Assembly (NCBI GenBank): GCA_947644715.1
Contig: CANSAP010000001.1
Span: 62,001-126,000 of the forward strand
Source of the DNA: an uncultured Bacteroidales bacterium
Lineage (GTDB): Bacteria; Bacteroidota; Bacteroidia; Bacteroidales; Muribaculaceae
Reading direction: 5' to 3'
DNA length: 64,000 nt
The translations under genes were made by a program, and so were the position numbers. Shown in pieces: positions 1 to 64,000 of this stretch. The notes beneath the pieces were generated by a model, which saw only the letters and a program-made list of their open reading frames with translations, did not search any database and was not told the origin of the DNA. Numbering within the stretch: position 1 is the first letter of the stretch; each line of letters begins with the position of its first letter.

Positions 1-237
1 GACATCATGCTATCCTTCAACATTGAGGAATTTGCAAATCCGGCCACATATTACGGACTGCGCGAAGTCCTGTCAGATCCTTCCGGCACTCCCGGCACAC
101 TATATATGGAACTGACCGACGCCGCCACCGCCCGGCAGATTCGCATCAAGGCCCGCAAGAAGATTTCCATCTCCCGCCGACTGATTACGTACCTCAAAGA
201 AAACGGAATCCCCTTCCGCGTCAATCCGCCAAAATAA
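1..237 (+). CDS. dnaE: DNA polymerase III alpha subunit, C-terminal end (partial)
   Basis: The reading frame is open from the left edge, so this is the tail of a longer gene. The 78 or so visible residues fit the extreme C-terminus of DnaE-type polymerase: a loop with Pro-Gly before a beta strand (GTLYMEL), a basic stretch (RIKARKKISISRR), and a last helix and strand ending in FRVNPPK. This resembles the region after the OB fold that reads 'D...V.L.S......L...L......' in the family. The catalytic PHP and palm domains lie outside the window, so the call rests on a short, weakly conserved segment. A factor-independent terminator follows 60 bases downstream, which agrees with the end of a transcription unit. 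Another large protein with a similar tail cannot be excluded. Confidence 0.5.
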   Translation, partial: DIMLSFNIEEFANPATYYGLREVLSDPSGTPGTLYMELTDAATARQIRIKARKKISISRRLITYLKENGIPFRVNPPK

Positions 238-297
238 GCCCGGTCAGTGCGGCGGCTGACGGCCATCGTAAATTCATACCAAAAAAATTCATATATC

Positions 298-330
298 GGC
301 TCTCCCACAAACCGGAAGAGCCAGTTTTTT
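298..330 (+). terminator. Rho-independent terminator after dnaE
   Basis: Inverted repeat GGCTCT (298-303) and AGAGCC (317-322), extended by partial CC/GG pairing, followed by a run of T. It separates the dnaE tail from the citrate lyase operon. Apart from this and the citD promoter, the 238-590 gap shows no credible gene. Confidence 0.7.
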
Positions 331-449
331 CATTCCGCAACATCATTGTAACATTATGCGCAATCAAAGGCATAGCATACCCACTGAACGTGCTATTACA
401 TCTTGCATACTGAGAGCGAAGTCCGGATAAAAATTTTGTCGATTTTCTT

Positions 450-479
450 TTTGTATATTAAAAAAAGTCCTTACCTTTG
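450..479 (+). promoter_or_regulatory. Bacteroidetes-type promoter of the citrate operon
   Basis: TTTG at 450-453 and TACCTTTG at 472-479 with an 18-base spacer match the Bacteroidetes sigma-ABfr consensus (TTTG / TAnnTTTG). Transcription would start near 486, leaving a leader of about 100 bases before citD. That leader contains AACCGGAATTCGGTT, which can form a small hairpin, so leader-level regulation is possible but unproven. Confidence 0.7.
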
Positions 480-590
480 CCCCCGTAAAGAATGTGTTTG
501 GGACTAAAATGAATCCCTCTTGCGCGAAACCGGAATTCGGTTTAATTCCAACCACACTCAAAGACCTACCTTAAATCTACACCTCTTTCT

Positions 591-872
591 ATGGAACTTC
601 AAAACTCCTATGCGGGCACCTTGGAGTCCGGCGACATCCTTGTGATGATTTCCCCGGCCAAGAATCCCGGACTTACAATCAATCTCCAAAGCACTGTGGC
701 GCTCCAATTCGGCCGCCAGATTCGCAATGTGATTGAACAGACCCTCACCGAGATGGGCGTGACTGACGCCACAGTTGATGCCACTGACAAGGGGGCCCTC
801 GACTGCACCATCCGTGCACGTGTGACCGCAGCAGCCGTGCGCGCCACAGGCAAAGATGTGTGGGCTGACTGA
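591..872 (+). CDS. citD: Citrate lyase acyl carrier protein (gamma subunit)
   Basis: This 93-residue protein is the carrier subunit that holds the phosphoribosyl-dephospho-CoA prosthetic group of citrate lyase. The signature AGTLESGD is present, and Ser13 aligns with the modified Ser14 of the E. coli protein. A second conserved block, DKGALDCTIRARV, follows near residue 64. The length is normal for the family. It is the first gene of citD-citE-citF-citX-citCG, all on the same strand with short gaps or overlaps, so the subunits and their maturation enzymes are made together. It has its own Bacteroidetes-type promoter about 110 bases upstream. In the cytoplasm the acetyl-loaded carrier shuttles between the alpha and beta subunits. 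Confidence 0.95.
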   Translation: MELQNSYAGTLESGDILVMISPAKNPGLTINLQSTVALQFGRQIRNVIEQTLTEMGVTDATVDATDKGALDCTIRARVTAAAVRATGKDVWAD

Positions 873-903
873 TTCCCTCTCTAACCTTAAAACAAACCCT
901 GAC

Positions 904-1794
904 ATGGACAGACTCAGAAGAACAATGATGTTCGTCCCGGGCAACAACCCGGCGATGATGCAGGACGCATATATCTACCATCCCGACTCAATAATGCTCG
1001 ACCTTGAAGACTCCGTCTCAATGGCCGAAAAGGATGCTGCGCGTCTGCTGGTGTACAACGCATTGAAAACCATTGACTACGGCAACACTGAGATGGTGGT
1101 GCGCATAAACCCCCTCTCCACCCCCTACGGCAAGAAAGACATTGAAGCCGTAGTAAAGGCCGGAGTGCATGTAATTCGTATGCCCAAGACCGAGACCGCC
1201 GAAGAGGTTGTGGAGGTTGAGCGTGAAATCGAACGTGTGGAAAAGGAACTCGGTTGCGTGGGACGCACTCAGATTATGGCTGCTATTGAAAGCGCCCTTG
1301 GCATCTGCAACGCCTACGCTATCGCTACCGCATCCAAGCGCATGATGGGTATCGCCCTTGGCGCTGAGGACTACTGCGCCAACCTCAAGACCCAGCGTTC
1401 AAAAGGTGGAGATGAACTGCGCCTGGCTCGTGAGACCATCGTTGTCGCTGCCCGCGCCGCCGGCATTGCCGCCCTCGACACTGTCTACTCCAACCTCAAC
1501 GACATGGAGACCTTCCGCGCCGAAGTGGAATTCATCAAGACCCTCGGCTTCGACGGCAAGTCAATCATCAACCCCCGCCAAATTGAGGTGGTCAACGAAG
1601 TGTTCGCTCCCACTCAAAAAGAGATTGACAAGGCTCTCACAATCATTGCCGCCATCAAGGAGGCTGAGAAGAAAGGCTCAGGCGTAATCGCCGTCAACGG
1701 CAAAATGGTTGACCGCCCCGTGGTTATCCGCGCCGAACGCACTATTGAGCTCGCCAAGGCATCAGGAATTCTTAAAGAGGAGGATATCAAATGA
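904..1794 (+). CDS. citE: Citrate lyase beta subunit (citryl-ACP lyase)
   Basis: CitE cleaves citryl-ACP to oxaloacetate and acetyl-ACP. The 296-residue protein belongs to the HpcH/HpaI-CitE TIM-barrel family: RTMMFVPGNNP at the N-terminus, the metal-site segment MLDLEDSV near residue 36, RINPL, MAAIESA and LGAEDYC. The start at 904 gives the canonical MDRLRRTMMFVPG opening; the frame is open further upstream (from 856), but those codons precede the conserved start and overlap the end of citD. The stop overlaps the citF start (ATGA at 1791-1794), pointing to translational coupling. Family length is about 290-300 residues, so the gene appears complete. Confidence 0.95.
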   Translation: MDRLRRTMMFVPGNNPAMMQDAYIYHPDSIMLDLEDSVSMAEKDAARLLVYNALKTIDYGNTEMVVRINPLSTPYGKKDIEAVVKAGVHVIRMPKTETAEEVVEVEREIERVEKELGCVGRTQIMAAIESALGICNAYAIATASKRMMGIALGAEDYCANLKTQRSKGGDELRLARETIVVAARAAGIAALDTVYSNLNDMETFRAEVEFIKTLGFDGKSIINPRQIEVVNEVFAPTQKEIDKALTIIAAIKEAEKKGSGVIAVNGKMVDRPVVIRAERTIELAKASGILKEEDIK

Positions 1795-3329
1795 ATACCA
1801 TAGCAGACCGCAATAAAGACATAGCCGCAGCTGCGGCCAAATTGGGCAAGAGCACCTATAATGACTCAGCCTATAAGAAAGTTCCCACTGAGCGCAAACT
1901 CCGCCAGCAGGAGTCACCCAAACTCGCAACCCTCGAAGAGGCTGTCCGCAAGTCAGGACTGAAGGATGGCATGACCATCTCTTTCCATCATCACTTCCGC
2001 GGAGGTGACAAGGTGGTCAACATGGTTGTAGACAAGCTGGCCGAAATGGGCTTCAAGGATTTGCACTTGGCCGCGTCCAGCCTCTCTGACGTTCATGCCC
2101 CGCTCATCACTCACATCAAGAACGGTGTGATTACCCGCATCTCCACCTCCGGACTGCGCGGCGAGCTGGCAAAAGAGATTTCTCACGGCCTGATGAAGGA
2201 ACCCGTTGTGTTCCGCAGCCATGGTGGTCGCGGCAGTGCAATCGCCACAGGCGACCTCCACATTGATGTGGCATTCCTTGGTGCTCCCTCTTCCGACCCT
2301 CTCGGCAATGCATGCGGTTACTCCCGTTCTGAGAACGCGAAGAGCATATGCGGCTCCCTCGGCTACGCCCTGCCCGATGCCCGCTATGCCGACAAGGTTG
2401 TGATTATAACCGACGACCTCGTGCCCTACCCCAATACTCCCAACTCCATCTCCGAGCGCGACGTGGACTTCGTGGTTGTGGCCGATTCCGTAGGCGATTC
2501 ATCGAAGATTTCCTCCGGCGCAATCCGCGACACAAAGAATCCCCGCGACATACTGCTCGCCCAACAGGCCGCCAAGGTTATAATCAACAGCGGTTATTTC
2601 AAAGATGGCTTCTCAATTCAGACCGGTTCCGGCGGTGCATCCCTGGCCGCAGTGAAGTTCCTGCGCGAGAGCATGATTGAGAAGGGCATCGTGGCCGACT
2701 TCGCCCTCGGCGGCATCACGGCTCACATGGTGAAACTCCACGAGGAGGGTCTCATCAAGCGTCTCATTGACGTTCAGAGCTTCGACAAAGTTGCAGCTGA
2801 AAGTCTCAAGAGCAACCCCATGCACAAGGAGGTAAGCGCCAACGAATATGCATCGGCTGATGAGCCGGGTTCCGCCGTGCACTACCTGGACATCGTTATC
2901 CTCTCAGCCCTTGAGGTGGACGTTAACTTCAATGTCAACGTGCTCGTAGGCAGCGACGGTATCATCCGCGGTGCCATCGGCGGCCACCCCGACACAGCCG
3001 CTGACTCGGCTCTCTCAATCATTGTATGCCCGCTGTTGCGCGGCCGCATCCCCTGCGTGGTGGATGAAGTGACCACTCTCATCACCCCCGGTTCAAGCGT
3101 TGACGTGATTGTTACCGAGTATGGCATTGCCGTTAATCCCGGTCGTCCCGAGCTGGCCGAGACCCTTAAGGCAGCCGGCCTGAACATTGTGGACATCCAT
3201 GACCTGAAGAATCGCGCAGCCGCCACAATCGGCGCTGCCGATCCCCTCCCCTTCGGCGATAAAGTCGTGGGTGTGGTCATGAACCGCGACGGCTCCGTAA
3301 TGGACGTAATCCGCAACATTGAGGAATAA
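1791..3329 (+). CDS. citF: Citrate lyase alpha subunit (citrate:acetyl-ACP transferase)
   Basis: CitF exchanges acetyl for citrate on the carrier protein, giving citryl-ACP plus acetate. At 512 residues it has normal length for the CoA-transferase-like alpha subunit. Recognisable blocks are DGMTISFHHHFRGGDKVVN (about 59-77), LGAPSSDPLGNACGY, GGITAHMVKL and the C-terminal VTEYGIAVNPGRPEL followed by GDKVVGVVMNRDGSVMDV. It starts inside the last codons of citE (ATGA overlap) and is followed 24 bases later by citX. Together with CitD and CitE it forms the cytoplasmic ATP-independent lyase that splits citrate to acetate and oxaloacetate. Confidence 0.96.
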   Translation: MNTIADRNKDIAAAAAKLGKSTYNDSAYKKVPTERKLRQQESPKLATLEEAVRKSGLKDGMTISFHHHFRGGDKVVNMVVDKLAEMGFKDLHLAASSLSDVHAPLITHIKNGVITRISTSGLRGELAKEISHGLMKEPVVFRSHGGRGSAIATGDLHIDVAFLGAPSSDPLGNACGYSRSENAKSICGSLGYALPDARYADKVVIITDDLVPYPNTPNSISERDVDFVVVADSVGDSSKISSGAIRDTKNPRDILLAQQAAKVIINSGYFKDGFSIQTGSGGASLAAVKFLRESMIEKGIVADFALGGITAHMVKLHEEGLIKRLIDVQSFDKVAAESLKSNPMHKEVSANEYASADEPGSAVHYLDIVILSALEVDVNFNVNVLVGSDGIIRGAIGGHPDTAADSALSIIVCPLLRGRIPCVVDEVTTLITPGSSVDVIVTEYGIAVNPGRPELAETLKAAGLNIVDIHDLKNRAAATIGAADPLPFGDKVVGVVMNRDGSVMDVIRNIEE

Positions 3330-3353
3330 TCCCCAAAAACAAATCCCAACCGA

Positions 3354-3860
3354 ATGACACTCCGTCCCGTAACATTGCCGGAGCTTCTCGAAAGTCGCGA
3401 CCGACGCCGTGCGCGGCAGCAGCAATGGCTGCGCCGTGAAGGCTCTCTGCTCGTGCTGACTATCGTGATGCCCGGCAACGTTAAGCGGGACGAACTGTCT
3501 TTGGCTGCCGCCGAAGCCGCTGTGGGCGGGCTGCGAACCGCGTTTCAAAACCATATCCTTGAGTTTGAGGAGTTTGATTTATTCACCGGATTCGAGGCTT
3601 TTGCCCGCATTGCTCTCACTCCCGAGGAGACAAAACGCATCGCTTGTGGCATTGAAGACACTCACCCGCTCGGCAGGCTCTTCGATATTGATGTGATTGA
3701 CCCGCAAGGGATGCCGCTTTCGCGCACCACCTTGGGTATTGCCCCCCGCAAATGCCTGATGTGCGACAACGATGCCCGCGTGTGCATGCGCAGCGGCGCT
3801 CATTCCTACACCGACTTGCGTGCCCACATTGCAAGCATGATTAATCATTACCACCCATGA
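3354..3860 (+). CDS. citX: Apo-citrate lyase phosphoribosyl-dephospho-CoA transferase
   Basis: CitX transfers the triphosphoribosyl-dephospho-CoA precursor to the serine of CitD. The 168-residue protein shows the CitX signature RKCLMCDNDARVCMRS near residues 123-138, followed by HSYTDL, and an N-terminal 'LLESRDRRRARQQ' segment typical of the family. It sits between citF and the citC-citG fusion and overlaps the latter by four bases (ATGA). In some bacteria, such as Haemophilus, CitX is fused to CitG; here CitX is free and CitG is fused to CitC instead. Confidence 0.92.
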   Translation: MTLRPVTLPELLESRDRRRARQQQWLRREGSLLVLTIVMPGNVKRDELSLAAAEAAVGGLRTAFQNHILEFEEFDLFTGFEAFARIALTPEETKRIACGIEDTHPLGRLFDIDVIDPQGMPLSRTTLGIAPRKCLMCDNDARVCMRSGAHSYTDLRAHIASMINHYHP

Positions 3861-5593
3861 CAACCACCGAAACCCGCCAACTGCATCTTCAACTCCCGGC
3901 TCATAAGCGCGCCGTGGAGGCACTTCTGCGGGACGCGGGGTTGCGACTCGACCCGGTTGATATATACATCGGAGTCTTTGACTTCGACGACAATCTGATT
4001 GGGGGCGCCGGCCTGAAAGGTAATGTGATTAAATGTGTGGCCGTCAGCGAAGAGGCTCGCGGACTTGATATCACCGGCAGTCTTATATCCCGTCTCCGCA
4101 CAGAAGCTGCTCAAGAAGGCATAACCGATCTCTTCCTCTTCACTAAACCCGAGAATGAATCAGTGTTCCGGTCGCTGGCTTTCCATACCGTAGGCCGTGC
4201 GCCGAAGGCTATCCTCATGGAGACTAACCCGCGAGGCATATCATCCTATTGCAACTATCTGCGGTCACTCCGGCGTCCCGGCTCCTGCGGTGCCATTGTA
4301 ATGAATTGCAATCCATTCACCAAAGGGCATCGTTACCTGATAGAGCAAGCCGCCGGGCAAGTGGATAACCTCTATGTAATTCCGGTGAAGGAAGATGCCT
4401 CGGAATACAGCTATGCCGAACGCCGCGAGATGATAGCAGCCGGATGCCGCGACCTGGAGAATGTGACTGTCTGCGAAGGAAGTCCCTATGCCATCTCGCG
4501 CGCGACATTCCCTGACTACTTCATCAAAAATCTTGATGAGGCCACCGACGCATCCATCCTGCTTGACCTCGACATCTTCTCCTCCCATATTGCCCCCGCA
4601 CTGGGCACCACCATCCGCTTTGCCGGATCTGAACCTGCCGATGCATTAACCCGGCGTTATAACTCTATGATGCAAAGCCGGTTGCCCGACTTTCGCGAAA
4701 TAGAGCGACTTTCCTGCGGCTCCGAGGCTATCTCTGCATCACGAGTCAGAGAGCTTATTGCAACCTTCAACCTTCAGGATGCTATACCTCTGCTCCACCC
4801 TTCATCTCTCCCTATCATTCTGGCGCATGAAGCCGCCCGCGCACTGATGGCCGAACTGCACTGCACCCCGAAACCGGGTCTTGTGGATGAAGCAGACGCG
4901 GGCGCGCACACTGACATGACCCTGCCGCTAATGGAGCGGAGCATACAGGCGATTCGCCCCTATTTCAGTATCATAGCACGCGAGGCATTGGCTCCGGCTT
5001 CGCGCCTGCAACAAATCGGAGCCGATGCTGAACAGGCAATGCTGTCGGCCACAGGTGGCGTAAACACCCACAAAGGTGCAATCTTCTCAATGAGCCTGGC
5101 AATCGCTGCCTTTATGCGGCTGCTCAGCTCCGGCTCAAAACCCACCGCAGAATCCATTTGCGCGGAAATAAGCAGAATCGCCTCCGATATTCCCCGCCCG
5201 AAGGGGACACACGGGCAAAGCGTGACCCGGCGCTACGGTGTTCCGGGAGCGCTTGAAACAGCCCGTAGCGGATATCCGGAGCTGGCCGCAGATTGGCTCC
5301 CGTTCCTCATCTCCGGCTCAGGCGACGCTCTGCACCGGACTCTGCTGCGCATAATGTCCTCACTGGATGACTCCAACGTGATTCACCGCGCCGGTCTCTC
5401 CGGAGCCGAATATGTTAAACAGCAGGCTCAACAGCTGCTCGACAATTATTCCCACACCGGAATGAAAACCCTTAACCGTGATTTCATTGCCCGGAACATA
5501 TCACCCGGAGGTGCAGCCGACATGCTTGCCCTCACCCTGCTTTTCCGCACATTGTGCGGCGAAGCTGCATCACATGACAAACCTAAACTCTAA
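3857..5593 (+). CDS. Fused citrate lyase ligase (CitC) and triphosphoribosyl-dephospho-CoA synthase (CitG)
   Basis: This 578-residue protein combines two maturation enzymes. Residues about 1-130 are a GNAT-like domain (IYIGVFDFDDNLIGGAGL) as in CitC. Residues about 140-325 are the CitC nucleotidyltransferase domain with GAIVMNCNPFTKGH and, later, a GSEAISASRVREL block like the ISxSxVR motif. This part acetylates the CitD prosthetic group using ATP and acetate. From about residue 325 the sequence is CitG-like: HEAARALMAELHCTPKPGLVD, GGVNTHKGAIFS, KGTHGQSV, which makes the prosthetic-group precursor from ATP and dephospho-CoA. The frame is continuous with no internal stop or likely restart, so the fusion appears real. 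The ATGA overlap with citX suggests coupled translation. Confidence 0.88.
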   Translation: MTTTETRQLHLQLPAHKRAVEALLRDAGLRLDPVDIYIGVFDFDDNLIGGAGLKGNVIKCVAVSEEARGLDITGSLISRLRTEAAQEGITDLFLFTKPENESVFRSLAFHTVGRAPKAILMETNPRGISSYCNYLRSLRRPGSCGAIVMNCNPFTKGHRYLIEQAAGQVDNLYVIPVKEDASEYSYAERREMIAAGCRDLENVTVCEGSPYAISRATFPDYFIKNLDEATDASILLDLDIFSSHIAPALGTTIRFAGSEPADALTRRYNSMMQSRLPDFREIERLSCGSEAISASRVRELIATFNLQDAIPLLHPSSLPIILAHEAARALMAELHCTPKPGLVDEADAGAHTDMTLPLMERSIQAIRPYFSIIAREALAPASRLQQIGADAEQAMLSATGGVNTHKGAIFSMSLAIAAFMRLLSSGSKPTAESICAEISRIASDIPRPKGTHGQSVTRRYGVPGALETARSGYPELAADWLPFLISGSGDALHRTLLRIMSSLDDSNVIHRAGLSGAEYVKQQAQQLLDNYSHTGMKTLNRDFIARNISPGGAADMLALTLLFRTLCGEAASHDKPKL

Positions 5594-5618
5594 ACCATAA
5601 ATCTAAATTCAAGACACC

Positions 5619-7862
5619 ATGGTAACACTCAATGAAAAAGGCGTTTATCTGATCGGCGGCAAACAAATAGCCACCGACACCAACGGACTTCCTTCCCCCG
5701 ACGAAGCCCGCGAGAACACCATCACTTACGGCATCCTCCGCAGCCACGATGTGGAAGATGGCAAGGGCGACAAGATGAAAATCAAGTTTGATGCCATGAT
5801 GAGCCACGACATAACCTACGTGGGCATCATCCAGACTGCCCGCGCATCCGGCCTGGAGAAATTCCCCATCCCTTATGCCATGACCAACTGCCACAACTCT
5901 CTGTGCGCCGTAGGTGGCACCATCAATGAGGATGACCATGTGTTCGGTCTCTCCGCAGCAAAGAAATATGGCGGCATCTACGTGCCCGCCAACCAAGCCG
6001 TTATCCACCAGTATGCCCGCGAGGCTATGGTGAAGTGCGGCAACATGATTCTCGGCTCCGACTCCCACACCCGCTACGGTTCTCTCGGCAACATGGGTGT
6101 CGGCGAAGGTGGCGGCGAGCTCGTTAAGCAGCTGCTCAAAAACACTTGGGACATCAATAAGCCCGAGGTAGTGCTCGTATGGTTGGAAGGCGCTCCCCGC
6201 ATGGGTATCGGTCCCCACGACGTAGCCATCTCTCTCGTAAAGGCCGTGTTTGACAACGGCTTCGTAAAGAATAAAGTGCTCGAATTTGCCGGTCCCGGTG
6301 TGAAGAACCTTCCCATCGACTTCCGTAACGGCATCGACATCATGACCACCGAGACCACCTGTCTCTCCTCCATCTGGGTGACCGATGCGGAGGTTAAGCA
6401 TCACTACGAGCTGCATGGCCGCCCCGAAGACTACCGCGAGCTGCAGCCCGGAGAAGTTGCCTACTACGACGGCATGATAACCATTGACCTCTCCAAGCAG
6501 GAATCAATGATTGCTCTCCCCTTCCACCCCTCTAATGCCTATACCATCCACGAACTGCAGGCTGACCCCGAGCGCATCCTGCGCGAAGTTGAGGAGGATG
6601 CACGCAAGCGCTTCGGCGAGAAAATCAGCGTTGACCTCGCAGGCAAGATTAAGGATGGCAAGGTGATGGCCGACCAGGGCATCATCGCCGGCTGCTCAGG
6701 CGGTACTTACGACAACCTCGCTGAGGCTGCCGCTATCCTGAAGGGTGGTTCCGTAGGCAACGACTACTTCACCATCTCCGCCTATCCGCAGAGTGTACCC
6801 GTCTACATGGCTACAACCCGCTCCGGCATTGCCGAGGAGCTGCTTGAGGCAGGCGTAGTTATCAAGCCCGCATTCTGCGGTCCCTGCTTCGGTGCAGGCG
6901 ATGTGCCCGCCAACAACGGTCTCTCAATCCGCCACACCACCCGCAACTTCCCCAACCGCGAAGGTTCCAAGCCCGGCAACGGCCAGATTTCGCTGGTAGC
7001 CCTGATGGATGCCCGTTCAATCGCCGCTACAGCCGCCAACGGCGGTGTGATTACGGCCGCTACCGATGTGGAATACACCAACGACCACAAGGCTTACGAT
7101 TACGATCCCAAAATCTATGAGCGCCGCGTCTATAACGGCTTCGAGCGTGAACGTCTTGACGAGGAGCTGCGCTACGGCCCCAACATCAAGGACTGGCCCA
7201 AGATGTATCCCATGCAGGAGAACATGCTGCTGGAGCTGGCCGCCGTTATCCATGACCCCGTGACCACCACCGACGAGCTTATTCCTTCAGGCGAAACTTC
7301 ATCCTATCGCTCCAACCCGCTGAAACTCTCGGAGTTCGCACTGTCACGTCGCGTTCCTGAATACGTTGGTCTTTCCAAGCGCATTCAGAAGGAAGACCTC
7401 GAGCGTCGCGAAGGCAAATGCCCCGAAAAGGTGGTTGAAGTGCTTGCCAAGGTAGGCGCCAAGGCTGAAGACACCTCACTCGGTTCATGCGTATTCGCCA
7501 ACCGTCCCGGCGACGGTTCAGCCCGTGAGCAGGCTGCCAGCTGCCAGAAAGTGCTCGGCGGCGATGCCAACATCTGCTATGAGTATGCAACCAAGCGCTA
7601 CCGCTCCAACTGCATCAACTGGGGTATCGTGCCCTTCACTATCTCCAAGGATACCCCGTTCGACTACGTGCCCGGCGACTACGTATTCATCCCCGGAATC
7701 CGCGAGGCAATTCTCTCCGGCAAGGAGGAGGCTGATGCCAAAGTAATCACTCAGGATGGAGTGAAGGACATCAAACTCCACTTCGCCAACCTCACGGCTG
7801 ACGAACGTCAGATTCTTGCCGACGGCTGCCTGATGAACTACTACGCTGCTCAGAAAAAATAA
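5619..7862 (+). CDS. Aconitase-family hydratase (YbhJ-like aconitate hydratase)
   Basis: A 747-residue member of the aconitase superfamily, predicted to interconvert citrate and isocitrate through a 4Fe-4S cluster. The three cluster cysteines are visible: Cys359 in AGCSGGTYDN, and Cys420 and Cys423 in FCGPCFGAGD, matching the 358/421/424 pattern of classical aconitases. Other landmarks are TNCHNSLCAVGGTINEDDH and GSDSHTRYG. The N-terminal half resembles the E. coli YbhJ hydratase group rather than AcnA or AcnB. It follows the citCG gene by 25 bases and precedes icd by 76 bases, so the block likely works on citrate. Substrate is inferred from context and family. Confidence 0.88.
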   Translation: MVTLNEKGVYLIGGKQIATDTNGLPSPDEARENTITYGILRSHDVEDGKGDKMKIKFDAMMSHDITYVGIIQTARASGLEKFPIPYAMTNCHNSLCAVGGTINEDDHVFGLSAAKKYGGIYVPANQAVIHQYAREAMVKCGNMILGSDSHTRYGSLGNMGVGEGGGELVKQLLKNTWDINKPEVVLVWLEGAPRMGIGPHDVAISLVKAVFDNGFVKNKVLEFAGPGVKNLPIDFRNGIDIMTTETTCLSSIWVTDAEVKHHYELHGRPEDYRELQPGEVAYYDGMITIDLSKQESMIALPFHPSNAYTIHELQADPERILREVEEDARKRFGEKISVDLAGKIKDGKVMADQGIIAGCSGGTYDNLAEAAAILKGGSVGNDYFTISAYPQSVPVYMATTRSGIAEELLEAGVVIKPAFCGPCFGAGDVPANNGLSIRHTTRNFPNREGSKPGNGQISLVALMDARSIAATAANGGVITAATDVEYTNDHKAYDYDPKIYERRVYNGFERERLDEELRYGPNIKDWPKMYPMQENMLLELAAVIHDPVTTTDELIPSGETSSYRSNPLKLSEFALSRRVPEYVGLSKRIQKEDLERREGKCPEKVVEVLAKVGAKAEDTSLGSCVFANRPGDGSAREQAASCQKVLGGDANICYEYATKRYRSNCINWGIVPFTISKDTPFDYVPGDYVFIPGIREAILSGKEEADAKVITQDGVKDIKLHFANLTADERQILADGCLMNYYAAQKK

Positions 7863-7938
7863 TCACTCCCCAGTGCTCTTTCCTCTCTCCCTCCTTTAAT
7901 TGTTAAACCTTTTCTAATCTAAAAATACAACTTTCACC

Positions 7939-9147
7939 ATGGAAAAGATTAAAATGACCACTCCCCTCGTGGAGATGGATGGCGACGAAATGACCCGCAT
8001 CCTTTGGAAGATGATCAAGGACGAACTCATCCTCCCCTTCGTTGACCTCAAGACTGAATACTACGACCTCGGCCTGCCCAAGCGCGATGAGACTCGCGAC
8101 CAAATTACTGTGGAGGCAGCTGAAGCCACCAAGAAATATGGCGTGGCTGTGAAGTGTGCCACCATCACTCCCAACGCACAGCGCATGGACGAATACAAGC
8201 TCCATGAGATGTGGAAGAGCCCCAACGGCACTATCCGTTCACTGCTTGACGGCACAGTATTCCGCGCTCCCATCACCATTCCCTCCATCAAACCTGCCGT
8301 GCGCAACTGGGAGAAGCCCATCACCATCGCCCGTCACGCTTACGGCGACGTTTACAAAAGCGTTGAAATCCGCGTGAACGAACCCGGCACCGCCAAGATG
8401 GTATTCGACGGCAAGGATGGCCAGAAAGAAGAGGTTATCATCCACGAGTTCAAAGGTCCCGGCGTACTTCAGGGTATGCACAACACCGACAAGTCAATCC
8501 GCTCCTTCGCTCACGCCTGCTTCAAGTTCGCCATCGACACCAAGCAGGATCTCTGGTTCTCAACCAAGGATACCATCTCCAAGAAGTATGACGGCACTTT
8601 CCGCAAAATCTTTGAAGAGGTTTATGAGGAATACCGCGCCAAGTTCGAAGAGCTGGGTCTGGAGTTCTTCTACACACTGATTGACGACGCCGTGGCTCGC
8701 GTAATCCGCAGCAAGGGTGGCTACATCTGGGCCTGCAAGAACTATGACGGCGACGTTATGAGCGACATGGTTTCCACAGCGTTCGGTTCATTGGCCATGA
8801 TGACCTCCGTGCTCGTAAGCCCCGACGGTAAATACGAGTATGAGGCAGCCCATGGCACCGTGACCCGCCACTACTACAAGTACCTCAAGGGCGAGGACAC
8901 CTCCACCAACCCCATGGCAACCATCTTCGCCTGGAGTGGCGCTCTGCGCAAGCGTGGCGAAATGGACTCCCTGCCCGAGTTGGTGAACTATGCCGAGCAG
9001 CTCGAAGCTGCTTGCTACGAGACCCTGAATGCCGGCATCGTGACCAAAGATCTTGCAGGCCTCATGGAGGGTGTTACCCCCACCGTAGTCAACTCCGAAG
9101 GCTTCATGAAAGCCATTCGCGAGCGTCTTGACGCACGCATGAAGTAA
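7939..9147 (+). CDS. icd: NADP-dependent isocitrate dehydrogenase (eukaryotic-like type II)
   Basis: This 402-residue enzyme oxidatively decarboxylates isocitrate to 2-oxoglutarate in the cytoplasm. It is the subfamily II (animal IDH1/2-like) form: PLVEMDGDEMTRILW at the N-terminus, CATITPNAQRMDEY, the substrate block SPNGTIRSLLDGTVFRAPI, YDGDVMSDM, and AAHGTVTRHYYKYLKG near the C-terminus. Length fits the family (about 400-415). It closes the citrate gene block and is followed by a strong terminator, so it is probably the last gene of that unit. It would supply 2-oxoglutarate and NADPH for glutamate synthesis. Confidence 0.96.
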   Translation: MEKIKMTTPLVEMDGDEMTRILWKMIKDELILPFVDLKTEYYDLGLPKRDETRDQITVEAAEATKKYGVAVKCATITPNAQRMDEYKLHEMWKSPNGTIRSLLDGTVFRAPITIPSIKPAVRNWEKPITIARHAYGDVYKSVEIRVNEPGTAKMVFDGKDGQKEEVIIHEFKGPGVLQGMHNTDKSIRSFAHACFKFAIDTKQDLWFSTKDTISKKYDGTFRKIFEEVYEEYRAKFEELGLEFFYTLIDDAVARVIRSKGGYIWACKNYDGDVMSDMVSTAFGSLAMMTSVLVSPDGKYEYEAAHGTVTRHYYKYLKGEDTSTNPMATIFAWSGALRKRGEMDSLPELVNYAEQLEAACYETLNAGIVTKDLAGLMEGVTPTVVNSEGFMKAIRERLDARMK

Positions 9148-9212
9148 AAGCGTGGCTATGCGCTGACACTCAACACTTTTCCCGATTGGTTTTTACTACA
9201 ATCCTACTTCAC

Positions 9213-9247
9213 GAGGGCATCTCTTTTTAGAGATGCCCTCTTTCTTT
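9213..9247 (+). terminator. Rho-independent terminator after icd
   Basis: Perfect 11-bp stem GAGGGCATCTC (9213-9223) / GAGATGCCCTC (9230-9240) with a TTTTTA loop and a T-rich tail (TTTCTTTG). Confidence 0.9.
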
Positions 9248-9324
9248 GCTTTTAGGCGACAATAGAGCATACTCACTTTTAGGTATTTTGACCGGCCAAG
9301 GCTGTCCATAATGGATAAATTTAG

Positions 9325-9332
9325 TACTTTTG
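9325..9332 (+). promoter_or_regulatory. -7 promoter element of feoAB
   Basis: TACTTTTG matches the Bacteroidetes -7 consensus TAnnTTTG. It lies 25 bases before the chosen feoAB start, implying a leader of roughly 20 bases. I see no well-placed TTTG -33 element. Confidence 0.55.
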
Positions 9333-9356
9333 CACTACCGAAAACGGAAAATATCA

Positions 9357-11753
9357 ATGACATTAGCTGACCTTAAGAATGGCCAAAGTGCCGTCATTAC
9401 CAAGATAAAAGGCCATGGGGCGTACCGCAAGCGCGTCATGGAGATGGGATTCGTGCGCGGGCGTGAAGTGACAGCCAAGCTGAAAGCCCCCTTGCAGGAC
9501 CCGATCAAGTATTCACTGATGGGCTACGAAGTGAGCCTGCGCCGAGCTGAAGCTCTGCTCATAGAATGTGTGCAACCCGAAGACTGGGAACATCACTTCT
9601 CCCCTGATTCCGAGCATGGCAACAACCCCGGCAACTGCGACGAGAATCAGATAGCCCATCCCCGTCACGACAAAATTATCACAGTAGCCCTTGTGGGCAA
9701 CCCCAACTGCGGAAAAACCTCCCTGTTCAATTGCGCATCAGGCGCCCATGAACATGTGGGCAACTATGCCGGTGTGACCGTGGATGCAAAAGAGGGGCAC
9801 ATCGACTACAAAGGTTATCGCCTGCGCATCATCGACCTGCCCGGCACCTACTCTCTGTCAGCTTACAGCCCGGAGGAAGAATACGTCCTGCGCTATATTC
9901 GTCAGGAGGAGCCTGATGTTCTGGTCAATGTTGTAGTGGCTTCCAACCTGGAGCGCAACCTCTATCTGACCACTGAGCTTATCGACATGAACCGCTCCAT
10001 GGTCATCGACCTGAACATGTATGACGAGCTGGAGCGATCCGGCGCCACACTTGATTATCAGAAGCTGGGCAAGATGCTCGGTGTGCCCATCGTGCCCACC
10101 GTGGCCTCCACCGGCAAGGGGGTCACTGAACTGCTCGACAAAGTGATTGATGTCTACGAGCAGCGTGCCCGCGAAGTGCGTCACATTCATGTGCAACTCG
10201 GCTCTGTTGTGGAGAAAGCTGTGCGCACCCTGACCGATTCTATCAAGGCCGACGGCACCGTAGCCCTCCGGTTCTCACCTCGATACATAGCCATTAAGCT
10301 CCTCCAGGGGGATCCGGAAGTGAAGCGCATGGTCAGCCATGCCCATCACTACGACGAATGGATTCGGATTGCCTCCGAGCAGGACAAAATCATCAGCGAG
10401 CAACTCGGGCAAGATGCCTCCGAGGTTATTTCAGCCGAGAAGTATGGTTTTGTCTCAGGCGCCCTGGCCGAGACTTTCACCCCCGGCGAAGTGCAAGAAG
10501 AGAAGAAGACACGCATCATTGATGCTTTCGTGACCAACCGATTGTTCGGCTTCCCGATTTTCCTGCTCGTAATGTGGCTGATGTTTTGGGCAACGTTCCA
10601 GATAGGCCAGTATCCTATGGACTGGATTGAAGCAGGCGTCGCATGGCTCGGAGCAAAAATAGGCACCCTGATGAATCCGGGGCCGCTGCGCGACCTGCTG
10701 CTTGACGGCGTGATTGGAGGCGTGGGAGGCGTAATCGTCTTCCTCCCCAACATCCTGATTCTATACGGATTCATATCATTCCTCGAGGATAGCGGATATA
10801 TGGCACGCGTGGCCTTTATCATGGATAAAGTGATGCACCGACTTGGCTTGCACGGTAAATCATTCATTCCGTTGGTCATGGGATTCGGCTGCAACGTGCC
10901 TGCCATTATGTCCTCGCGCATCATCGAGAGCAAGTCTTCCCGCCTGATTACCATACTGATAACCCCTTTCATGAGCTGTTCGGCGCGCATTCCCATCTAC
11001 GTGTTGCTCTGCGGATGCTTCTTCCCGAACCATGCTTCGCTGGCATTCCTCAGCCTCTACGTCATAGGCATAGTGATTGCGGTCATCACCGCCCGCCTGT
11101 TGCGCCGCTTCTGGTTCAAGCAGGATGAGACACCCTTTGTCATGGAGCTGCCCCCATACCGTATGCCGACCATGAAGGCCACATGCAGAGGCATGTGGGA
11201 GAAAGCGCGCCAATACCTAAAGAAAATGGGCGGACTGATTCTCGTAGCCTCCATCATCATTTGGGCACTCAGTTACTTTCCCCGTATGCAGGAACCTGTT
11301 GGACTGCCTGACACGCCGGAGACAGAAGCAATGCTGGCTCAGGAGCAGCAGTCGCAATCCTACCTCGGCCGCATCGGCCATGCCGTTGAACCGGTGGTTC
11401 GTCCCTTGGGATTCGATTGGAAAATGAGCGTAAGCCTCATAGCCGGAGCCGCCGCAAAAGAGGTGGTTGTCTCTACTCTCGGAGTGCTCTACACCGGCAC
11501 CGACGATTCAGAAGAGCTGCTGGCAGAACGACTCACAGCCCCCAACCCCGTGACCGGTCAGACTCCGTTCACCCCTCTGACGGCCTTCGCCTTCCTCGTC
11601 TTCGTGCTCATTTATTTCCCCTGCATAGCGACACTTGTGGCAATAGTGCGAGAGACCGGTTCCTGGCGCTACGGACTCTTTTCTCTTGGCTACAATACGG
11701 CATTAGCCTATTTAGCCGCATTGCTGATATACCAGATTGGCATCCTACTCTGA
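9357..11753 (+). CDS. feoB: FeoA-FeoB fusion ferrous iron transporter
   Basis: This 798-residue protein imports Fe(II) across the inner membrane. Residues 1-75 are an FeoA-type SH3-like domain (MTLADLKNGQSAVITKI...). A linker leads into a G-protein domain with P-loop VGNPNCGKT (114-122), G2 around the YAGVTVDAKEG threonine, G3 DLPGTYSL and G4-like NMYD. From about residue 390 there are many hydrophobic segments containing the FeoB gate blocks PLVMGFGCNVPAIMSSR and GAAAKEVVVSTLGVLY. The start at 9357 is preferred because the only upstream in-frame candidate, TTG at 9330, overlaps the -7 promoter element. Such FeoAB fusions are normal in Bacteroidetes. No ferric-uptake-type operator was recognised. 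Confidence 0.95.
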   Translation: MTLADLKNGQSAVITKIKGHGAYRKRVMEMGFVRGREVTAKLKAPLQDPIKYSLMGYEVSLRRAEALLIECVQPEDWEHHFSPDSEHGNNPGNCDENQIAHPRHDKIITVALVGNPNCGKTSLFNCASGAHEHVGNYAGVTVDAKEGHIDYKGYRLRIIDLPGTYSLSAYSPEEEYVLRYIRQEEPDVLVNVVVASNLERNLYLTTELIDMNRSMVIDLNMYDELERSGATLDYQKLGKMLGVPIVPTVASTGKGVTELLDKVIDVYEQRAREVRHIHVQLGSVVEKAVRTLTDSIKADGTVALRFSPRYIAIKLLQGDPEVKRMVSHAHHYDEWIRIASEQDKIISEQLGQDASEVISAEKYGFVSGALAETFTPGEVQEEKKTRIIDAFVTNRLFGFPIFLLVMWLMFWATFQIGQYPMDWIEAGVAWLGAKIGTLMNPGPLRDLLLDGVIGGVGGVIVFLPNILILYGFISFLEDSGYMARVAFIMDKVMHRLGLHGKSFIPLVMGFGCNVPAIMSSRIIESKSSRLITILITPFMSCSARIPIYVLLCGCFFPNHASLAFLSLYVIGIVIAVITARLLRRFWFKQDETPFVMELPPYRMPTMKATCRGMWEKARQYLKKMGGLILVASIIIWALSYFPRMQEPVGLPDTPETEAMLAQEQQSQSYLGRIGHAVEPVVRPLGFDWKMSVSLIAGAAAKEVVVSTLGVLYTGTDDSEELLAERLTAPNPVTGQTPFTPLTAFAFLVFVLIYFPCIATLVAIVRETGSWRYGLFSLGYNTALAYLAALLIYQIGILL

Positions 11754-11848
11754 CGGCGCAATAAACAGGGGGGAAATCGCGTTCTAAAATCTATAAGGAC
11801 ACTTGAAAGTCAGAATGACTTCATAGGTTCCGGAAGACTTCACAGACA

Positions 11849-13240
11849 ATGATGAACATGCGCTTTCCCCGCCATATTTTTTGCACTCTGCTGCTCCTGC
11901 TTGCAGGCGCGGCAGGGGCTTTTGCAGCATCCGTCACATTCAACGGGGCTACCCTTCCCGTGCAGGAAGTTGTGCCTGACAAGAGCACCGGCCTGAACCG
12001 CATATATGTCACCTATGACATGCGTGGACTCTCACTCACCTATCACGCCTCAGGCAATGGGGGCAATGTAACCTTCTACCGATACAGTTCTTTGGGAGGA
12101 GGATATGCCGAACAGCTTTCAGGCATCGTAGCCTCCGGCAACGACTACACACTCCCTAACCCTGAAGGGGAGATGGGCTACATCGTAGAGGAGGGCACTG
12201 ACCGTTACTATTTCTGGCTGACCGACTATTCCCAACACCGCCTTTACCTTAAAGGGGCATCCCTGCCCGAGGAGCAGGATTGCTCCATGACCACACTTAA
12301 TCTGCAAGGCAGTGGCAGCCCGATTCATTTCTATTCGATTAACGGACGCCAGTTTACGTTGGATCAACAGATTACCGTCAACTACTATACTCTCGACTAT
12401 GACGACGAGGCCCGGCAGTATAACCAAGTGACTGAATCGAAGAATCTGGAAAGCTTTTCGGAACATGTCTACATCACTCCCGCCCCACTATGCAACACAA
12501 CTTTCCACGTGAACGGCGACCGCTTCCTGCGTGCCTGGAACTGGGAAGAGGAGGTCGAGAGTCCCACCTTCCGCACTAACGCAGTGGCGGTTCACACCTA
12601 TGCCGAGCAGACCCCGGAAAGCACTGACCCCGACTACCGCAGCAATCAGATTGGCTCCTCAACCTCCACGGGAGAGTTGGGAGGCTCAGCTCCGGCAGAG
12701 ATAACCTTCACGGCCGTTTGCTCCGACGCCGTTGTGCACCATGAATGGCAGTTCTCCACAGACCCCGATTTCTCCAACCTCCTGTATCGTTTCAACGAAC
12801 GTGAAGTGACATATACGTTCCGCGAGGAGGGAACAACCTACGTCCGCTACATCGGCACCAACGCCGAAGGCACATGCGAGGCTGAGGGTGAAAGCTTCAC
12901 CGTGAGCATAGGCGCTTCTGACCTCAAGTGTCCGAACGCATTCTCTCCCGGCGCCTCTGAAGGGGTTAACGATGAATGGAAAGTCTCTTACCGCTCCATC
13001 GTCGACTTCAAATGCTGGATTTTCAACCGCCATGGCCGTCAGCTCTTCCACTTCACCGACCCCTCGCAAGGCTGGGATGGCAAAGTGGGTGGCAAGGTTG
13101 TCAAAAGCGGTGTGTACTACTATGTGATTGAGGCCACCGGTGCCGATGGTAAAAAGTATAAACTATCAGGCGACATAAATGTTATCGGTTACAAGGGACT
13201 GGGCTCCTCATCCTCCTCCGGAACCGAAACGACCGAATAG
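11849..13240 (+). CDS. Secreted protein with gliding-motility-type C-terminal domain (T9SS type B-like)
   Basis: A 463-residue exported protein. The N-terminus has a signal peptide (positive MMNMRFPRH, hydrophobic FCTLLLLLAGAAGAFA). The middle, about 30-380, is beta-rich and unrecognised, with an Ig-like segment near 300-350. Residues about 360-450 match the CHU_C / gliding-motility C-terminal domain: CPNAFSPGASEGVNDEW, then IFNRHGRQLFH, GWDGK, SGVYYYVIEA and SGDINVI. In Bacteroidetes this domain directs type IX secretion (type B). A Ser-rich tail (SSSSSGTETTE) follows it. Function of the passenger is unknown. It stands alone between feoAB and uvrA. Confidence 0.75.
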   Translation: MMNMRFPRHIFCTLLLLLAGAAGAFAASVTFNGATLPVQEVVPDKSTGLNRIYVTYDMRGLSLTYHASGNGGNVTFYRYSSLGGGYAEQLSGIVASGNDYTLPNPEGEMGYIVEEGTDRYYFWLTDYSQHRLYLKGASLPEEQDCSMTTLNLQGSGSPIHFYSINGRQFTLDQQITVNYYTLDYDDEARQYNQVTESKNLESFSEHVYITPAPLCNTTFHVNGDRFLRAWNWEEEVESPTFRTNAVAVHTYAEQTPESTDPDYRSNQIGSSTSTGELGGSAPAEITFTAVCSDAVVHHEWQFSTDPDFSNLLYRFNEREVTYTFREEGTTYVRYIGTNAEGTCEAEGESFTVSIGASDLKCPNAFSPGASEGVNDEWKVSYRSIVDFKCWIFNRHGRQLFHFTDPSQGWDGKVGGKVVKSGVYYYVIEATGADGKKYKLSGDINVIGYKGLGSSSSSGTETTE

Positions 13241-13313
13241 CCTCGCCCCTTCTTCTCTCAATCTCTCACCTGACCGTGCCCCGGCGCGGTCATAATTGCG
13301 TACAGACTACACG

Positions 13314-16166
13314 ATGAACGATAATATACTTAACGACATACAGCCGCAGGGCGCAGTGGAAGTCACCGGCGCCCGCGTCAACAATCTGCGTGGAATCTCG
13401 GTGACCATTCCTCACGGGCAGCTGACCGTTGTCACCGGCCTGAGCGGCAGCGGAAAGTCTTCGCTGGCATTCGACACCGTGTTTGCCGAAGGGCAGCGAA
13501 GATATATCGAAACCTTTTCCGCCTATGCCCGCAATATCATGGACACTCCGGAGCGCCCTGATGTGGACCGCATAACCGGCCTTTCGCCGGTAATCTCCAT
13601 TGAGCAGAAAACCACTAACCGCAACCCTCGCTCCACCATAGGCACCACTACTGAAATCTATGACTTCCTGCGCCTGCTATACGCCCGCATTGGCCAGGCA
13701 CGCAGCTACATAAGCGGGGAGCCGATGGTGAAATATACCACCGACCAAATTACCGACCTAATCCTTCACCAATATGCCGGCAAGAAAATTGCCATTCTCG
13801 CTCCCTTGGTCAAGAACAGAAAGGGGCATTACCGTGAGCTCTTTGACTCGCTGCTGAAGAAGGGTTATTTGAATGTGCGCGTTGACGGCGAGCTGCGTGA
13901 GATTGCCGCCGACATGAAACTCGTGCGTTACAAGAACCACTCGGTTGAGCTGGTGGTGGACCGAATGCGAGCCAATCCCGATGACCCCAAACGCCTGACA
14001 GCCTCTGTGACTCAAGCTCTCAAGCAGGGGGGAAAGCAAATGATGGTGCTCAACCTGGAGGATGACTCCGTGCGCTATTTCTCTCAGCTGCTGATGGATG
14101 CGGAGAACGGTATCAGTTACGCCGAGCCGGCGCCTCACAATTTCTCTTTCAATTCTCCTCAGGGTGCATGTCCGGTGTGCAAAGGGCTTGGCTACATCAA
14201 TATAGTGGATCGCGCGAAGCTCATGCCGAATCCGTCGAAGTCCATCTATGAAGGTGGCATTGAAGCCCTTGGCCGCTATCATAACTCCGTACTGTTCTGG
14301 CAGCTGGAGGCCATCTGCAAGCTCTATGGATGCACCCTCAAAACACCTATAAAAGATCTGCCGGAGGAATGCATCGATGATATTCTCAACGGCACCGACG
14401 CCCGGCTCGTATTTGAGAACGAGACCCTGTCAACCTCGCGCTATGCGACCTCCTATGAGGGATTGTTGAAATACATCGAAATGCAGCGCGATGAGGATGC
14501 CGGAGCCAAGGCCAATAAATGGAGCGGCCAGTTCTACTCCCGCAGCGTATGCCCGGAATGCAACGGGGCACGCCTCGCCCGCGAACCGCTCCACTTCTTT
14601 ATCGATGGAAAGAATATTGCCGAAGTGTCACAGATGGACATCGGACAGCTGCTTGCATGGGTTGACAGTCTCGCCGGGAAACTAACCGGCAAGGAGGCCC
14701 GTATTGCCTCAGAGATTCTCAAGGAGATTCGCTCGCGCCTGCAATTCCTGATGGATGTGGGTCTTGAATATCTGTCGCTGGGGCGTGCCTCCGCATCGCT
14801 CAGTGGCGGCGAGAGCCAGCGCATACGTCTGGCCACACAAATCGGGTCGCAGCTCGTGAATGTGCTTTACATTCTTGACGAGCCCTCAATCGGGCTGCAT
14901 CAGCGTGACAATGTGCGCCTCATCAAATCGCTTCAGAATCTGCGCGATGCCGGCAATTCGGTGGTGGTCGTGGAGCATGACAAAGATATGATGACTGAGG
15001 CTGACTATATTATTGACATCGGTCCCGGCGCCGGTGTGCATGGCGGTGAGGTAATGTTTCAGGGCACCCCGAAGGAGTTGCTGAAGACCCACACGCTGAC
15101 CGCATCCTATCTGAACGGCGAGCGAGAGATACCTCTACCGGAATCCCGCCGCAAAGGTAACGGCAAAGAGTTGACCATTATCGGTGCCACCGGCCACAAT
15201 CTTAAAAATGTTGACCTGCATCTCCCCCTGGGGATGTTCGTCTGTGTGACGGGTGTCAGCGGCTCCGGCAAGTCGTCGCTGATTAACGGCACACTGCAGC
15301 CTATTCTCTCTCAAAAGCTTTACCGCTCCAACCGTGACCCGCTCCCCTATCGGGAGGTATTGGGTCTGGAGAATCTTGATAAGATTGTCACCGTCGACCA
15401 GTCGCCGCTCGGACGCACCCCTCGCTCCAATCCGGCCACCTATACCGGCCTCTTCTCTGACATCCGCAAACTGTTTGTAGCTCTGCCCGAAGCTCAGATT
15501 CGTGGCTACAAACCGGGGCGCTTCTCCTTCAATGTCTCCGGCGGCCGCTGCGAGACCTGCAAAGGCAACGGCTATCGCACCATCGAAATGAACTTCCTGC
15601 CGGATGTGCTCGTGCCCTGCGACCAATGCCACGGCAAGCGCTATAACCGCGAGACGCTCGAAGTGCGATTCAAAGGCAAATCAATAGCCGACGTGCTGGA
15701 AATGACCGTGGATGAAGCCGTTGAATTCTTCCAGGCGCAACCACCTATTCTGCGCAAGGTCAAGATGCTTCAAGAGGTGGGCCTTGGCTATCTGAAACTG
15801 GGGCAACCCTCATCAACCCTTTCCGGCGGCGAGAACCAACGCGTAAAGCTTGCCTCAGAACTCGCAAAGCGTGACACGGGCAAGACCCTCTTTCTGCTCG
15901 ACGAGCCTACCACCGGCCTGCATTTTGAAGACATCAGGGTGCTCATGAAGGTCATCAACAAGCTGGCTGACAGGGGCAATACGGTGCTCATAATCGAGCA
16001 TAACCTGGATGTTATCAAGTGTGCGGACTACATTATTGACCTTGGCCCGGAGGGTGGCCGTGGCGGCGGACAAATCATGGCCTGCGGCACCCCCGAGGAG
16101 ATTGCCCGCCTGGATACCCCCACCGCCCGCTTCCTTGCCCCTGAGTTGAAGACACCGGAAAAATGA
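13314..16166 (+). CDS. uvrA: UvrABC excinuclease subunit A
   Basis: This 950-residue protein is the damage-sensing ATPase of nucleotide excision repair. It carries two ABC modules: Walker [13 protein letters not shown] near residue 40 and [10 protein letters not shown] in the second half, and ABC signatures [12 protein letters not shown] and [12 protein letters not shown]. Zinc modules are seen as CPVCKGLGY...CPECNGARL and CETCKGNGY...[10 protein letters not shown]. The ATG at 13314 is chosen over an in-frame TTG at 13296, since [23 protein letters not shown] fits family starts. trxA follows 58 bases downstream and may be co-transcribed. Confidence 0.97.
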
Positions 16167-16224
16167 ACCGACTCCCCTCCAGCCGCGTTATATTCATGAA
16201 TAACCGTTTAATTTTATAGATACT

Positions 16225-16521
16225 ATGGACAAATTTCATGAAATAATCGGCGGGGATGTGCCCGTGCTTGTTGACTTTTTCGCCTCATGGTGCGGCCCCT
16301 GCAAGATGATGCACCCCGTCATGGAGCAGATTCACGAAAAACTCGGCAGCAAAGTGCGTCTGCTGAAAGTGGATATCGACAAGAACCCCGACCTGGCAGC
16401 ACAATATAATGTGCGGTCAGTGCCCACGCTCCTGATTTTCAAGAACGGCGAATTGAAGTTCCGCACTGTCGGAGCACAGAGCGCAGCCACTCTCGAAGCT
16501 GAACTTGAGAAGTATTATTGA
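16225..16521 (+). CDS. trxA: Thioredoxin
   Basis: A 98-residue thioredoxin with the WCGPCKMM active site (Cys28/Cys31) and the cis-proline segment VRSVPTLLIFKNGE. It has no signal peptide, so it is a cytoplasmic disulfide reductase. The first strand is short compared with the usual 105-110 residues, but the fold is complete. It lies just downstream of uvrA and is followed by a hairpin terminator. Confidence 0.93.
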   Translation: MDKFHEIIGGDVPVLVDFFASWCGPCKMMHPVMEQIHEKLGSKVRLLKVDIDKNPDLAAQYNVRSVPTLLIFKNGELKFRTVGAQSAATLEAELEKYY

Positions 16522-16537
16522 GCTCTGCAACAGGCTA

Positions 16538-16573
16538 AGAGTGTGTCTTAACATATATTTTTAGACACACTCT
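16538..16573 (+). terminator. Repeat-type hairpin terminator after trxA (copy 1)
   Basis: Perfect 11-bp stem AGAGTGTGTCT (16538-16548) / AGACACACTCT (16563-16573) with a T-rich 14-base loop. An identical 36-base element occurs at 31855-31890, and the right half recurs at 18795-18814, so this is an interspersed repeat doing duty as a terminator. Confidence 0.75.
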
Positions 16574-16702
16574 AAAATTAGAGAATCGCCCTCCGGAATA
16601 TGCATGGCGCGGAAGGTCTATCACAGCATAGGCCTCCGCGCCATTTGCCATTGGTTTCATATCGTTGGCACACACCGGTTTTCACGCGCAAAGATATTTT
16701 AG

Positions 16703-16710
16703 TAACTTTG
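16703..16710 (+). promoter_or_regulatory. -7 promoter element of the TonB-dependent receptor
   Basis: TAACTTTG matches TAnnTTTG, 22 bases before the receptor start. A degenerate -33 (TTTTC) lies about 21 bases upstream. Confidence 0.6.
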
Positions 16711-16732
16711 CATCCTGTTTCCAACTAATCAA

Positions 16733-18805
16733 ATGAGATTTCAATACATATTTACGCTACTCTCTCTTCCCTCTATTGCGTGGGCACATACTCAGGAATC
16801 ACCTGACACATGCGTGCATCTTGATGAAGTAGTAGTGTCGGGAGTGACAGGTAAGACCTCTGCCAGACAATCACCGGCACCAATCAATGTTATTTCCGCT
16901 GAAGCTCTGCGCATACACCCTTCCGGCAATATAATAGATGCCATCAGCCGTGTGCCCGGCGTGAATCAGATTACCACCGGTAGCGGTATCTCAAAACCTG
17001 TTATCCGTGGTCTCAGTCATAATCAGGTGCTTGTCATCAACGACGGCGTTCGTCAGGAAGGACAACAATGGGGCGACGAACATGGCATTGAGATTGATGC
17101 CCGCAGCGTTCACTCAATAGAAGTTCTCAAAGGTCCGGCCTCCCTGATGTATGGTTCTGACGCAATGGGGGGCGTTATCCTCATGCACAGCGCGCCCATT
17201 CTGCCTGAGGGAACAATGCAAGGTGAGGCGGCTGCCGAATTCCAGTCAAATAATGGCCTGCTCGGCGGCACACTTAACTGGCGCGGCAACAAACATGGCT
17301 TCCTTTGGGATGCCAGATGGAGTGGCAAATGGGCTCATGACTATCATTCTCCGCAGGATGGTTATGTGGGTGGCACCGCATTCCGTGAACAGGCTGCCTC
17401 TGCCATGTTAGGATATGCTGACAGTCAAATTCTCTCCAAACTCCTGCTTTCATACTATCATATGAAGCCGGGCATGACCGAAGTGGGTCACCACGGATAT
17501 ACTCCCGGCAATGCCGGCTACTCGATAACTCTGCCCTACCAACATGTGGCGCACTACAAGGCTGTGCTCGACAACTCCTTCAATATCAGCTCCGGCAAAT
17601 TAATTGCCACCATAGGTTATCAGCAGAACAGACGCCGAGAGTTTGAGCATTCTGAAGAATGCGAACTCGACATGCGGCTGCACACCTTGACATATGACTT
17701 CCGCTATATCTTCCCCTCCATATCCTCATGGAAATTCAATATCGGCGCCGGAGGAATGTGGCAACAGTCAACGAATCTTGGCGAAGAGTTTCTAATCCCT
17801 GACTACAAGCTCTTTGATATTGGCGTGTTCGCCACTGCCTCACGTTCTTTTTTTGATGTGCTGCACATCAGTGGGGGGCTGCGTTTCGATTACAGGCACC
17901 TGCACAGCACTCCTCCTGCCGACGACGCCGAAATGCGCTTTACTGACTTTACCAGGGATTTCAATGCCGTGTCAGGCAGCATTGGAGCAATATATAATGT
18001 TTCGCCTGCTCTTGACTTGAAGCTGAACGTATCCCGCGGCTACCGCACTCCGTCCATAAATGAATTGGCAAGCAATGGTGAACACGAAGGCACTTTCAGA
18101 TACGAGATTGGCAACGCCACTCTCAAAGCGGAAGAAAGCCTGCAGGCTGACCTAGGTCTTGACTTCACTTCTGAATACGTGTCAGGAGCCTTATCCCTTT
18201 TTGCAAACCGAATTGACAACTACATCTATCTTGCTCGCAACGGTGAAGCAGAAGACAACTCTCCGGTCTACACCTACAACGCCGGAGATGCATTCCTGAT
18301 GGGAGGTGAAGCCCGACTGATTCTGCATCTGCTTCATCATCTTCACTTTGAGAACGCTTTTTCTTACGTAAGCGCCCGCCAGCTTCACGCATCCGCCGAC
18401 ACAAAATATTTGCCATTCACTCCGGCACCCCGACTGCTCTCCACTCTCCACTATGATTTCTCGCTTCCCTTCCACGGCAGCCACGATAATACATTTGCTT
18501 GCTTCGCCGAGTTGGAAATGGATTTGAACTTGCGGCAAAGCCATGTGTATCTGGCCGGTGACACGGAAACTCCAACTCCATCCTATACTCTGTTCAATCT
18601 CTCTGTCGGAACTGATATTTTCTTAGCAGACAAGCGAAAATTATGCAGTATAACACTCTCCGGCACCAACATTTTCAACCGCTCATACCAATCTCATTTG
18701 AGCAGATTCAAATATGCCGGAACGTATCCCTTCACCGGCCATTACGGTTTCGATAATCCCGGAGCAAACATCTGTATCAAAGTCCTTTTCCCTCTATATT
18801 TTTAG
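16733..18805 (+). CDS. TonB-dependent outer membrane receptor
   Basis: A 690-residue outer-membrane receptor. It begins with a signal peptide (MRFQYIFTLLSLPSIAWA), followed by a short TonB-box-like EVVVSG. The plug domain spans about 45-150 (INVISAEALRIHPSGNIIDAI, PVIRGLSHNQVLVINDGVR, SIEVLKGPASLMYGSDAMGG). The rest is a beta-barrel ending in an aromatic residue (FPLYF). There is no N-terminal carboxypeptidase-like extension and no SusD partner, so it is not a SusC glycan importer; a metal or siderophore role is more likely. The barrel has several His-rich spots (HHGYTPG, HLLHHLHF), suggestive of a metal ligand, but substrate is not determined. The stop codon lies inside a repeat element. Confidence 0.88.
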   Translation: MRFQYIFTLLSLPSIAWAHTQESPDTCVHLDEVVVSGVTGKTSARQSPAPINVISAEALRIHPSGNIIDAISRVPGVNQITTGSGISKPVIRGLSHNQVLVINDGVRQEGQQWGDEHGIEIDARSVHSIEVLKGPASLMYGSDAMGGVILMHSAPILPEGTMQGEAAAEFQSNNGLLGGTLNWRGNKHGFLWDARWSGKWAHDYHSPQDGYVGGTAFREQAASAMLGYADSQILSKLLLSYYHMKPGMTEVGHHGYTPGNAGYSITLPYQHVAHYKAVLDNSFNISSGKLIATIGYQQNRRREFEHSEECELDMRLHTLTYDFRYIFPSISSWKFNIGAGGMWQQSTNLGEEFLIPDYKLFDIGVFATASRSFFDVLHISGGLRFDYRHLHSTPPADDAEMRFTDFTRDFNAVSGSIGAIYNVSPALDLKLNVSRGYRTPSINELASNGEHEGTFRYEIGNATLKAEESLQADLGLDFTSEYVSGALSLFANRIDNYIYLARNGEAEDNSPVYTYNAGDAFLMGGEARLILHLLHHLHFENAFSYVSARQLHASADTKYLPFTPAPRLLSTLHYDFSLPFHGSHDNTFACFAELEMDLNLRQSHVYLAGDTETPTPSYTLFNLSVGTDIFLADKRKLCSITLSGTNIFNRSYQSHLSRFKYAGTYPFTGHYGFDNPGANICIKVLFPLYF

Positions 18806-18816
18806 ACACACTCTAT

Positions 18817-18926
18817 GAGGGTGTGTCAAAACGTGAACCCGACTCTGAATGAGGGAGGGTGTGTCAAAACGTAAACCTGACGCTGAATGAGGGAGGGTGT
18901 GCCAAAACGTAAACCCGACGCTGAAT
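18817..18926. repeat. Three tandem 38-bp repeats
   Basis: Copies start at 18817, 18855 and 18893, each opening GAGGGTGTG and containing CAAAACGT and CTGAAT; they differ at a few bases. The units are contiguous with no spacers, so this is not a CRISPR. The third copy runs directly into a large palindrome at 18925. Confidence 0.9.
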
Positions 18927-19125
18927 GGCGCGGAGCGCCTATCCATTGTTAGCCGGGGGGCTTCAGCCCCCCGGTTTGCATTTAGCGACAACCCAGCCCC
19001 GGAAGGGCTGCCCTATATCGTTGGTTGTCAATGTATTGGGCAGCCCCGCCGGGGCTGGCTCCATCCGTCGGGCTACCGGGGGGCTGAAGCCCCCCGGCTA
19101 ACAAAGGATAGGCGCTCCGCGCCAT
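18925..19125. repeat. 201-bp nested palindromic element
   Basis: The outer arms 18925-18974 and 19076-19125 are 50-base inverted repeats with a single mismatch. Each arm contains smaller self-complementary blocks (GGCGCGGAGCGCC and CCGGGGGGCTTCAGCCCCCC). Inner arms 18993-19013 and 19038-19058 (CAGCCCCGG... / ...CCGGGGCTG) are also inverted. The whole could fold as a long RNA hairpin or cruciform. It resembles a REP/BIME-like intergenic repeat or a non-autonomous mobile element. No transposase is nearby, and a short open frame across it is not a credible gene. Confidence 0.85.
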
Positions 19126-19243
19126 GCGTTTGCTGCAGTAAGAATTTTGACACACTCTTTTAGACACACACTCTAAGAGTCTTAATTCCGGTAAATAACG
19201 GTGCGTTCAATAGCCGAAGGCGTCACTGCAAGACAAAGAGAAT

Positions 19244-19276
19244 CCGCAGACTCCCGGAGGTACCGGGGGTCTGCGG
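19244..19276 (-). terminator. tnaA: Terminator downstream of tnaA
   Basis: Inverted repeat CCGCAGACTCCCGG (19244-19257) / CCGGGGGTCTGCGG (19263-19276), 30 bases past the tryptophanase stop. The T-run on the minus strand is weak. Confidence 0.65.
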
Positions 19277-19305
19277 ATTTTGGATTTCTTTATTCGGACT
19301 TTGGA

Positions 19306-20685
19306 TTATTCTCCTGCGGGAGCCAGCTTAACGGTGAAGTGGCGGAGCAGAGGAGCCTCCCAAGTAATCTTGAGACCGCGGGTCACTTCGTGACGACGGT
19401 CATATACGTTCTTGATGGCAGCTGCGATTACGTCCATGTGGTTGTTGGTGTAGACGCGGCGTGCGATGCAGAGACGGAGGAAGTCCATACCACCGAATCG
19501 GTTTTCGCGGGTTACGGGATCACGGTCGGCAAGGATATAGCCGATTTCGCAACCGCGGATGCCGGCCTCACGATAGAGCTCTACGGTGAGCATCTGAGCG
19601 GGGAATTCTTCTTTGGGAACGCGGTCGAGAATCTTGTCGGCATCCAGGAAGATTGCGTGGCCACCTGCGGGACGCTGGTAGGGAATGCCATATTCGTCGA
19701 GCTTGGAGGCGAGATACTGCACCTGACGGATGCGGGTGTCAAGCATGTCGAACTCGGTGTTCTCATCAAGACCAACTGCAAGAGCATCCATGTCGCGACC
19801 GTTCATGCCACCATAGGTTACGAAGCCTTCGAAGCAGATGAGGAAGCCTTTGGCACCTTCGTACCATTCCTCGTGACGGGTTGCAATGAAGCCGCCCATG
19901 TTCACAAGGCCGTCCTTCTTGGAGGACATGGTCATGCCATCAGCCAGATCAAACATCTCGCGGCAAATCTCCTTGATGGACTTGTCAGCGTAGCCTTCTT
20001 CGCGAGTTTTGATGAAGTAAGCGTTTTCGGCAAAACGTGCGGAGTCGAAAATCAGGGGCTTTTTGTACTTTTCGCAAAGCACACTAACCTCGCGCAGGTT
20101 CTGCATGCTCACGGGCTGACCACCGGCGGTGTTATTAGTGATGGTTACAATTACGAAGGGCACTTTGTCACCCTGCTCCTGAAGCACTTTTTCGAGCTTC
20201 TTGATATCAACATTGCCTTTGAAGGGGTGCTCAAGCTGAGTGTTCTTAGCTTCATCGATGGTGCAGTCCACAGCAAATGCGCCGCGGCTCTCGATGTGAC
20301 CCTTGGTGGTATCAAAATGTGAATTACCGGGAACTATGCTGCCGGCCTTAACCAAATAAGAGAAAAGCACATTTTCTGCAGCACGGCCCTGGTGAGTGGG
20401 AAGTACATATTCAAAACCGGTGATGCGCGTAATAGTATCCTTCAGATTATAGAAAGAACGGGCACCTGCATAGCTTTCGTCGCCCATCATCATTGCAGCC
20501 CACTGGCGGTCGCTCATAGCGCCTGTGCCAGAGTCGGTGATGCAGTCAATGTACACCTGGTCACTCTTCAGCATAAACACATTGTAGTGACATTCTTTAA
20601 GCCACTGTTCGCGCTCTTCGCGGGTGCTCTTGCGGAGAGGTTCTACCATCTTGATTTTCCAAGCTTCGGCAAAGGGGATTTCCAT
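19306..20685 (-). CDS. tnaA: Tryptophanase
   Basis: This 459-residue PLP enzyme converts tryptophan to indole, pyruvate and ammonia. It belongs to the tryptophanase/tyrosine phenol-lyase family: DSGTGAMSDRQWAAMMMGDE, THQGRAAEN, and the PLP lysine in MSSKKDGLVN (Lys257 by alignment). Three positions favour tryptophanase over tyrosine phenol-lyase. Asp125 (HFDTTKGH) sits where the phenol-lyase has Thr, Ile replaces its specific Arg (CEIGY), and LRHFT near the C-terminus carries the His. The start at 20685 (MEIPFAEAWKIKMVEP) is preferred to a longer frame that would run through the promoter. No tnaC leader or tnaB permease is adjacent. Expected product: cytoplasmic indole formation. Confidence 0.93.
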   Translation of the reverse strand: MEIPFAEAWKIKMVEPLRKSTREEREQWLKECHYNVFMLKSDQVYIDCITDSGTGAMSDRQWAAMMMGDESYAGARSFYNLKDTITRITGFEYVLPTHQGRAAENVLFSYLVKAGSIVPGNSHFDTTKGHIESRGAFAVDCTIDEAKNTQLEHPFKGNVDIKKLEKVLQEQGDKVPFVIVTITNNTAGGQPVSMQNLREVSVLCEKYKKPLIFDSARFAENAYFIKTREEGYADKSIKEICREMFDLADGMTMSSKKDGLVNMGGFIATRHEEWYEGAKGFLICFEGFVTYGGMNGRDMDALAVGLDENTEFDMLDTRIRQVQYLASKLDEYGIPYQRPAGGHAIFLDADKILDRVPKEEFPAQMLTVELYREAGIRGCEIGYILADRDPVTRENRFGGMDFLRLCIARRVYTNNHMDVIAAAIKNVYDRRHEVTRGLKITWEAPLLRHFTVKLAPAGE

Positions 20686-20762
20686 AAATTTTGATTTAGG
20701 TAAATGGTTATTGTGATTCAAGGTTAGAAGGGTCATAAACTTGAACCCCGCTAAAATTTGCC

Positions 20763-20794
20763 CAAAGTTAGTAAATCTTTCCGATAAGCGCAAA
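20763..20794 (-). promoter_or_regulatory. tnaA: tnaA promoter
   Basis: On the minus strand TTTG (20794-20791) is separated by exactly 20 bases from TAACTTTG (20770-20763), an excellent match to the Bacteroidetes consensus. The leader before tnaA would be about 70 bases. Confidence 0.85.
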
Positions 20795-20854
20795 GATATA
20801 ATAAAGATTTTTCACATTTTGCTGTTCAATTACCTATAATCCGGAGGAGACACA

Positions 20855-20895
20855 TAAAAAACGTCTCCACATCCCCCTGAAGGGATACGGAGACG
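20855..20895 (-). terminator. rpsP: rpsP terminator
   Basis: Minus-strand hairpin: CGTCTCC (20895-20889) pairs with GGAGACG (20868-20862), with an inner CCCTTCAGGG-type pairing. It is followed by a run of six T. Confidence 0.88.
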
Positions 20896-20951
20896 GAATG
20901 ATGCAAATTTCGGTTGGCTCTGCGTAAATTCGCGGGAGCCTGTGGCCGGAA

Positions 20952-21491
20952 TTACTCTGCGGCGGGAGCTTCAGCCTCTGCTGCTTCTGCTTCGAGAGCC
21001 TCTTTGGCAGCAGCCTCTTCAGCAGCGAGCTTCTCAGCCTTCTTTTTAGCTACGAGCTCAGCCTTGGCTTTGTTCTTCTCAACCTCAGCCTCAAGACGAG
21101 CCTTGGCGTCCTCGCTCTTCTTGGCAGCGAGTTTAGCCTTGCCGGCCTCTACGCTCTTCTCCTTGGAAGCCTTCCATGCATCGAAACGACGCTGAGCCTC
21201 TTCTTCGGTGAAAGCGCCTTTCTTCACACCGCCACGCAGGTGCTTCATGAGCATAACGCCCTCTTTGGAGAGGATGCTGCGTACAGTGTCGGTGGGCTGT
21301 GCGCCTACCTCTACCCAATACAGAGCACGCTCAAAGTTGAGAGTTACTGTAGCAGGATTAGTGTTCGGATTATAAGAACCTATCCTTTCAATAAATCTAC
21401 CATCACGTGGTGCCCTGCTATCGGCGATTACGATGGGATAGAACGCGTAGCGCTTGCGGCCGTGGCGTTGCAATCTGATCTTTGTTGCCAT
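20952..21491 (-). CDS. rpsP: 30S ribosomal protein S16 with C-terminal extension
   Basis: Residues 1-80 are standard S16 ([34 protein letters not shown]), a small-subunit assembly protein. The total of 179 residues is about twice the usual length. From about residue 100 the sequence is a low-complexity Ala/Glu/Lys coiled-coil-like tail ending AEAEAPAAE. Extended S16 tails are common in Bacteroidetes, so this is not a sign of fusion. The gene stands alone with its own promoter and terminator. Confidence 0.96.
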
Positions 21492-21590
21492 AACTGTTTG
21501 TTAAGTTATTAATGTAATTAGTACTGTGTATTAGGGTTGAATCCTTTCCCTCTGCCCGCCAAAGCGAGGTGTTGGTGCGGAATTCGGCTG

Positions 21591-21622
21591 CAAAGGTAAG
21601 CATTTTTATCGGAGCGCCCAAA
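21591..21622 (-). promoter_or_regulatory. rpsP: rpsP promoter
   Basis: TTTG (21622-21619 on the minus strand), a 20-base spacer and TACCTTTG (21598-21591): full Bacteroidetes consensus. It implies a leader of about 95 bases before S16, which could host ribosomal-protein autoregulation. Confidence 0.85.
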
Positions 21623-21694
21623 TTTTCAGCAAGTTATTTCGTTGCCTCCCCCGCGATTACGATTATTCGAGGTTATCGGACAGCACATTTGTCC

Positions 21695-22177
21695 TCATCG
21701 GGCTTTGGTTAATTCGATAGCTTCTTTACCGGTCATGGACTCTATATTCAGTCGCATTACTTTTACGTGATTTATGCACTTCGCTATTTCTGCCGTCGGG
21801 TCAATACCGGCAGAATATTTATCACACAAGAGCTGCAACCCGCGGAGAATCTCGTCGGCATCAGTCAGTATTTGCAGTTGTCCGGCTATGATGACGCTGC
21901 GAAAGTACGTGGTGAACTCCTCCGGCACTATCCTATCCTGAGCCACCACGCAAAACGAACAATGTGGATTCGAATTAATGCAATCAATCTTGCGGCCGGA
22001 CACAGCGCTGTGGAAATATATGGTGCGCGCTCGGTCGTATGCAAAACTGATTGGCACGCCATACGGGATACCTTCTTCATCGACAAGTGACAAGACTCCG
22101 TTGGTGCACTCCCGCAGTATCTCCTTCACCTCCTCTTCGGGCAATTGCTGTCGGAATCTGCGCATTTTATATTCCAT
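21695..22177 (-). CDS. Pyridoxamine 5'-phosphate oxidase-related flavoprotein (Nim-like)
   Basis: A 160-residue split-barrel flavin-binding protein of the Pyridox_ox_2 group that includes the NimA-type 5-nitroimidazole reductases. Visible family features are the N-terminal RRFRQQLPEEEVKEIL, GVLSLVDEEGIPYGVPISFAYD, and YFHSAVSGRKID with His56 at the position typical of Nim proteins. Whether it reduces nitroimidazoles is not established; most chromosomal homologues are of unknown function. It starts four bases after the end of the SMR transporter gene, so the two are co-transcribed. An alternative start is Met5. Confidence 0.8.
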   Translation of the reverse strand: MEYKMRRFRQQLPEEEVKEILRECTNGVLSLVDEEGIPYGVPISFAYDRARTIYFHSAVSGRKIDCINSNPHCSFCVVAQDRIVPEEFTTYFRSVIIAGQLQILTDADEILRGLQLLCDKYSAGIDPTAEIAKCINHVKVMRLNIESMTGKEAIELTKAR

Positions 22178-22181
22178 AACC

Positions 22182-22502
22182 TCACACTATTTTAAGTCCG
22201 ACAATAGAGATAATAAGGGTTGTAATAAAGAAGATACGCCAAAAATTAGCAGGCTCGTTGAAGAAGAGAATACCCACCAGCACAGCACCCACGGCACCGA
22301 TGCCTGTCCAGACGGGATAGACGGTGCTCAACGGAATTGAGCGTGAGGCTCGTGCCATCAGATAGAGGCTTGCAAGCATCGCAACGACAAATCCGCCCCA
22401 CCACCAGTATTGTTCTGTGCCGGAGGCTGTTTTTGTTTTGCCGAGACAGAAGGTGAACCCTACCTCCATAGCCCCGGCTAATAGCAGTAATATCCAGTTC
22501 AT
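22182..22502 (-). CDS. Small multidrug resistance (SMR) family exporter, SugE/Gdx-like
   Basis: A 106-residue inner-membrane protein with four hydrophobic helices. It has the essential Glu in helix 1 (AGAMEVGFTF, Glu13) and the SMR block VYPVWTGIGAVGAVLVGILFF in helix 3. The WTGIGAVG segment is closer to SugE/Gdx (guanidinium or quaternary ammonium export) than to EmrE, but substrate cannot be fixed by sequence alone. It is upstream of, and nearly touches, the Nim-like gene, hinting at a small detoxification operon. Confidence 0.85.
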   Translation of the reverse strand: MNWILLLLAGAMEVGFTFCLGKTKTASGTEQYWWWGGFVVAMLASLYLMARASRSIPLSTVYPVWTGIGAVGAVLVGILFFNEPANFWRIFFITTLIISIVGLKIV

Positions 22503-22561
22503 TTGAGATTTAGATAGCTAATTATTATAGTAAATAAATGTGTTTTGAAGATGTGGTTCGA

Positions 22562-22601
22562 TAATAAGAAACAGACTCCCGACGGATTTGTCAGGAGTCT
22601 G
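22562..22601 (-). terminator. Terminator downstream of the gyrA-linked TPR gene
   Basis: Minus-strand stem CAGACTCC (22601-22594) / GGAGTCTG (22579-22572), followed by TTTCTTATTAT. Confidence 0.8.
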
Positions 22602-22622
22602 AAATTCTATTACACGCCGAGT

Positions 22623-23705
22623 TTAGAGGTTGTTGGCGTTTTCGATGTTGTAGTTAATGTCTTCGATGATGTCGTCTACAGAGCTTGCTTCAGGAGCCTG
22701 TGCAGCCTTGTCGGCCACGCTGAGTGCCTGCTTATACATCTCCAGGATGGCAGCCTTCTGGTCGGGAGAAACGGTGTCGAGGGTGCCGAGATAGCGCTTG
22801 CCGCAGTCGTTGATGTAGTTGGCGGCTTCACGCAGGTAAGCGTAGTTGTTGCTCACTTCAGCCATCTTGATGAAGTCCTTAACGGCTTCCTGATACTGAC
22901 GGTTGGAGAAGTTCACCAGGCCGCGCAGACGGTAGTAGTTGTCGTGGCTCGCATCCTTAGCAATAGCCTTGTCAAGCACAGCGAGAGCACCGGCGTAGTC
23001 GGAGTCGTCGATGAAGTGCTGCATATAGTTATTGAAGATGTAGTCGTTACCGGTGCCGAAACGATCTACTGCCTCTTTGGAGATGGCACGAATCTCGGCC
23101 TGGCACTGCTCGGCCATGCTTTCATCATTGTGAGCGATGTTCTGCAGGGAGGCGATGTCATAGGTGTAGGCCTGGGGATCCTTGATGTTAGCCTGACGAG
23201 CTGCGGTATAAGCTACGTGTGCAGCGGGGAAGTCAGTGCCGAAAGCGCAGTTGCCGGCATTAAAGAAGTCGATGGCGTAGACAGAGTCCACTGCTCCGGT
23301 CATTGCAGCGAAGGTGCCGCTGGTCATGAATGCGTTATACGCATCGGGATACTTCTGACCTGCATTAAAGAGCACACCACCCGCACGGGCGAAGTTGCCG
23401 GCCGCTGCGTGCATAGCCATGCTCTTCATAATCTTGTCGGTGTATTTGGGCTTAACCTTGCCCTTGGCGTCGGGAAGAGTGTCGAGAGCAAGCACTTTCT
23501 CATAGAGATCCATAGCAGTCAGCAGACCCTTTGCTGCCTCGGGGGTAAGCTCTGCTTTGGGGTTCATTGCTGTGGGAATACCTTTGTTGAAGGCGTCCTC
23601 CAGTTTCTTGGCCTCATTGTAGAGCGTCTTTGCGTCCTGAGTTTCCTGGGCGCTTACTGCGCAAAAGGCAACGAGAGCCAGCGCGAATGCAAAAAACTTC
23701 TTCAT
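22623..23705 (-). CDS. Exported TPR-repeat protein downstream of gyrA
   Basis: A 360-residue protein with a signal peptide (MKKFFAFALALVAFCAVSA, cleavage near AQE). The mature part is helical with TPR-like repeats, for example DYAGALAVLDKAIAKDASHDNYYRLRGLVNFSNRQYQEAVKDF written in segments around residues 235-280. No catalytic motif is seen. It follows gyrA by 20 bases and is probably co-transcribed. It is clearly related to the protein at 30598-31824: both share a block of the form A(M/L)DxYE...DT...KGKV...(K/R)Y(T/S)(D/E)(K/R) and end with a similar I..I.YN segment. A periplasmic scaffold role is a guess from the repeat type. Confidence 0.75.
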   Translation of the reverse strand: MKKFFAFALALVAFCAVSAQETQDAKTLYNEAKKLEDAFNKGIPTAMNPKAELTPEAAKGLLTAMDLYEKVLALDTLPDAKGKVKPKYTDKIMKSMAMHAAAGNFARAGGVLFNAGQKYPDAYNAFMTSGTFAAMTGAVDSVYAIDFFNAGNCAFGTDFPAAHVAYTAARQANIKDPQAYTYDIASLQNIAHNDESMAEQCQAEIRAISKEAVDRFGTGNDYIFNNYMQHFIDDSDYAGALAVLDKAIAKDASHDNYYRLRGLVNFSNRQYQEAVKDFIKMAEVSNNYAYLREAANYINDCGKRYLGTLDTVSPDQKAAILEMYKQALSVADKAAQAPEASSVDDIIEDINYNIENANNL

Positions 23706-23725
23706 AATCGTAGAGTTTTTATGGT

Positions 23726-26272
23726 TTATTGATTGTTTTCTTCAGTTACTTCTTCCGCTGAAGGAGATGTTGCAGTTTCCTCTGCATCAATTGCTTCCTC
23801 AGCGATTTCATCGTCAACATCCTCCTCGGGGTCGGAATCCACTTTGCAAACCGACGCGATGGAGTCGCCTCGCTTTGTGAGGTCGATGAGTTTCACTCCC
23901 TGAGTGGCGCGTCCCATAACACGCACAGTAGTCAGAGGGAGACGCAGCGTGATGCCACTCTTGTTGATGATGACAAGGTCGTTATCATCAGTAACAGCTT
24001 TTATGGCTACAAGTTCACCGGTTTTCTCCGTCAGAGCCAAAGTTTTCACACCTTTGCCACCACGGTTGGTCACGCGATAGTCCTCAAGGGCGGAGCGCTT
24101 GCCATAGCCATTTGAGGAAACGACCATAACGTCCTGGTCGGTGCCCTCTTTCATTGTTATCATGCCTATGATTTCGTCGCCATTCTCTCCGAGAGTCATG
24201 CCTCGTACACCGGTTGACATTCGTCCCATCTCGCGCACACGGCTCTCATGGAAGCGGATGGCGCGTCCCTCCTTGTCAGCCATGATTACTTCAGAATTGC
24301 CGTCGGTCAGGCAGACATCAATCACGCGGTCATCTTCGCGGATAATGATTGCGTTCACACCAATCTTTCGTGGGTTGGCATATGCTCGCAACGGGGTCTT
24401 CTTGATGATGCCGTTCTTGGTGCAGAAAATGAGGTTATGCGATGCGGTGTAAGCCTCATCGTTCAGATGCTTGATACGGATGAATGCATTGACAGCATCA
24501 TCGGCATCGATATTGAGCAGATTCTGTATGGCTCTGCCTTTACTGTTCTTCGCGCCTTCAGGAATTTCATACACTTTCAGCCAGTAGCAACGACCCTTCT
24601 GGGTGAAGAAGAGCATGTGGTTGTGGTTAGTGGCCGGATATATGTATTCAATAAAGTCTTTATCGCGGGTGTTGCTACCCTTGGCACCAACGCCTCCGCG
24701 GTTCTGGGCACGGAATTCTGCCAGGGGAGTGCGCTTGATGTATCCGAGGTGAGAGATGGTGATAATCATCTCATCATCAGGATAGAAGTCTTCGGCATTG
24801 AAGTCTCCGCTGAAGGGGTTGATTACGGTGCGGCGTTCATCGCCATAGCGTTCGCGCACCTCTTCCAGCTCACGCTTCATCACCTCGCGGCAGACCTCAT
24901 CGTTGCTGAGGATTTCATTTAAGCGGGCAATGAGAGCCATAAGCTCGTCATATTCCGCACGCAGTTTGTCGATTTCCAGACCGGTGAGCTGACGCAGGCG
25001 CATCTCGACGATGGCACGTGTCTGAATATCATCGAGGCCGAAACGCTCGGCCAGGCGCTCGCGGGCTTCGTCAGTGGTCTGCGAGGAGCGGATTATGTGA
25101 ATCACCTCATCAATGTTGTCGCAGGCTATCATCAAGCCCTTCACGATGTGGGCGCGTTCTTCGGCTTTGCGGAGTTCGTAACGGGTGCGACGAATCACGA
25201 CTTCGTGGCGGTGGTCAATGAATGCCTCGAGCAACTGCTTGAGGTTGAGAGTCTTGGGACGACCGTTAACCAGTGCCACATTATTTACTGAGAATGAGGT
25301 TTGCAGCTGCGTCATCTTGTAGAGCTTGTTCAGCACTACCGATGCGTTGGCGTCACGCTTGACGTCGATTGTGATTTCGATATGTCCGCGCGCTGAGGTG
25401 TCAGTGATGTCAGCTATGCCGTCAATTTTCTTTTCTACGACAAGGTCGGCAATATTCTTGACCAGATCCTTTTTGACCACACCGTAAGGAATCTCGGAGA
25501 TTACGATGCGATCCTGATTGCCGTCACTCTCAATCTCAGCCTTGGCGCGGATTACGATGCGCCCGCGACCGGTCTCATAAGCATCCTTAACACCCTGAAG
25601 GCCAAAGATTTCACCTCCGGTGGGAAAGTCGGGAGCCTTGACATATTGCATGAGGTCCTGCACGGTGAGTTCGCGGTTATCAATCAAAGCGATTGCGCCG
25701 TCGAGACATTCGGTGAGATTGTGGGGGGGCATGTTGGTGGCCATGCCCACAGCAATGCCGCTTGCGCCGTTCACCAAAAGGTTAGGTATGCGGGTGGGCA
25801 ACACTGCCGGTTCCGAAAGAGTGTTATCAAAGTTGGGGACAAAGTCCACGGTATCGGCATCCAGGTCGCGGAGCATTTCCTCACCCATGCGTTCGAGCTT
25901 GACCTCGGTGTAACGCATGGCCGCGGGAGAGTCGCCGTCGATTGAGCCGAAGTTACCCTGGCCAAACACAAGCGGGTAGCGCAAGCTCCATTCCTGAGCC
26001 ATGCGCACCATAGTCAAATATATAGAGTAGTCGCCATGGGGGTGATATTTACCCATGACCTCACCCACGATACGGGCACTTTTCTTAGTGTCGCCGGAGA
26101 AGTGGTTGCCCAGCACATCCATGCCGAAAAGCACACGGCGGTGCACGGGCTTGAATCCGTCGCGCACATCAGGCAGAGCGCGGGATACGATGACTGACAT
26201 TGAGTAGTCAATGTAGGCAGTCTTCATTTCGCTCTCGATGTTTACGGGAATGATTCTGTCTTCTTGTTGCAT
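23726..26272 (-). CDS. gyrA: DNA gyrase subunit A
   Basis: This 848-residue protein breaks and rejoins DNA in gyrase. The catalytic Tyr121 is in AAMRYTEVKL. The C-terminal beta-pinwheel carries a GyrA-box-like QNRGGVGAKG and repeats such as NRGGKGVKTL, which separate it from ParC. The C-terminus is acidic. The quinolone-resistance region reads HPHGDYSIYLT: Tyr82 and Leu86 occupy the positions of E. coli Ser83 and Asp87, so both quinolone-contacting residues are non-canonical. The gene begins a minus-strand unit with the TPR gene. A TAATTTTG-like -7 sits near 26358-26365. Confidence 0.97.
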   Translation of the reverse strand: MQQEDRIIPVNIESEMKTAYIDYSMSVIVSRALPDVRDGFKPVHRRVLFGMDVLGNHFSGDTKKSARIVGEVMGKYHPHGDYSIYLTMVRMAQEWSLRYPLVFGQGNFGSIDGDSPAAMRYTEVKLERMGEEMLRDLDADTVDFVPNFDNTLSEPAVLPTRIPNLLVNGASGIAVGMATNMPPHNLTECLDGAIALIDNRELTVQDLMQYVKAPDFPTGGEIFGLQGVKDAYETGRGRIVIRAKAEIESDGNQDRIVISEIPYGVVKKDLVKNIADLVVEKKIDGIADITDTSARGHIEITIDVKRDANASVVLNKLYKMTQLQTSFSVNNVALVNGRPKTLNLKQLLEAFIDHRHEVVIRRTRYELRKAEERAHIVKGLMIACDNIDEVIHIIRSSQTTDEARERLAERFGLDDIQTRAIVEMRLRQLTGLEIDKLRAEYDELMALIARLNEILSNDEVCREVMKRELEEVRERYGDERRTVINPFSGDFNAEDFYPDDEMIITISHLGYIKRTPLAEFRAQNRGGVGAKGSNTRDKDFIEYIYPATNHNHMLFFTQKGRCYWLKVYEIPEGAKNSKGRAIQNLLNIDADDAVNAFIRIKHLNDEAYTASHNLIFCTKNGIIKKTPLRAYANPRKIGVNAIIIREDDRVIDVCLTDGNSEVIMADKEGRAIRFHESRVREMGRMSTGVRGMTLGENGDEIIGMITMKEGTDQDVMVVSSNGYGKRSALEDYRVTNRGGKGVKTLALTEKTGELVAIKAVTDDNDLVIINKSGITLRLPLTTVRVMGRATQGVKLIDLTKRGDSIASVCKVDSDPEEDVDDEIAEEAIDAEETATSPSAEEVTEENNQ

Positions 26273-26486
26273 TGTATTTGTTTTCTTTTCCTTTCCTAAA
26301 AATCTTGATTATTACTGCGTTAGGCGGAGTAAGCCCGCATAACACGTAAATTAGCAACAAAATTAGTAAAAAATTCGCAAACATTCCTCCTGGCACCTTT
26401 GTTTTTTTATTAAGGCTGCGTGACAGCAACATATATTAACTCCTTATCCATAATTTTGAGACCCTCAAATTCGTTTTAATCTCTAC

Positions 26487-26503
26487 TTGGCACGATAGTT
26501 GTA
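26487..26503 (+). promoter_or_regulatory. Sigma-54-like -24/-12 promoter upstream of clpC
   Basis: TTGGCAC (26487-26493), five bases, then TTGTA (26499-26503). This fits the RpoN consensus TTGGCAC-N5-TTGCA at all but one base. The predicted start near 26514 leaves a 60-base leader before clpC. A TAATTTTG housekeeping -7 is also present at 26451-26458. Confidence 0.45.
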
Positions 26504-26572
26504 ACGCTCGGCGCCATCCGCTTCTCTCCCGGCGGTAGTTTTTTATCAACTCAATTCAATAATCTGTAATAT

Positions 26573-29134
26573 ATGGCCAACGATTCCATAAAGAAATTCG
26601 GAGAGATGCTTGCCATCGGCAGTGAGGAGGCCCGTAAGGCGGGCGCTCCGGTTATCACTTGCGAGCACCTTGCGCTTGGAATGCTCCGCAGCGACGAGGG
26701 TGCTGCCGTGAGGATTCTTAAGCATCTCCACATCCCGGTGGACACCATTGCCTCGGAGATGGAGGAGCACCTTATGCTCCATGCCTCCGAGACTCCCGAA
26801 GTGGCTACCGTGATTCACTCCGACCGCGAGTATCCTCTCTCCCATTCCGCCGTGCGCTATCTGCGTCTCGGCCTGCTGGAGGCGCGCAACCTCCATGCGT
26901 CTTCACTTAAAGGGGAGCATCTGCTGCTGGCGCTAATGCACGATGAGCAGGCGCTTGACAGCGAATTGCTCCGCCGCATCAAAACCGAATACCTTAACTT
27001 TGACATTCAAATAAGTAATATGCCTACCGATCCCGAGCAGTCAGCCCCCGTGGCCGGCTCTGATTTCATGGACGATGATGAGGAGAATGACACCCCGCAG
27101 CAGGGTGGCGACTCCGAGAGTCCGTTCGACAGAGTGAATTCCAAAACCAAGTCTACCAAGGGGGGCAAAGCCTCTGATACCCCGGCGCTCGACAAGTTCG
27201 GCTTCGACATGACCCGCGCCGCGCGAGACGGACGCCTCGACCCGGTGGTCGGGCGCGAGAATGAGATTGAGCGTCTGGCTCAGATTCTCTCCCGTCGCAA
27301 AAAGAACAACCCCGTGCTTATTGGCGAGCCGGGTGTAGGCAAGAGCGCCATCGTCGAGGGGCTGGCTCTGCGCATCGTGCAGCGCAAGGTGAGCCGCATC
27401 CTGTTCAACAAGCGAGTGGTCTCGCTTGACTTGACAGGCATGGTGGCCGGCACAAAGTATCGCGGACAGTTTGAGGAACGCATCAAGGCTGTGCTTGATG
27501 AGCTGACAAAGAATCCTGACATCATTCTCTTTATTGATGAGATTCACACTATCGTAGGTGCAGGTTCAGCTCCCGGCAGCATGGATGCCGCCAACATAAT
27601 CAAGCCGGCTCTGGCGCGCGGCGAGATGCAGTGCATCGGCGCCACTACGCTCGATGAGTACCGACAGAACATCGAAAAAGATGGCGCCCTGGAACGCCGT
27701 TTCCAAAAAGTTATGGTTGAGCCTACTTCGGCAGAAGAGACTCTGGCTATTCTGGAGCAGGTCAAGGAGAAGTATGAGGCTCACCATAATGTGGAGTACA
27801 CACCGGAGGCGCTGAAAGCCTGTGTGACGCTGACTGACCGTTATGTGAGTGACCGCAACTTCCCTGACAAGGCGCTCGACGCTCTCGATGAGGCCGGCAG
27901 CCGCGTGCATATCACACACATTGTCGTGCCTGAAACCATAGAAAAATTAGAGAAGGAGCTTGACGAGGTGGCAGCCAATAAGCTTGCCGCCGCCCGCTCA
28001 CAGGATTTTGAGCTGGCTGCCTCCTTGCGCGACGAGGAAACCCGCAAGCGCTCTGAGCTTGAAGAGGCTAAGAAGCAGTGGGAAGCTTCGCTCGATGAGC
28101 AGAAGCAGACTGTGGACGATGAGAAAGTGGCTGAAGTGGTGGCCATGATGACCGGCGTTCCGACCAAGCGTATAGCGCAGGCCGAAGGTGCACGCCTGCT
28201 GCACATGGGCGACGAGCTGAAGGGTTCTGTCATTGGCCAGGATGATGCTATCGCAAAGACCGTCAAAGCCATTCAGCGCAACCGCATCGGCCTGAAGGAT
28301 CCCAACAAGCCCATAGGTGTCTTCATGTTCCTCGGGCCTACGGGTGTTGGCAAGACCCATTTGGCAAAGAAGCTGGCTGAGTATCTGTTTGACTCCTCTG
28401 ACGCTCTGATTCGCATGGACATGAGTGAATATATGGAGAAGTTCACGGTGTCGCGTCTCGTGGGTGCACCTCCGGGATATGTGGGCTACGAAGAGGGTGG
28501 TCAACTGACGGAAAAGGTGCGCCGCCACCCCTACTCCGTCGTGCTGCTTGACGAGATTGAAAAGGCACATCCCGATGTCTTCAATCTGCTGCTCCAGGTG
28601 ATGGACGAGGGTCGACTGACCGATTCTCTCGGTCGTAAAATCGACTTTAAGAACACCATTATTATAATGACGAGCAATGTGGGCTCCCGCCAGCTGAAGG
28701 AGTTTGGCGGCGGCGTAGGCTTCCGCAGCGAGGCTGTGAGCAAGGAGGAGAACGAGAGTGTAATCAACAAAGCCTTGCATCGCGCGTTCTCGCCTGAATT
28801 CCTCAACCGTGTTGATAACGTCATCATGTTTGACCAACTGAGCAAGGAGGCAATATGCTCCATCATCGACATTGAGATAGCCGGATTCACCCGCAGAATT
28901 GAAAAGCTGGGCTATCAGCTGCATCTCAGCCGTGAGGCAAAGGATTTCCTTGCTGACAAGGGCTATGACAAGCAGTTCGGAGCACGTCCTCTCAAGCGTG
29001 CCATTCAGAAATATCTGGAAGATGACCTGGCAGAGCTGATGCTCACCCGCGGCCAGGAACTTCAGGGGGGCGTTATCCGGGTGACCCACGAGGAGGGTCA
29101 GGATCGCCTGACGCTTTCGCTTGAAGCGGAATAA
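26573..29134 (+). CDS. clpC: ClpC-type AAA+ chaperone/protease ATPase
   Basis: An 853-residue Hsp100 protein that unfolds substrates for ClpP. Residues 1-145 are the double Clp-N domain. An acidic linker with DDDEEND follows. AAA1 has Walker A GEPGVGKS (251-258). A middle region near 450-490 contains a UVR-like motif ([16 protein letters not shown]), which marks ClpC rather than ClpB. AAA2 has [22 protein letters not shown] segment lies where ClpP-docking loops occur. It is transcribed alone, divergently from gyrA, and ends in a strong terminator. An upstream sigma-54-like site suggests conditional expression. Confidence 0.94.
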
Positions 29135-29144
29135 GAGCATGATT

Positions 29145-29185
29145 GCAAGGGAGCCGATAGCGCGACGCGCTATCGGCTCCCTTGC
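29145..29185 (+). terminator. clpC: Strong terminator after clpC
   Basis: Perfect 20-bp inverted repeat: GCAAGGGAGCCGATAGCGCG (29145-29164), one base, then its complement (29166-29185), followed by TGTATATATT. It lies 10 bases past the clpC stop. Confidence 0.85.
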
Positions 29186-29377
29186 TGTATATATTACAAA
29201 CAAACAACTGATAGACAACAAGTTATCACGTTACTGCCTGAATAACTGCAAGTTATGAGAAGTTCAAGGAAAGGTGAAAATTTTCTTAAAAAAGTTATTT
29301 ACATCTTTAATTGCTGAGCATCAACAAGTTTGCTTATTAGGAGCTTTGCTAAGTTAAGTTTTTAACATTTCGCTCTA

Positions 29378-29408
29378 TTGCGCAGGCGGAAAATTCTGCG
29401 TAACTTTG
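29378..29408 (+). promoter_or_regulatory. Promoter of the HU/SPOR gene
   Basis: TTG (29378-29380), 20 bases, TAACTTTG (29401-29408). The rest of the 29186-29500 gap is AT-rich with no recognised gene. Confidence 0.7.
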
Positions 29409-29500
29409 TATCGTTTTTCGCACCGCGACATGAGGAAATTTCCATCTTCGCCGCTGCCTGCTAACGACATTTATCTATTCATTCACCGACACCAAGACCC

Positions 29501-30379
29501 GTGCAAAACATCTGTCTCCATATCGAATACCTGCTGCGCTATCACGAGTGTGTGATAGTTCCCGGTATCGGTGCCTTTCTTCAGAGCCGCCGCAAAGCGG
29601 AGTTCAGAGAGGCCGACGGAATGCTGCGTCCGGCTCGCAAGGAGATTTGCTTCAACGGCTCCATCACGAGTGACGACGGTCTTTTGGCACACTCCCTGAG
29701 CCGCAGAGAAAGCATAGGCTTTGAACAGGCGCGCACTCTGCTTGCCGAGACCATTGACTCGATGCAGGCTGCCCTGCGCGAGGATGGAGAACTGTCGTTC
29801 GGCCGCATCGGGTCGTTGTTAATGGACTCCGAAGGTGTCATTTCATTCAAGCCCTGCGGCCGCAGTCAGTTCACTCTGCCGGAGTTGAAGCCTGCCGGTG
29901 CAGTTGATGCTCCTGAGAGTGAGACTGCCGGGGACATCGCAAGAAATGGCTACTACACTTTCCGCATCCCCCGCCGCGTGATTCGCTATGCCGCCATGTT
30001 TGCACTCGTGCTGATGAGTGCCCTGTCGCTCTCAATGCCCTCAGTTGACGGTGGCCACAAGGTAGACCATGCGTCTGTGGTGCCCCTGCCCATCGAAACA
30101 AAAGTTGAAGCACCCGCTTCAGAGCCGGCAGAAGCGGAGACCCCGGAGATGGAAACTCCGAGATATTACCTGATTGTCGGAGCTTCCAAGTCAGAGGTCA
30201 AATGCCGGGAATTCATTGCACAGCATCCCGACTTCGAGCTGTCGCAGATAGAGTCAGGAACATCCACACTTATCTATGTGGCGGCCTCGCAAGAGCGCGC
30301 TGACCTGCTTCCGACCATGCGAGACAAAGATGTCAAAGCGGAGTTCGGGCAGACATGGATTTATGATTCAGCGCTGTAA
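29501..30379 (+). CDS. HU-CCDC81-type and SPOR domain membrane protein
   Basis: A 292-residue protein with a GTG start (no ATG fits the conserved N-terminus). Residues 1-120 look like the Bacteroidetes HU-CCDC81 pair of HU-like domains: IEYLLRYHECVIVPGIGAFL, then RRKAEFREADGMLRPARKEICFN and an F-x-x-A-x-x-L-L-A-E helix. A hydrophobic helix near 160-182 (RYAAMFALVLMSALSL) anchors it in the inner membrane. The C-terminal 80 residues, after an acidic Pro/Glu linker, form a SPOR-like fold (RYYLIVGASKSEVKCREFI...). SPOR domains bind denuded peptidoglycan at division sites. The combination suggests a cell-envelope role with possible DNA contact, which is inference. Confidence 0.75.
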   Translation: MQNICLHIEYLLRYHECVIVPGIGAFLQSRRKAEFREADGMLRPARKEICFNGSITSDDGLLAHSLSRRESIGFEQARTLLAETIDSMQAALREDGELSFGRIGSLLMDSEGVISFKPCGRSQFTLPELKPAGAVDAPESETAGDIARNGYYTFRIPRRVIRYAAMFALVLMSALSLSMPSVDGGHKVDHASVVPLPIETKVEAPASEPAEAETPEMETPRYYLIVGASKSEVKCREFIAQHPDFELSQIESGTSTLIYVAASQERADLLPTMRDKDVKAEFGQTWIYDSAL

Positions 30380-30429
30380 AACCTGAGAGAGCGCTTAAAA
30401 CAGATAACTTCCCAATTCAATATTCTTCC

Positions 30430-30457
30430 GAGAGCCTCCCGCGAGGTTCTCTTTTTT
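30430..30457 (+). terminator. Terminator after the HU/SPOR gene
   Basis: Stem GAGAGCCTC (30430-30438) / GAGGTTCTC (30443-30451) with one G-U pair, followed by TTTTTT. Confidence 0.85.
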
Positions 30458-30563
30458 GTAACCGCCTATGGCAGTGAGAGGTCTGCGGTCAACTGAGCAA
30501 ACTGGAAACCGTCAACAAAAAAATCCATCATGCAGGGAACTTGGCGGTTTGCTAAATTGTTAG

Positions 30564-30571
30564 TACTTTTG
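30564..30571 (+). promoter_or_regulatory. -7 promoter element of the second TPR gene
   Basis: TACTTTTG, with a TTGG about 20 bases upstream (near 30541). It places transcription start roughly 20 bases before the TTG start codon. Confidence 0.6.
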
Positions 30572-30597
30572 CAGACAGATTCCATTCAGATAATCCC

Positions 30598-31824
30598 TTG
30601 GCTACGCTTCGACGCATATTATCCCTACTGATTCCGGTGACGGCTCTCGTGGCAGTCCCGGCGCTGACTGCGGCCAACAAGTCTGCCAAACAGGCAGAAA
30701 AGCTGGCCGGTAATTTTGCAAAAATCGAAGAGGCCCGTTCAAAAGTCAAGGAGGCGCTTGAAGACTCTGCCGAGGCGGGGAAAGCTTACACGCTCTACGT
30801 AGCCGGCAAGGTTGAAGAGGGGGCTTTCCGTCATTACTCCAAATTATTGGGCATCAACCGCAATGACCCCTCAGTCGACCGCACCAAGATGGCTGACGCC
30901 CTCCTCTCGGCTCTTGATTACTATGAACGCTCAATGCGTGCTGACACTACAATCAACAAGAAGGGAAAAGTCGAGACCCGTTACAGCGAGCGTATGGCCG
31001 AATGGCTGAATGCAGTGACCCCCTCTCTTTATAACGCCGGAGTGGCTTACATGAATAAGCGCATGTTTTATCCTCAGGCTTACACCGCGTTCCGCGCTTT
31101 CGCCGAAGCTCCGGCAAAGTATTATTACCATCCGGGAGAACAGCCGATGACCGACTCCGTGCAGGCCACCGCCTGGTTCTATGCGGGAGTCATGGCCTAC
31201 AACGCTCAGCAGTTCCGCAAAGCTGCGGAAGCTTTTGAACTTGCGCGCACCATGAAGTACCCCAAGAAAGAGGTGCTTCTGAACGAAATGAGCTGCCTGA
31301 GTCAAATTGCCAAAGAGGACTCCACCCTCACTGACTCGCTGTCGCGGCGCATCACTCTGCTGGCAGCCTCAGGTCATGAACGCTTCGGACTGGGGACTCC
31401 TATTTTCATTAAGAAATATGTTGCCGGGTTACTATATGAACAGCGGCCGGACTCAGCTCTCCGAGTGGTAGATCGAAGCCTGGAAGGAGCCTCTGATTCA
31501 GGGCTGCTGCACTCCATGCGCGCAGCTCTGCTGAACATTAACGGAGACACCCGAGGAGCCATCGCGGAATACAGAATTGCTGCGGCCCATCCCGACGCTG
31601 ATGTCGAAACACTGAAAGAGGGCGCAAAAGTCATTGCTAAAGAAGGCATTACACGCCTTGACAGCATTACCGGCAACCGTAAAGCAGCTCGCGAAGAGCG
31701 CGCGGCGGTGAAAGAGGAGTATCTGCGCCCGGCTCTTGAATATGCAAAACGTGCCCGGGAATTGGCTCCCGATGACACAGACATAGCCAACACCATCGAC
31801 GCCATCGAGTATAATCTGCATTAG
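30598..31824 (+). CDS. Exported TPR-repeat protein, paralogue of the gyrA-linked one
   Basis: A 408-residue protein starting with TTG; no ATG is available between the promoter and the signal peptide (LRRILSLLIPVTALVAVPALTAA). The mature protein is helical with TPR-like repeats (WFYAGVMAYNAQQFRKAAEAF is cut here: repeats lie at about 195-225 and 275-345). A block LLSALDYYERSMRADTTINK followed by KGKVETRYSERM matches the same region of the protein at 22623-23705 (LLTAMDLYEKVLALDT, KGKVKPKYTDKI), and both end with a similar IDAIEYN-type segment. Lengths and repeats indicate divergent paralogues. No enzymatic motif. Cell location is predicted periplasmic. It precedes a repeat-type terminator. Confidence 0.72.
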   Translation: MATLRRILSLLIPVTALVAVPALTAANKSAKQAEKLAGNFAKIEEARSKVKEALEDSAEAGKAYTLYVAGKVEEGAFRHYSKLLGINRNDPSVDRTKMADALLSALDYYERSMRADTTINKKGKVETRYSERMAEWLNAVTPSLYNAGVAYMNKRMFYPQAYTAFRAFAEAPAKYYYHPGEQPMTDSVQATAWFYAGVMAYNAQQFRKAAEAFELARTMKYPKKEVLLNEMSCLSQIAKEDSTLTDSLSRRITLLAASGHERFGLGTPIFIKKYVAGLLYEQRPDSALRVVDRSLEGASDSGLLHSMRAALLNINGDTRGAIAEYRIAAAHPDADVETLKEGAKVIAKEGITRLDSITGNRKAAREERAAVKEEYLRPALEYAKRARELAPDDTDIANTIDAIEYNLH

Positions 31825-31854
31825 CCCCCTTTCCACCCAAATCCATATGACTTT

Positions 31855-31890
31855 AGAGTGTGTCTTAACATATATTTTTAGACACACTCT
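31855..31890 (+). terminator. Repeat-type hairpin terminator (copy 2)
   Basis: Identical over 36 bases to 16538-16573: stem AGAGTGTGTCT / AGACACACTCT with a T-rich loop. It lies 31 bases after the TPR gene. Confidence 0.75.
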
Positions 31891-31966
31891 TAGTTTTGAA
31901 GTTCTGATATTCAAGGAAATTTTTCAGGAAAGCGACCGTACAGAGTGAATTTTCCCAAAATTTTTG

Positions 31967-31974
31967 TACCTTTG
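31967..31974 (+). promoter_or_regulatory. purH: -7 promoter element of purH
   Basis: TACCTTTG, 35 bases before the purH ATG. A T-rich tract precedes it, but no clean TTTG at the standard spacing. Confidence 0.6.
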
Positions 31975-32008
31975 CAGTCTGAAAAAATTAGAACTGATAA
32001 ATTATAGT

Positions 32009-33532
32009 ATGGAGAATAAAAAGAAGATTAAATCGGCTCTTGTGTCGGTCTTTCATAAGGATGGCCTTGACCGCATTATCAACTTACTCAACGATAACGG
32101 AGTAACCCTTTATTCCACCGGAGGCACCCAGACCTTCATCGAAAGTCTGGGAGTGGCTTGCAACGCTGTGGAAGACCTCACAGGTTACCCCTCCATACTT
32201 GGCGGACGCGTTAAGACGTTGCATCCGAAGGTGTTCGGCGGTATCCTGGGTCGTCGCGACAATGAAGGTGACCGCAGCCAGATGCAACAGTATGAGATTC
32301 CTGAGATTGACCTGGTCATCGTTGACCTGTATCCCTTTGAAGATACCGTCAAATCCGGAGCCTGCGAAGCTGATATTATCGAGAAAATAGATATAGGCGG
32401 CATCTCGCTGATTCGCGGTGCAGCCAAGAACTTCAACGACGTTGTAATCGTAGCCTCTAAAGCACAGTATGCTCCCCTGCTCTCCATCCTCGAGAAGAAC
32501 GGCGCGGAGACTACGTTGGAAGAGCGCTGCTGGTTTGCAAAGGAGGCGTTCGGCGTGTCAAGCGCTTACGATTCAGCCATCTTCAACTGGTTCGACCGTG
32601 AGGACAAATCTGCTCTTCGCCTGGCCGTGAACCACGAGATGCCCCTGCGCTATGGCGAGAATCCCCATCAGGCCGCACGCTTCTTCGGAGACTTCGATGC
32701 AATGTTCTCCAAGCTGCATGGCAAGGAGATTTCTTACAATAACCTGCTCGACATTGACGCAGCAGTATCGCTGATTAATGACTTCACAGAACCCACCTTC
32801 GCTATTCTGAAGCACAACAATGCCTGCGGCATCGCATCGCGCGCCACCATTGAAGAGGCTTGGGATGCGGCTCTTGCTTGCGACCCCGTGTCTGCGTTCG
32901 GCGGTGTGCTGATTGCCAACGGTGCCATCGACAAGGCTACCGCTGAGAAAATCAACAAGATTTTCCTGGAGGTAATCATTGCTCCGGAATATTCAGAAGA
33001 TGCCCTGGAAGTGCTCAAAAGCAAGAAGAACCGCATTATCCTCGTGGCCAAGAATCTGGCGCTCCCTGAGATGAAATATCGTTCCGCTCTTAACGGAGTT
33101 CTGGCTCAACAGGCTGACACCGCTGTGGAGACTGCTGACAGCTTCCGCCTCGTGACAGAAACTGCCGTTGATCCGGCTCAGGAGGAGGATTTGATTTTTG
33201 CCAACAAGGTAGTGAAGCACAGCAAGAGCAATGCGATTGTTCTTGCCAAGAACAAGCAGCTCTGCGCCTCAGGCATAGGCCAGACCTCGCGTGTGGATTC
33301 TCTGAAACAGGCTATCGAGAAAGCGCAAGCCTTCAACTTTGATTTGAAAGGAGCCGTAATGGCTTCCGACGCCTTCTTCCCCTTCGCTGACTGCGTGGAA
33401 ATTGCCGACAAGGCAGGCATCACGGCAGTTGTGCAACCGGGTGGTTCGGTGCGTGACCAGGACTCTGTGGACTACTGCAATGCCCACGGCATAGCCATGG
33501 TGATGACCGGCACCCGCCACTTCAAACACTGA
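32009..33532 (+). CDS. purH: Bifunctional AICAR transformylase / IMP cyclohydrolase
   Basis: This 507-residue enzyme does the last two steps of IMP synthesis. The N-terminal IMP cyclohydrolase (MGS-like) domain shows KIKSALVSVFHKDGL, LYSTGGTQTFIE and GGRVKTLHPKVFGGIL. The C-terminal transformylase domain has LRYGENPHQAARFF, KHNNACGIA, SAFGGVLIAN and SKSNAIVLAKN, and ends VMTGTRHFKH. The ATG at 32009 is chosen because the 15 codons of open frame before it overlap the promoter. mreB follows after 30 bases, as in other Bacteroidales. Confidence 0.96.
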   Translation: MENKKKIKSALVSVFHKDGLDRIINLLNDNGVTLYSTGGTQTFIESLGVACNAVEDLTGYPSILGGRVKTLHPKVFGGILGRRDNEGDRSQMQQYEIPEIDLVIVDLYPFEDTVKSGACEADIIEKIDIGGISLIRGAAKNFNDVVIVASKAQYAPLLSILEKNGAETTLEERCWFAKEAFGVSSAYDSAIFNWFDREDKSALRLAVNHEMPLRYGENPHQAARFFGDFDAMFSKLHGKEISYNNLLDIDAAVSLINDFTEPTFAILKHNNACGIASRATIEEAWDAALACDPVSAFGGVLIANGAIDKATAEKINKIFLEVIIAPEYSEDALEVLKSKKNRIILVAKNLALPEMKYRSALNGVLAQQADTAVETADSFRLVTETAVDPAQEEDLIFANKVVKHSKSNAIVLAKNKQLCASGIGQTSRVDSLKQAIEKAQAFNFDLKGAVMASDAFFPFADCVEIADKAGITAVVQPGGSVRDQDSVDYCNAHGIAMVMTGTRHFKH

Positions 33533-33562
33533 TTTTACCCAACCCTCAACCTCAATTAATTA

Positions 33563-34591
33563 ATGGGATTTTTTTCGTTCACACAGGAGATAGCGATGGA
33601 CCTTGGCACTGCCAATTCCATCATCATCCACAACAATAAAATTGTGGTGGATCAGCCTTCGGTGGTAGCCCTTGAGACTAAGAATGACAAGGTGCTGGCC
33701 GTAGGCGAGACCGCCCATCAGATGGAAGGCAAAGAGCCTCCCGGCATCCGCACTGTGCGCCCTCTGCGCGACGGTGTAATCGCTGACTTCACTGCTGCCG
33801 AGCAGATGATTCGCGGCCTCGTGAAGATGGTCGGCAAAAAGAAGCATCGCTGGTTTGACCCGGCACTGCGCATGGTTGTCTGCATCCCTTCCGGCTCAAC
33901 GGAGGTGGAAATTCGCGCCGTCAAAGAGTCGAGCGAACATGCCGGCGGTCGCTACGTATATCTGATTTACGAGCCTATGGCCGCTGCGCTGGGTATCGGT
34001 CTTGACATCGAGGCTCCTCAGGGCAATATGATTGTCGACATAGGTGGCGGCACGACCGAGATTGCCGTTATCTCTCTCGGCGGCATCGTGAGCAACAAGA
34101 GCATCCGCATCGCGGGCAATGAGCTGACCTCTGATATTCAGGCCCACATGAGCCGCGAGCATAATCTGAAGGTCGGCGCCACCATGGCTGAGAAGATTAA
34201 GATTAACGTTGGCTCAGCACTGACGGAACTTGAGAATCCGCCTGAGGATTTCATCGTGCATGGCCCGAACAAGGTTACAGCTCTCCCCATGGAAGTGTCT
34301 GTGAGCTATCAGGAGATTGCCCACTGCATCGACAAGACCATTTCAAAGATGGAAGCAGCCGTGCTTGAAGCGCTGGAGACTACCCCTCCGGAGCTTTATG
34401 CCGACATCGTGAAGAACGGCATCTATCTGGCCGGTGGCGGCGCTCTGCTGCGTGGCCTTGACAAGCGCTTCACGGAGAAGTTCGGCATCCAGTTCCATGT
34501 GGCCGATGATCCCCTCCATGCCGTGGCTCGCGGCACGGGTGTGGCTCTCAAGAACTACAACCGCTTCTCCTTCCTGATTAAGAACTACTGA
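33563..34591 (+). CDS. mreB: Rod-shape-determining actin homologue MreB
   Basis: A 342-residue actin-fold ATPase that guides lateral wall synthesis. Phosphate-1 motif MDLGTANSIIIH (12-23), phosphate-2 VDIGGGTTEIAVISLGG, adenosine motif YLAGGGALLRGLDKRF. The N-terminal MGFFSFTQE could act as a membrane-binding amphipathic segment. It is first in mreB-mreC-mreD-mrdA-rodA. Confidence 0.97.
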   Translation: MGFFSFTQEIAMDLGTANSIIIHNNKIVVDQPSVVALETKNDKVLAVGETAHQMEGKEPPGIRTVRPLRDGVIADFTAAEQMIRGLVKMVGKKKHRWFDPALRMVVCIPSGSTEVEIRAVKESSEHAGGRYVYLIYEPMAAALGIGLDIEAPQGNMIVDIGGGTTEIAVISLGGIVSNKSIRIAGNELTSDIQAHMSREHNLKVGATMAEKIKINVGSALTELENPPEDFIVHGPNKVTALPMEVSVSYQEIAHCIDKTISKMEAAVLEALETTPPELYADIVKNGIYLAGGGALLRGLDKRFTEKFGIQFHVADDPLHAVARGTGVALKNYNRFSFLIKNY

Positions 34592-34623
34592 TTTCCCTCG
34601 TTGTAAGGCTCCGTTAACAGGCA

Positions 34624-35484
34624 GTGCGCACGCTCATTGATTTCCTGGTGAAGTACAGCACATCGATGCTTTTCATGCTCTATGTGCTGCTGAGCTGCAT
34701 ACTCCTGTTTTCGGGCAACCTGTATCGGGAAAGCGTCTACATGACGTCGGCGAATGCCGTGAGCAGTTCGGTCTACGGAATGGCTCACGGCGTGACCGGC
34801 TACTTCAATCTCCGCAGCATCAACGAAGACTTGCAACTGCGCAATGCAGCGCTTGAGAATGAGGTGCTTAACCTGAAGGATGAGGTGGCGAGACTGAAGA
34901 CCTTGGTGCCGCTTGACTCTGCGACAGATGCGCGCATTCCTGCCGCCCGCTTCGACTTCGTTATGGCCACTGTGATAAACAACAGTGTCAACCGTCCCCG
35001 CAACTTCTTCACCATCAACCGAGGCTCGACCGACGGTATTGCCCCCGGCATGGGTGTAGTGGATCAGAATGGCGTGGTGGGCATCGTGAATGTCACCGGC
35101 CGCAAATCGGCCCGCATTATTTCGGTGCTGAACGTCACTCAGCGCTTCTCGGTGAAAGTTAAGGGAACAAATAATGTAGGTTCGCTTAGCTGGAAAGAGG
35201 GGAATCCCGCCATTGCATACGTCGAGGAGCTGCCGCGACACGTGAAGTATCATGTGGGAGACACGATTGTGACAAGCGGCTACTCTACAACCTTTCCCGA
35301 GGGAATCCCTGTGGGCTACGTGATGGGACAGGTGAATACTGCCGACAATAATTTCTACACGCTGAAGATACGCCTGGCATCCGATTTCTCGGAGCTGAGC
35401 ACTGTGCGCGTAATCAAGGATGAGTTCAAGACCGAGATGGATTCCTTGAACAACTTTGACGAACGCACCGAACCCGGCAAATAA
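34624..35484 (+). CDS. mreC: Rod-shape-determining protein MreC
   Basis: A 286-residue bitopic inner-membrane protein with a GTG start. It has one transmembrane helix near residues 15-35 (MLFMLYVLLSCILLFSG), a coiled coil about 60-95 (LQLRNAALENEVLNLKDEVA), and a periplasmic beta domain with the family block NRGSTDGIAPGMGVVDQNGVVGIV. It links MreB with the periplasmic elongation enzymes. It starts 32 bases after mreB. Confidence 0.93.
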   Translation: MRTLIDFLVKYSTSMLFMLYVLLSCILLFSGNLYRESVYMTSANAVSSSVYGMAHGVTGYFNLRSINEDLQLRNAALENEVLNLKDEVARLKTLVPLDSATDARIPAARFDFVMATVINNSVNRPRNFFTINRGSTDGIAPGMGVVDQNGVVGIVNVTGRKSARIISVLNVTQRFSVKVKGTNNVGSLSWKEGNPAIAYVEELPRHVKYHVGDTIVTSGYSTTFPEGIPVGYVMGQVNTADNNFYTLKIRLASDFSELSTVRVIKDEFKTEMDSLNNFDERTEPGK

Positions 35485-35570
35485 TCCTGATGCTCCAGAT
35501 GTTGCCTCCACACCCTCTCCCCTATTGTTCAACTCACTGACAAATTAACCTATTAACTCCGAAGCACGTA

Positions 35571-36086
35571 ATGCCGCAATCGATTCTTCGCTATGCAATA
35601 TTGCTTGTGGTGCTGATACTGGCGCAGGTGCTGATATGCAATCATATCATGCTCTTCGGGGTGGCGATGCCGATTGTCTTCATCTACTTTCTGCTGACAC
35701 TGCCGATGAGCACAAACCCTAAACTGGTTCTGACCTTGGGATTTCTCTCCGGCTTTCTCGTTGATTTGTTTGCCGACACTCCGGGCGTGAATGCCCTCAG
35801 TTGCACAGTGATAGCCGGATTGCGACGTCCGGTGTTCCATCTGTACTCCGGCAACGATGAGATGCTGGCCGGAGTCATCCCCTCGATTTCCTCTTTGGGT
35901 TTTGCCATATATGCAAAGTATCTGGTATCGTTGGTTTTCCTATACTGCTTGATGAGCTTCTCTCTGGAGTATTTCACATTTGCATATTTCGGGCAGATGA
36001 CCGGCAAAGTGCTTGCGAGCACTCTGCTCTCCTCGCTGCTTTTGGCAGGCATCGACGGACTGACAGGAGTGAAACACCGCGCCTGA
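35571..36086 (+). CDS. mreD: Rod-shape-determining protein MreD
   Basis: A 171-residue hydrophobic protein with about five or six membrane segments (RYAILLVVLILAQVLICNHI at the start). The segment LTLGFLSGFLVDLFADTPGVNA resembles the MreD 'G...D' core. Position between mreC and mrdA supports the call. It is a membrane component of the elongasome; MreD sequences are poorly conserved, so context carries weight. Confidence 0.85.
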   Translation: MPQSILRYAILLVVLILAQVLICNHIMLFGVAMPIVFIYFLLTLPMSTNPKLVLTLGFLSGFLVDLFADTPGVNALSCTVIAGLRRPVFHLYSGNDEMLAGVIPSISSLGFAIYAKYLVSLVFLYCLMSFSLEYFTFAYFGQMTGKVLASTLLSSLLLAGIDGLTGVKHRA

Positions 36087-36158
36087 GCGTTCACCCCGCA
36101 TAAACGCCTGAATTGAAGGCTAATACACAAGGTTAATGTCAGAATATATTTTTAGCTG

Positions 36159-38012
36159 ATGTCAAAAGACTATTCACTTGAGAAGCGCAAATACGTCATC
36201 GCTGCATTCATCTGCGTGATTGTGGTGATTTACGTTGTGCGCCTTTTCAACCTTCAGGTGAAAGATGACAAATACAAGATAAACGCCGACAGCAACGCCT
36301 TCCTCAGGCGCACAGTGTATCCGGCCCGCGGACTGATTTATGACCGTAACGGGGAATTGGTGGTGTTCAATCAGCCGGCTTACGACGTGATGCTCGTGCC
36401 GAAAGATGTAGTGGATTTCGACACCACAGCTTTCTGCCGCACACTCGGAATAACTCGCGAGCAACTGCGTGAGAAATGGGCTGAAATGAAGGACCCCCGA
36501 CGCAATCCAGGCTATTCATCTTACACTCCGCAAAAACTCATCGCTCATCTCTCGCAGGAAGACTACGGACGCCTTCAAGAGAAGCTCTACCTCTTCCCCG
36601 GCTTCTTCATTCAGAAGCGCACCATCCGTCAATATAACCGACTGGCGGCGGCAAACGTGCTTGGCAACATTCGCGAGGTGTCAGTCTCAGATCTTGAACG
36701 CGACAGCTACTACCGTCGTGGCGACTACACCGGCGACCTCGGCATCGAGAAAAGCTATGAGACGTATCTGCGCGGCGTCAAAGGTGAAGAGATTCTGATG
36801 AAGGATGCGCTTGGACGCATCAAGGGGAAGTATGAGGATGGGAAGTTTGACGTCAGCCCCCGCTCCGGCCATAACCTGAAACTCTCGATTGATATTGATC
36901 TTCAGGAGTATGGAGAGCGGTTGATGACCGGCAAAATTGGTGCCATCGTGGCCATCGAGCCTGAGACGGGGGAGATTCTTGCACTCGTCACCAGTCCTAC
37001 CTACGACCCCACGCTGCTCATCGGGCGCGAGCGCGGCAAGAACTATGCGGAGCTTGTGCAGAATCCTTACAAACCTCTGTTTGACCGCGCTCTTCAGGCC
37101 GCCTATCCCCCCGGCTCCACGTTCAAGCCCTCGCAGGCGCTCATCTTCCTTCAGGAGGGCATCATCACCACGGGCACAAGTTTCCCCTGCGCGCGGGGCT
37201 ATAATAACCGCGGGCTGCATGTGGGCTGCCATGGCCATGCCTCCCCTATTACCGTCAAGCCTGCGCTGCAAACCTCCTGCAACGCCTACTTCTGCTGGGG
37301 GTTGAAGAATATGATTGACAAGGTCGGCACAAAGCCCTCGGGGCAGCTGACGAAGTGGAAGGATTATCTGGTGGAGATGGGCTACGGCTACAAGCTTGGC
37401 ATCGACCTCCCCTCCGAGAGCCGTGGTTTCATCCCGAATGCCGACTATTATTCAAAGGCCTACAAGGGGAGCTGGAGCGGCAATACGATTATCTCCATCT
37501 CCATCGGGCAGGGTGAGGTTCTGGCCACTCCGCTTCAGATTGCCAACCTGTGTGCCACCATCGCCAATCGCGGTTGGTTCTATACCCCGCACGTTGTGAA
37601 GGAGATTGAAGACACTGTCCTGCCGCAGACATATCGCACGAAGCACACGCCGCACATTGACCGCCGGTACTACGATATTGTAGCCGAGGGGATGCGCATG
37701 GCTGTGACCGGGGGCACCTGCCGCGCGGCCAATCTGCCGGGGCTGGAGGTGTGCGGCAAGACCGGCACGGCGCAGAACCCCCACGGGCGTGACCACTCGG
37801 CCTTCATCGGCTTCGCCCCTTACAAGAACCCGAAGATAGCCGTGGCCGTCTACGTTGAGAACGCGGGCTACGGCGCTGCCTTCGGTGTCCCCATCGGCAG
37901 CCTCATGATTGAGAAATACCTGAACGGAAAGATTGCTCCCGAGCGCAAGCATGTCGAGGAGAATATGTTGAACTCTAACACCATCATTTACAGTGGAGTC
38001 AAGAAGCATTAG
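36159..38012 (+). CDS. mrdA: Penicillin-binding protein 2 (elongation transpeptidase)
   Basis: A 617-residue class B PBP that crosslinks peptidoglycan during elongation. There is one N-terminal membrane anchor (YVIAAFICVIVVIYVVRLF), a pedestal domain (YPARGLIYDRNGELVVFNQPAYD), and a transpeptidase domain with Ser320 in PPGSTFKPS (SxxK), TSCNAYF (SxN) and CGKTGTAQNPHGRDHSAF (KTG). Its end overlaps rodA by 20 bases; the two proteins form the core synthase pair. Confidence 0.95.
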   Translation: MSKDYSLEKRKYVIAAFICVIVVIYVVRLFNLQVKDDKYKINADSNAFLRRTVYPARGLIYDRNGELVVFNQPAYDVMLVPKDVVDFDTTAFCRTLGITREQLREKWAEMKDPRRNPGYSSYTPQKLIAHLSQEDYGRLQEKLYLFPGFFIQKRTIRQYNRLAAANVLGNIREVSVSDLERDSYYRRGDYTGDLGIEKSYETYLRGVKGEEILMKDALGRIKGKYEDGKFDVSPRSGHNLKLSIDIDLQEYGERLMTGKIGAIVAIEPETGEILALVTSPTYDPTLLIGRERGKNYAELVQNPYKPLFDRALQAAYPPGSTFKPSQALIFLQEGIITTGTSFPCARGYNNRGLHVGCHGHASPITVKPALQTSCNAYFCWGLKNMIDKVGTKPSGQLTKWKDYLVEMGYGYKLGIDLPSESRGFIPNADYYSKAYKGSWSGNTIISISIGQGEVLATPLQIANLCATIANRGWFYTPHVVKEIEDTVLPQTYRTKHTPHIDRRYYDIVAEGMRMAVTGGTCRAANLPGLEVCGKTGTAQNPHGRDHSAFIGFAPYKNPKIAVAVYVENAGYGAAFGVPIGSLMIEKYLNGKIAPERKHVEENMLNSNTIIYSGVKKH

Positions 38013-39465
38013 TCAGCAGCCCTCGGTGTTCCGCACGCTGGACTGGTTCACGCTCATCCTCTACCTGCTGCTCGTAGCCGGCGGGGTTGTGAGCATCTAC
38101 GCCGCGAGCTATGACTTCGACGGCGCCTCGATGTTTGATTTCACGGAGTTCTCCGGCAAGCAGACCATGTGGATTGGGCTCTCGCTCATCCTCGGCCTGG
38201 TCATTCTGCTCATCGACTACCGTGTCTACGAAACCTACGCCTACCCCATCTACGGTGCCGTCGTTCTGCTGCTCATAGCCACCATCTTCCTTGCCCCCAA
38301 TATCAAGGGTTCGCATTCGTGGCTCGTATTGGGGCCGGTCAGCCTCCAGCCCGCCGAGTTCGGCAAATTCGCAACAGCCTTGGCCTTGGCGCGCCTGTTC
38401 AGCTCCTATAATTTCAGCCTCAACGCCAAGATTAGCAACTACTTCCGGGCGCTGACCATCATCTTCCTCCCCATAGCCCTCATCCTGCTTCAGCGCGAGA
38501 CCGGCTCCGCCTTGGTCTACATCTCGCTCATCTTCGTGCTCTACCGCGAGGGGATGCCCGGCATCGTCCTGCTCTCCATCCTGTGTGCCATCGCGTGGTT
38601 CGTCATCACGGTCAAATATGCCGCTCCGCCGCTGATAATGGGCATCACCCTGGGGCAGTTCATCGTCTTCACCGCCGTCATGGTTCTGTTCGTCGTCATG
38701 CTGCTCATCTACTGCCGCAACTTCATCGTTGGGCGCAACGTGGCGCTCGGCTTCGCAGGCTCGGGGCTGTTGGTGTGGCTGCTCTCGCTCATTGGTGTGA
38801 ACGTGCCCGGCATGGCCTACTTCCTTGTGGCCTTGGGTGGCGCGGTTGTCTACGTAGCCATAATGATGCTCCACCTGCGCATCTCCAAATACCTCGTCTC
38901 CATCGGCTTCGTGGTGGCCTCGGTGCTGTTCATGTTCTCGGTGAACTACGTCTTCAACAACGTCCTTGGCAACCATCAGCAGATGCGCATCAAAGTGACG
39001 CTCGGCATCGAGGACAACCTGCGCGGCGCGGGCTACAACGTCAACCAAAGCAAGATAGCCATCGGCTCCGGCGGACTGACCGGCAAAGGATTCCTCAACG
39101 GCACTCAGACGAAGCTCAAGTATGTGCCTGAGCAGCACACCGACTTCATCTTCTGCACCGTGGGTGAGGAGGAGGGCTTCGTGGGCACAGTGACCGTGCT
39201 GGCACTGTTCCTGCTGCTCATCCTGCGGCTCATCCACATAGCCGAGCGGCAGCACAGCATCTTCGGACGCGTCTACGCCTACTGCGTGGTCTCCTACCTC
39301 ATCTTCCACCTCTGCATCAACGTCGGGATGGTCATAGGTCTATGCCCCGTAATCGGCATTCCGCTCCCCTTCTTCAGCTACGGCGGCTCGGCGCTTTGGG
39401 GCTTCACCATCCTGCTGTTCATACTGCTGCGCATCGACGCCGCACGCAAAATCAACCGCGATTGA
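37993..39465 (+). CDS. rodA: Rod-shape SEDS glycosyltransferase RodA
   Basis: A 490-residue polytopic membrane protein of the SEDS family that polymerises lipid II. The start is GTG at 37993, inside the end of mrdA; MESRSISQQPSVFRTLDW precedes the first helix. Typical blocks are SWLVLGPVSLQPAEFGKFATALALA, ETGSALVYISL and, near the C-terminus, GVGEEEGF-like VGEEEGFVGT, GMVIGLCPVIGIPLPFFSYGGSALWG. It is longer than E. coli RodA (370 residues) because of extra helices in the middle, which is usual in Bacteroidetes. Confidence 0.94.
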   Translation: MESRSISQQPSVFRTLDWFTLILYLLLVAGGVVSIYAASYDFDGASMFDFTEFSGKQTMWIGLSLILGLVILLIDYRVYETYAYPIYGAVVLLLIATIFLAPNIKGSHSWLVLGPVSLQPAEFGKFATALALARLFSSYNFSLNAKISNYFRALTIIFLPIALILLQRETGSALVYISLIFVLYREGMPGIVLLSILCAIAWFVITVKYAAPPLIMGITLGQFIVFTAVMVLFVVMLLIYCRNFIVGRNVALGFAGSGLLVWLLSLIGVNVPGMAYFLVALGGAVVYVAIMMLHLRISKYLVSIGFVVASVLFMFSVNYVFNNVLGNHQQMRIKVTLGIEDNLRGAGYNVNQSKIAIGSGGLTGKGFLNGTQTKLKYVPEQHTDFIFCTVGEEEGFVGTVTVLALFLLLILRLIHIAERQHSIFGRVYAYCVVSYLIFHLCINVGMVIGLCPVIGIPLPFFSYGGSALWGFTILLFILLRIDAARKINRD

Positions 39466-39490
39466 CACCACAAAAAACACTCACTCTGAT

Positions 39491-40450
39491 ATGCACTCCA
39501 TCTCCGAATACAGCTCAATGATTGAGCAGGCCATCAGTCAGCTCCGCTTCCCCGGCGGTGCGCTCGAAGGTCTTTACGCCCCGGTGAGCTACGGCCTTCA
39601 GGAGGGCGGCAAACGCCTGCGCCCGGTGCTGACGCTCATGACCGCCGAAGCCTTCGGCGCCCAACCCTGTGAAGCGCTACATGCCGCGCTGGGCATCGAA
39701 ATGTTTCATAACTTCACGCTGCTGCATGACGACGTCATGGACAACTCCCCCACCCGTCGCGGACGCCCCTCGGTCATGGCCAAGTATGGCGTGAACAGCG
39801 CCATCCTCTCGGGCGACACGATGCTCACGCTCGCCACCCAAGAGGTCATGCGCGTGCCTGACCAAGCGCTGCGCCCGGTGCTTGACTGCTTCAACCGCAC
39901 AGCCATCGAGGTCTACGAAGGGCAGCAGCTCGACATAGACTTCGAGAGCCGCGACGACGTCACCCTGCCCGAATACCTTGAAATGATTCGCCTCAAGACC
40001 TCCGTGCTCCTTGGGGGCGCAGCCGAGATAGGCGCGCTCATAGCCGGCGCCCCGGAGCAGCAGGCAGCCCTTATCTACAAATATGCCGAGCGCCTCGGAC
40101 TCGCTTTCCAGATTATGGACGACCTGCTCGACGTCTATGCCGGAGCCGAGTTCGGCAAACCCGTGGGTGGCGACATCCTCAACAACAAAAAGACCTGGCT
40201 GCTGCTCACAGCGCTCAATTCTCCTCTCGCCCCCGAAGTGCGCAAAGCCCTGACAATCACTGACCCTCAGCAGAAAATACAAGCTGTCACCGCGCTCTAC
40301 GACCGCCTCGACATGCGCCGACTCTGCACCCGCGCCATCGAGCAATACACAGCCGAGGCTCTCGACGCGCTCAATGAAACCACTCTTTCGCAAGATGCCA
40401 AACAGAGCTTCCGCACTCTTTGCGAGAAATTAGCCGTACGCAGCAAATGA
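39491..40450 (+). CDS. Polyprenyl (isoprenyl) diphosphate synthase
   Basis: A 319-residue trans-isoprenyl diphosphate synthase. First Asp-rich motif HDDVMDNSPTRRGRPS (DDxxD), second MDDLLDVYA, plus GGKRLRPVL near the N-terminus and FGKPVGGDILNNKKTWLL after the second motif. It condenses isopentenyl diphosphate with allylic diphosphates; chain length (farnesyl, geranylgeranyl or longer) cannot be fixed confidently from the sequence. It is 25 bases downstream of rodA and overlaps tatD by four bases, so likely co-transcribed with cell-wall genes. Confidence 0.9.
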   Translation: MHSISEYSSMIEQAISQLRFPGGALEGLYAPVSYGLQEGGKRLRPVLTLMTAEAFGAQPCEALHAALGIEMFHNFTLLHDDVMDNSPTRRGRPSVMAKYGVNSAILSGDTMLTLATQEVMRVPDQALRPVLDCFNRTAIEVYEGQQLDIDFESRDDVTLPEYLEMIRLKTSVLLGGAAEIGALIAGAPEQQAALIYKYAERLGLAFQIMDDLLDVYAGAEFGKPVGGDILNNKKTWLLLTALNSPLAPEVRKALTITDPQQKIQAVTALYDRLDMRRLCTRAIEQYTAEALDALNETTLSQDAKQSFRTLCEKLAVRSK

Positions 40451-41238
40451 TTGATACTCACACTCACATCTACCTCGAGCAGGACTTCCCCGAGGGGGAA
40501 ACCGTGCAAGCCGTCAGCCGAGCCGTGGAGGCCGGCGTAACCCGCATGATTCTCCCCGGGGTCGACGTGGCCTCCATCGCTCAGATTCGCCGCCTGCACG
40601 CCGCCTGCCCCGAGCATACGGCCATCGCCGTTGGGCTGCACCCCACGGAGGTTACCCCCCACTGGCGCGAACATCTCGACATCATCCTGCAAGGGATTGA
40701 TGACGAAGGGGTTGTAGCCATCGGCGAAGTAGGCATGGACCTGCACGAGGACACCACTTATCGGGCTGAGCAGCTTGACGCGTTCCGCGTCCAAGTGGAG
40801 GCCGCCTTCCGGCATTCCCTGCCCCTGATTATCCATCAGCGCGAGGCCTTGGAAGAGACCCTTCAGGTGCTTCGCGAAGCCAAGGAGCGGCGGCAGTTGC
40901 CCGAGGGAATCGTCTTCCATTGCTTCACGGGCACTGCGGAGGATGTAGCCCGCATCCGCGAGGTAGTGCCCGAAGCCTACTTCGGCATCGGCGGCGTGGC
41001 CACGTTCAAGAACGCGCGGGGGCTGCGCGAAGCACTTCTCACAATCGGTCTTGACCATATAGTGCTGGAGACAGATGCTCCCTGGCTCGCTCCCACCCCT
41101 CTGCGTGGCAAGCGCAATGAGAGCGCTCTGCTTCCTCACATAGCCCGTAGCGTGGCTGACACCCTCGCCTGCTCCTTATCGGAGGTGGAAGCAACCACGG
41201 ATGCCAACGCCCATCGCCTATTCCCGCGCCTGCACTAA
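40447..41238 (+). CDS. tatD: TatD-family metal-dependent deoxyribonuclease
   Basis: A 263-residue TIM-barrel hydrolase. Metal ligands are all present: IDTHTHIY (HxH), GEVGMDLHED (Glu), IIHQREA (His), VFHCFTGT (His) and LETDAPWLAP (Asp). The ATG at 40447 overlaps the synthase stop (ATGA); longer starts would lie inside the previous gene. The family acts as 3'-5' DNase in repair or turnover; some members have other roles. Its stop overlaps that of a helicase remnant on the other strand. Confidence 0.92.
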   Translation: MIDTHTHIYLEQDFPEGETVQAVSRAVEAGVTRMILPGVDVASIAQIRRLHAACPEHTAIAVGLHPTEVTPHWREHLDIILQGIDDEGVVAIGEVGMDLHEDTTYRAEQLDAFRVQVEAAFRHSLPLIIHQREALEETLQVLREAKERRQLPEGIVFHCFTGTAEDVARIREVVPEAYFGIGGVATFKNARGLREALLTIGLDHIVLETDAPWLAPTPLRGKRNESALLPHIARSVADTLACSLSEVEATTDANAHRLFPRLH

Positions 41239-41363
41239 ATTAACAAGTCAGTAGGCTTGCCATAACCTGTCGCAAACACTCTTTCCCGGCCACGGGTAAT
41301 AGCGACATAAAGCAATGACCTATAAGTACTCAGCGCCTCTCTTTTGTCTATCGCATCAATCGA
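41235..41363 (-). pseudogene. C-terminal remnant of a UvrD/PcrA-like helicase
   Basis: On the minus strand the 42 codons before a TAG stop read a clear superfamily 1 helicase end: REALSTYRSLLYVAITRG then RERVFATGYGKPTDLLI, containing motif VI (YVAITRGRE). The frame runs on into the A/T tract that holds the tRNA promoter, but no upstream helicase motifs follow, so this is a truncated relic between tatD and the tRNA. It is not the same sequence as the end of the helicase at 46183-47957 (LLYVACSRPRQLLALAI). Likely left behind by an earlier insertion or deletion at this tRNA. Confidence 0.7.
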
Positions 41364-41387
41364 ATAAAGCGAATAAAGCGAAAAAAA

Positions 41388-41419
41388 TTTGGTGAAGCGA
41401 AAAAAAAATTGTAACTTTG
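41388..41419 (+). promoter_or_regulatory. tRNA promoter
   Basis: TTTG (41388-41391), 20 bases, TAACTTTG (41412-41419): a perfect Bacteroidetes promoter 12 bases before the tRNA. Confidence 0.85.
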
Positions 41420-41431
41420 CACCCGCAAATC

Positions 41432-41505
41432 GGTCCTATAGCTCAGTTGGTTAGAGCACCTGACTCATAATCAGGGAGTCCTTGGTTCAAGCCCAAGTGG
41501 GACCA
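41432..41505 (+). tRNA. tRNA with CAT anticodon (Met or Ile2)
   Basis: A 74-nt cloverleaf without encoded complete CCA. Acceptor GGTCCTA pairs with TGGGACC, the D arm is GCTCAGTTGGTTAGAGC, the anticodon stem-loop is CCTGA-CTCATAA-TCAGG with anticodon CAT, and the T arm has GGTTCAAGCC. A CAT anticodon may be elongator tRNA-Met or, if the C is lysidine-modified, tRNA-Ile2; the sequence does not settle this. Its 3' end is the probable attachment site of the adjacent island, since an integrase gene begins about 240 bases downstream. Confidence 0.93.
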
Positions 41506-41530
41506 CAACATACGAAAGCAATTCGTGGAA

Positions 41531-41568
41531 GAATCCTGAAAATCAATAATTTTCGGGATTCGCTGTTT
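41531..41568 (+). terminator. tRNA terminator
   Basis: Stem GAATCCTGAAAAT (41531-41543) / ATTTTCGGGATTC (41549-41561) with one G-U pair, then GCTGTTTTT. Confidence 0.8.
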
Positions 41569-41748
41569 TTAAGGAGATAGGCAAAATCCGGAAAAACGGG
41601 GCGTTTCGCGTTGGACTGTCCGTTGGACTTGATTTTCCGCAGGAAATGTCTAACCGTTTGGATGCAAGCCTTTGATTCATCTGAGGTTGCACACGATTTT
41701 CTCATCTTGTCGAAAAAACTTATGTTGAACCCTAAATGTTTATTTGAC

Positions 41749-42979
41749 ATGCAACAGAGAAAATCGACTTTCAGCGTCCTTTTCTTCATCAAGAGAAAGA
41801 AGCTGTTGAAGAATGGAGATGCGCCCGTGTATGTGCGCGTCACCATTGATGGCCGTTTCCTTGAAATCTCCATGAAACGCGGTGTTAATCCTAAGACGTG
41901 GAATGAGAAACGTCAACGCTCTACCGGGCGCGACCGTCTGTCGCTAGAACTGAACGACTACCTCGATGACACCCTCGCAAGGATTCTTAAAATCCACCAG
42001 CGCTTCATTGATGAGAAGAAGCTCATCAACCCCAAGACAATACTTGACGCTTACGCCGGACGTATCCGAACGTCCGAAGATGCTCCGTGAGGTATTACAG
42101 CAGGAGAATGATAAATATCGTCAACGGCTTGCCATCGGCGATGTGGTGTTGAATACCGTTCTCCGCAACGAGCGTGCACAACGTTATCTCGGCGAATATA
42201 TCAAGAAGCAATACAATACCGATGACATTCCGTTCTCTTCCATAGACACGGCTTTTGTTAGGGATTACCATCTTTTCCTCAGAGTCGACAAAGGTGTGGA
42301 ACAGAACACAGCCAACAAGTATTGCAAGATTCTGAAAAAAGTTGTTGTCCTCGCACTCGACAATAAATGGATGGAAATAAATCCATTCCAGGGATGCGCT
42401 TTCAGGCTAAGGCTACTAACCGACAGTTTCTCACTGAAAAAGAACTGTCAACAATCATGAACAAGACATTCACCCTTGAACGGCTGAATGTGGTTCGTGA
42501 CATATTCGTATTCTGTGCCTTGACTGGTCTTTCATTTTCTGATGTTGAGGGATTGAAGCCGAAGCACGTATCAGTCGATGAAGAAGGAAACTACTGGATT
42601 CACAAGGCGCACCAGAAGACCAAAAATCTTTGCAGCATTCCTTATCTAGAATCGGCACGTGCCATTGCCGAGAAATACAAAGGTCAACCGCTATGTGAGT
42701 CTCGTGGTGTGTTGCTTCCGGTCATATCCAATCAGCGGATGAATTCTTACCTTGGAGAGATTGCCGGGATCTGCGGCATAAACAAGCCGTTGACCACACA
42801 TATCGCCCGGCACAGTTTCGCCTGCCTCGCCACTCGCAAACGGAGTGTCGATGGAGGTCATCGCCCGAATGTTGGGTCATTCCGATATACGCACCACAAA
42901 AATCTATGCGAAAGTGGTGGATAAATCCATCGCTGAGCATATTGGCTCACTGGCTGCCAAATTCGGATCTCAAAAGTGA
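41749..42979 (+). pseudogene. Tyrosine recombinase (Bacteroidetes CTn/ICE-type integrase), frameshifted
   Basis: Joined across three frame changes, this is a full-length integrase of about 410 residues. The N-terminal arm-binding domain starts MQQRKSTFSVLFFIKRKK; a SAM-like core-binding domain follows; the catalytic domain has TGLSFSDVEGL, HIARHSFAC (HxxR) and LGHSDIRTTKIYAKV with the Tyr nucleophile. The box I arginine position appears as Ser, as is known for IntDOT. Frame shifts occur near 42070-42085, 42390-42400 and 42835-42850 (+1, -1, +1), so no complete protein is made as written. Either the gene is dead or these are sequencing errors. Its location beside the tRNA marks the island's left end. 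Confidence 0.85.
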
Positions 42980-42995
42980 TGTCCAAATGAAAATT

Positions 42996-43026
42996 CGTCC
43001 CGACCGGAACAACTCCGATCGGGACG
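42996..43026. terminator. Bidirectional terminator between integrase and HTH genes
   Basis: Stem CGTCCCGACCGGA (42996-43008) / TCCGATCGGGACG (43014-43026) with one G-U pair, flanked by A/T runs on both sides (AAAATTTT to the right), serving convergent genes. Confidence 0.82.
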
Positions 43027-43033
43027 AAAATTT

Positions 43034-43321
43034 TCAGCGGAATGGGGGCTGATAATGCTTCTGCAAGAAGTTGTCTATTTGTACGGTGTCATAGAGAATC
43101 TTACCCGGTAAGGCATAGTAACCAAATTCTCCGTTCGCTCGATAATTGGCGAGTGTCTTCTTGCTGACCTTCAACTCTCCTGACAGTTCTGTATACGTAA
43201 GATATTGTCTTGGCTGAATGGCCTTTTCCGACAGCATTTTTATACCATCACTCACACCTCTTAGTTTTGATAAGATGTCGCTGACCTCATCCGACGTCAG
43301 CACGTGGAATCTGTCCGCCAT
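43034..43321 (-). CDS. Small helix-turn-helix DNA-binding protein (excisionase-like)
   Basis: A 95-residue protein whose residues about 38-88 are a winged-helix HTH of the excisionase/MerR-like type: YLTYTELSGELKVSKKTLANYRANG, then YYALPGKILYDTVQIDNFL. Such proteins accompany Bacteroidetes integrative elements and often control excision. It overlaps the upstream HTH gene by 35 bases, so the pair is co-expressed. Confidence 0.75.
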   Translation of the reverse strand: MADRFHVLTSDEVSDILSKLRGVSDGIKMLSEKAIQPRQYLTYTELSGELKVSKKTLANYRANGEFGYYALPGKILYDTVQIDNFLQKHYQPPFR

Positions 43322-43598
43322 CCTCGACGTAGGACAGTTTCAGCAAACGGTCAATCTCACTCATCGGATAGAAAACCTTACCGTTGATGATTGAATAACC
43401 GATTTTGCCGGATGAACGCATGGTCTGCATGGAGCGCAGTCCAAGCCTCAGAATAGATTGGGGCGACTCATTGTCGACCCAGTCATCAAGATTTCTCGGG
43501 GCATAGAGTCTCATCAGAGCCTCCAGCTCTCTGGCACATTCGTCAACACGTGCCAGGATCGCATCGTAAACGACACGTTCAATTACGACATAGTCCAT
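43287..43598 (-). CDS. Second small helix-turn-helix protein
   Basis: A 103-residue protein with a similar C-terminal HTH (SILRLGLRSMQTMRSSGKIG, then YSIINGKVFYPMSEIDRLL) and a helical N-terminus (VDECARELEALMRLY). The strand order 'G.i.Y..i.GkvfY...eid.lL' is the hallmark of this group. It lies upstream of and overlaps the first HTH gene. Role in excision or regulation of the island is inferred from family and location. Confidence 0.72.
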   Translation of the reverse strand: MDYVVIERVVYDAILARVDECARELEALMRLYAPRNLDDWVDNESPQSILRLGLRSMQTMRSSGKIGYSIINGKVFYPMSEIDRLLKLSYVEDGGQIPRADVG

Positions 43599-44294
43599 AA
43601 TAGTTTTTGTTTAGAGTTATGAAAATAAAGGATTCAGTGGCGCGGCTCCGTGTTATGTGTGAGGACCGCATATAATAATCGCCCCGACTGCAATTCCGGA
43701 CCTGCAATCAAGACGGCTACATCATGTGTGCAATCAACAATATCTATTCACATGTACACACATACACATGAGTTTGTGAATTGTCATATTATCATAAACA
43801 CATACCTGCAATCATTCATATGAGTGAATGAACGATAACAAATACCCTCACATGTTAACAGAATAGCTCCTTACGTATCTAATAAGCAATATGTTTCACA
43901 ACATAATCTTTTGTCAGCTCAAGAATTATTTGTAACCTTGCTTATTACATAACGAAATTAGCCAATATCAAAAGAAGCAATAGATAGAGAAACAGTACGC
44001 ATTAATAGGTAAAGTTAGTTTTATCAAAAAGCCCGTAATAGTAAATAGACGGTATCCCAATAGTCTTGTGCGTAAATTAGGGGTGCTATTCTAGCTTGTA
44101 ATATAATCCTAATTTAGCTTCGTTCCTCGCAAAACCGCCTCTGCGAAACCCTTGATCGGAATAAGCTTTGGAAGATAGACGCGTGATAAAAATACATTTT
44201 TCTTTCCATATTTTTTCATCAAAATTTCTTAAGATCGTTTATGAGTGTCGATTTCAATAATATCAATGGGTGTTTATATTAAATAAAATCTTCA
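43599..44294. other. Non-coding AT-rich region with iterated motifs
   Basis: About 700 bases without a credible gene. Three exact copies of TGCAATCA occur at 43703-43710, 43729-43736 and 43807-43814, a partial copy (TGCAATT) near 43689, and a dyad TCATTCA/TGAATGA at 43812-43831. Several CACATG/CATGTG words lie at 43724-43775 and near 43850. This could hold operators or recombination-protein sites for the adjacent HTH proteins. A TAACCTTG near 43932 resembles a -7 element. The part 44100-44290 shows nothing recognisable. Confidence 0.5.
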
Positions 44295-44993
44295 TTAATT
44301 CATCGAGTGAATGATTTTGAGGGGTATTCTTTCCACTTGAAATAATTCAACATAGAGATTGCTCCCCCTCTTAGTTTCCGGGATAATCATACAACAAGTG
44401 CCAGCATATTCTGGAGATTTAGTCTTGGAAAACTCCACGACATCTTTGAGTGATTTATAATCACCATTGTAGCCAGACAAAAAACCGAATCTCATAGAAA
44501 TAATTCCTCTGATAACCTTATATTTCTTTTTCATTAACTTTTGAGCTGATGAAATGGAAAGATGGGAATGTGTCTTAACCTTATCATTAAGTAGTACCAT
44601 CCATGAATAAAAATGCTTGTAGCGATCTTTTCCAATTTCCCCAGCTATAGGGGAACGATGATACAGCCTTAGCCAGTCTTGAATTTGTTTCCGTTGTTCC
44701 GGTAAAAGTCTATGATTAGGAGACAATATAAAATCAAAGAAGTGGAGATTAAGGTTGGAAAGAGAAGGAGAAAAAAGTGCATCCACTGTATAATCTTTTC
44801 CACCCGGGTATTGGGATACGAACGCAAGATTTTCCCAGCAACGTTTAAGGCAAGTCATAACACTTGGATTTCCTTTAGAGGCAAATTCTCCATACATACT
44901 TGTAAGGAAATCAATGGAATTTTGATAATAAGATGAATACAAAGAATTGCTGTCTCTGCGGTGATTGGCCGTAAAAGAATAAATATGTTGCAT
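44295..44993 (-). CDS. Uncharacterised protein at the end of the Gabija-like operon
   Basis: A 232-residue soluble protein that I do not recognise. It has no signal peptide, no membrane segment and no obvious catalytic motif. The first half is rich in aromatic residues and helices (YSSYYQNSIDFLTSMYGEF, CLKRCWENLAFVSQYPGG); the second is basic (KLMKKKYKVIRGIISMRFGF) and ends with strands. Its start is three bases from the end of the CoiA-like gene, so both are translated from one message with gajA and gajB. Close linkage suggests a partner or immunity role. Base composition is AT-rich like the rest of the island. Confidence 0.6.
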   Translation of the reverse strand: MQHIYSFTANHRRDSNSLYSSYYQNSIDFLTSMYGEFASKGNPSVMTCLKRCWENLAFVSQYPGGKDYTVDALFSPSLSNLNLHFFDFILSPNHRLLPEQRKQIQDWLRLYHRSPIAGEIGKDRYKHFYSWMVLLNDKVKTHSHLSISSAQKLMKKKYKVIRGIISMRFGFLSGYNGDYKSLKDVVEFSKTKSPEYAGTCCMIIPETKRGSNLYVELFQVERIPLKIIHSMN

Positions 44994-44996
44994 AGC

Positions 44997-46175
44997 CTAC
45001 TGAAAATAGATACTATCAGACTTAGCCATATTAATTATCGATTGCATTTCATTATCCGATAAACGCTGAGGAGAAAACAATTGGTTAATTATTCCAAATG
45101 ATTTCCATCTTTTAAGCTTGAGTTCTTCTGCTTCAGCGGCCTGACGCTCCTTTTCTTGCTTGCGGATCTCTTCTTCTAGTTCTTGTTGTTTCTTTTCTTC
45201 TAGTAGTCTTTCCTGCTCACGTTTAAATTCTTCCTCTTGGATCAACTTCTTCTGGGTTTCCAACTCCTCTTCACATTCTTTATATTTCCTTTCAGAATCA
45301 AAGTAATATATGAGGTTTCTTTCTTTATCAAAAATAAGATGATTAAATGAGACAAGCACTTTACCCAGGGTTGCATTCGTCCGCCCATTTTCATTATAAT
45401 AATCCCGGAAATGCACTGTAAGATACAATTCACCCTTTGATAGAGTTCTTTCCCTGGCCTCCTCATCAAGCACAAAAGTATTGAAATTATTGGCAGCAAA
45501 AATATCAAGTTTGTTTAACCTTTCAGAATCAAGAGTCTCACCTTTTTCGTCTGCAAAATCCTTGAATATCCAAATCACAAATAGACCATTGTTGCGATGA
45601 ACCGTATTTCGTTCATTAATGACAGAAAGGGAGATATATGTGAGCTGGATTTCAAATACAATATTTTTGTCGGGCATCTCAACATGAAGGTCCGGTCGAC
45701 GCCAACCTCCATCATTACCACGGAGAGTCGGCTCTACTAGAACATGTTCAATTCCAACAAGAGGAATGAAACAATCTTGAATAAATTTCTTTAATTCCTT
45801 ATGTTCACGACTCTCTTGATGTCCATTAAATATCATCCGTCGGATTTCGTCTTGGGTATAACGAAGCCCTTCATGAAAAATACAGGTATCATCTTCTTCA
45901 CACTTATAATGTTGAAAGTATAGTCTCTTTTGCCCAAATGTAGGTTTATACCGACCACTTATATATATTGGACGTTTACAATGCCCACACAAGAAGGTTT
46001 TATTCATACTAATTTCCCTTCGAATCTTCAATAATTGGTCAGTCTGAACCTCATTGGATATGGAGGAAACACCGTCAAAGAATGCCTTTGAATCCGTGAG
46101 TATCATATCCCCATTTCTATTATCAAAGAAGATAGGGATGGTATATTCGCTGTATGTTTGTACTTTTGATGCCAT
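44997..46175 (-). CDS. CoiA-like predicted nuclease with coiled-coil tail (DUF6035-like)
   Basis: A 392-residue protein. Residues about 60-105 hold a zinc-binding-like pattern: CGHCKRPIYI...YFQHYKC (CxxC, then HxxxC). Residues about 150-200 contain a PD-(D/E)xK-type nuclease core: RRPDLHVEMPDKNIVFEIQ, in which Asp and the Glu-x-Gln follow the CoiA pattern. From about 300 to 360 there is a long Glu/Lys coiled coil (EEEFKREQERLLEEKKQQEL). CoiA-like proteins process DNA in competence; family members also occur in defence loci. It lies 7 bases after gajB and 3 bases before the last gene of the operon. Nuclease activity is inferred from motif only. Confidence 0.68.
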   Translation of the reverse strand: MASKVQTYSEYTIPIFFDNRNGDMILTDSKAFFDGVSSISNEVQTDQLLKIRREISMNKTFLCGHCKRPIYISGRYKPTFGQKRLYFQHYKCEEDDTCIFHEGLRYTQDEIRRMIFNGHQESREHKELKKFIQDCFIPLVGIEHVLVEPTLRGNDGGWRRPDLHVEMPDKNIVFEIQLTYISLSVINERNTVHRNNGLFVIWIFKDFADEKGETLDSERLNKLDIFAANNFNTFVLDEEARERTLSKGELYLTVHFRDYYNENGRTNATLGKVLVSFNHLIFDKERNLIYYFDSERKYKECEEELETQKKLIQEEEFKREQERLLEEKKQQELEEEIRKQEKERQAAEAEELKLKRWKSFGIINQLFSPQRLSDNEMQSIINMAKSDSIYFQ

Positions 46176-46182
46176 TGTATTT

Positions 46183-47957
46183 CTAGATATCTATGTAACG
46201 ATAACCGGGATTTATGTACTTGTCTATTTTTTCTTTTGGTTCCGATTTGGGAATAGCCAATGCTAATAGTTGGCGAGGTCGGGAACAAGCAACATAAAGC
46301 AAACGGTGTTTTTCTTTCAATTCTTTTACCTTGGAAAAAAGTTCAAGAGAAAGATTAGTTGATTGATTCGGTTTAAGAAAAACCAAGCAAGCATCAAATG
46401 TCAGTCCTTTAACTTTATGTACTGTACTAACTTCGGATGCGTAAGGATTGAATTTAACTTGAAAGAAGTCACATACGGCTGTCAGTTTTACTTCTTCCAT
46501 TTTACAGCCATCCATACGTTGTTTTAACTCAAAGTCAATGACTCCATCTTCAAAATTGAAATGCTGTTCAATTAAGCTTTGCACATCACTTTGCCACTTC
46601 TCTACAGAAAGAGTGGTTGGTGGCAGGCTTCTCAAAAACAATAATAGTTTAGAGACTTCAAGTGGATTTTCTTCTAAAGAGGGAAATATTGAGACAAATC
46701 CACTATTATCAGAATTTAAGGTTTTATCTTTCTTGTATTTGTCATTTATCATTGAATAAACATACTTCATTGTCTTTATGGATTCAGCTATATCCCCTCT
46801 GGAAAATTCATCATGCGATTTGATTATATAGCTAGGTATACTTGATTTCCAACAAGATTTTGCCTCTTCATTGCCACTCAATTCTTTATATTGGTCAATT
46901 CCACGACATATTATTTTTCTTTTATGAAGGTTATGACTCTCACATTCATTGATAAAATATTGGATCAGTTTCTGCTCATTGTCTTCATCAAAGTGATAGA
47001 CATAGATCGGCAATCCTAATGAATGTACCTTATGAGATTTAATTTCCGGATCTTGTTTCTCTTTTATTTTATTGTATTGATCTATGATAGTTTGAGTGCT
47101 TCTTCTATTATGTATAAATTGAAGTTGGTTCCAATTATTGTCATTAAGGAATTTTCGGAACATTTCTGGATAGGCGTTTCTCCACGCATAAATGCTTTGT
47201 CGTAAGTCACCTACTAATTCAACATTTTGAAGTCCACCATCATAAGCAGTTGGATTATTTCAAATTGAATTTTTGACATATCTTGAGCCTCATCCATTAT
47301 AAGATAATTGAAGCGCTTTGCAAGAGCATGAGCTATTACTGGATTCTGGGATAGAATACACTTTGAATAATATTCAACATCTGCTGAGGTCAGGATTCCT
47401 AAATTAAGACGTCTATTTATCACATGGCGAGCGACTACTTTACCTTCTGGAGCATCGATCATAAGATTTCCCCAACAGTAGGATTCGGGACCAATAATTG
47501 AGTATTCTTTCTTCATGTGGGTGTAATAGAAATTTCGTTGCTCTGCGGTTAATCTCGTATAAAATCCCTTATACAAAGTGCCGTCTTGCCTTTTATAAGT
47601 ACGTTCATACAGAGAGGCATCTTTGGTATCATCCATAATTGAAGGCCGTTGTTTAAGTCCTGGGATAAGATACCAAAATGGCAAAACAATGTATTGACTC
47701 AAAAAACTATCTATTGTGGATATTATATGTGGAAAGGCAATACGAGAGTTATGCAAACTGTCATAGGTGTCTAACAATTCAGCGACAGCGTTATTTGTGA
47801 ATGATAGACAGACAACCCTACTAGACGTACAATCTTTTAACACCCCCAGTTTATAGGCAATACTTGTAGTTTTGCCGCTACCGGGACATGCTGTTAGAAT
47901 AGAGAAGCCTTTAGCCTCAATATATCTTATTCGTTCATCTGTTAATTCATATTCCAT
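46183..47957 (-). pseudogene. gajB: Gabija GajB-like UvrD-family helicase, one frameshift
   Basis: Two open segments (47957-47214 and 47163-46183) join into a protein of about 590 residues. The first has the Walker A block ILTACPGSGKTTSIAYKLG, SFTNNAVAELL and YLIMDEAQDMSKIQ (motif II). The junction, read one frame over, gives LQNVELVGDLRQSIYAWR (motif IV). The second part ends with TVHKVKGLTFDACLVF and LLYVACSRPRQLLALAI (motifs V and VI). A single missing base near 47245 (an A in CCAACTGC) breaks the frame. In Gabija, GajB is the nucleotide-sensing helicase-like partner of GajA; here gajA lies 4 bases upstream. As written no full protein is made; a sequencing error is possible. Confidence 0.8.
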
Positions 47958-47961
47958 GACA

Positions 47962-49792
47962 TCATTTTACTAAATGATTTATTGCCTCCCTCAAATAGTT
48001 AGGTACTTTAAAATCTGTAAGAGTTTCAATCTCATATGCCAATGCCTGTGCCATCTCTGACTTTCCTGGACAAGCTTTCCACATGAGAAGAGCAACATCC
48101 ATTTTATTATCCTCCGAGAGATTGCCAGGAGGAAATGCTGAAGTCATATGCTTATGTACTTTCTTCATCTCTTCCGAAGAAATCTTTTGCAAAAATTTGA
48201 AAAAAGAGTTTTCGACTGTTTCCTCAATAGTATTGCATACGTTAGCTCTGCATAGTTCATATTCAAAGGTCTTCTTACCGACGAATATCCCTATTAGCTT
48301 ATTGGTAGAGAATCTAAGCAATTTTGGAATACGACTACATTCCGGACTATTATTAATTCCTTCTCGAAGAGTTTCGAGTTTATGCTCATCGATTAAATCG
48401 CTTAAAGAGAAACCTTTTGAATCTGTATACTGATCCCCATCTGTAACAACTGCGATTTTAAATGGCAAACGAAGAGTTTCTTCTTTAGAATTGAAAAGAA
48501 GTAAAAATTGATAGAAGGCAGACCCTTCCATATTTATAATTTCAATCTGTCGCTCAGTCAAAGATTTCCCTAATTTTTTTGCGAAACATTCTATTAGAAG
48601 TGCTTCCGACACTCCTTCTACCAGAACGCAACCATTTGAGAAAAACAGTTGTGATCTTATTACATCCAGATACCTTTGCAACATGTGCTTAAACCCCAAG
48701 ATATCATTTATCTTTAATTCAAGGTCTTTACAGTTATCCTCATGGTATTTGAATATATCGGAGACCTTCACGGCTCCTTCATTTATTATGATTAAATTCC
48801 TGAACGGAACTTTGGAGGTTAGAGTAGGAGAATGAGAGGTAATAAAGATTTGGCAATTATTATGACTATCGGCATTGATTAAAAAATTATAGAGGTTCAC
48901 TTGAAGTTGTAGATGCAGATGGGCCTCAGGTTCTTCTATGAGAAGGATATAATGATAGTTTTTTCATCTCGGTGACATTCCTCAAGATTACTGAGAACCG
49001 TTGCTACATAAAGCACATTATTATATCCAATACTATTCTGATATAAGGGAAAGCCATCTGTCCCACCATCATGGGGTAAAAATGGTTTTATGAGGCTGAC
49101 AATTCGCTCAACTTTTCGGTCTTCTATTTGTAATCCAAGATTAAAGCCTTGATTGAGCCGTTCTAAGTTGGTATTTACCAACTCTTTTGTAGAAGCGACT
49201 CCGCCTGTGTCAGCAGCTCAGCATTGGCTGCTTTTAAGATACCAACGTAAACAGAATCTGACTTTGCCTTTTTATCTTGCGGTTAATTACGGCACCCAGT
49301 TTATTATCCCATGGAGATAATAAGTCCTTTGTTGAATCTCTTAAAGCACCTAAATAATAGAATACAAAGAAATTGAGGGTTTCAGGATCAGCTCTCTGTC
49401 CTGGTTCCTTTCCAGCATAGAACTCTGTGCGAATTCGTCCTTTTAAATCAACTGTATACCTAAGCGTGACGCGAGCGTGTAGTCGTTTTTTCCAGTATTA
49501 AATATTGGTAAAACAAACCCTCCTGCTCTTCCGACAAATCATCAAAGTCATATACTATATTAATCTCCTCACTTTGAACAGTCACACCATCCATCATTTC
49601 CACATGGAAATCATCTTGTGTGACATAGAGTGGCTGCTGCGTCCCTTTGCTATAAAAAAGTCTTATAGCATCGATAATCGCAGTTTTATTCTTACCATTT
49701 GGCCCAATCAACACATTCAGTTTTGGGTCAAAATGTAAAGTAAAATCTTTGATTCCCCTATAGTTTTCAATATGTAGTTTTGAAAGAAACAT
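47962..49792 (-). pseudogene. gajA: Gabija GajA-like OLD-family ATPase/TOPRIM nuclease, three frameshifts
   Basis: Four segments join to about 610 residues. The N-terminus reads MFLSKLHIENYRGIKDFTLH with a P-loop region LIGPNGKNKTAIIDAI, in which Asn replaces the Gly before the invariant Lys. The ATPase continues through the frame-corrected ILLIEEPEAHLHLQLQ and FITSHSPTLTS. The C-terminal TOPRIM nuclease has VLVEGVSEALLIECF and VVTDGDQ. Breaks fall in A-runs near 49490, 49270 and 48965, each fixed by adding or removing one A. The adjoining UvrD-like gene makes this a Gabija pair. Expected activity is DNA nicking upon nucleotide depletion; the frameshifts would abolish it if real. Confidence 0.8.
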
Positions 49793-49820
49793 TTATCCTT
49801 ACTCAGTATTATATTCTTTT

Positions 49821-51284
49821 TCAATATTTCATTATAAGCTCTAATTTATCCTCTACGCTACTTGGTGGGCAACCTTGACAGATATAATAGAGCACTCCCA
49901 TACTCTCTTGACCCAGTTGTTTTGCCTTTTCGACAACTCGTGGAGATGAAACAGAAGTGATGAACGTCTTTCCTTCTTCTATCCACTTGCCGAGATTTTC
50001 CATTTGGGTCTCGTAGAATTGTTTTTCACCCAACCAGAACTTTTCCTTGATGGTACCACGGTATTCTTTAGGACATTCTGTTTCTTTTTCAATAGGGTGA
50101 TAGAAATTATTAAAATATCTGAAACTCAGTTGTCCATAAATCGCCCAGCCAGATTTTACTACATTATAGGCTTCATCAAAGGCAATATCAAAATCATGCC
50201 CTTGATCGCTTTGCTGGATATGGGTAATCTTGAAATCTGTTCCGGAAGGCAAAATCTTGAATCGTCCGATGATGTGAAAACTCCTACAGAGATAAATCCA
50301 CCCGTTATCAAGGTAGAAACTATATCGAGAGTCCCAACCTGGTTCAAACGAACGCAGTATTCTTCGTCTAATCTCTTTGGATATAACAATCCCTCCAAAT
50401 TGACTGGGTGCGGAATGATACTTATGCCACTCTACATTTGTACGAGCGTCATTCTTTGGCCAGAACGCATTGTTCCAAGCCACTTGTTTTTTAGCATACT
50501 TAAGGTCATCTTCGTACTTATCAAATATTGCTTTGGGGAGTTCGAGAAAGGTTTCTGGTGAACCTCCGGGATTGAATTTTGACTTAATGAAATATGTGCG
50601 ACAACCATACATTGCCTCTGCTATAAGCCCGGTTAGTGATGCGAGTTGACGAGTATTGGAGTTAGGATAACGGACTGCATTATGAATTGCACTTCCAAAA
50701 TCGAAGGAATTGTAAAAACAATCCCATGCACGCATCAACAGGTCGAAGACGGACTCACTTTCCTTCCACGGCCATTGCTTACGTATATCTTTGAATATAC
50801 CGCCTAATTCCTCATACACTTCATCTTTGGTTGCTCCTGAGCTAAGAAGAGTAATCATCGTCCTTATAAAGATCCGAGCATACCCTTCCGGCTTGTCGAT
50901 ATTATCATCAAAGAAAAGACCAAAATCAGTCTTTTCCGGGTCATCTGAAATAAGGGCATTTGTTGCCAATCTGTTTAGAAGCAGTCCTTGTGCAACTGGT
51001 GTTACCCTCATATTGGGATCATATTTCCATAGCTCAGCTTTCTCAGAGATGCTTGTGACGCGATAATCAGTATCCTCCAAATAGTGTTGAACCACCTCCC
51101 GACAACGGATTCTGTCTTTATCAGTGTAACCACCCTGATGATTCCGCAGAATGTTAGCAGCAGCTAATATTGACAACCCATATTCAGAGATAGTCGCATT
51201 CTCATCAAAGAGTTGCTTATAGAATACCTTGGGGTCTCGCAAATATGTGGACGCAGCAAGATCTCCGTAGATTCCTCCTATCAT
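49821..51284 (-). CDS. ADP-ribosylglycohydrolase-like protein with degenerate metal site
   Basis: A 487-residue protein. The N-terminal 240 residues follow the DraG/ARH helical fold: MIGGIYGDLAASTYLRD resembles the usual MLGAIIGDIxGSxYE opening, and AIHNAVRYPNSNTRQLASLT, then GLIAEAMYG resembles the segment that normally reads GGDTDTIAAITGAIAGAYYG. The usual metal-binding aspartates (TDDT and GGDTDT) are absent: GGYTDKDR and PNSNTRQ stand in their places, so it may bind rather than hydrolyse ADP-ribose. The C-terminal half (250-487) is unrecognised. It lies 15 bases after the WYL gene and 28 bases before gajA. Fold assignment is by motif, not alignment search. Confidence 0.62.
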   Translation of the reverse strand: MIGGIYGDLAASTYLRDPKVFYKQLFDENATISEYGLSILAAANILRNHQGGYTDKDRIRCREVVQHYLEDTDYRVTSISEKAELWKYDPNMRVTPVAQGLLLNRLATNALISDDPEKTDFGLFFDDNIDKPEGYARIFIRTMITLLSSGATKDEVYEELGGIFKDIRKQWPWKESESVFDLLMRAWDCFYNSFDFGSAIHNAVRYPNSNTRQLASLTGLIAEAMYGCRTYFIKSKFNPGGSPETFLELPKAIFDKYEDDLKYAKKQVAWNNAFWPKNDARTNVEWHKYHSAPSQFGGIVISKEIRRRILRSFEPGWDSRYSFYLDNGWIYLCRSFHIIGRFKILPSGTDFKITHIQQSDQGHDFDIAFDEAYNVVKSGWAIYGQLSFRYFNNFYHPIEKETECPKEYRGTIKEKFWLGEKQFYETQMENLGKWIEEGKTFITSVSSPRVVEKAKQLGQESMGVLYYICQGCPPSSVEDKLELIMKY

Positions 51285-51299
51285 AGAAAATTGTAGTGT

Positions 51300-51623
51300 T
51301 TAGTATTCCTCTCCGTAGAGATTGAAGATTGGCTTGCTTGCATCAAACTCATAGTTAAATACCTGCTTGACCGTTCTTTTGTTTGAACTGGGCACAATTC
51401 GGGCATCGACTATACGTGAAATCTTGAATGTACGTTGCTCCTGTCGCATATGGCAGTAAGCACTGATATATCCAACACCGTATTCTGTGCTGATAGACAC
51501 TTCACTAATAGTTCGAGTTGATTTCTCAAAACTACTTTTAGCATAGTCAATCTCCAATGTCAGATGATCTTCTATGGCACGGCTGATGATTTGCTGTATT
51601 GTAATTCCTTTCTCCATACTCAT
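51300..51623 (-). CDS. Stand-alone WYL domain protein
   Basis: A 107-residue protein consisting mainly of one WYL-like SH3 barrel: AIEDHLTLEIDYAKS, then ISEVSISTEYGVGYISAYCH, and RTFKISRIVDARIV, which matches the WYL pattern 'l...I.Y.......r.v.P......g..yl.a.c......R.F.ldRI....'. There is no HTH, so it is not a classical DNA-binding regulator by itself. WYL proteins are frequent ligand sensors in phage-defence loci. The ATG overlaps the helicase stop (ATGA). Confidence 0.8.
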   Translation of the reverse strand: MSMEKGITIQQIISRAIEDHLTLEIDYAKSSFEKSTRTISEVSISTEYGVGYISAYCHMRQEQRTFKISRIVDARIVPSSNKRTVKQVFNYEFDASKPIFNLYGEEY

Positions 51624-54409
51624 TTAGTTTTAGACTGTGCATAACGAATTAAGTATCCTAAGGCGTTTCTTTCCGGAGATACTGCCTTAATATACTCAGC
51701 ATTCCCGACTATATACAAGGTCTGACGAGCACGTGTTACGGCCACATTGACAAGGTTGGGTACCATATAGTCAATCCAATTTACCTTCCGTTGTGGGGAG
51801 TTATCAGTGACCACCATACTGTAGATCATTACATCCTTTTCATCACCTTGAAAGCCATGAGCTGTATTGACTTCAACATTTTCTTTTATAGAGTCATCGA
51901 GGCGAGATTTTATATAATCTGCCTGATCCCGGAATGGTGTAACTATTCCGATAGTCACATCAGCCTTTAACGTGCATAATTCTTTGGCAAGAGAGACGGC
52001 TCTTTCCGCTTCTATTCGATTGATATTGATGTTCTCAGATTCCTGTTTGCCTCGAATATTAATCATGACAATACCTTTCTGAGGAAGCGTCATCTTGCTT
52101 TCGTCAGTTTTGACATTCAAGGGCTTGTCAAGAAATCTTCCATAGAACTGATGGTTGGAGTAGCCAATAATGTCATGATGACATCTGTAATGATTTTCAA
52201 GAGTAATTGGGGAGCCATTCTGATTGGCATGACCCAAGAAATCTTTAGCATAGTCCCACAGTGAATCCTTAACATACTTTAGGTATGGTCGAGATGTCAA
52301 TCCCAGATGCTCTCGAATTTGGTTTTCTTCTTCCTCATTGACTGAAGTAATGTGTCGCAACTGCATGGGATCGCCTATGATAACTACCTGCTTTGCCCTA
52401 AGTATAAGAGGCAAGGCAGAAGCCACGTCACACTGCGAAGCCTCATCAATAATTAATACATCAAACAAGTTGTCTGTCAAGGGGAATCCCGATTTTACTG
52501 ATAGGCTCGTCACTGATATTAATCGGCAAACTGACAGGAAATCCTTACTCCTTCTAATAAACTCAGGAATCTCAGAGTCTCTCCAGGGTATTCTGTCTGG
52601 AAGATAAGCAGTATAGTTGGCTATCTTTTGAGCCACCCCTTGACCTCTTTCTATCTCCATAATCTTAGCCGCAACTAATTGTGGACCAAGATTAATAAGA
52701 AGTTCTTTTGATCGCTCAATCAAATTTATCAATGCACTCTTCTTTGCTGTCAGATTTTCCAACTCCGAAGCCAAGGCTGCGTAATTTTTATTAAGAGTTG
52801 CCAACCGTGCGTTCAAATTGGAAACAGTTGAGGAATGTCTTTTAGTTTCCTTTTCCACAGCCCGTCTCCAATCGGAAATTCTCTCCAGAATCGAAATTAC
52901 AGAGGAAGAGTGCTCAATTATCGCGGTGCCATCCTTAAAATCATTGACGGAAGACGTTAGATTCTTGTCTCGCAATTCTGATTTGATAGAGGAAGGAAGA
53001 TCCTCAATATGACCTAGCAGAATCTCCGCATGTTTCTTCTTGGAGAAGATATTATGCCATATTCCTGACAAGCCCGAATACTTCCGTTGAAGGGAGTTCC
53101 TTAATCGAGTTATCTGACTGGAAACATTAGATATGCGATCTAAGGATATATTTTCTATATGAGCCACATCAGAATACTTGTATCTTAACGCATTCAAGGA
53201 ATCTATGTTTTGCTGATCTTCCTCCTTTATTTGATTCTCGACTGCTGACTTGTCAGAAATCAACTTGGGTATAGCAATTTGTAACTCCTCAATTCGAGCA
53301 AGTTTCTTCTTTGCATCCTTTATAGAAGTTGTTACCTGCCTATACTGAGAGAGCAACGTGGAGAGAGTGTCCGGTTGATTTTGAAGGGCATTCAGGCGAC
53401 TCTGAATACGTGTCAAAGCTGGAATAGTTTGACTTCTAACGTACTCTTTCTTCCCAAAGCGTAACAGATACTGACTAGAATCAATGTCGTCAAATCTCTC
53501 CTTTACGTTGTCTACAGCCTTGTTGTTCTTGCTTGCCACCAATACTGTTTTGTCTTTCAGCAATGCATTGGCGATGGTATTCAATATCACCTGTGTTTTC
53601 CCAGTGCCGGGAGCTCCAGTGACTACAGAAAATCTATTGCTAAGTGCATGAGCAACTACCGAAGCCTGACTATCGTCAAGCATACTTACAGGAACCAGCT
53701 CATCAACAGAAACCTGTTCAATCAGATTGTCAAATTCCGAGTGCATCAGGAAATGCTTGAGAAGATCATTTCTCTCAACCATCTGAGAACTGAATTTATT
53801 CAATTCCGCAGAAATTTGAGATAGAGCAATATTCTTGGAGCTTAAGCTCAACTGTAGCTCCAGCTTTAATTCGACACTATTACCAAAATGCCTTTTTACA
53901 AGTTCCTGAAGGTCGTAGATACTCTTTACCTGATTTAACTCTCCCTCAATTTCTTCTATCTTCTTCTCATCATCGAGTTCGAGTTCACTAATATGACGAC
54001 TGTCCAATGTAAGATTGGAAATCCGTATTGGCAGGAGATTATCATTAGGGTCAAAGCCTTTCAAATCATCATAGTCAACAGTAACACTGAACGCGATAAT
54101 CTGTCCGGATTTATCTTTGCGAATGATAGGAATTCCAACATAAAGATCCTTCGGAAAGCTCTGATCTTTATTGTCAAGAAACGCTTTAGTGAAATTGACA
54201 TTGCATGGCATATCAATAAGCATAACATCACTGTCATTGTCCTTGAAATGCAAAGCGTAAGGATAATACGTAGCAATATCAGGCTCTTTGCTGCGCTCCA
54301 ATTCTAGGATGGTTTTATAGAAACCTATGATTTTATCTAATTCGGAAAAGTACGGACCGATTGTTTTCCGAAGCAGACGCTTGAGTGTTATATTTTCAGA
54401 TTGCTTCAT
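51620..54409 (-). CDS. Superfamily 1 helicase (UPF1/DNA2-like) with long insertion
   Basis: A 929-residue helicase. Residues 1-240 are an unrecognised N-terminal domain. Walker A VVTGAPGTGKTQ (about 262-273) and motif Ia VLVASKNNKAVDNV follow. A 250-residue coiled-coil-rich insertion (about 330-600) comes before motif II LLIIDEASQCDVASALPL-type (seen as VLIIDEASQCDVASALP) and motif III VVIIGDPMQLRHI. Motifs V and VI are VNTAHGFQGDEKDV and NVAVTRARQTLYIVGN. This AAA_11/AAA_12 architecture matches DNA/RNA helicases of the UPF1 clade that occur in bacterial conflict loci. It overlaps the WYL gene and lies 13 bases from the zinc/PH-like gene. Confidence 0.85.
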   Translation of the reverse strand: MKQSENITLKRLLRKTIGPYFSELDKIIGFYKTILELERSKEPDIATYYPYALHFKDNDSDVMLIDMPCNVNFTKAFLDNKDQSFPKDLYVGIPIIRKDKSGQIIAFSVTVDYDDLKGFDPNDNLLPIRISNLTLDSRHISELELDDEKKIEEIEGELNQVKSIYDLQELVKRHFGNSVELKLELQLSLSSKNIALSQISAELNKFSSQMVERNDLLKHFLMHSEFDNLIEQVSVDELVPVSMLDDSQASVVAHALSNRFSVVTGAPGTGKTQVILNTIANALLKDKTVLVASKNNKAVDNVKERFDDIDSSQYLLRFGKKEYVRSQTIPALTRIQSRLNALQNQPDTLSTLLSQYRQVTTSIKDAKKKLARIEELQIAIPKLISDKSAVENQIKEEDQQNIDSLNALRYKYSDVAHIENISLDRISNVSSQITRLRNSLQRKYSGLSGIWHNIFSKKKHAEILLGHIEDLPSSIKSELRDKNLTSSVNDFKDGTAIIEHSSSVISILERISDWRRAVEKETKRHSSTVSNLNARLATLNKNYAALASELENLTAKKSALINLIERSKELLINLGPQLVAAKIMEIERGQGVAQKIANYTAYLPDRIPWRDSEIPEFIRRSKDFLSVCRLISVTSLSVKSGFPLTDNLFDVLIIDEASQCDVASALPLILRAKQVVIIGDPMQLRHITSVNEEEENQIREHLGLTSRPYLKYVKDSLWDYAKDFLGHANQNGSPITLENHYRCHHDIIGYSNHQFYGRFLDKPLNVKTDESKMTLPQKGIVMINIRGKQESENININRIEAERAVSLAKELCTLKADVTIGIVTPFRDQADYIKSRLDDSIKENVEVNTAHGFQGDEKDVMIYSMVVTDNSPQRKVNWIDYMVPNLVNVAVTRARQTLYIVGNAEYIKAVSPERNALGYLIRYAQSKTK

Positions 54410-54422
54410 AACTTACAGATTA

Positions 54423-55526
54423 TTATAAATTTGTCAGTTGCGAAATTACATTCATGATAAACCATGGATCAAATCCTTGCAGGGTGAGACGTTTGGCGGA
54501 AGCTCCATCCCTATGAACTTCAATCCCATCACTGTAGGGAGTGAATCCGATTATCTTAGAGAAAGGTATCTTTACGTTCTTCATCTGCGACCAAAATATC
54601 AGATTCTTATTCGTGACATAAAGCATCCCGATTCCCTGGAGTTCCATACTTGAACGCTCCACAGGATGACCTTTGCTCCTTCCCGTCCGATAATAAACTC
54701 CCTTGCACACCCTAAAACTGAATCCACTATTCCGTCCTACCCATTCTCGTGTCACCTTTTCCTGATAACACGATACGTTAGAATAAGCCCACAACACCGA
54801 TTCGTTCTTTCCTAAGATTATAGGAACTTGAATATTGGTTTTGGGAACAATTCCGTTCTGCAAAGCCTTAATCAACGCGACTTGACTCAACTTGCTAATG
54901 TCTCCGTTCTGATATGGTGCCGGAATGTTGTTTAGTGGCAACCCCAATGCTTGGGTATAGTCGGTTATCTTTATTTGCTCATCATTCGACAAAGTGCCGT
55001 CTGAGAGGAAATTTGTGGCAGCTTTATCCAAGACATGCCAGTAAGCGTCCGCTATCTGTTCTTGGGACATAGGGAAGCGTTTCAGCACACTTCCACAACG
55101 TTGCTGTGCTACATTCAGAGGCAGTTGGTCTGTAAAGTAGTCTACCATAAATCCTCTCATTAGCTTCTTGGTAAACTCGTCAAGTCCTCCTTTAGCAGAG
55201 ACAGTCTGATATGGAACACTTAGAGTATTAAGAATATCATCTACAAGGTGCATCGACCTTGGAGAATAAGGACGTCGGAGAGAGGCAGTATAATCCCTTG
55301 TAACTCTGTCAAAGACTGTGGCAATATCATCATCACTGAGGAAGTTGACACTACGATATGTAGACAACTTAGACCTAAGACGTGTGCAATCCCCAGTATT
55401 ATTAGACAAGATTAGCCGGAGGTCTTGTTCAAGACCCCTAAGCCCATCAGAATGCTTATCCTCACATTCCTTATGAACCTTGGATAATATCCCAGCCTTT
55501 AAGCCACAGTATTTGCAGTTTCCCAT
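54423..55526 (-). CDS. Protein with zinc knuckle, TerB-like helical segment and PH/GRAM-like domain
   Basis: A 367-residue protein. Residues 4-21 form a possible zinc site (CKYCGLKAGILSKVHKEC: CxxC...HxxC). The middle part (about 130-205) is helical and includes FLSDGTLSNDEQIKITDYTQ, a pattern like the acidic loop-helix of TerB-like domains. The C-terminal 140 residues are beta-rich; MELQGIGMLYVTNKNLIFWS, KNVKIPFSKIIGFTPYSDGI and then EVHRDG look like a bacterial PH/GRAM-type domain. No catalytic motif. It lies two bases after the preceding small gene. Domain calls are by eye and need profile searches; the zinc site is the firmest part. Confidence 0.6.
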   Translation of the reverse strand: MGNCKYCGLKAGILSKVHKECEDKHSDGLRGLEQDLRLILSNNTGDCTRLRSKLSTYRSVNFLSDDDIATVFDRVTRDYTASLRRPYSPRSMHLVDDILNTLSVPYQTVSAKGGLDEFTKKLMRGFMVDYFTDQLPLNVAQQRCGSVLKRFPMSQEQIADAYWHVLDKAATNFLSDGTLSNDEQIKITDYTQALGLPLNNIPAPYQNGDISKLSQVALIKALQNGIVPKTNIQVPIILGKNESVLWAYSNVSCYQEKVTREWVGRNSGFSFRVCKGVYYRTGRSKGHPVERSSMELQGIGMLYVTNKNLIFWSQMKNVKIPFSKIIGFTPYSDGIEVHRDGASAKRLTLQGFDPWFIMNVISQLTNL

Positions 55527-55528
55527 TA

Positions 55529-55942
55529 CTAATCAATTTCAAGATATGCCGCGTAAGCTACAGCTCGTTCAATCCTGTCGGACATAGAGGTGATATAGTT
55601 GAATAGGAAGTCTTTAATTTCTTGGTTCAAATCTTCTTCTCTATTCAAATGCTCAATTATCCAGGACAAGATTTCTCCCATACCATTCTCTTTGAGTTTT
55701 CTTCCACCAACTTCTTCCAGTATTTTGCGGCTCTCGTCAATGTGAAGTTGAGGAATTAAGCGAGCTATCAAAGCGGCCGTATGTTCCCCAAGTCGAGGAT
55801 TTATGGAGAAAAGGTATTTTCTTATGGTTTTATTTCGGTAAGCTGCCAGAGCAAATGAATCATCAGCGTATTCTACCAAACAGCCCATACGGAACATTTC
55901 ATGAATAAGTCCATCAAAGATATAGTAGGAGTTAAAAATCAT
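55529..55942 (-). CDS. Small helical protein, possibly second half of a split gene
   Basis: About 137 residues from the ATG at 55942 (MIFNSYYIFDGLIHEMFRMG). It is helical and acidic with no known motif. The start overlaps the end of the next upstream ORF by 11 bases. Removing one T from the TTTTT run near 55937 would join the two into a smooth protein of about 199 residues (…LARQNDF + NSYYIFDG…). As the island has other homopolymer frameshifts, a split gene is plausible; two coupled genes are equally possible. Confidence 0.5.
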   Translation of the reverse strand: MIFNSYYIFDGLIHEMFRMGCLVEYADDSFALAAYRNKTIRKYLFSINPRLGEHTAALIARLIPQLHIDESRKILEEVGGRKLKENGMGEILSWIIEHLNREEDLNQEIKDFLFNYITSMSDRIERAVAYAAYLEID

Positions 55943-56123
55943 TCTGACGTGCAAGACTATCATTATTCTTAATGATTTGCTCCCACATATCAACCATCAT
56001 ATCGAGATCAATGGCCTTCATAGATCTCAAAACTTTGAAAACAGCCTCCTGTTTTGCAGGCCACATATCTTTTAGAACATCGAATGTATCTATCAATAAT
56101 TCTTTCTTTGCTCCCTTATTCAT
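55932..56123 (-). CDS. Small protein upstream of the previous ORF
   Basis: A 63-residue helical protein (MNKGAKKELLIDTFDVLKD, then AVFKVLRSMKAIDLDMMVDMWEQ) with no recognised family. It starts 5 bases after the PP2C gene and ends inside the following ORF. It may be the N-terminal part of one 199-residue protein broken at a T-run. No function is proposed. Confidence 0.5.
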   Translation of the reverse strand: MNKGAKKELLIDTFDVLKDMWPAKQEAVFKVLRSMKAIDLDMMVDMWEQIIKNNDSLARQNDF

Positions 56124-56128
56124 AATGA

Positions 56129-57280
56129 TTATTTTTGAGTATTAGCCAAGCGTTGATAAAAGCCTTTCTTACCACGGAGTCGTTGCCATTGCAACTGCAA
56201 GTTCGCAAAAGCCTCTTTCGCTTTGACAAGGTCTTTCTTCTTGTATTCCAATTCTATTCGCTGAGATTCCGAACCGATTTCTGAGCCAGCCTTCTCAATA
56301 AGTGCTTCCAAGTCAGCAATTTTTGAATCCAAGGATTCTCGTCTCTTGATATTCCTGGTCATCTGATAGCTGAGAAGCTGCACTGCGATGTCAACGGCAA
56401 CTGAAGGGTCGTAAATGATTGCCACAGACATATCATCCTTGCTGCCTCGCTTAGAGATTTCAGTGAGGTCGCTGACCAAAGCTTTCATAGCCTTATCCTT
56501 TCCTTTAGCGATTTCAAGCATGACATTCATGTAGAAGTTCTCTAACAACTCACCATCACCGTATGTATCATCAAGTCCATCGCTGCCCAGGAACACTGCT
56601 GTCGGGAATGATTTATCACTGCAATAGCAGTAGCGGAACTCATCAAGGGCTTTGCTGTCGCAGATTGAAGTGGTCTTGTTGAGAAAGCACTTATCGTCCC
56701 AAGGTACTGGCTGAGCAAAGACAGGTTCACCATCGACCATATTTAGGGTCAGAAGTTTGCCATCACCAATCTGAAATGCCGCCCAGTAGGTTGAAGTTCT
56801 GAAAAAAGCCATCAGAGTACATCCGTAGGTCTTCTCAGGACTTTTAGCCGAAAGAAATTCATTCCAATATTTCTCATCAACATGGGTCAATTCCCATTCC
56901 GACAACGGATTTTCCTCAGCATGACGCTCTATGGCTTCATTCCACTGAGCGATGATTGACGAGAACAACCATCGGAGCTTATGATCGACAACTCCCAAGC
57001 CTGGCACGGATTCCGGATCATCATTAGATGTAGTAAGACGCATACCGCCATATCCACCACCCAACTTCATGAATTGTCTGATGGCCTCGGCTGTAATTTC
57101 CACAAGCAGCTTTGAGCCTACATCACTTCGGAAATAGCGTTCGCCTCCATGACCATCGCTGACGATGGCCATAGAGTACGAACCTTCGCTTTCTGCATAG
57201 GCGCAATCTTGACAGGGTTTATCAGTCGAAATATGACTGAAACCACGGCAAAAGTGAAAAATAGAATCCATATCAACCAT
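56129..57280 (-). CDS. PP2C-type protein phosphatase (TerY-P module)
   Basis: A 383-residue Ser/Thr phosphatase of the PPM family. Metal and catalytic motifs are IVSDGHGGERYF (residues about 38-49), FQIGDGKLL, FLGSDGLDDTYG and RGSKDDMSVAIIY. The N-terminal segment HFCRGFSHISTDKPCQDCA fits the usual 'G.sH...n..CQD' opening. A coiled-coil tail follows (300-383). In TerY-P modules a PP2C opposes a kinase alongside a vWA protein; here vWA and kinase lie directly upstream, spaced 15 and 29 bases. Confidence 0.9.
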   Translation of the reverse strand: MVDMDSIFHFCRGFSHISTDKPCQDCAYAESEGSYSMAIVSDGHGGERYFRSDVGSKLLVEITAEAIRQFMKLGGGYGGMRLTTSNDDPESVPGLGVVDHKLRWLFSSIIAQWNEAIERHAEENPLSEWELTHVDEKYWNEFLSAKSPEKTYGCTLMAFFRTSTYWAAFQIGDGKLLTLNMVDGEPVFAQPVPWDDKCFLNKTTSICDSKALDEFRYCYCSDKSFPTAVFLGSDGLDDTYGDGELLENFYMNVMLEIAKGKDKAMKALVSDLTEISKRGSKDDMSVAIIYDPSVAVDIAVQLLSYQMTRNIKRRESLDSKIADLEALIEKAGSEIGSESQRIELEYKKKDLVKAKEAFANLQLQWQRLRGKKGFYQRLANTQK

Positions 57281-57295
57281 AGGTCAGATTGTGGA

Positions 57296-58042
57296 TCAAT
57301 CCCACTCGTCGTAATTATCCTGCTTTGAAGGTGCCGGAGCGGCAGCTGATTCTGCACCGGCCACATCTTTGGCAGCCTCAGTAATCTGTTCCTCCACCTG
57401 CTTCTGTTTGGATTCATCGGTTGCGCTGCTGCTCTTGCTTCCGATTTGTGAAGATGTCACGGCGATGATGCGAATCATTTTCTTAAGCGCATCAATGTTA
57501 TGCACCTTGATGACAGCTTCGAGCGAGCCTGTGAATTGTTTCAGCACCTCCATGTCAGCGTCATCGCCTATGGCAATGGCGATTTTGATGGCACTCTTAA
57601 ACCAGCTGTTGTTCTTAAGTACAGCCAGTCCGCTCTCAAAATCGTCTGTCGGACCACCGTCAGAAAGAAGGATGATTGCCGGAGCATAGCATCCGCTGGG
57701 TGAAGACATGAAACCGTTGCTGCGTGAGAGTTTCTTGTTAAGCTCACGGCAAGCCTCTCCAAGAGAGGTCATCCCCTCAGCAGTGACTTTCTGCCAGATG
57801 AAGTCCTTGCCCTCCTTCGGCTCATCATAAAGCCAACGGGTATCGGTTGAGAACTCCAGAGCAGCCACGCGGATTTCTGCATCTGGATTTTCGTCAGAGA
57901 TTTCCCCTATGATGGGGAGTACATTTTCGATGGCATCGTTCACGCTGCCGATTTTACTTCCGTCCATACTTCCTGACTTGTCAATCAGGAAGAACAGTGT
58001 CATTTGACGACGGGGAATACTTTCATTGTCAAGAAGTCCCAT
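57296..58042 (-). CDS. von Willebrand factor A domain protein (TerY-like)
   Basis: A 248-residue cytoplasmic vWA protein. The metal-ion-dependent adhesion site is complete: FLIDKSGSMDG (DxSxS), the Thr in AEGMTSLGEA, and the Asp in LLSDGGPTDD. The vWA fold covers residues 12-195; the tail is low complexity (SSQIGSKSSSATDESKQK...) and ends DNYDEWD. TerY-type vWA proteins pair with a PP2C and a kinase; all three are adjacent here. The zinc domain that other TerY proteins carry at the C-terminus is encoded separately at 59368-59727. Confidence 0.9.
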   Translation of the reverse strand: MGLLDNESIPRRQMTLFFLIDKSGSMDGSKIGSVNDAIENVLPIIGEISDENPDAEIRVAALEFSTDTRWLYDEPKEGKDFIWQKVTAEGMTSLGEACRELNKKLSRSNGFMSSPSGCYAPAIILLSDGGPTDDFESGLAVLKNNSWFKSAIKIAIAIGDDADMEVLKQFTGSLEAVIKVHNIDALKKMIRIIAVTSSQIGSKSSSATDESKQKQVEEQITEAAKDVAGAESAAAPAPSKQDNYDEWD

Positions 58043-58071
58043 AATGTGGTTGTTTAGTTGAGATGATTATA

Positions 58072-59331
58072 TTATTGAATTTCAAATTTTAATGTGCCGA
58101 TGGAAAGTTTCAGTCCCGTTCTCACAGGTACACAAGCACCCGGTTCGATTGATTTGATTTTGCCGGATTGTGTCTCTACCACCCAGTTTTTTTTGGTGAC
58201 ATTCTGTAGCTGCACGGGATACTTGTCACCCGGAACAGGTATGACTTTTATATCGGGATTGTTGTCATCATCGATATAGACTGTTGTATTCGGAGTGAGA
58301 AGTATCTCCCTGCCATTGCCAAGGACTAATTTACCGGAGAGGTCTAACAGCTTTCCACAATTCATACAGACAGGAGCCGCAGAATCGGAAACGAAAGTTT
58401 CATTGCCACATTTCGGACACCTTACCAGCGTATCGCGGAGACTCTGTATAACTCCTTTCCATTTCTTTTCTATCATGCGCTTGTCGGGAGCGGATAGAAT
58501 CTCCTTGCTGAATTGCTCTTTGAAAGCGTCCTGTAGCTGCTTGGGCATCGCAGGCCAACGGCGGAGCACGTTGTTGTGTACGCCACGTACAGGACGGTTC
58601 TCCTTGTTATCGTCATAGATAAACAGAATCTCCGAACCATAGAATTTCTTCTCAAATGTCTCAGTCATGCAAGGACAAGCCAACACTCTCGACCCTTCAA
58701 AGGGATGATTGCCAAAAAACAGCATGAACAGGATTACGGCAAGTGAGAAGCGGTCAGAATACTTGTCAGGAGCTTTCCCACCGACTACTTCCGGTGCCAT
58801 ATATCGTGCCTTACCCATTATGCCGGATTTGCGGCCATCGGGCATCACGTTGTCGTTGTCGCATATCAGAACGTCTCCAGTCTGAGGCTCGATGAAGAAG
58901 TTACCATCGTTTAGGTCCTGATAGCTCAATCCTGAAAGGTGGAGTTTGTAGAAACCCTCGCATATCTTCATGGCGGCATTGAGCATAGCTTCAAATGACC
59001 CGAACTGACGTCTTGCCAGCAGATATTGTCCGAATTCATAATATCCCTGCGGACGCAGTTTCATTATGTAGCCGTAGCTTCCTTTTTCTTTTCTTGTAAG
59101 ATATTCGGGCCATAGGAAAGCATCGGAGGGTGAACCCTTTGAGATATTCTCTTCGAGGTTCTTATAGAATTTATTGTCGGGAGCTTTCAGATACCATTTC
59201 AGAGCCATCTGTTTGCCTCCAAGATCAACAAGATAGACAATTCCTTGTCCACCACGTCCAAGCTCCTTGACTATCTTAGCCTGCACGCCATTCGTGAGGT
59301 TTACTTTGTCTCCGGTCTTTAGTTCTTGCAT
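58072..59331 (-). CDS. Ser/Thr protein kinase with zinc ribbon and C-terminal beta domain
   Basis: A 419-residue kinase. The Gly-rich loop is ELGRGGQGIVYLV, the ATP-binding lysine is in MALKWYLK, the catalytic loop reads YQDLNDGNFF (Tyr-Gln-Asp in place of HRD, but Asp and Asn retained), the metal loop reads CDNDN in place of DFG, and MAPEVVGG is the APE motif. Residues about 315-340 are a zinc ribbon (CPKCGNETFV...CMNCGKLL). The last 80 residues form a beta-rich domain, perhaps FHA- or SHS2-like. It is the kinase of the TerY-P set, with vWA and PP2C downstream. Confidence 0.85.
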   Translation of the reverse strand: MQELKTGDKVNLTNGVQAKIVKELGRGGQGIVYLVDLGGKQMALKWYLKAPDNKFYKNLEENISKGSPSDAFLWPEYLTRKEKGSYGYIMKLRPQGYYEFGQYLLARRQFGSFEAMLNAAMKICEGFYKLHLSGLSYQDLNDGNFFIEPQTGDVLICDNDNVMPDGRKSGIMGKARYMAPEVVGGKAPDKYSDRFSLAVILFMLFFGNHPFEGSRVLACPCMTETFEKKFYGSEILFIYDDNKENRPVRGVHNNVLRRWPAMPKQLQDAFKEQFSKEILSAPDKRMIEKKWKGVIQSLRDTLVRCPKCGNETFVSDSAAPVCMNCGKLLDLSGKLVLGNGREILLTPNTTVYIDDDNNPDIKVIPVPGDKYPVQLQNVTKKNWVVETQSGKIKSIEPGACVPVRTGLKLSIGTLKFEIQ

Positions 59332-59367
59332 TTTATAGTGATTGGTGTTTGAGTTTAATACTTGTTT

Positions 59368-59727
59368 TTAGAATCCTCCGCCTGAGAGATCAACAGACTC
59401 AGCGGCCTTCAGTGTGGAACTTGCGCCACAATTCGGGCAGGTCACAGATTCCTGTCCGTGATAGCACACCACCTTTCCGCATCTGCTACAGATGTAAAAC
59501 TGCTTGCTTCCACAATAGGGGCAACCATTGAAATCTGAATCAAAAGAGATTGCTCCATGCACCGACTTTTTGTCGTAGCCTTCACGTTTTCCTTGACCTT
59601 CCTTTATCTTGAAACCCCAGCAGAAGGCGTAGTGGCCACGTCTTGAATCTACTGTGATGCCGAAATTCTCTTTCGTCTTCTCACACATTGCCATTACAGC
59701 AAATGCTTCCTTACTTAACTTGCCCAT
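59368..59727 (-). CDS. TerY_C-like zinc-binding protein
   Basis: A 119-residue protein whose C-terminal 60 residues contain three Cys pairs: CPYCGSKQFYICSRCGKVVC and CPNCG. This pattern matches the TerY-C metal-binding domain normally fused to TerY vWA proteins. Residues 1-60 have a small alpha/beta segment (GKLSKEAFAVMAMCEKTKENFG), ending GGGF at the C-terminus. Its ATG overlaps the brxL stop by one base. It may work in trans with the vWA protein encoded two genes downstream. Confidence 0.8.
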   Translation of the reverse strand: MGKLSKEAFAVMAMCEKTKENFGITVDSRRGHYAFCWGFKIKEGQGKREGYDKKSVHGAISFDSDFNGCPYCGSKQFYICSRCGKVVCYHGQESVTCPNCGASSTLKAAESVDLSGGGF

Positions 59728-61796
59728 TACTCCTTCGTGTATATTACGGAAAACTCACGGCATTTGCGCCTGTCCTGACGGGCTGAAGCCAGAGTGTAGT
59801 TCTCAGCTTTTTCATAAATGTCGAGACCACTCCCGAGCGAGATGTTCCAACCGGTGTCTGTCTTTATGAAACGGTCATGGAAATCACGGAAAAAATAATC
59901 GAACTCTATGCCGTAACCTACCATGTCATCCTTGATAGTGTCAAAGTTGTCTATCATCCCGGCATGTTTTTCGAGGTCATCGTGCTCTTTGGTGATTACC
60001 TTGACTTTCAGCCCATCTACGGGGCGAGTGTCTATCAGCATACCGAGGAAGTCAACCAAGTTGCGGAATTGATGGGGTGCCCTGATATATGGGTCTTCGA
60101 TAATAATCTCCTTGGCATCTTTCAAGTATTCTCCAAAAAGATCCTTGTATGTCACACCGGTCTGACCAAGACGGAACGAGCGACGACCCTGTGCAAGTTG
60201 AGACTGTATGCGAGGACGTCTCTGACGTGTAGGCTCCTGTGGATTTTCTGATGGTGTGCCATTGAAATCTGTCTGGGGTTCCTCTTCCTGTGGAGTTATC
60301 TTCTCATTCTCAATTATTGGTTGGATAAGGACATTGCTTACCTTTTCAAGGGTCTCCACGTTGATCCAGTCTTCACTTCCGGGCTTCTGATAACGGAACA
60401 CGGCGGGCTCCGCCTTGAAGGTCTCGTCAATGATATAGAGCTGGTCTTTTACTCGTTTGCGGCTTTCAGTTGCGAAGTCGATAATTTCGTATGCTTCCTC
60501 ATCGGTCATGTTGCCGTCAGGATAGAGCAGCTTCACCATTCCTGAGAATGTCTTTCGGATAGCGTTGTGGTCTCGTTCTGAAAGCGAACCATCGAAGATA
60601 GCGTATTGCTTCAACATGCCTGTCAGATCTTTGTCGCGCAGTGCATGGAGGATGGCTGCCAAATAGTCTGAGATTAGACCGTAACCCTTGGTAAAGCTGT
60701 CTTTCTTCAACATGCGGATTTCCCAACCGGGATTATATAGATGAATACGGTCGAGGAATGCACCCTTGATAAAGGAGGTCGGAATAGACTCAAACAGATG
60801 AGAGTTGCGGAGCATATAGGGAACAGTGTGCTTGGTGTTGCCCACAAACACCATAGAGGCAGACGCTTCATGGGTTCCCTTGCCACGGTTGAACGACTTG
60901 TTGGCAAGATAGTTCTGCATCGTGTCGATGAGAACGGCTTCCACATTACGACCTTTCTGCTGCTCAAACTCGTCCCAAGCAACTACATCCCAGTAGCCGA
61001 CAAGACCAAGTTCCTCCTTCTTGCCACTCATTCTTACGAATAGTCGCGGAGAAGTCACGTCGCCACCACTCACGAGCACCCCGTATGGGGAGAGTTCCTG
61101 AAAGACATGGCTCTTGCCGGTACCTTTCGGTCCGAGTTCCATGAAGTTGAAGTTATTCTCTATATGCGCCAGGAGTCGTGCGAGGGTTATGAATTTCTCC
61201 CTGCGGTTGAGTGCCGAGGGTTCAAGACCTACTGTATGAATCAAAACATCAATCCATTCTTCTGTGGTGAAATCCTTGCGCTTGTCGATATATTCCTGAA
61301 GGTCAATGTTGGAGATTTGTACAGGCTTCAATGTCTGGATATCCCATCTCTGCTTTATGTCTTCACCTGACAGATACCCGATGGTGACGATACACCATAC
61401 ACCGTTGCCGGATAGCAGCTTCGGATTTGCCACTACATAGTTGGAACCTATGGGCACGTTAGAAAGCCCAAGGTTGGCAAAGGTTGCCACATATTGGTCA
61501 TCGCGTTCATTGAGGGTAGCCGTAACCTTATCGATGACACGGAAGCGACCGAGTTCTTTGATCTTGCTCTTGACCATCTCGCTGTCAGAGCGACGGATGT
61601 AGTTGTTCTGTATTACATCCTTCACTTTTTCAAGTCCGTGCTCGATGGCATCTGGATCGTCAGTAGCGCAATACTGGCCGAGCAAGTATTCCAACACGTA
61701 TGTCGGCACAGGCAGTCCTCCCTTCACCTGAAAGGCAAGGTCTTTACGCACCACCTTTCCGCAGAAGCTGTTCAATATTTTATCTTGAAGTTCCAT
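59727..61796 (-). CDS. brxL: BrxL-type AAA+ ATPase with C-terminal MIT_C (MITD1-like) domain
   Basis: A 689-residue protein. Residues about 1-500 follow BREX Lon-like BrxL: a first domain, then Walker A FMELGPKGTGKSHVFQEL (about 222-238), GVLVSGGDVTSPRLFVRM, Walker B DVVAWDEFEQ, and FVGNTKHTVPYML. A Pro/Glu-rich linker follows (500-550). Residues about 553-689 do not look like a Lon protease; they match the phospholipase-D-fold MIT_C domain of MITD1: EIIIEDPYIRAPHQFRNL, FHDRFIKTDTGWNISLGSGL, DIYEKAENYTL and RRKCREFSV. No Ser-Lys protease dyad is apparent. It lies 5 bases after pglZ. Confidence 0.85.
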   Translation of the reverse strand: MELQDKILNSFCGKVVRKDLAFQVKGGLPVPTYVLEYLLGQYCATDDPDAIEHGLEKVKDVIQNNYIRRSDSEMVKSKIKELGRFRVIDKVTATLNERDDQYVATFANLGLSNVPIGSNYVVANPKLLSGNGVWCIVTIGYLSGEDIKQRWDIQTLKPVQISNIDLQEYIDKRKDFTTEEWIDVLIHTVGLEPSALNRREKFITLARLLAHIENNFNFMELGPKGTGKSHVFQELSPYGVLVSGGDVTSPRLFVRMSGKKEELGLVGYWDVVAWDEFEQQKGRNVEAVLIDTMQNYLANKSFNRGKGTHEASASMVFVGNTKHTVPYMLRNSHLFESIPTSFIKGAFLDRIHLYNPGWEIRMLKKDSFTKGYGLISDYLAAILHALRDKDLTGMLKQYAIFDGSLSERDHNAIRKTFSGMVKLLYPDGNMTDEEAYEIIDFATESRKRVKDQLYIIDETFKAEPAVFRYQKPGSEDWINVETLEKVSNVLIQPIIENEKITPQEEEPQTDFNGTPSENPQEPTRQRRPRIQSQLAQGRRSFRLGQTGVTYKDLFGEYLKDAKEIIIEDPYIRAPHQFRNLVDFLGMLIDTRPVDGLKVKVITKEHDDLEKHAGMIDNFDTIKDDMVGYGIEFDYFFRDFHDRFIKTDTGWNISLGSGLDIYEKAENYTLASARQDRRKCREFSVIYTKE

Positions 61797-61801
61797 ATAG
61801 C

Positions 61802-64000
61802 TTAAAAGTCTTGTTCAATTATAGTATTGTTTTTCACGGCCTCTTTCAGGATGGGATTCAGTCTCTTTTCATCTTTCGTGTCAAATATCCTCAGCTGGAG
61901 AAGACCGGGAGCAACCGACTGATTCAGTGTGAGGGTCACGACATTGATACGGTTGGATGGATCCGGTTCGTTACTGTCCAAAGTAACTGTCACTTCATTT
62001 GACACTGCCTTGTCTCCTTGATAGAGGGCGCAAACAATGGAACGAGCCTGCATTGTCATATCCACCATATCCTCTTGGAGAACGTTGAATTTCAACCTAC
62101 TTGAAACTACGTTCAGATTATGAGACAGAAGCGATACTCCTACAAAGTCGGTCTTGTCACTGCGACGCTGACTACTATGAATTACCGGAACAATAAGCTC
62201 CTGCAATGATGCGCCCCCGTGTACGAAGTTATACCCTCCGGCAGCTGCAATCCTGTTGGTACCCTTAGGCACACCGACGTACACTGGTTCATCTGATTGA
62301 ATTGGCGAAACCTTTTCAAGAGGGAACTTGACTATACCTTCTATTTTGTGGTCATCAGTAGTAAGATAATACCTTGTCTTCTTCTCTATATCAGCGTCCG
62401 GAATCTGGATTTTGTCCTTCTCCTCGATCTCAATGTCGTTGTAAAGGAATCCGTGATCGGAGGTCACTATTACATTCACTACGTTCATTGAGGCATGTAG
62501 GCTCTTGACCAGTGAAGAAAGTTGCTCCACTGTCCTGCGGCATGCTTCTATAACTTCTACAGGATTCTGTCCATGCCCTGTATCATCTATTGTATCGTGG
62601 TACAGATAAACCAAGGGGTGCTTGAACACGTCTCTGTTGGCAGCCAAGTTGTTTTTCACATACTCAGAGTAATTGAGGCAAATCGCATTCTGTCGGTATG
62701 AAGCAAGATGATTGCTACGCATCTCGATTGTGGATAGCACCTGACCGTCTACCGCCGTCTCTACTGTTTTATCAGTCTTGACAAGCGTAAGTGTATGGTG
62801 TGGCATAAGAGCCGGCTTACCAAACTTGGTCTCAGTAGGAAGAAGTGCAAAGTTGGCTGAAAGCTTGGCGATATGCTTTTCCTTCCCTAAAGAGTCGAGC
62901 AACTCCTGTGCGACCTCATAACGGAGGGCGTCTGAGATAATCACCACAAGTTTGTTCTTGCCACCGGTTCCGGCATATTCCCTCTGGTAGAAGTCTTCCT
63001 GTCGTGGAATCGAGATGGTGCCGAAATCCAGACCGCACTCGGTCACGCAATCCATCCACTCCAAATTAATGTCATTTACCAGTCTTGCATAGTCAAGATC
63101 GAGTTGATGTTTCCGTTTTTCGAGAGCAGAGATAATCGGGATTACTTCCGACGACAATTTATGATGCACTTCTAAAGCCTTGCGGTAGAGTTGGTCGAAG
63201 ATATAGAAGTCGGTAGTGTAACGGTCTATGAAGTCCTGGGGTGTGGACAACTTGATTGAACCAAGACGGAGTTTCTTCTCGTAAAATGTAGCCACCTTGT
63301 CAATAAAGCTCAATACTGATAGAATGAGGTCATTCTCATTGAATTTCAATGTAAGCGCAGCCACTCGTTGCCTTGTCTCGGCAGGATCTTCCAAAAGCGA
63401 CACTTCCAGAATATGATTCAGTATCGGCCAAGCGAGTGCTTCCGTCATGGCATAGTATTGGGCATCTATTCCATAGACATCTATCAGCTCTCTTTCACGG
63501 ATATTCGACGCAAGTTCACCAAGAGCCTCTTCAAATCCTTTCCTCCACTGCTTTGAATTGCTTCCCAAGTCAAATATGCGGTTGATTTGCTGGAGTTGCA
63601 GGGCAGAGTTGATTTTTAGTGACTTATACGTGTCTGCACTATTTGGCGCCAAGAGTTGGGTGATACTGTTATACTTCAAGGACTGCGCCACATCTTCCAT
63701 TTTCTCCATGGAATTGGGATTGTAGGTCACACCGAATATACGGTTGAGCTTATCATCTATTGCAGCCTTGACATCGCGGTTCTTCTCAGCCCTCAAGAAG
63801 AAGGCAATTCGTTTCGCTTCCTCGCTCTTTCTTCCGAGCAGGATCATCTTTATTATGATACTCTCCCAGTCAAGAAGTTTCTTTTCTCCAAGATATGAGC
63901 TGATGATTGCTCTGAGGGGAATATCCTCAGAGAAAATCTCAGGAGTGAGATACGCCTCCAAGATAGACAGTACTTTGACCGACTGAAGTTCCTCGATATG
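61802..64000 (-). CDS. pglZ: PglZ-domain alkaline-phosphatase-fold protein, 5' end outside window
   Basis: The frame stays open to the right edge, so the N-terminus is missing; a TTG at 63961 is internal, not a start. The visible 732 residues include the PglZ core: KLVVIISDALRYEVAQELL, LYHDTIDDTGHG and VIVTSDHGFLYND, the metal-binding positions of the alkaline-phosphatase superfamily, in the middle of the protein. The C-terminal 120 residues are beta-rich. PglZ is the hallmark of BREX systems; here it lies directly upstream of brxL. The genes that would sit further upstream (brxC, pglX or others) are outside the window. Confidence 0.9.
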   Translation of the reverse strand, partial: HIEELQSVKVLSILEAYLTPEIFSEDIPLRAIISSYLGEKKLLDWESIIIKMILLGRKSEEAKRIAFFLRAEKNRDVKAAIDDKLNRIFGVTYNPNSMEKMEDVAQSLKYNSITQLLAPNSADTYKSLKINSALQLQQINRIFDLGSNSKQWRKGFEEALGELASNIRERELIDVYGIDAQYYAMTEALAWPILNHILEVSLLEDPAETRQRVAALTLKFNENDLILSVLSFIDKVATFYEKKLRLGSIKLSTPQDFIDRYTTDFYIFDQLYRKALEVHHKLSSEVIPIISALEKRKHQLDLDYARLVNDINLEWMDCVTECGLDFGTISIPRQEDFYQREYAGTGGKNKLVVIISDALRYEVAQELLDSLGKEKHIAKLSANFALLPTETKFGKPALMPHHTLTLVKTDKTVETAVDGQVLSTIEMRSNHLASYRQNAICLNYSEYVKNNLAANRDVFKHPLVYLYHDTIDDTGHGQNPVEVIEACRRTVEQLSSLVKSLHASMNVVNVIVTSDHGFLYNDIEIEEKDKIQIPDADIEKKTRYYLTTDDHKIEGIVKFPLEKVSPIQSDEPVYVGVPKGTNRIAAAGGYNFVHGGASLQELIVPVIHSSQRRSDKTDFVGVSLLSHNLNVVSSRLKFNVLQEDMVDMTMQARSIVCALYQGDKAVSNEVTVTLDSNEPDPSNRINVVTLTLNQSVAPGLLQLRIFDTKDEKRLNPILKEAVKNNTIIEQDF

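Follow-up and report, generated by a model that had tools for sequence, protein, structure and literature searches.

A TerY-P module docked behind brxL in a type-1 BREX operon of an uncultured Bacteroidales bacterium

The right end of the DNA analyzed here (64,000 nucleotides, referred to as the window) holds the 3′ portion of a complete type-1 BREX operon, which is probably extended, within one transcription unit, by a TerY-P module docked behind brxL that adds a second layer. In our reading the module is co-expressed and forms a putative further layer of defence that is tied to BrxL, with TerY_C as the possible link. All components are already known; the docking and a BrxL motif that tracks it are not described in the literature searched. 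They bear on the triggering and control of BREX attack and on the interplay of defence systems that share an operon.

Gene content of the operon

The genes are listed in the direction of transcription, with window coordinates.

61802..64000, minus strand, running on to C1:126366 (366 bases beyond the window): pglZ, 854 aa; Pfam PglZ, E 6.7e-40
59727..61796, minus strand: brxL, HKD variant; Pfam BrxL_N, BrxL_ATPase and MIT_C (PLD-like); HDRFIKTD at residue 640
60318..60344, minus strand: codons of the docking-linked BrxL linker motif KVSNVLIQP, residues 485-493
59368..59727, minus strand: TerY_C zinc protein, 119 aa; Pfam TerY_C, E 2.4e-8
58072..59331, minus strand: Ser/Thr kinase with C-terminal zinc ribbon; Pfam Pkinase, E 3e-16
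57296..58042, minus strand: vWA (TerY-like) protein; Pfam VWA, E 6.8e-9; DxSxS
56129..57280, minus strand: PP2C phosphatase; PP2C_2, E 1.9e-26; DGHGG and later Asp motifs
55932..56123, minus strand: small ORF, 63 aa, without Pfam family
55529..55993, minus strand: small ORF, 154 aa, without Pfam family
54423..55526, minus strand: protein with Cys/His-rich N-terminus, helical middle and PH-like C-terminus
51620..54409, minus strand: SF1 helicase, 929 aa; AAA_12, E 2.3e-32
51300..51623, minus strand: short WYL-domain protein; WYL, E 4.8e-11
49821..51284, minus strand: 487-aa ORF ending the tight run, labelled ARH-like; likeness not confirmed

This gene order had been given in a preliminary description of the DNA and proved to be real, and Pfam confirmed the families of PglZ, BrxL with MIT_C, TerY_C, the kinase, vWA, PP2C, the SF1 helicase and WYL. 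The same description reported that no PglX or BrxC is visible, which is true inside the window, but both are encoded on the same strand just right of its edge; their apparent absence arose because the edge cuts the operon. When the contig is read further to the right, the rest of pglZ is followed by SIR2, pglX, Schlafen, brxC, brxB and brxA, which gives a complete type-1 BREX operon (brxA-brxB-brxC-Schlafen-pglX-SIR2-pglZ-brxL) with the core order brxA-brxB-brxC-pglX-pglZ-brxL that characterizes this type. From brxA to the ARH-like gene there are 18 genes with gaps of at most 36 nt, and from pglZ onwards the intergenic distances range from -62 to +36 nt, a spacing that suggests co-transcription.

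PglZ scores as BREX-1 PglZ type A (NCBIfam TIGR02687, 298.7 bits, cut-off 270.35). PglX (1245 aa, encoded two genes upstream of pglZ; BREX_1_MTaseX, 1071.9 bits, cut-off 500) and BrxC (BREX_BrxC, 791 bits, cut-off 400) are of the BREX-1 type. BrxL matches TIGR02688 (518 bits, cut-off 329.3), BrxB has a Pfam match (E 2.7e-24), and BrxA was recognized by PADLOC (3.3e-23), with no match in the NCBIfam scan. A second PglZ of the genome (G000:C33) was considered as a sign of another BREX and rejected, being a response regulator-PglZ protein.

BrxL carries MIT_C (E 8.1e-39), an HKD domain with an HRD motif, in place of Lon; there is no match to a Lon domain, and the full-length Lon-related model TIGR02653 scores 523 bits, below its cut-off of 628. 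According to the accessible part of Rakesh & Krishnan (2026; PMC12839542), an HRD-type HKD domain replaces the inactive Lon in BrxL of 1030 of 2913 taxa. The pattern H.R....D is found inside the last 80 residues of 48 of 54 BrxLs, that of the window included; the six others are short (L071, L072), have an extended end (L059, L077) or lack the last Asp (L051, L074).

The TerY_C start codon overlaps the brxL stop codon by 1 nt (TAATG), and kinase, vWA and PP2C adjoin each other as in the TerY-P triad. Kinase residues K45, D139, N144 and D158, which we take to be catalytic, and C305, C308, C322 and C325, presumably metal ligands, are invariant across eight docked copies; we count the zinc ribbon as present, on matches at residues 303-329 that lie under the curated cut-offs.

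The protein at 54423..55526, which accompanies both docked and free TerY-P modules, had been described as zinc/TerB-like/PH-like. Its N-terminus is Cys/His-rich, PH-likeness applies to the C-terminus with weak fold support (a fold search gave no match at E<=0.001), and the TerB part was not confirmed, no Pfam match to that family being found. The SF1 helicase is similar over part of its length to Mokosh MkoC/MkoA (PADLOC MkoC, 2e-55), and the tail of docked L031 holds a relative (L134, 700 bits), which is followed by a WYL gene as well (63 bits). The ARH-like label was not confirmed: the protein has no Pfam family, a PDB sequence search up to E=1 gave no match, and its predicted fold is unusable (mean pLDDT 39.8).

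The comparisons with known systems refer to the accessible parts of the papers cited. Type-1 BREX with BrxL-HKD (PMC12839542) shares with the window locus the six core genes, the HKD-type BrxL and a Schlafen+histidine-kinase gene inside the operon, whereas the docked TerY_C-kinase-vWA-PP2C module is a feature of the window locus; "PP2C" is absent from the main text of that paper, which is not among the full-text matches for BREX with TerY. The TerY-P triad (Gao et al., 2020, via PMC7699616; PMC11090510) has vWA, PP2C and Ser/Thr kinase in common with the window, which differs by a separate TerY_C, a kinase with zinc ribbon rather than OB-fold, and the docking behind brxL. Type II and III-A CoCoNuT (PMC11090510) likewise carry the triad, with a ZnR kinase, in a larger defence operon. 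Behind the module, docked loci L032 and L043 further resemble these systems by a DEAD helicase of about 1510 aa and a coiled-coil gene. The window locus is without this pair and has its module behind brxL; among the locus genes scanned, Pfam gave no match to a McrB/McrC-type GTPase-nuclease with coiled coil or to the CnuH helicase, and we do not assign it to CoCoNuT. A BREX island with BrxU (PMC8565348) also holds a second defence gene, but this encodes one Type IV enzyme, BrxU, and a kinase/phosphatase module was not found there.

Occurrence and exchange of the docked module

The co-occurrence of these genes in other genomes was examined. Among 53 related BrxL loci, seven have TerY_C and kinase genes directly behind brxL; where their contigs extend far enough, vWA and PP2C come next. 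A locus from a virus collection (L158) has the same genes in the same order at the same place. One docked locus, L037, is from Prevotella sp. 885. Of 392 other genomes in the order sample, five have the kinase clade, so that its association with brxL exceeds chance; at E<=1e-25 it was detected in none of 344 other genomes of the phylum sample. Virus contigs yielded no relative with the kinase alignment and one free module (L187) with a single-protein query.

Related TerY-P modules also occur alone, away from BREX. Since a free module with the same tail is found on plasmid pE2-28, the module does not need BREX, and since most BrxL-HKD loci found are without it, BREX does not need the module. 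The proposal of a system of its own fails for pglZ-brxL, whereas the TerY-P part does occur alone elsewhere. A complete standard BREX flanks the module, and only some relatives of BrxL have the module beside them; the preliminary description had named such a flanking set with sporadic TerY-P genes as refuting its proposal.

In a kinase/vWA tree of 33 rows, the docked-type clade (n=11) comprises nine docked modules and two that sit elsewhere (L161, L198), with 22 free modules outside. Such a tree is consistent with a single docking and two later escapes. A pure BREX-only clade was rejected (p-AU 3e-78) because L161 and L198, though of docked type, sit away from brxL; an earlier tree of 15 rows had been compatible with it. 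On the BrxL tree the docked loci occur in dispersed positions, requiring seven changes of which six are forced by well-supported branches, and therefore recurrent losses or exchanges are indicated; L041 and L044 have undocked sister BrxLs. For eight docked loci the trees of BREX core and TerY-P share three of five splits, which 159 of 20,000 random trees match. Imposed on the module, the complete topology of the core is rejected (p-AU 0.0001). The kinase-vWA-PP2C triad has recently been exchanged between L032 and L070 (dS 0.02-0.07), unlike pglZ, brxL and the TerY_C gene (dS 0.23-0.54).

Conserved blocks end at the end of brxL. Between pglX and pglZ, the loci scanned carry SIR2, Zorya, Gabija or a giant helicase, with complete sets of Zorya (L031) and Gabija (L033) in sister operons. 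Two cargo places are indicated in Bacteroidales BREX operons, the pglX-pglZ interval and the position behind brxL.

A docking-associated motif in the BrxL linker

In a column scan of BrxL, the best 10-residue segment contains V[SN]N.[LV]I.P, which is present in nine of nine docked BrxLs and in two of 42 distinct undocked ones (43 rows, of which L174 repeats the contig of L075). The segment score was reached in 0 of 1000 permutations and in 0 of 600 simulations of fast-evolving labels along the tree, as compared to 9 of 600 with slow and 65 of 600 with still slower labels. The corresponding counts for the single-column score are 9, 131 and 392 of 600. The fitted label rates are fast. A Pagel-type test of motif versus docking gave p 8e-8, a value inflated because the motif had been chosen by scanning, so that weight is put on permutations and label simulations. 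Independent pairs are few: of six, four go with docking, none against, and two are ties (sign test, 0.125). As initially defined, the pattern had nine positions, one of which did not match in a newly added docked locus. The equivalent scan of PglZ gave no signal, 19 of 60 permutations being equally high.

The motif was rejected as a DNA or RNA element because its synonymous codon sites vary; conservation is at the protein level. It was also rejected as a general TerY-P binding site, as no match, even a loose one, was found in 23 free-module stretches (112,427 residues; L187-L194, L198 and L199 are outside this set). Its near confinement to loci with the module hints that BrxL and the module work together, and as a candidate BrxL contact site it offers a small testable handle, consisting of one motif, one small zinc protein and one kinase.

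Relation between the module and BREX

In BREX, PglX marks self DNA, and PglZ and the BrxL-HKD translocase/nuclease are proposed to attack unmarked DNA. The docked module would form a second layer beside this, in which vWA and TerY_C would sense or serve as scaffold, kinase and PP2C would set a switch by phosphorylation, and action or recruitment would fall to the PH-like protein and downstream helicase. What remains of the preliminary reading is the notion that phospho-signalling genes are tied to BREX, on account of the fixed docking point, the overlap and tiny gaps, and the BrxL motif.

It is quite conceivable that the module is an independent backup cassette which uses the BREX promoter and makes no contact with BREX proteins. 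Free modules with the same genes, the Zorya and Gabija sets of the sister operons and the conserved blocks stopping at the brxL end agree with such stacking, and independent layers are documented for BREX with BrxU in the accessible part of PMC8565348. It does not predict the docking-tracking motif, however, nor its absence from BrxL of L030 and L034; in these two genomes, kinase modules of docked type are retained at other places, and docked-type TerY_C is lacking.

That same absence, together with the link between motif and docking and the finding that the TerY_C genes of L032 and L070 have diverged as the core has, unlike the exchanged triad, argues for direct control, in which TerY_C would bind the linker motif and the kinase/phosphatase pair would switch BrxL-HKD (or PglZ) by phosphorylation. 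We hold this to be possible but rather doubtful, as the motif has no conserved phospho-acceptor (its Ser is Asn in L032/L070), many BrxL-HKD loci are without the module, and in L040 and L042 the motif is present in the absence of TerY_C, the L042 genome having neither a docked-type kinase nor a TerY_C protein. As a tentative extension, TerY_C might tether the kinase-phosphatase-vWA switch to the BrxL-HKD linker via V[SN]N.[LV]I.P and physically couple recognition of unmarked DNA to a phosphorylation cascade with helicase effectors of its own; this arrangement would have arisen once in Bacteroidales, with the motif decaying once the module leaves.

It is unlikely that the motif merely hitch-hikes, either on brxL segments recombining along with the module or as a clade marker. 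Module exchange is supported, and chance reaches the single-column score under slow and slower labels, but the HKD domain, which is closer to the docking point, has no columns associated with docking (max 1.03), and under the fast rates that were fitted the simulations rarely or never reach the scores. A methylation-independent, PglX-less BREX, as proposed in the preliminary description, is refuted for the window locus by the PglX and BrxC genes in the same operon and can practically be dismissed: L043 has brxC directly followed by pglZ, and its 36-kb contig is without pglX, but pglX is on the contig of the docked module in the other seven of eight docked loci searched (the window's included) and in a ninth, L158, and a different contig of the L043 genome carries a pglX homologue.

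A complete BREX-1 operon around the window

The window edge falls within pglZ, and the host contig (147,921 bases) extends further to the right, where SIR2, pglX, a Schlafen/AlbA gene, brxC, brxB, and brxA are encoded on the same strand. The preliminary description, which reported no PglX or BrxC, is corrected by this stretch: both genes are present and belong to the BREX operon. PglX (BREX_1_MTaseX, 1071.9 bits), BrxC (791 bits), and PglZ type A (298.7 bits) score above the NCBIfam cut-offs, while BrxB is recognized by Pfam and BrxA by PADLOC. From brxA to the gene labeled ARH-like, 18 genes cover 27.8 kb with gaps of -62 to +36 nt; past this gene, the next longer gap (278 nt) comes after the first OLD-like piece. 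The full core gene set and the tight gaps indicate that the type-1 BREX operon is complete and that the initially described gene block forms its 3′ half. Docked to this BREX-1 system is a TerY-P module whose association with it is ancient.

According to PMC12839542, PglX is responsible for marking and PglZ for nicking, BrxL is a DNA-binding AAA+ protein with a proposed HKD nuclease role, and auxiliaries inside BREX loci include OLD-ABC, Schlafen, and others. For 1030 of 2913 BrxL-bearing type-1 taxa, the same paper reports a BrxL that ends in an HRD-type HKD nuclease. The window BrxL (Pfam domains BrxL_N, BrxL_ATPase, and MIT_C; H.R....D motif at 640) matches this type. The term PP2C is absent from the main text of that paper, and the single vWA passage found in its accessible parts concerns MoxR-vWA systems.

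Additional features in the vicinity of the operon and on another contig (L007 is the stretch right of the window):
L007 2387-3151, minus strand: WYL-domain protein, 391 nt upstream of the small ORF preceding brxA
L007 4552-6465 and 9017-9658: transposase-like ORFs upstream of the BREX operon (named by eye from translations)
Window 49460-49792, 48936-49181, and 47962-48900, minus strand: OLD/GajA-like gene in three pieces behind the ARH-like gene (TOPRIM in the last)
Window 47214-47957 and 46183-47163, minus strand: helicase-like gene in two pieces (named by eye)
L005 11677-13344 (contig G000:C33): second PglZ of the genome

The WYL-domain protein is possibly a BREX regulator. The OLD/GajA-like and helicase-like pieces (46183-49792, minus strand) look like a decayed Gabija-like pair. 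The second PglZ was rejected as a BREX component, being a response regulator-PglZ protein that is presumably PorX-like by its layout.

The TerY-P module and its docking behind brxL

Behind brxL follow the genes for TerY_C (119 aa), a kinase with a zinc ribbon, a vWA protein, and a PP2C. The catalytic kinase residues K45, D139, N144, and D158 do not vary across eight copies, and PP2C and vWA have their metal motifs. The PH-like protein behind the module has relatives beside both docked and free modules, the latter being those found elsewhere without BREX beside them. Its model is moderate (pLDDT 75.6), and its C-terminus shows a weak likeness to PH/PTB folds (fold search, no match at E<=0.001). 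The earlier labels "TerB-like" and "ARH-like" were not confirmed.

A non-exhaustive scan of the genome collection with six short peptide patterns for close BrxL relatives yielded 53 loci. TerY_C and kinase genes lie directly behind brxL in seven of these (L031, L032, L033, L037, L039, L043, and L070), with vWA and PP2C coming next up to the contig limits (the L037 contig stops after the kinase, that of L070 inside PP2C). Four loci (L028, L065, L066, and L072) are unjudgeable because their contigs end about 0.5 kb or less from brxL. A virus-collection contig, L158 (L157 has the same sequence), is the eighth docked locus besides the window. As far as the contigs reach, the proposed module order is shared by these seven loci and L158, and the module is absent from most of the BrxL loci found. 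Among eight docked loci measured, brxL and TerY_C overlap in the window, L032, and L070 and are 1-9 bases apart in the rest. The same contig carries pglX in seven of the eight, window included (a partial copy at the contig end in L037), and also in L158. In docked locus L043 (G125:C256), brxC directly precedes pglZ and the contig lacks pglX, a homologue of which is found at the start of contig C216 of that genome. An undocked 12.6-kb contig (L030) has the order pglZ-brxL-brxA-brxB-brxC-pglX and is a rearranged or tandem BREX.

BREX often shares superoperons with CoCoNuT, and TerY-P accompanies various restriction systems (PMC11090510). A TerY-P module behind brxL is not described in the accessible parts of that paper or of the YprA paper, and a literature search covering few subscription papers found neither the docking nor the BrxL motif described.

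A BrxL linker motif associated with docking

A scan of BrxL columns against docking peaks in the linker that joins the ATPase domain to the HKD domain. The pattern [KQ]V[SN]N.[LV]I.P was found there in all eight docked loci known when it was written (KVSNVLIQP, residues 485-493, in the window). L158, obtained after the pattern was fixed, has TVSNALIMP, which misfits at the first residue and fits at the other eight, while the motif is absent from the newly seen undocked BrxLs L159, L160, L126, and L127. The core motif V[SN]N.[LV]I.P occurs in 9/9 docked but only 2/43 undocked rows (42 distinct; L174 repeats L075), namely L040, a deletion locus, and L042. Its codons differ at synonymous positions, which indicates that it is kept as protein.

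No association with docking is seen in the HKD columns (maximum 1.03, versus 4.33 for the motif), and one ATPase column scores 2.14. Among 10-residue windows the motif ranks first, its score being reached by 0/1000 permutations and, for labels evolved on the tree, by 0/600 (fast), 9/600 (slow), and 65/600 (slower). The single-column score was reached in 2/1000 permutations and in 9/600, 131/600, and 392/600 label sets, respectively. Independent pairs gave four for, none against, and two ties, and a simulated-trait test gave 0/5000 for a motif picked beforehand by scanning.

Such a kinase occurs elsewhere in 3 of 17 undocked genomes searched (those of L030, L034, and L047, all without the motif) and was not found in the L040 and L042 genomes. 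The kinases of the L030 and L034 genomes (L198 and L161) are docked-type, with no TerY_C in six frames of the surrounding stretches. Whole-genome searches found no TerY_C in the genomes of L034, L040, and L042, a single match (22.7 bits, 29%) in that of L030, and a free-type TerY_C (39%) in that of L047. This distribution indicates that the motif goes with docked-type TerY_C and not with the triad in trans, L040 and L042 being exceptions. On this ground, TerY_C is our candidate partner for the motif.

Beyond the observed composition, order, spacing, docking, and motif, the BREX core and the module would be on one transcript and TerY_C would contact BrxL. Kinase and PP2C may form a switch read by vWA/TerY_C, with the SF1 helicase and the PH-like protein as putative effector or recruiter.

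History of the module and variable cargo

A kinase+vWA tree with 33 rows unites 11 docked-type modules (nine docked plus L161 and L198, which are not beside brxL) in one group (SH-aLRT 99) and leaves 22 free modules outside. Docked modules as one exclusive clade were not rejected by a 15-row tree but were rejected by the 33-row tree. In the BrxL tree, docked loci are scattered (seven changes) and a single docked clade is rejected. For eight docked loci, the BREX core (pglZ+brxL) and TerY-P trees have 3/5 splits in common (equaled by 159/20,000 random trees), or 2/4 without L070 (1230/20,000), but an AU test on the module rejects the full core topology (p-AU 0.0001). Between L032 and L070, dS is 0.23 for pglZ, 0.33 for brxL, and 0.54 for TerY_C, versus 0.026 for the kinase, 0.073 for vWA, and 0.016 for the 5′ part of PP2C; identity along the stretch is a mosaic. 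It seems that the triad was exchanged and that TerY_C remained with the BREX core. The simplest scenario has a single docking event, followed by losses, escapes, and exchange.

At E<=1e-25, 6 of 393 genomes sampled from the order encode a kinase of this clade and 20 encode BrxL; the window's genome alone has the two together. The kinase was found in 15/111 genomes of the window's genus, in 8/299 of the genus of L033's genome, and in 0/344 other genomes sampled from the phylum. Among matches from the order and genus searches, the window, L032, L070, and L033 are docked; the stretches around the other 25, some on short contigs, have no brxL. Plasmid pE2-28 carries HTH-TerY_C-kinase-vWA-PP2C-...-PH-like-FGE-UvrD/exonuclease, with no BREX gene annotated within the 41 kb shown; PH-like-FGE-UvrD/exonuclease also follows the docked module of L031.

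Docked/undocked pairs (L041/L033, L042/L037, and L044 and L080/L031) have pglZ-brxL in common and likeness stops at the brxL end; the L041 and L044 comparisons start at pglZ, as do their contigs. L040 and L032 have brxL in common, followed in L040 only by a vWA-like scrap and a DUF1848 gene; in L032 these two come 10-11 kb later, which is the mark of a deletion. The pglX-pglZ interval also varies among docked loci.

Cargo between pglX and pglZ
Window: SIR2
L031: ZorABCD, inside the BREX operon
L033: GajA/GajB, inside the BREX operon
L032: giant helicase protein (a similar one in L070)

Behind PP2C, L032 and L043 encode a DEAD helicase of about 1510 aa with DpdF similarity and a coiled-coil protein, possibly CnuH/CnuE of CoCoNuT. 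In the docked L031 operon, SF1 and WYL are followed at the far end by two GmrSD-type genes (L134 9366-13643).
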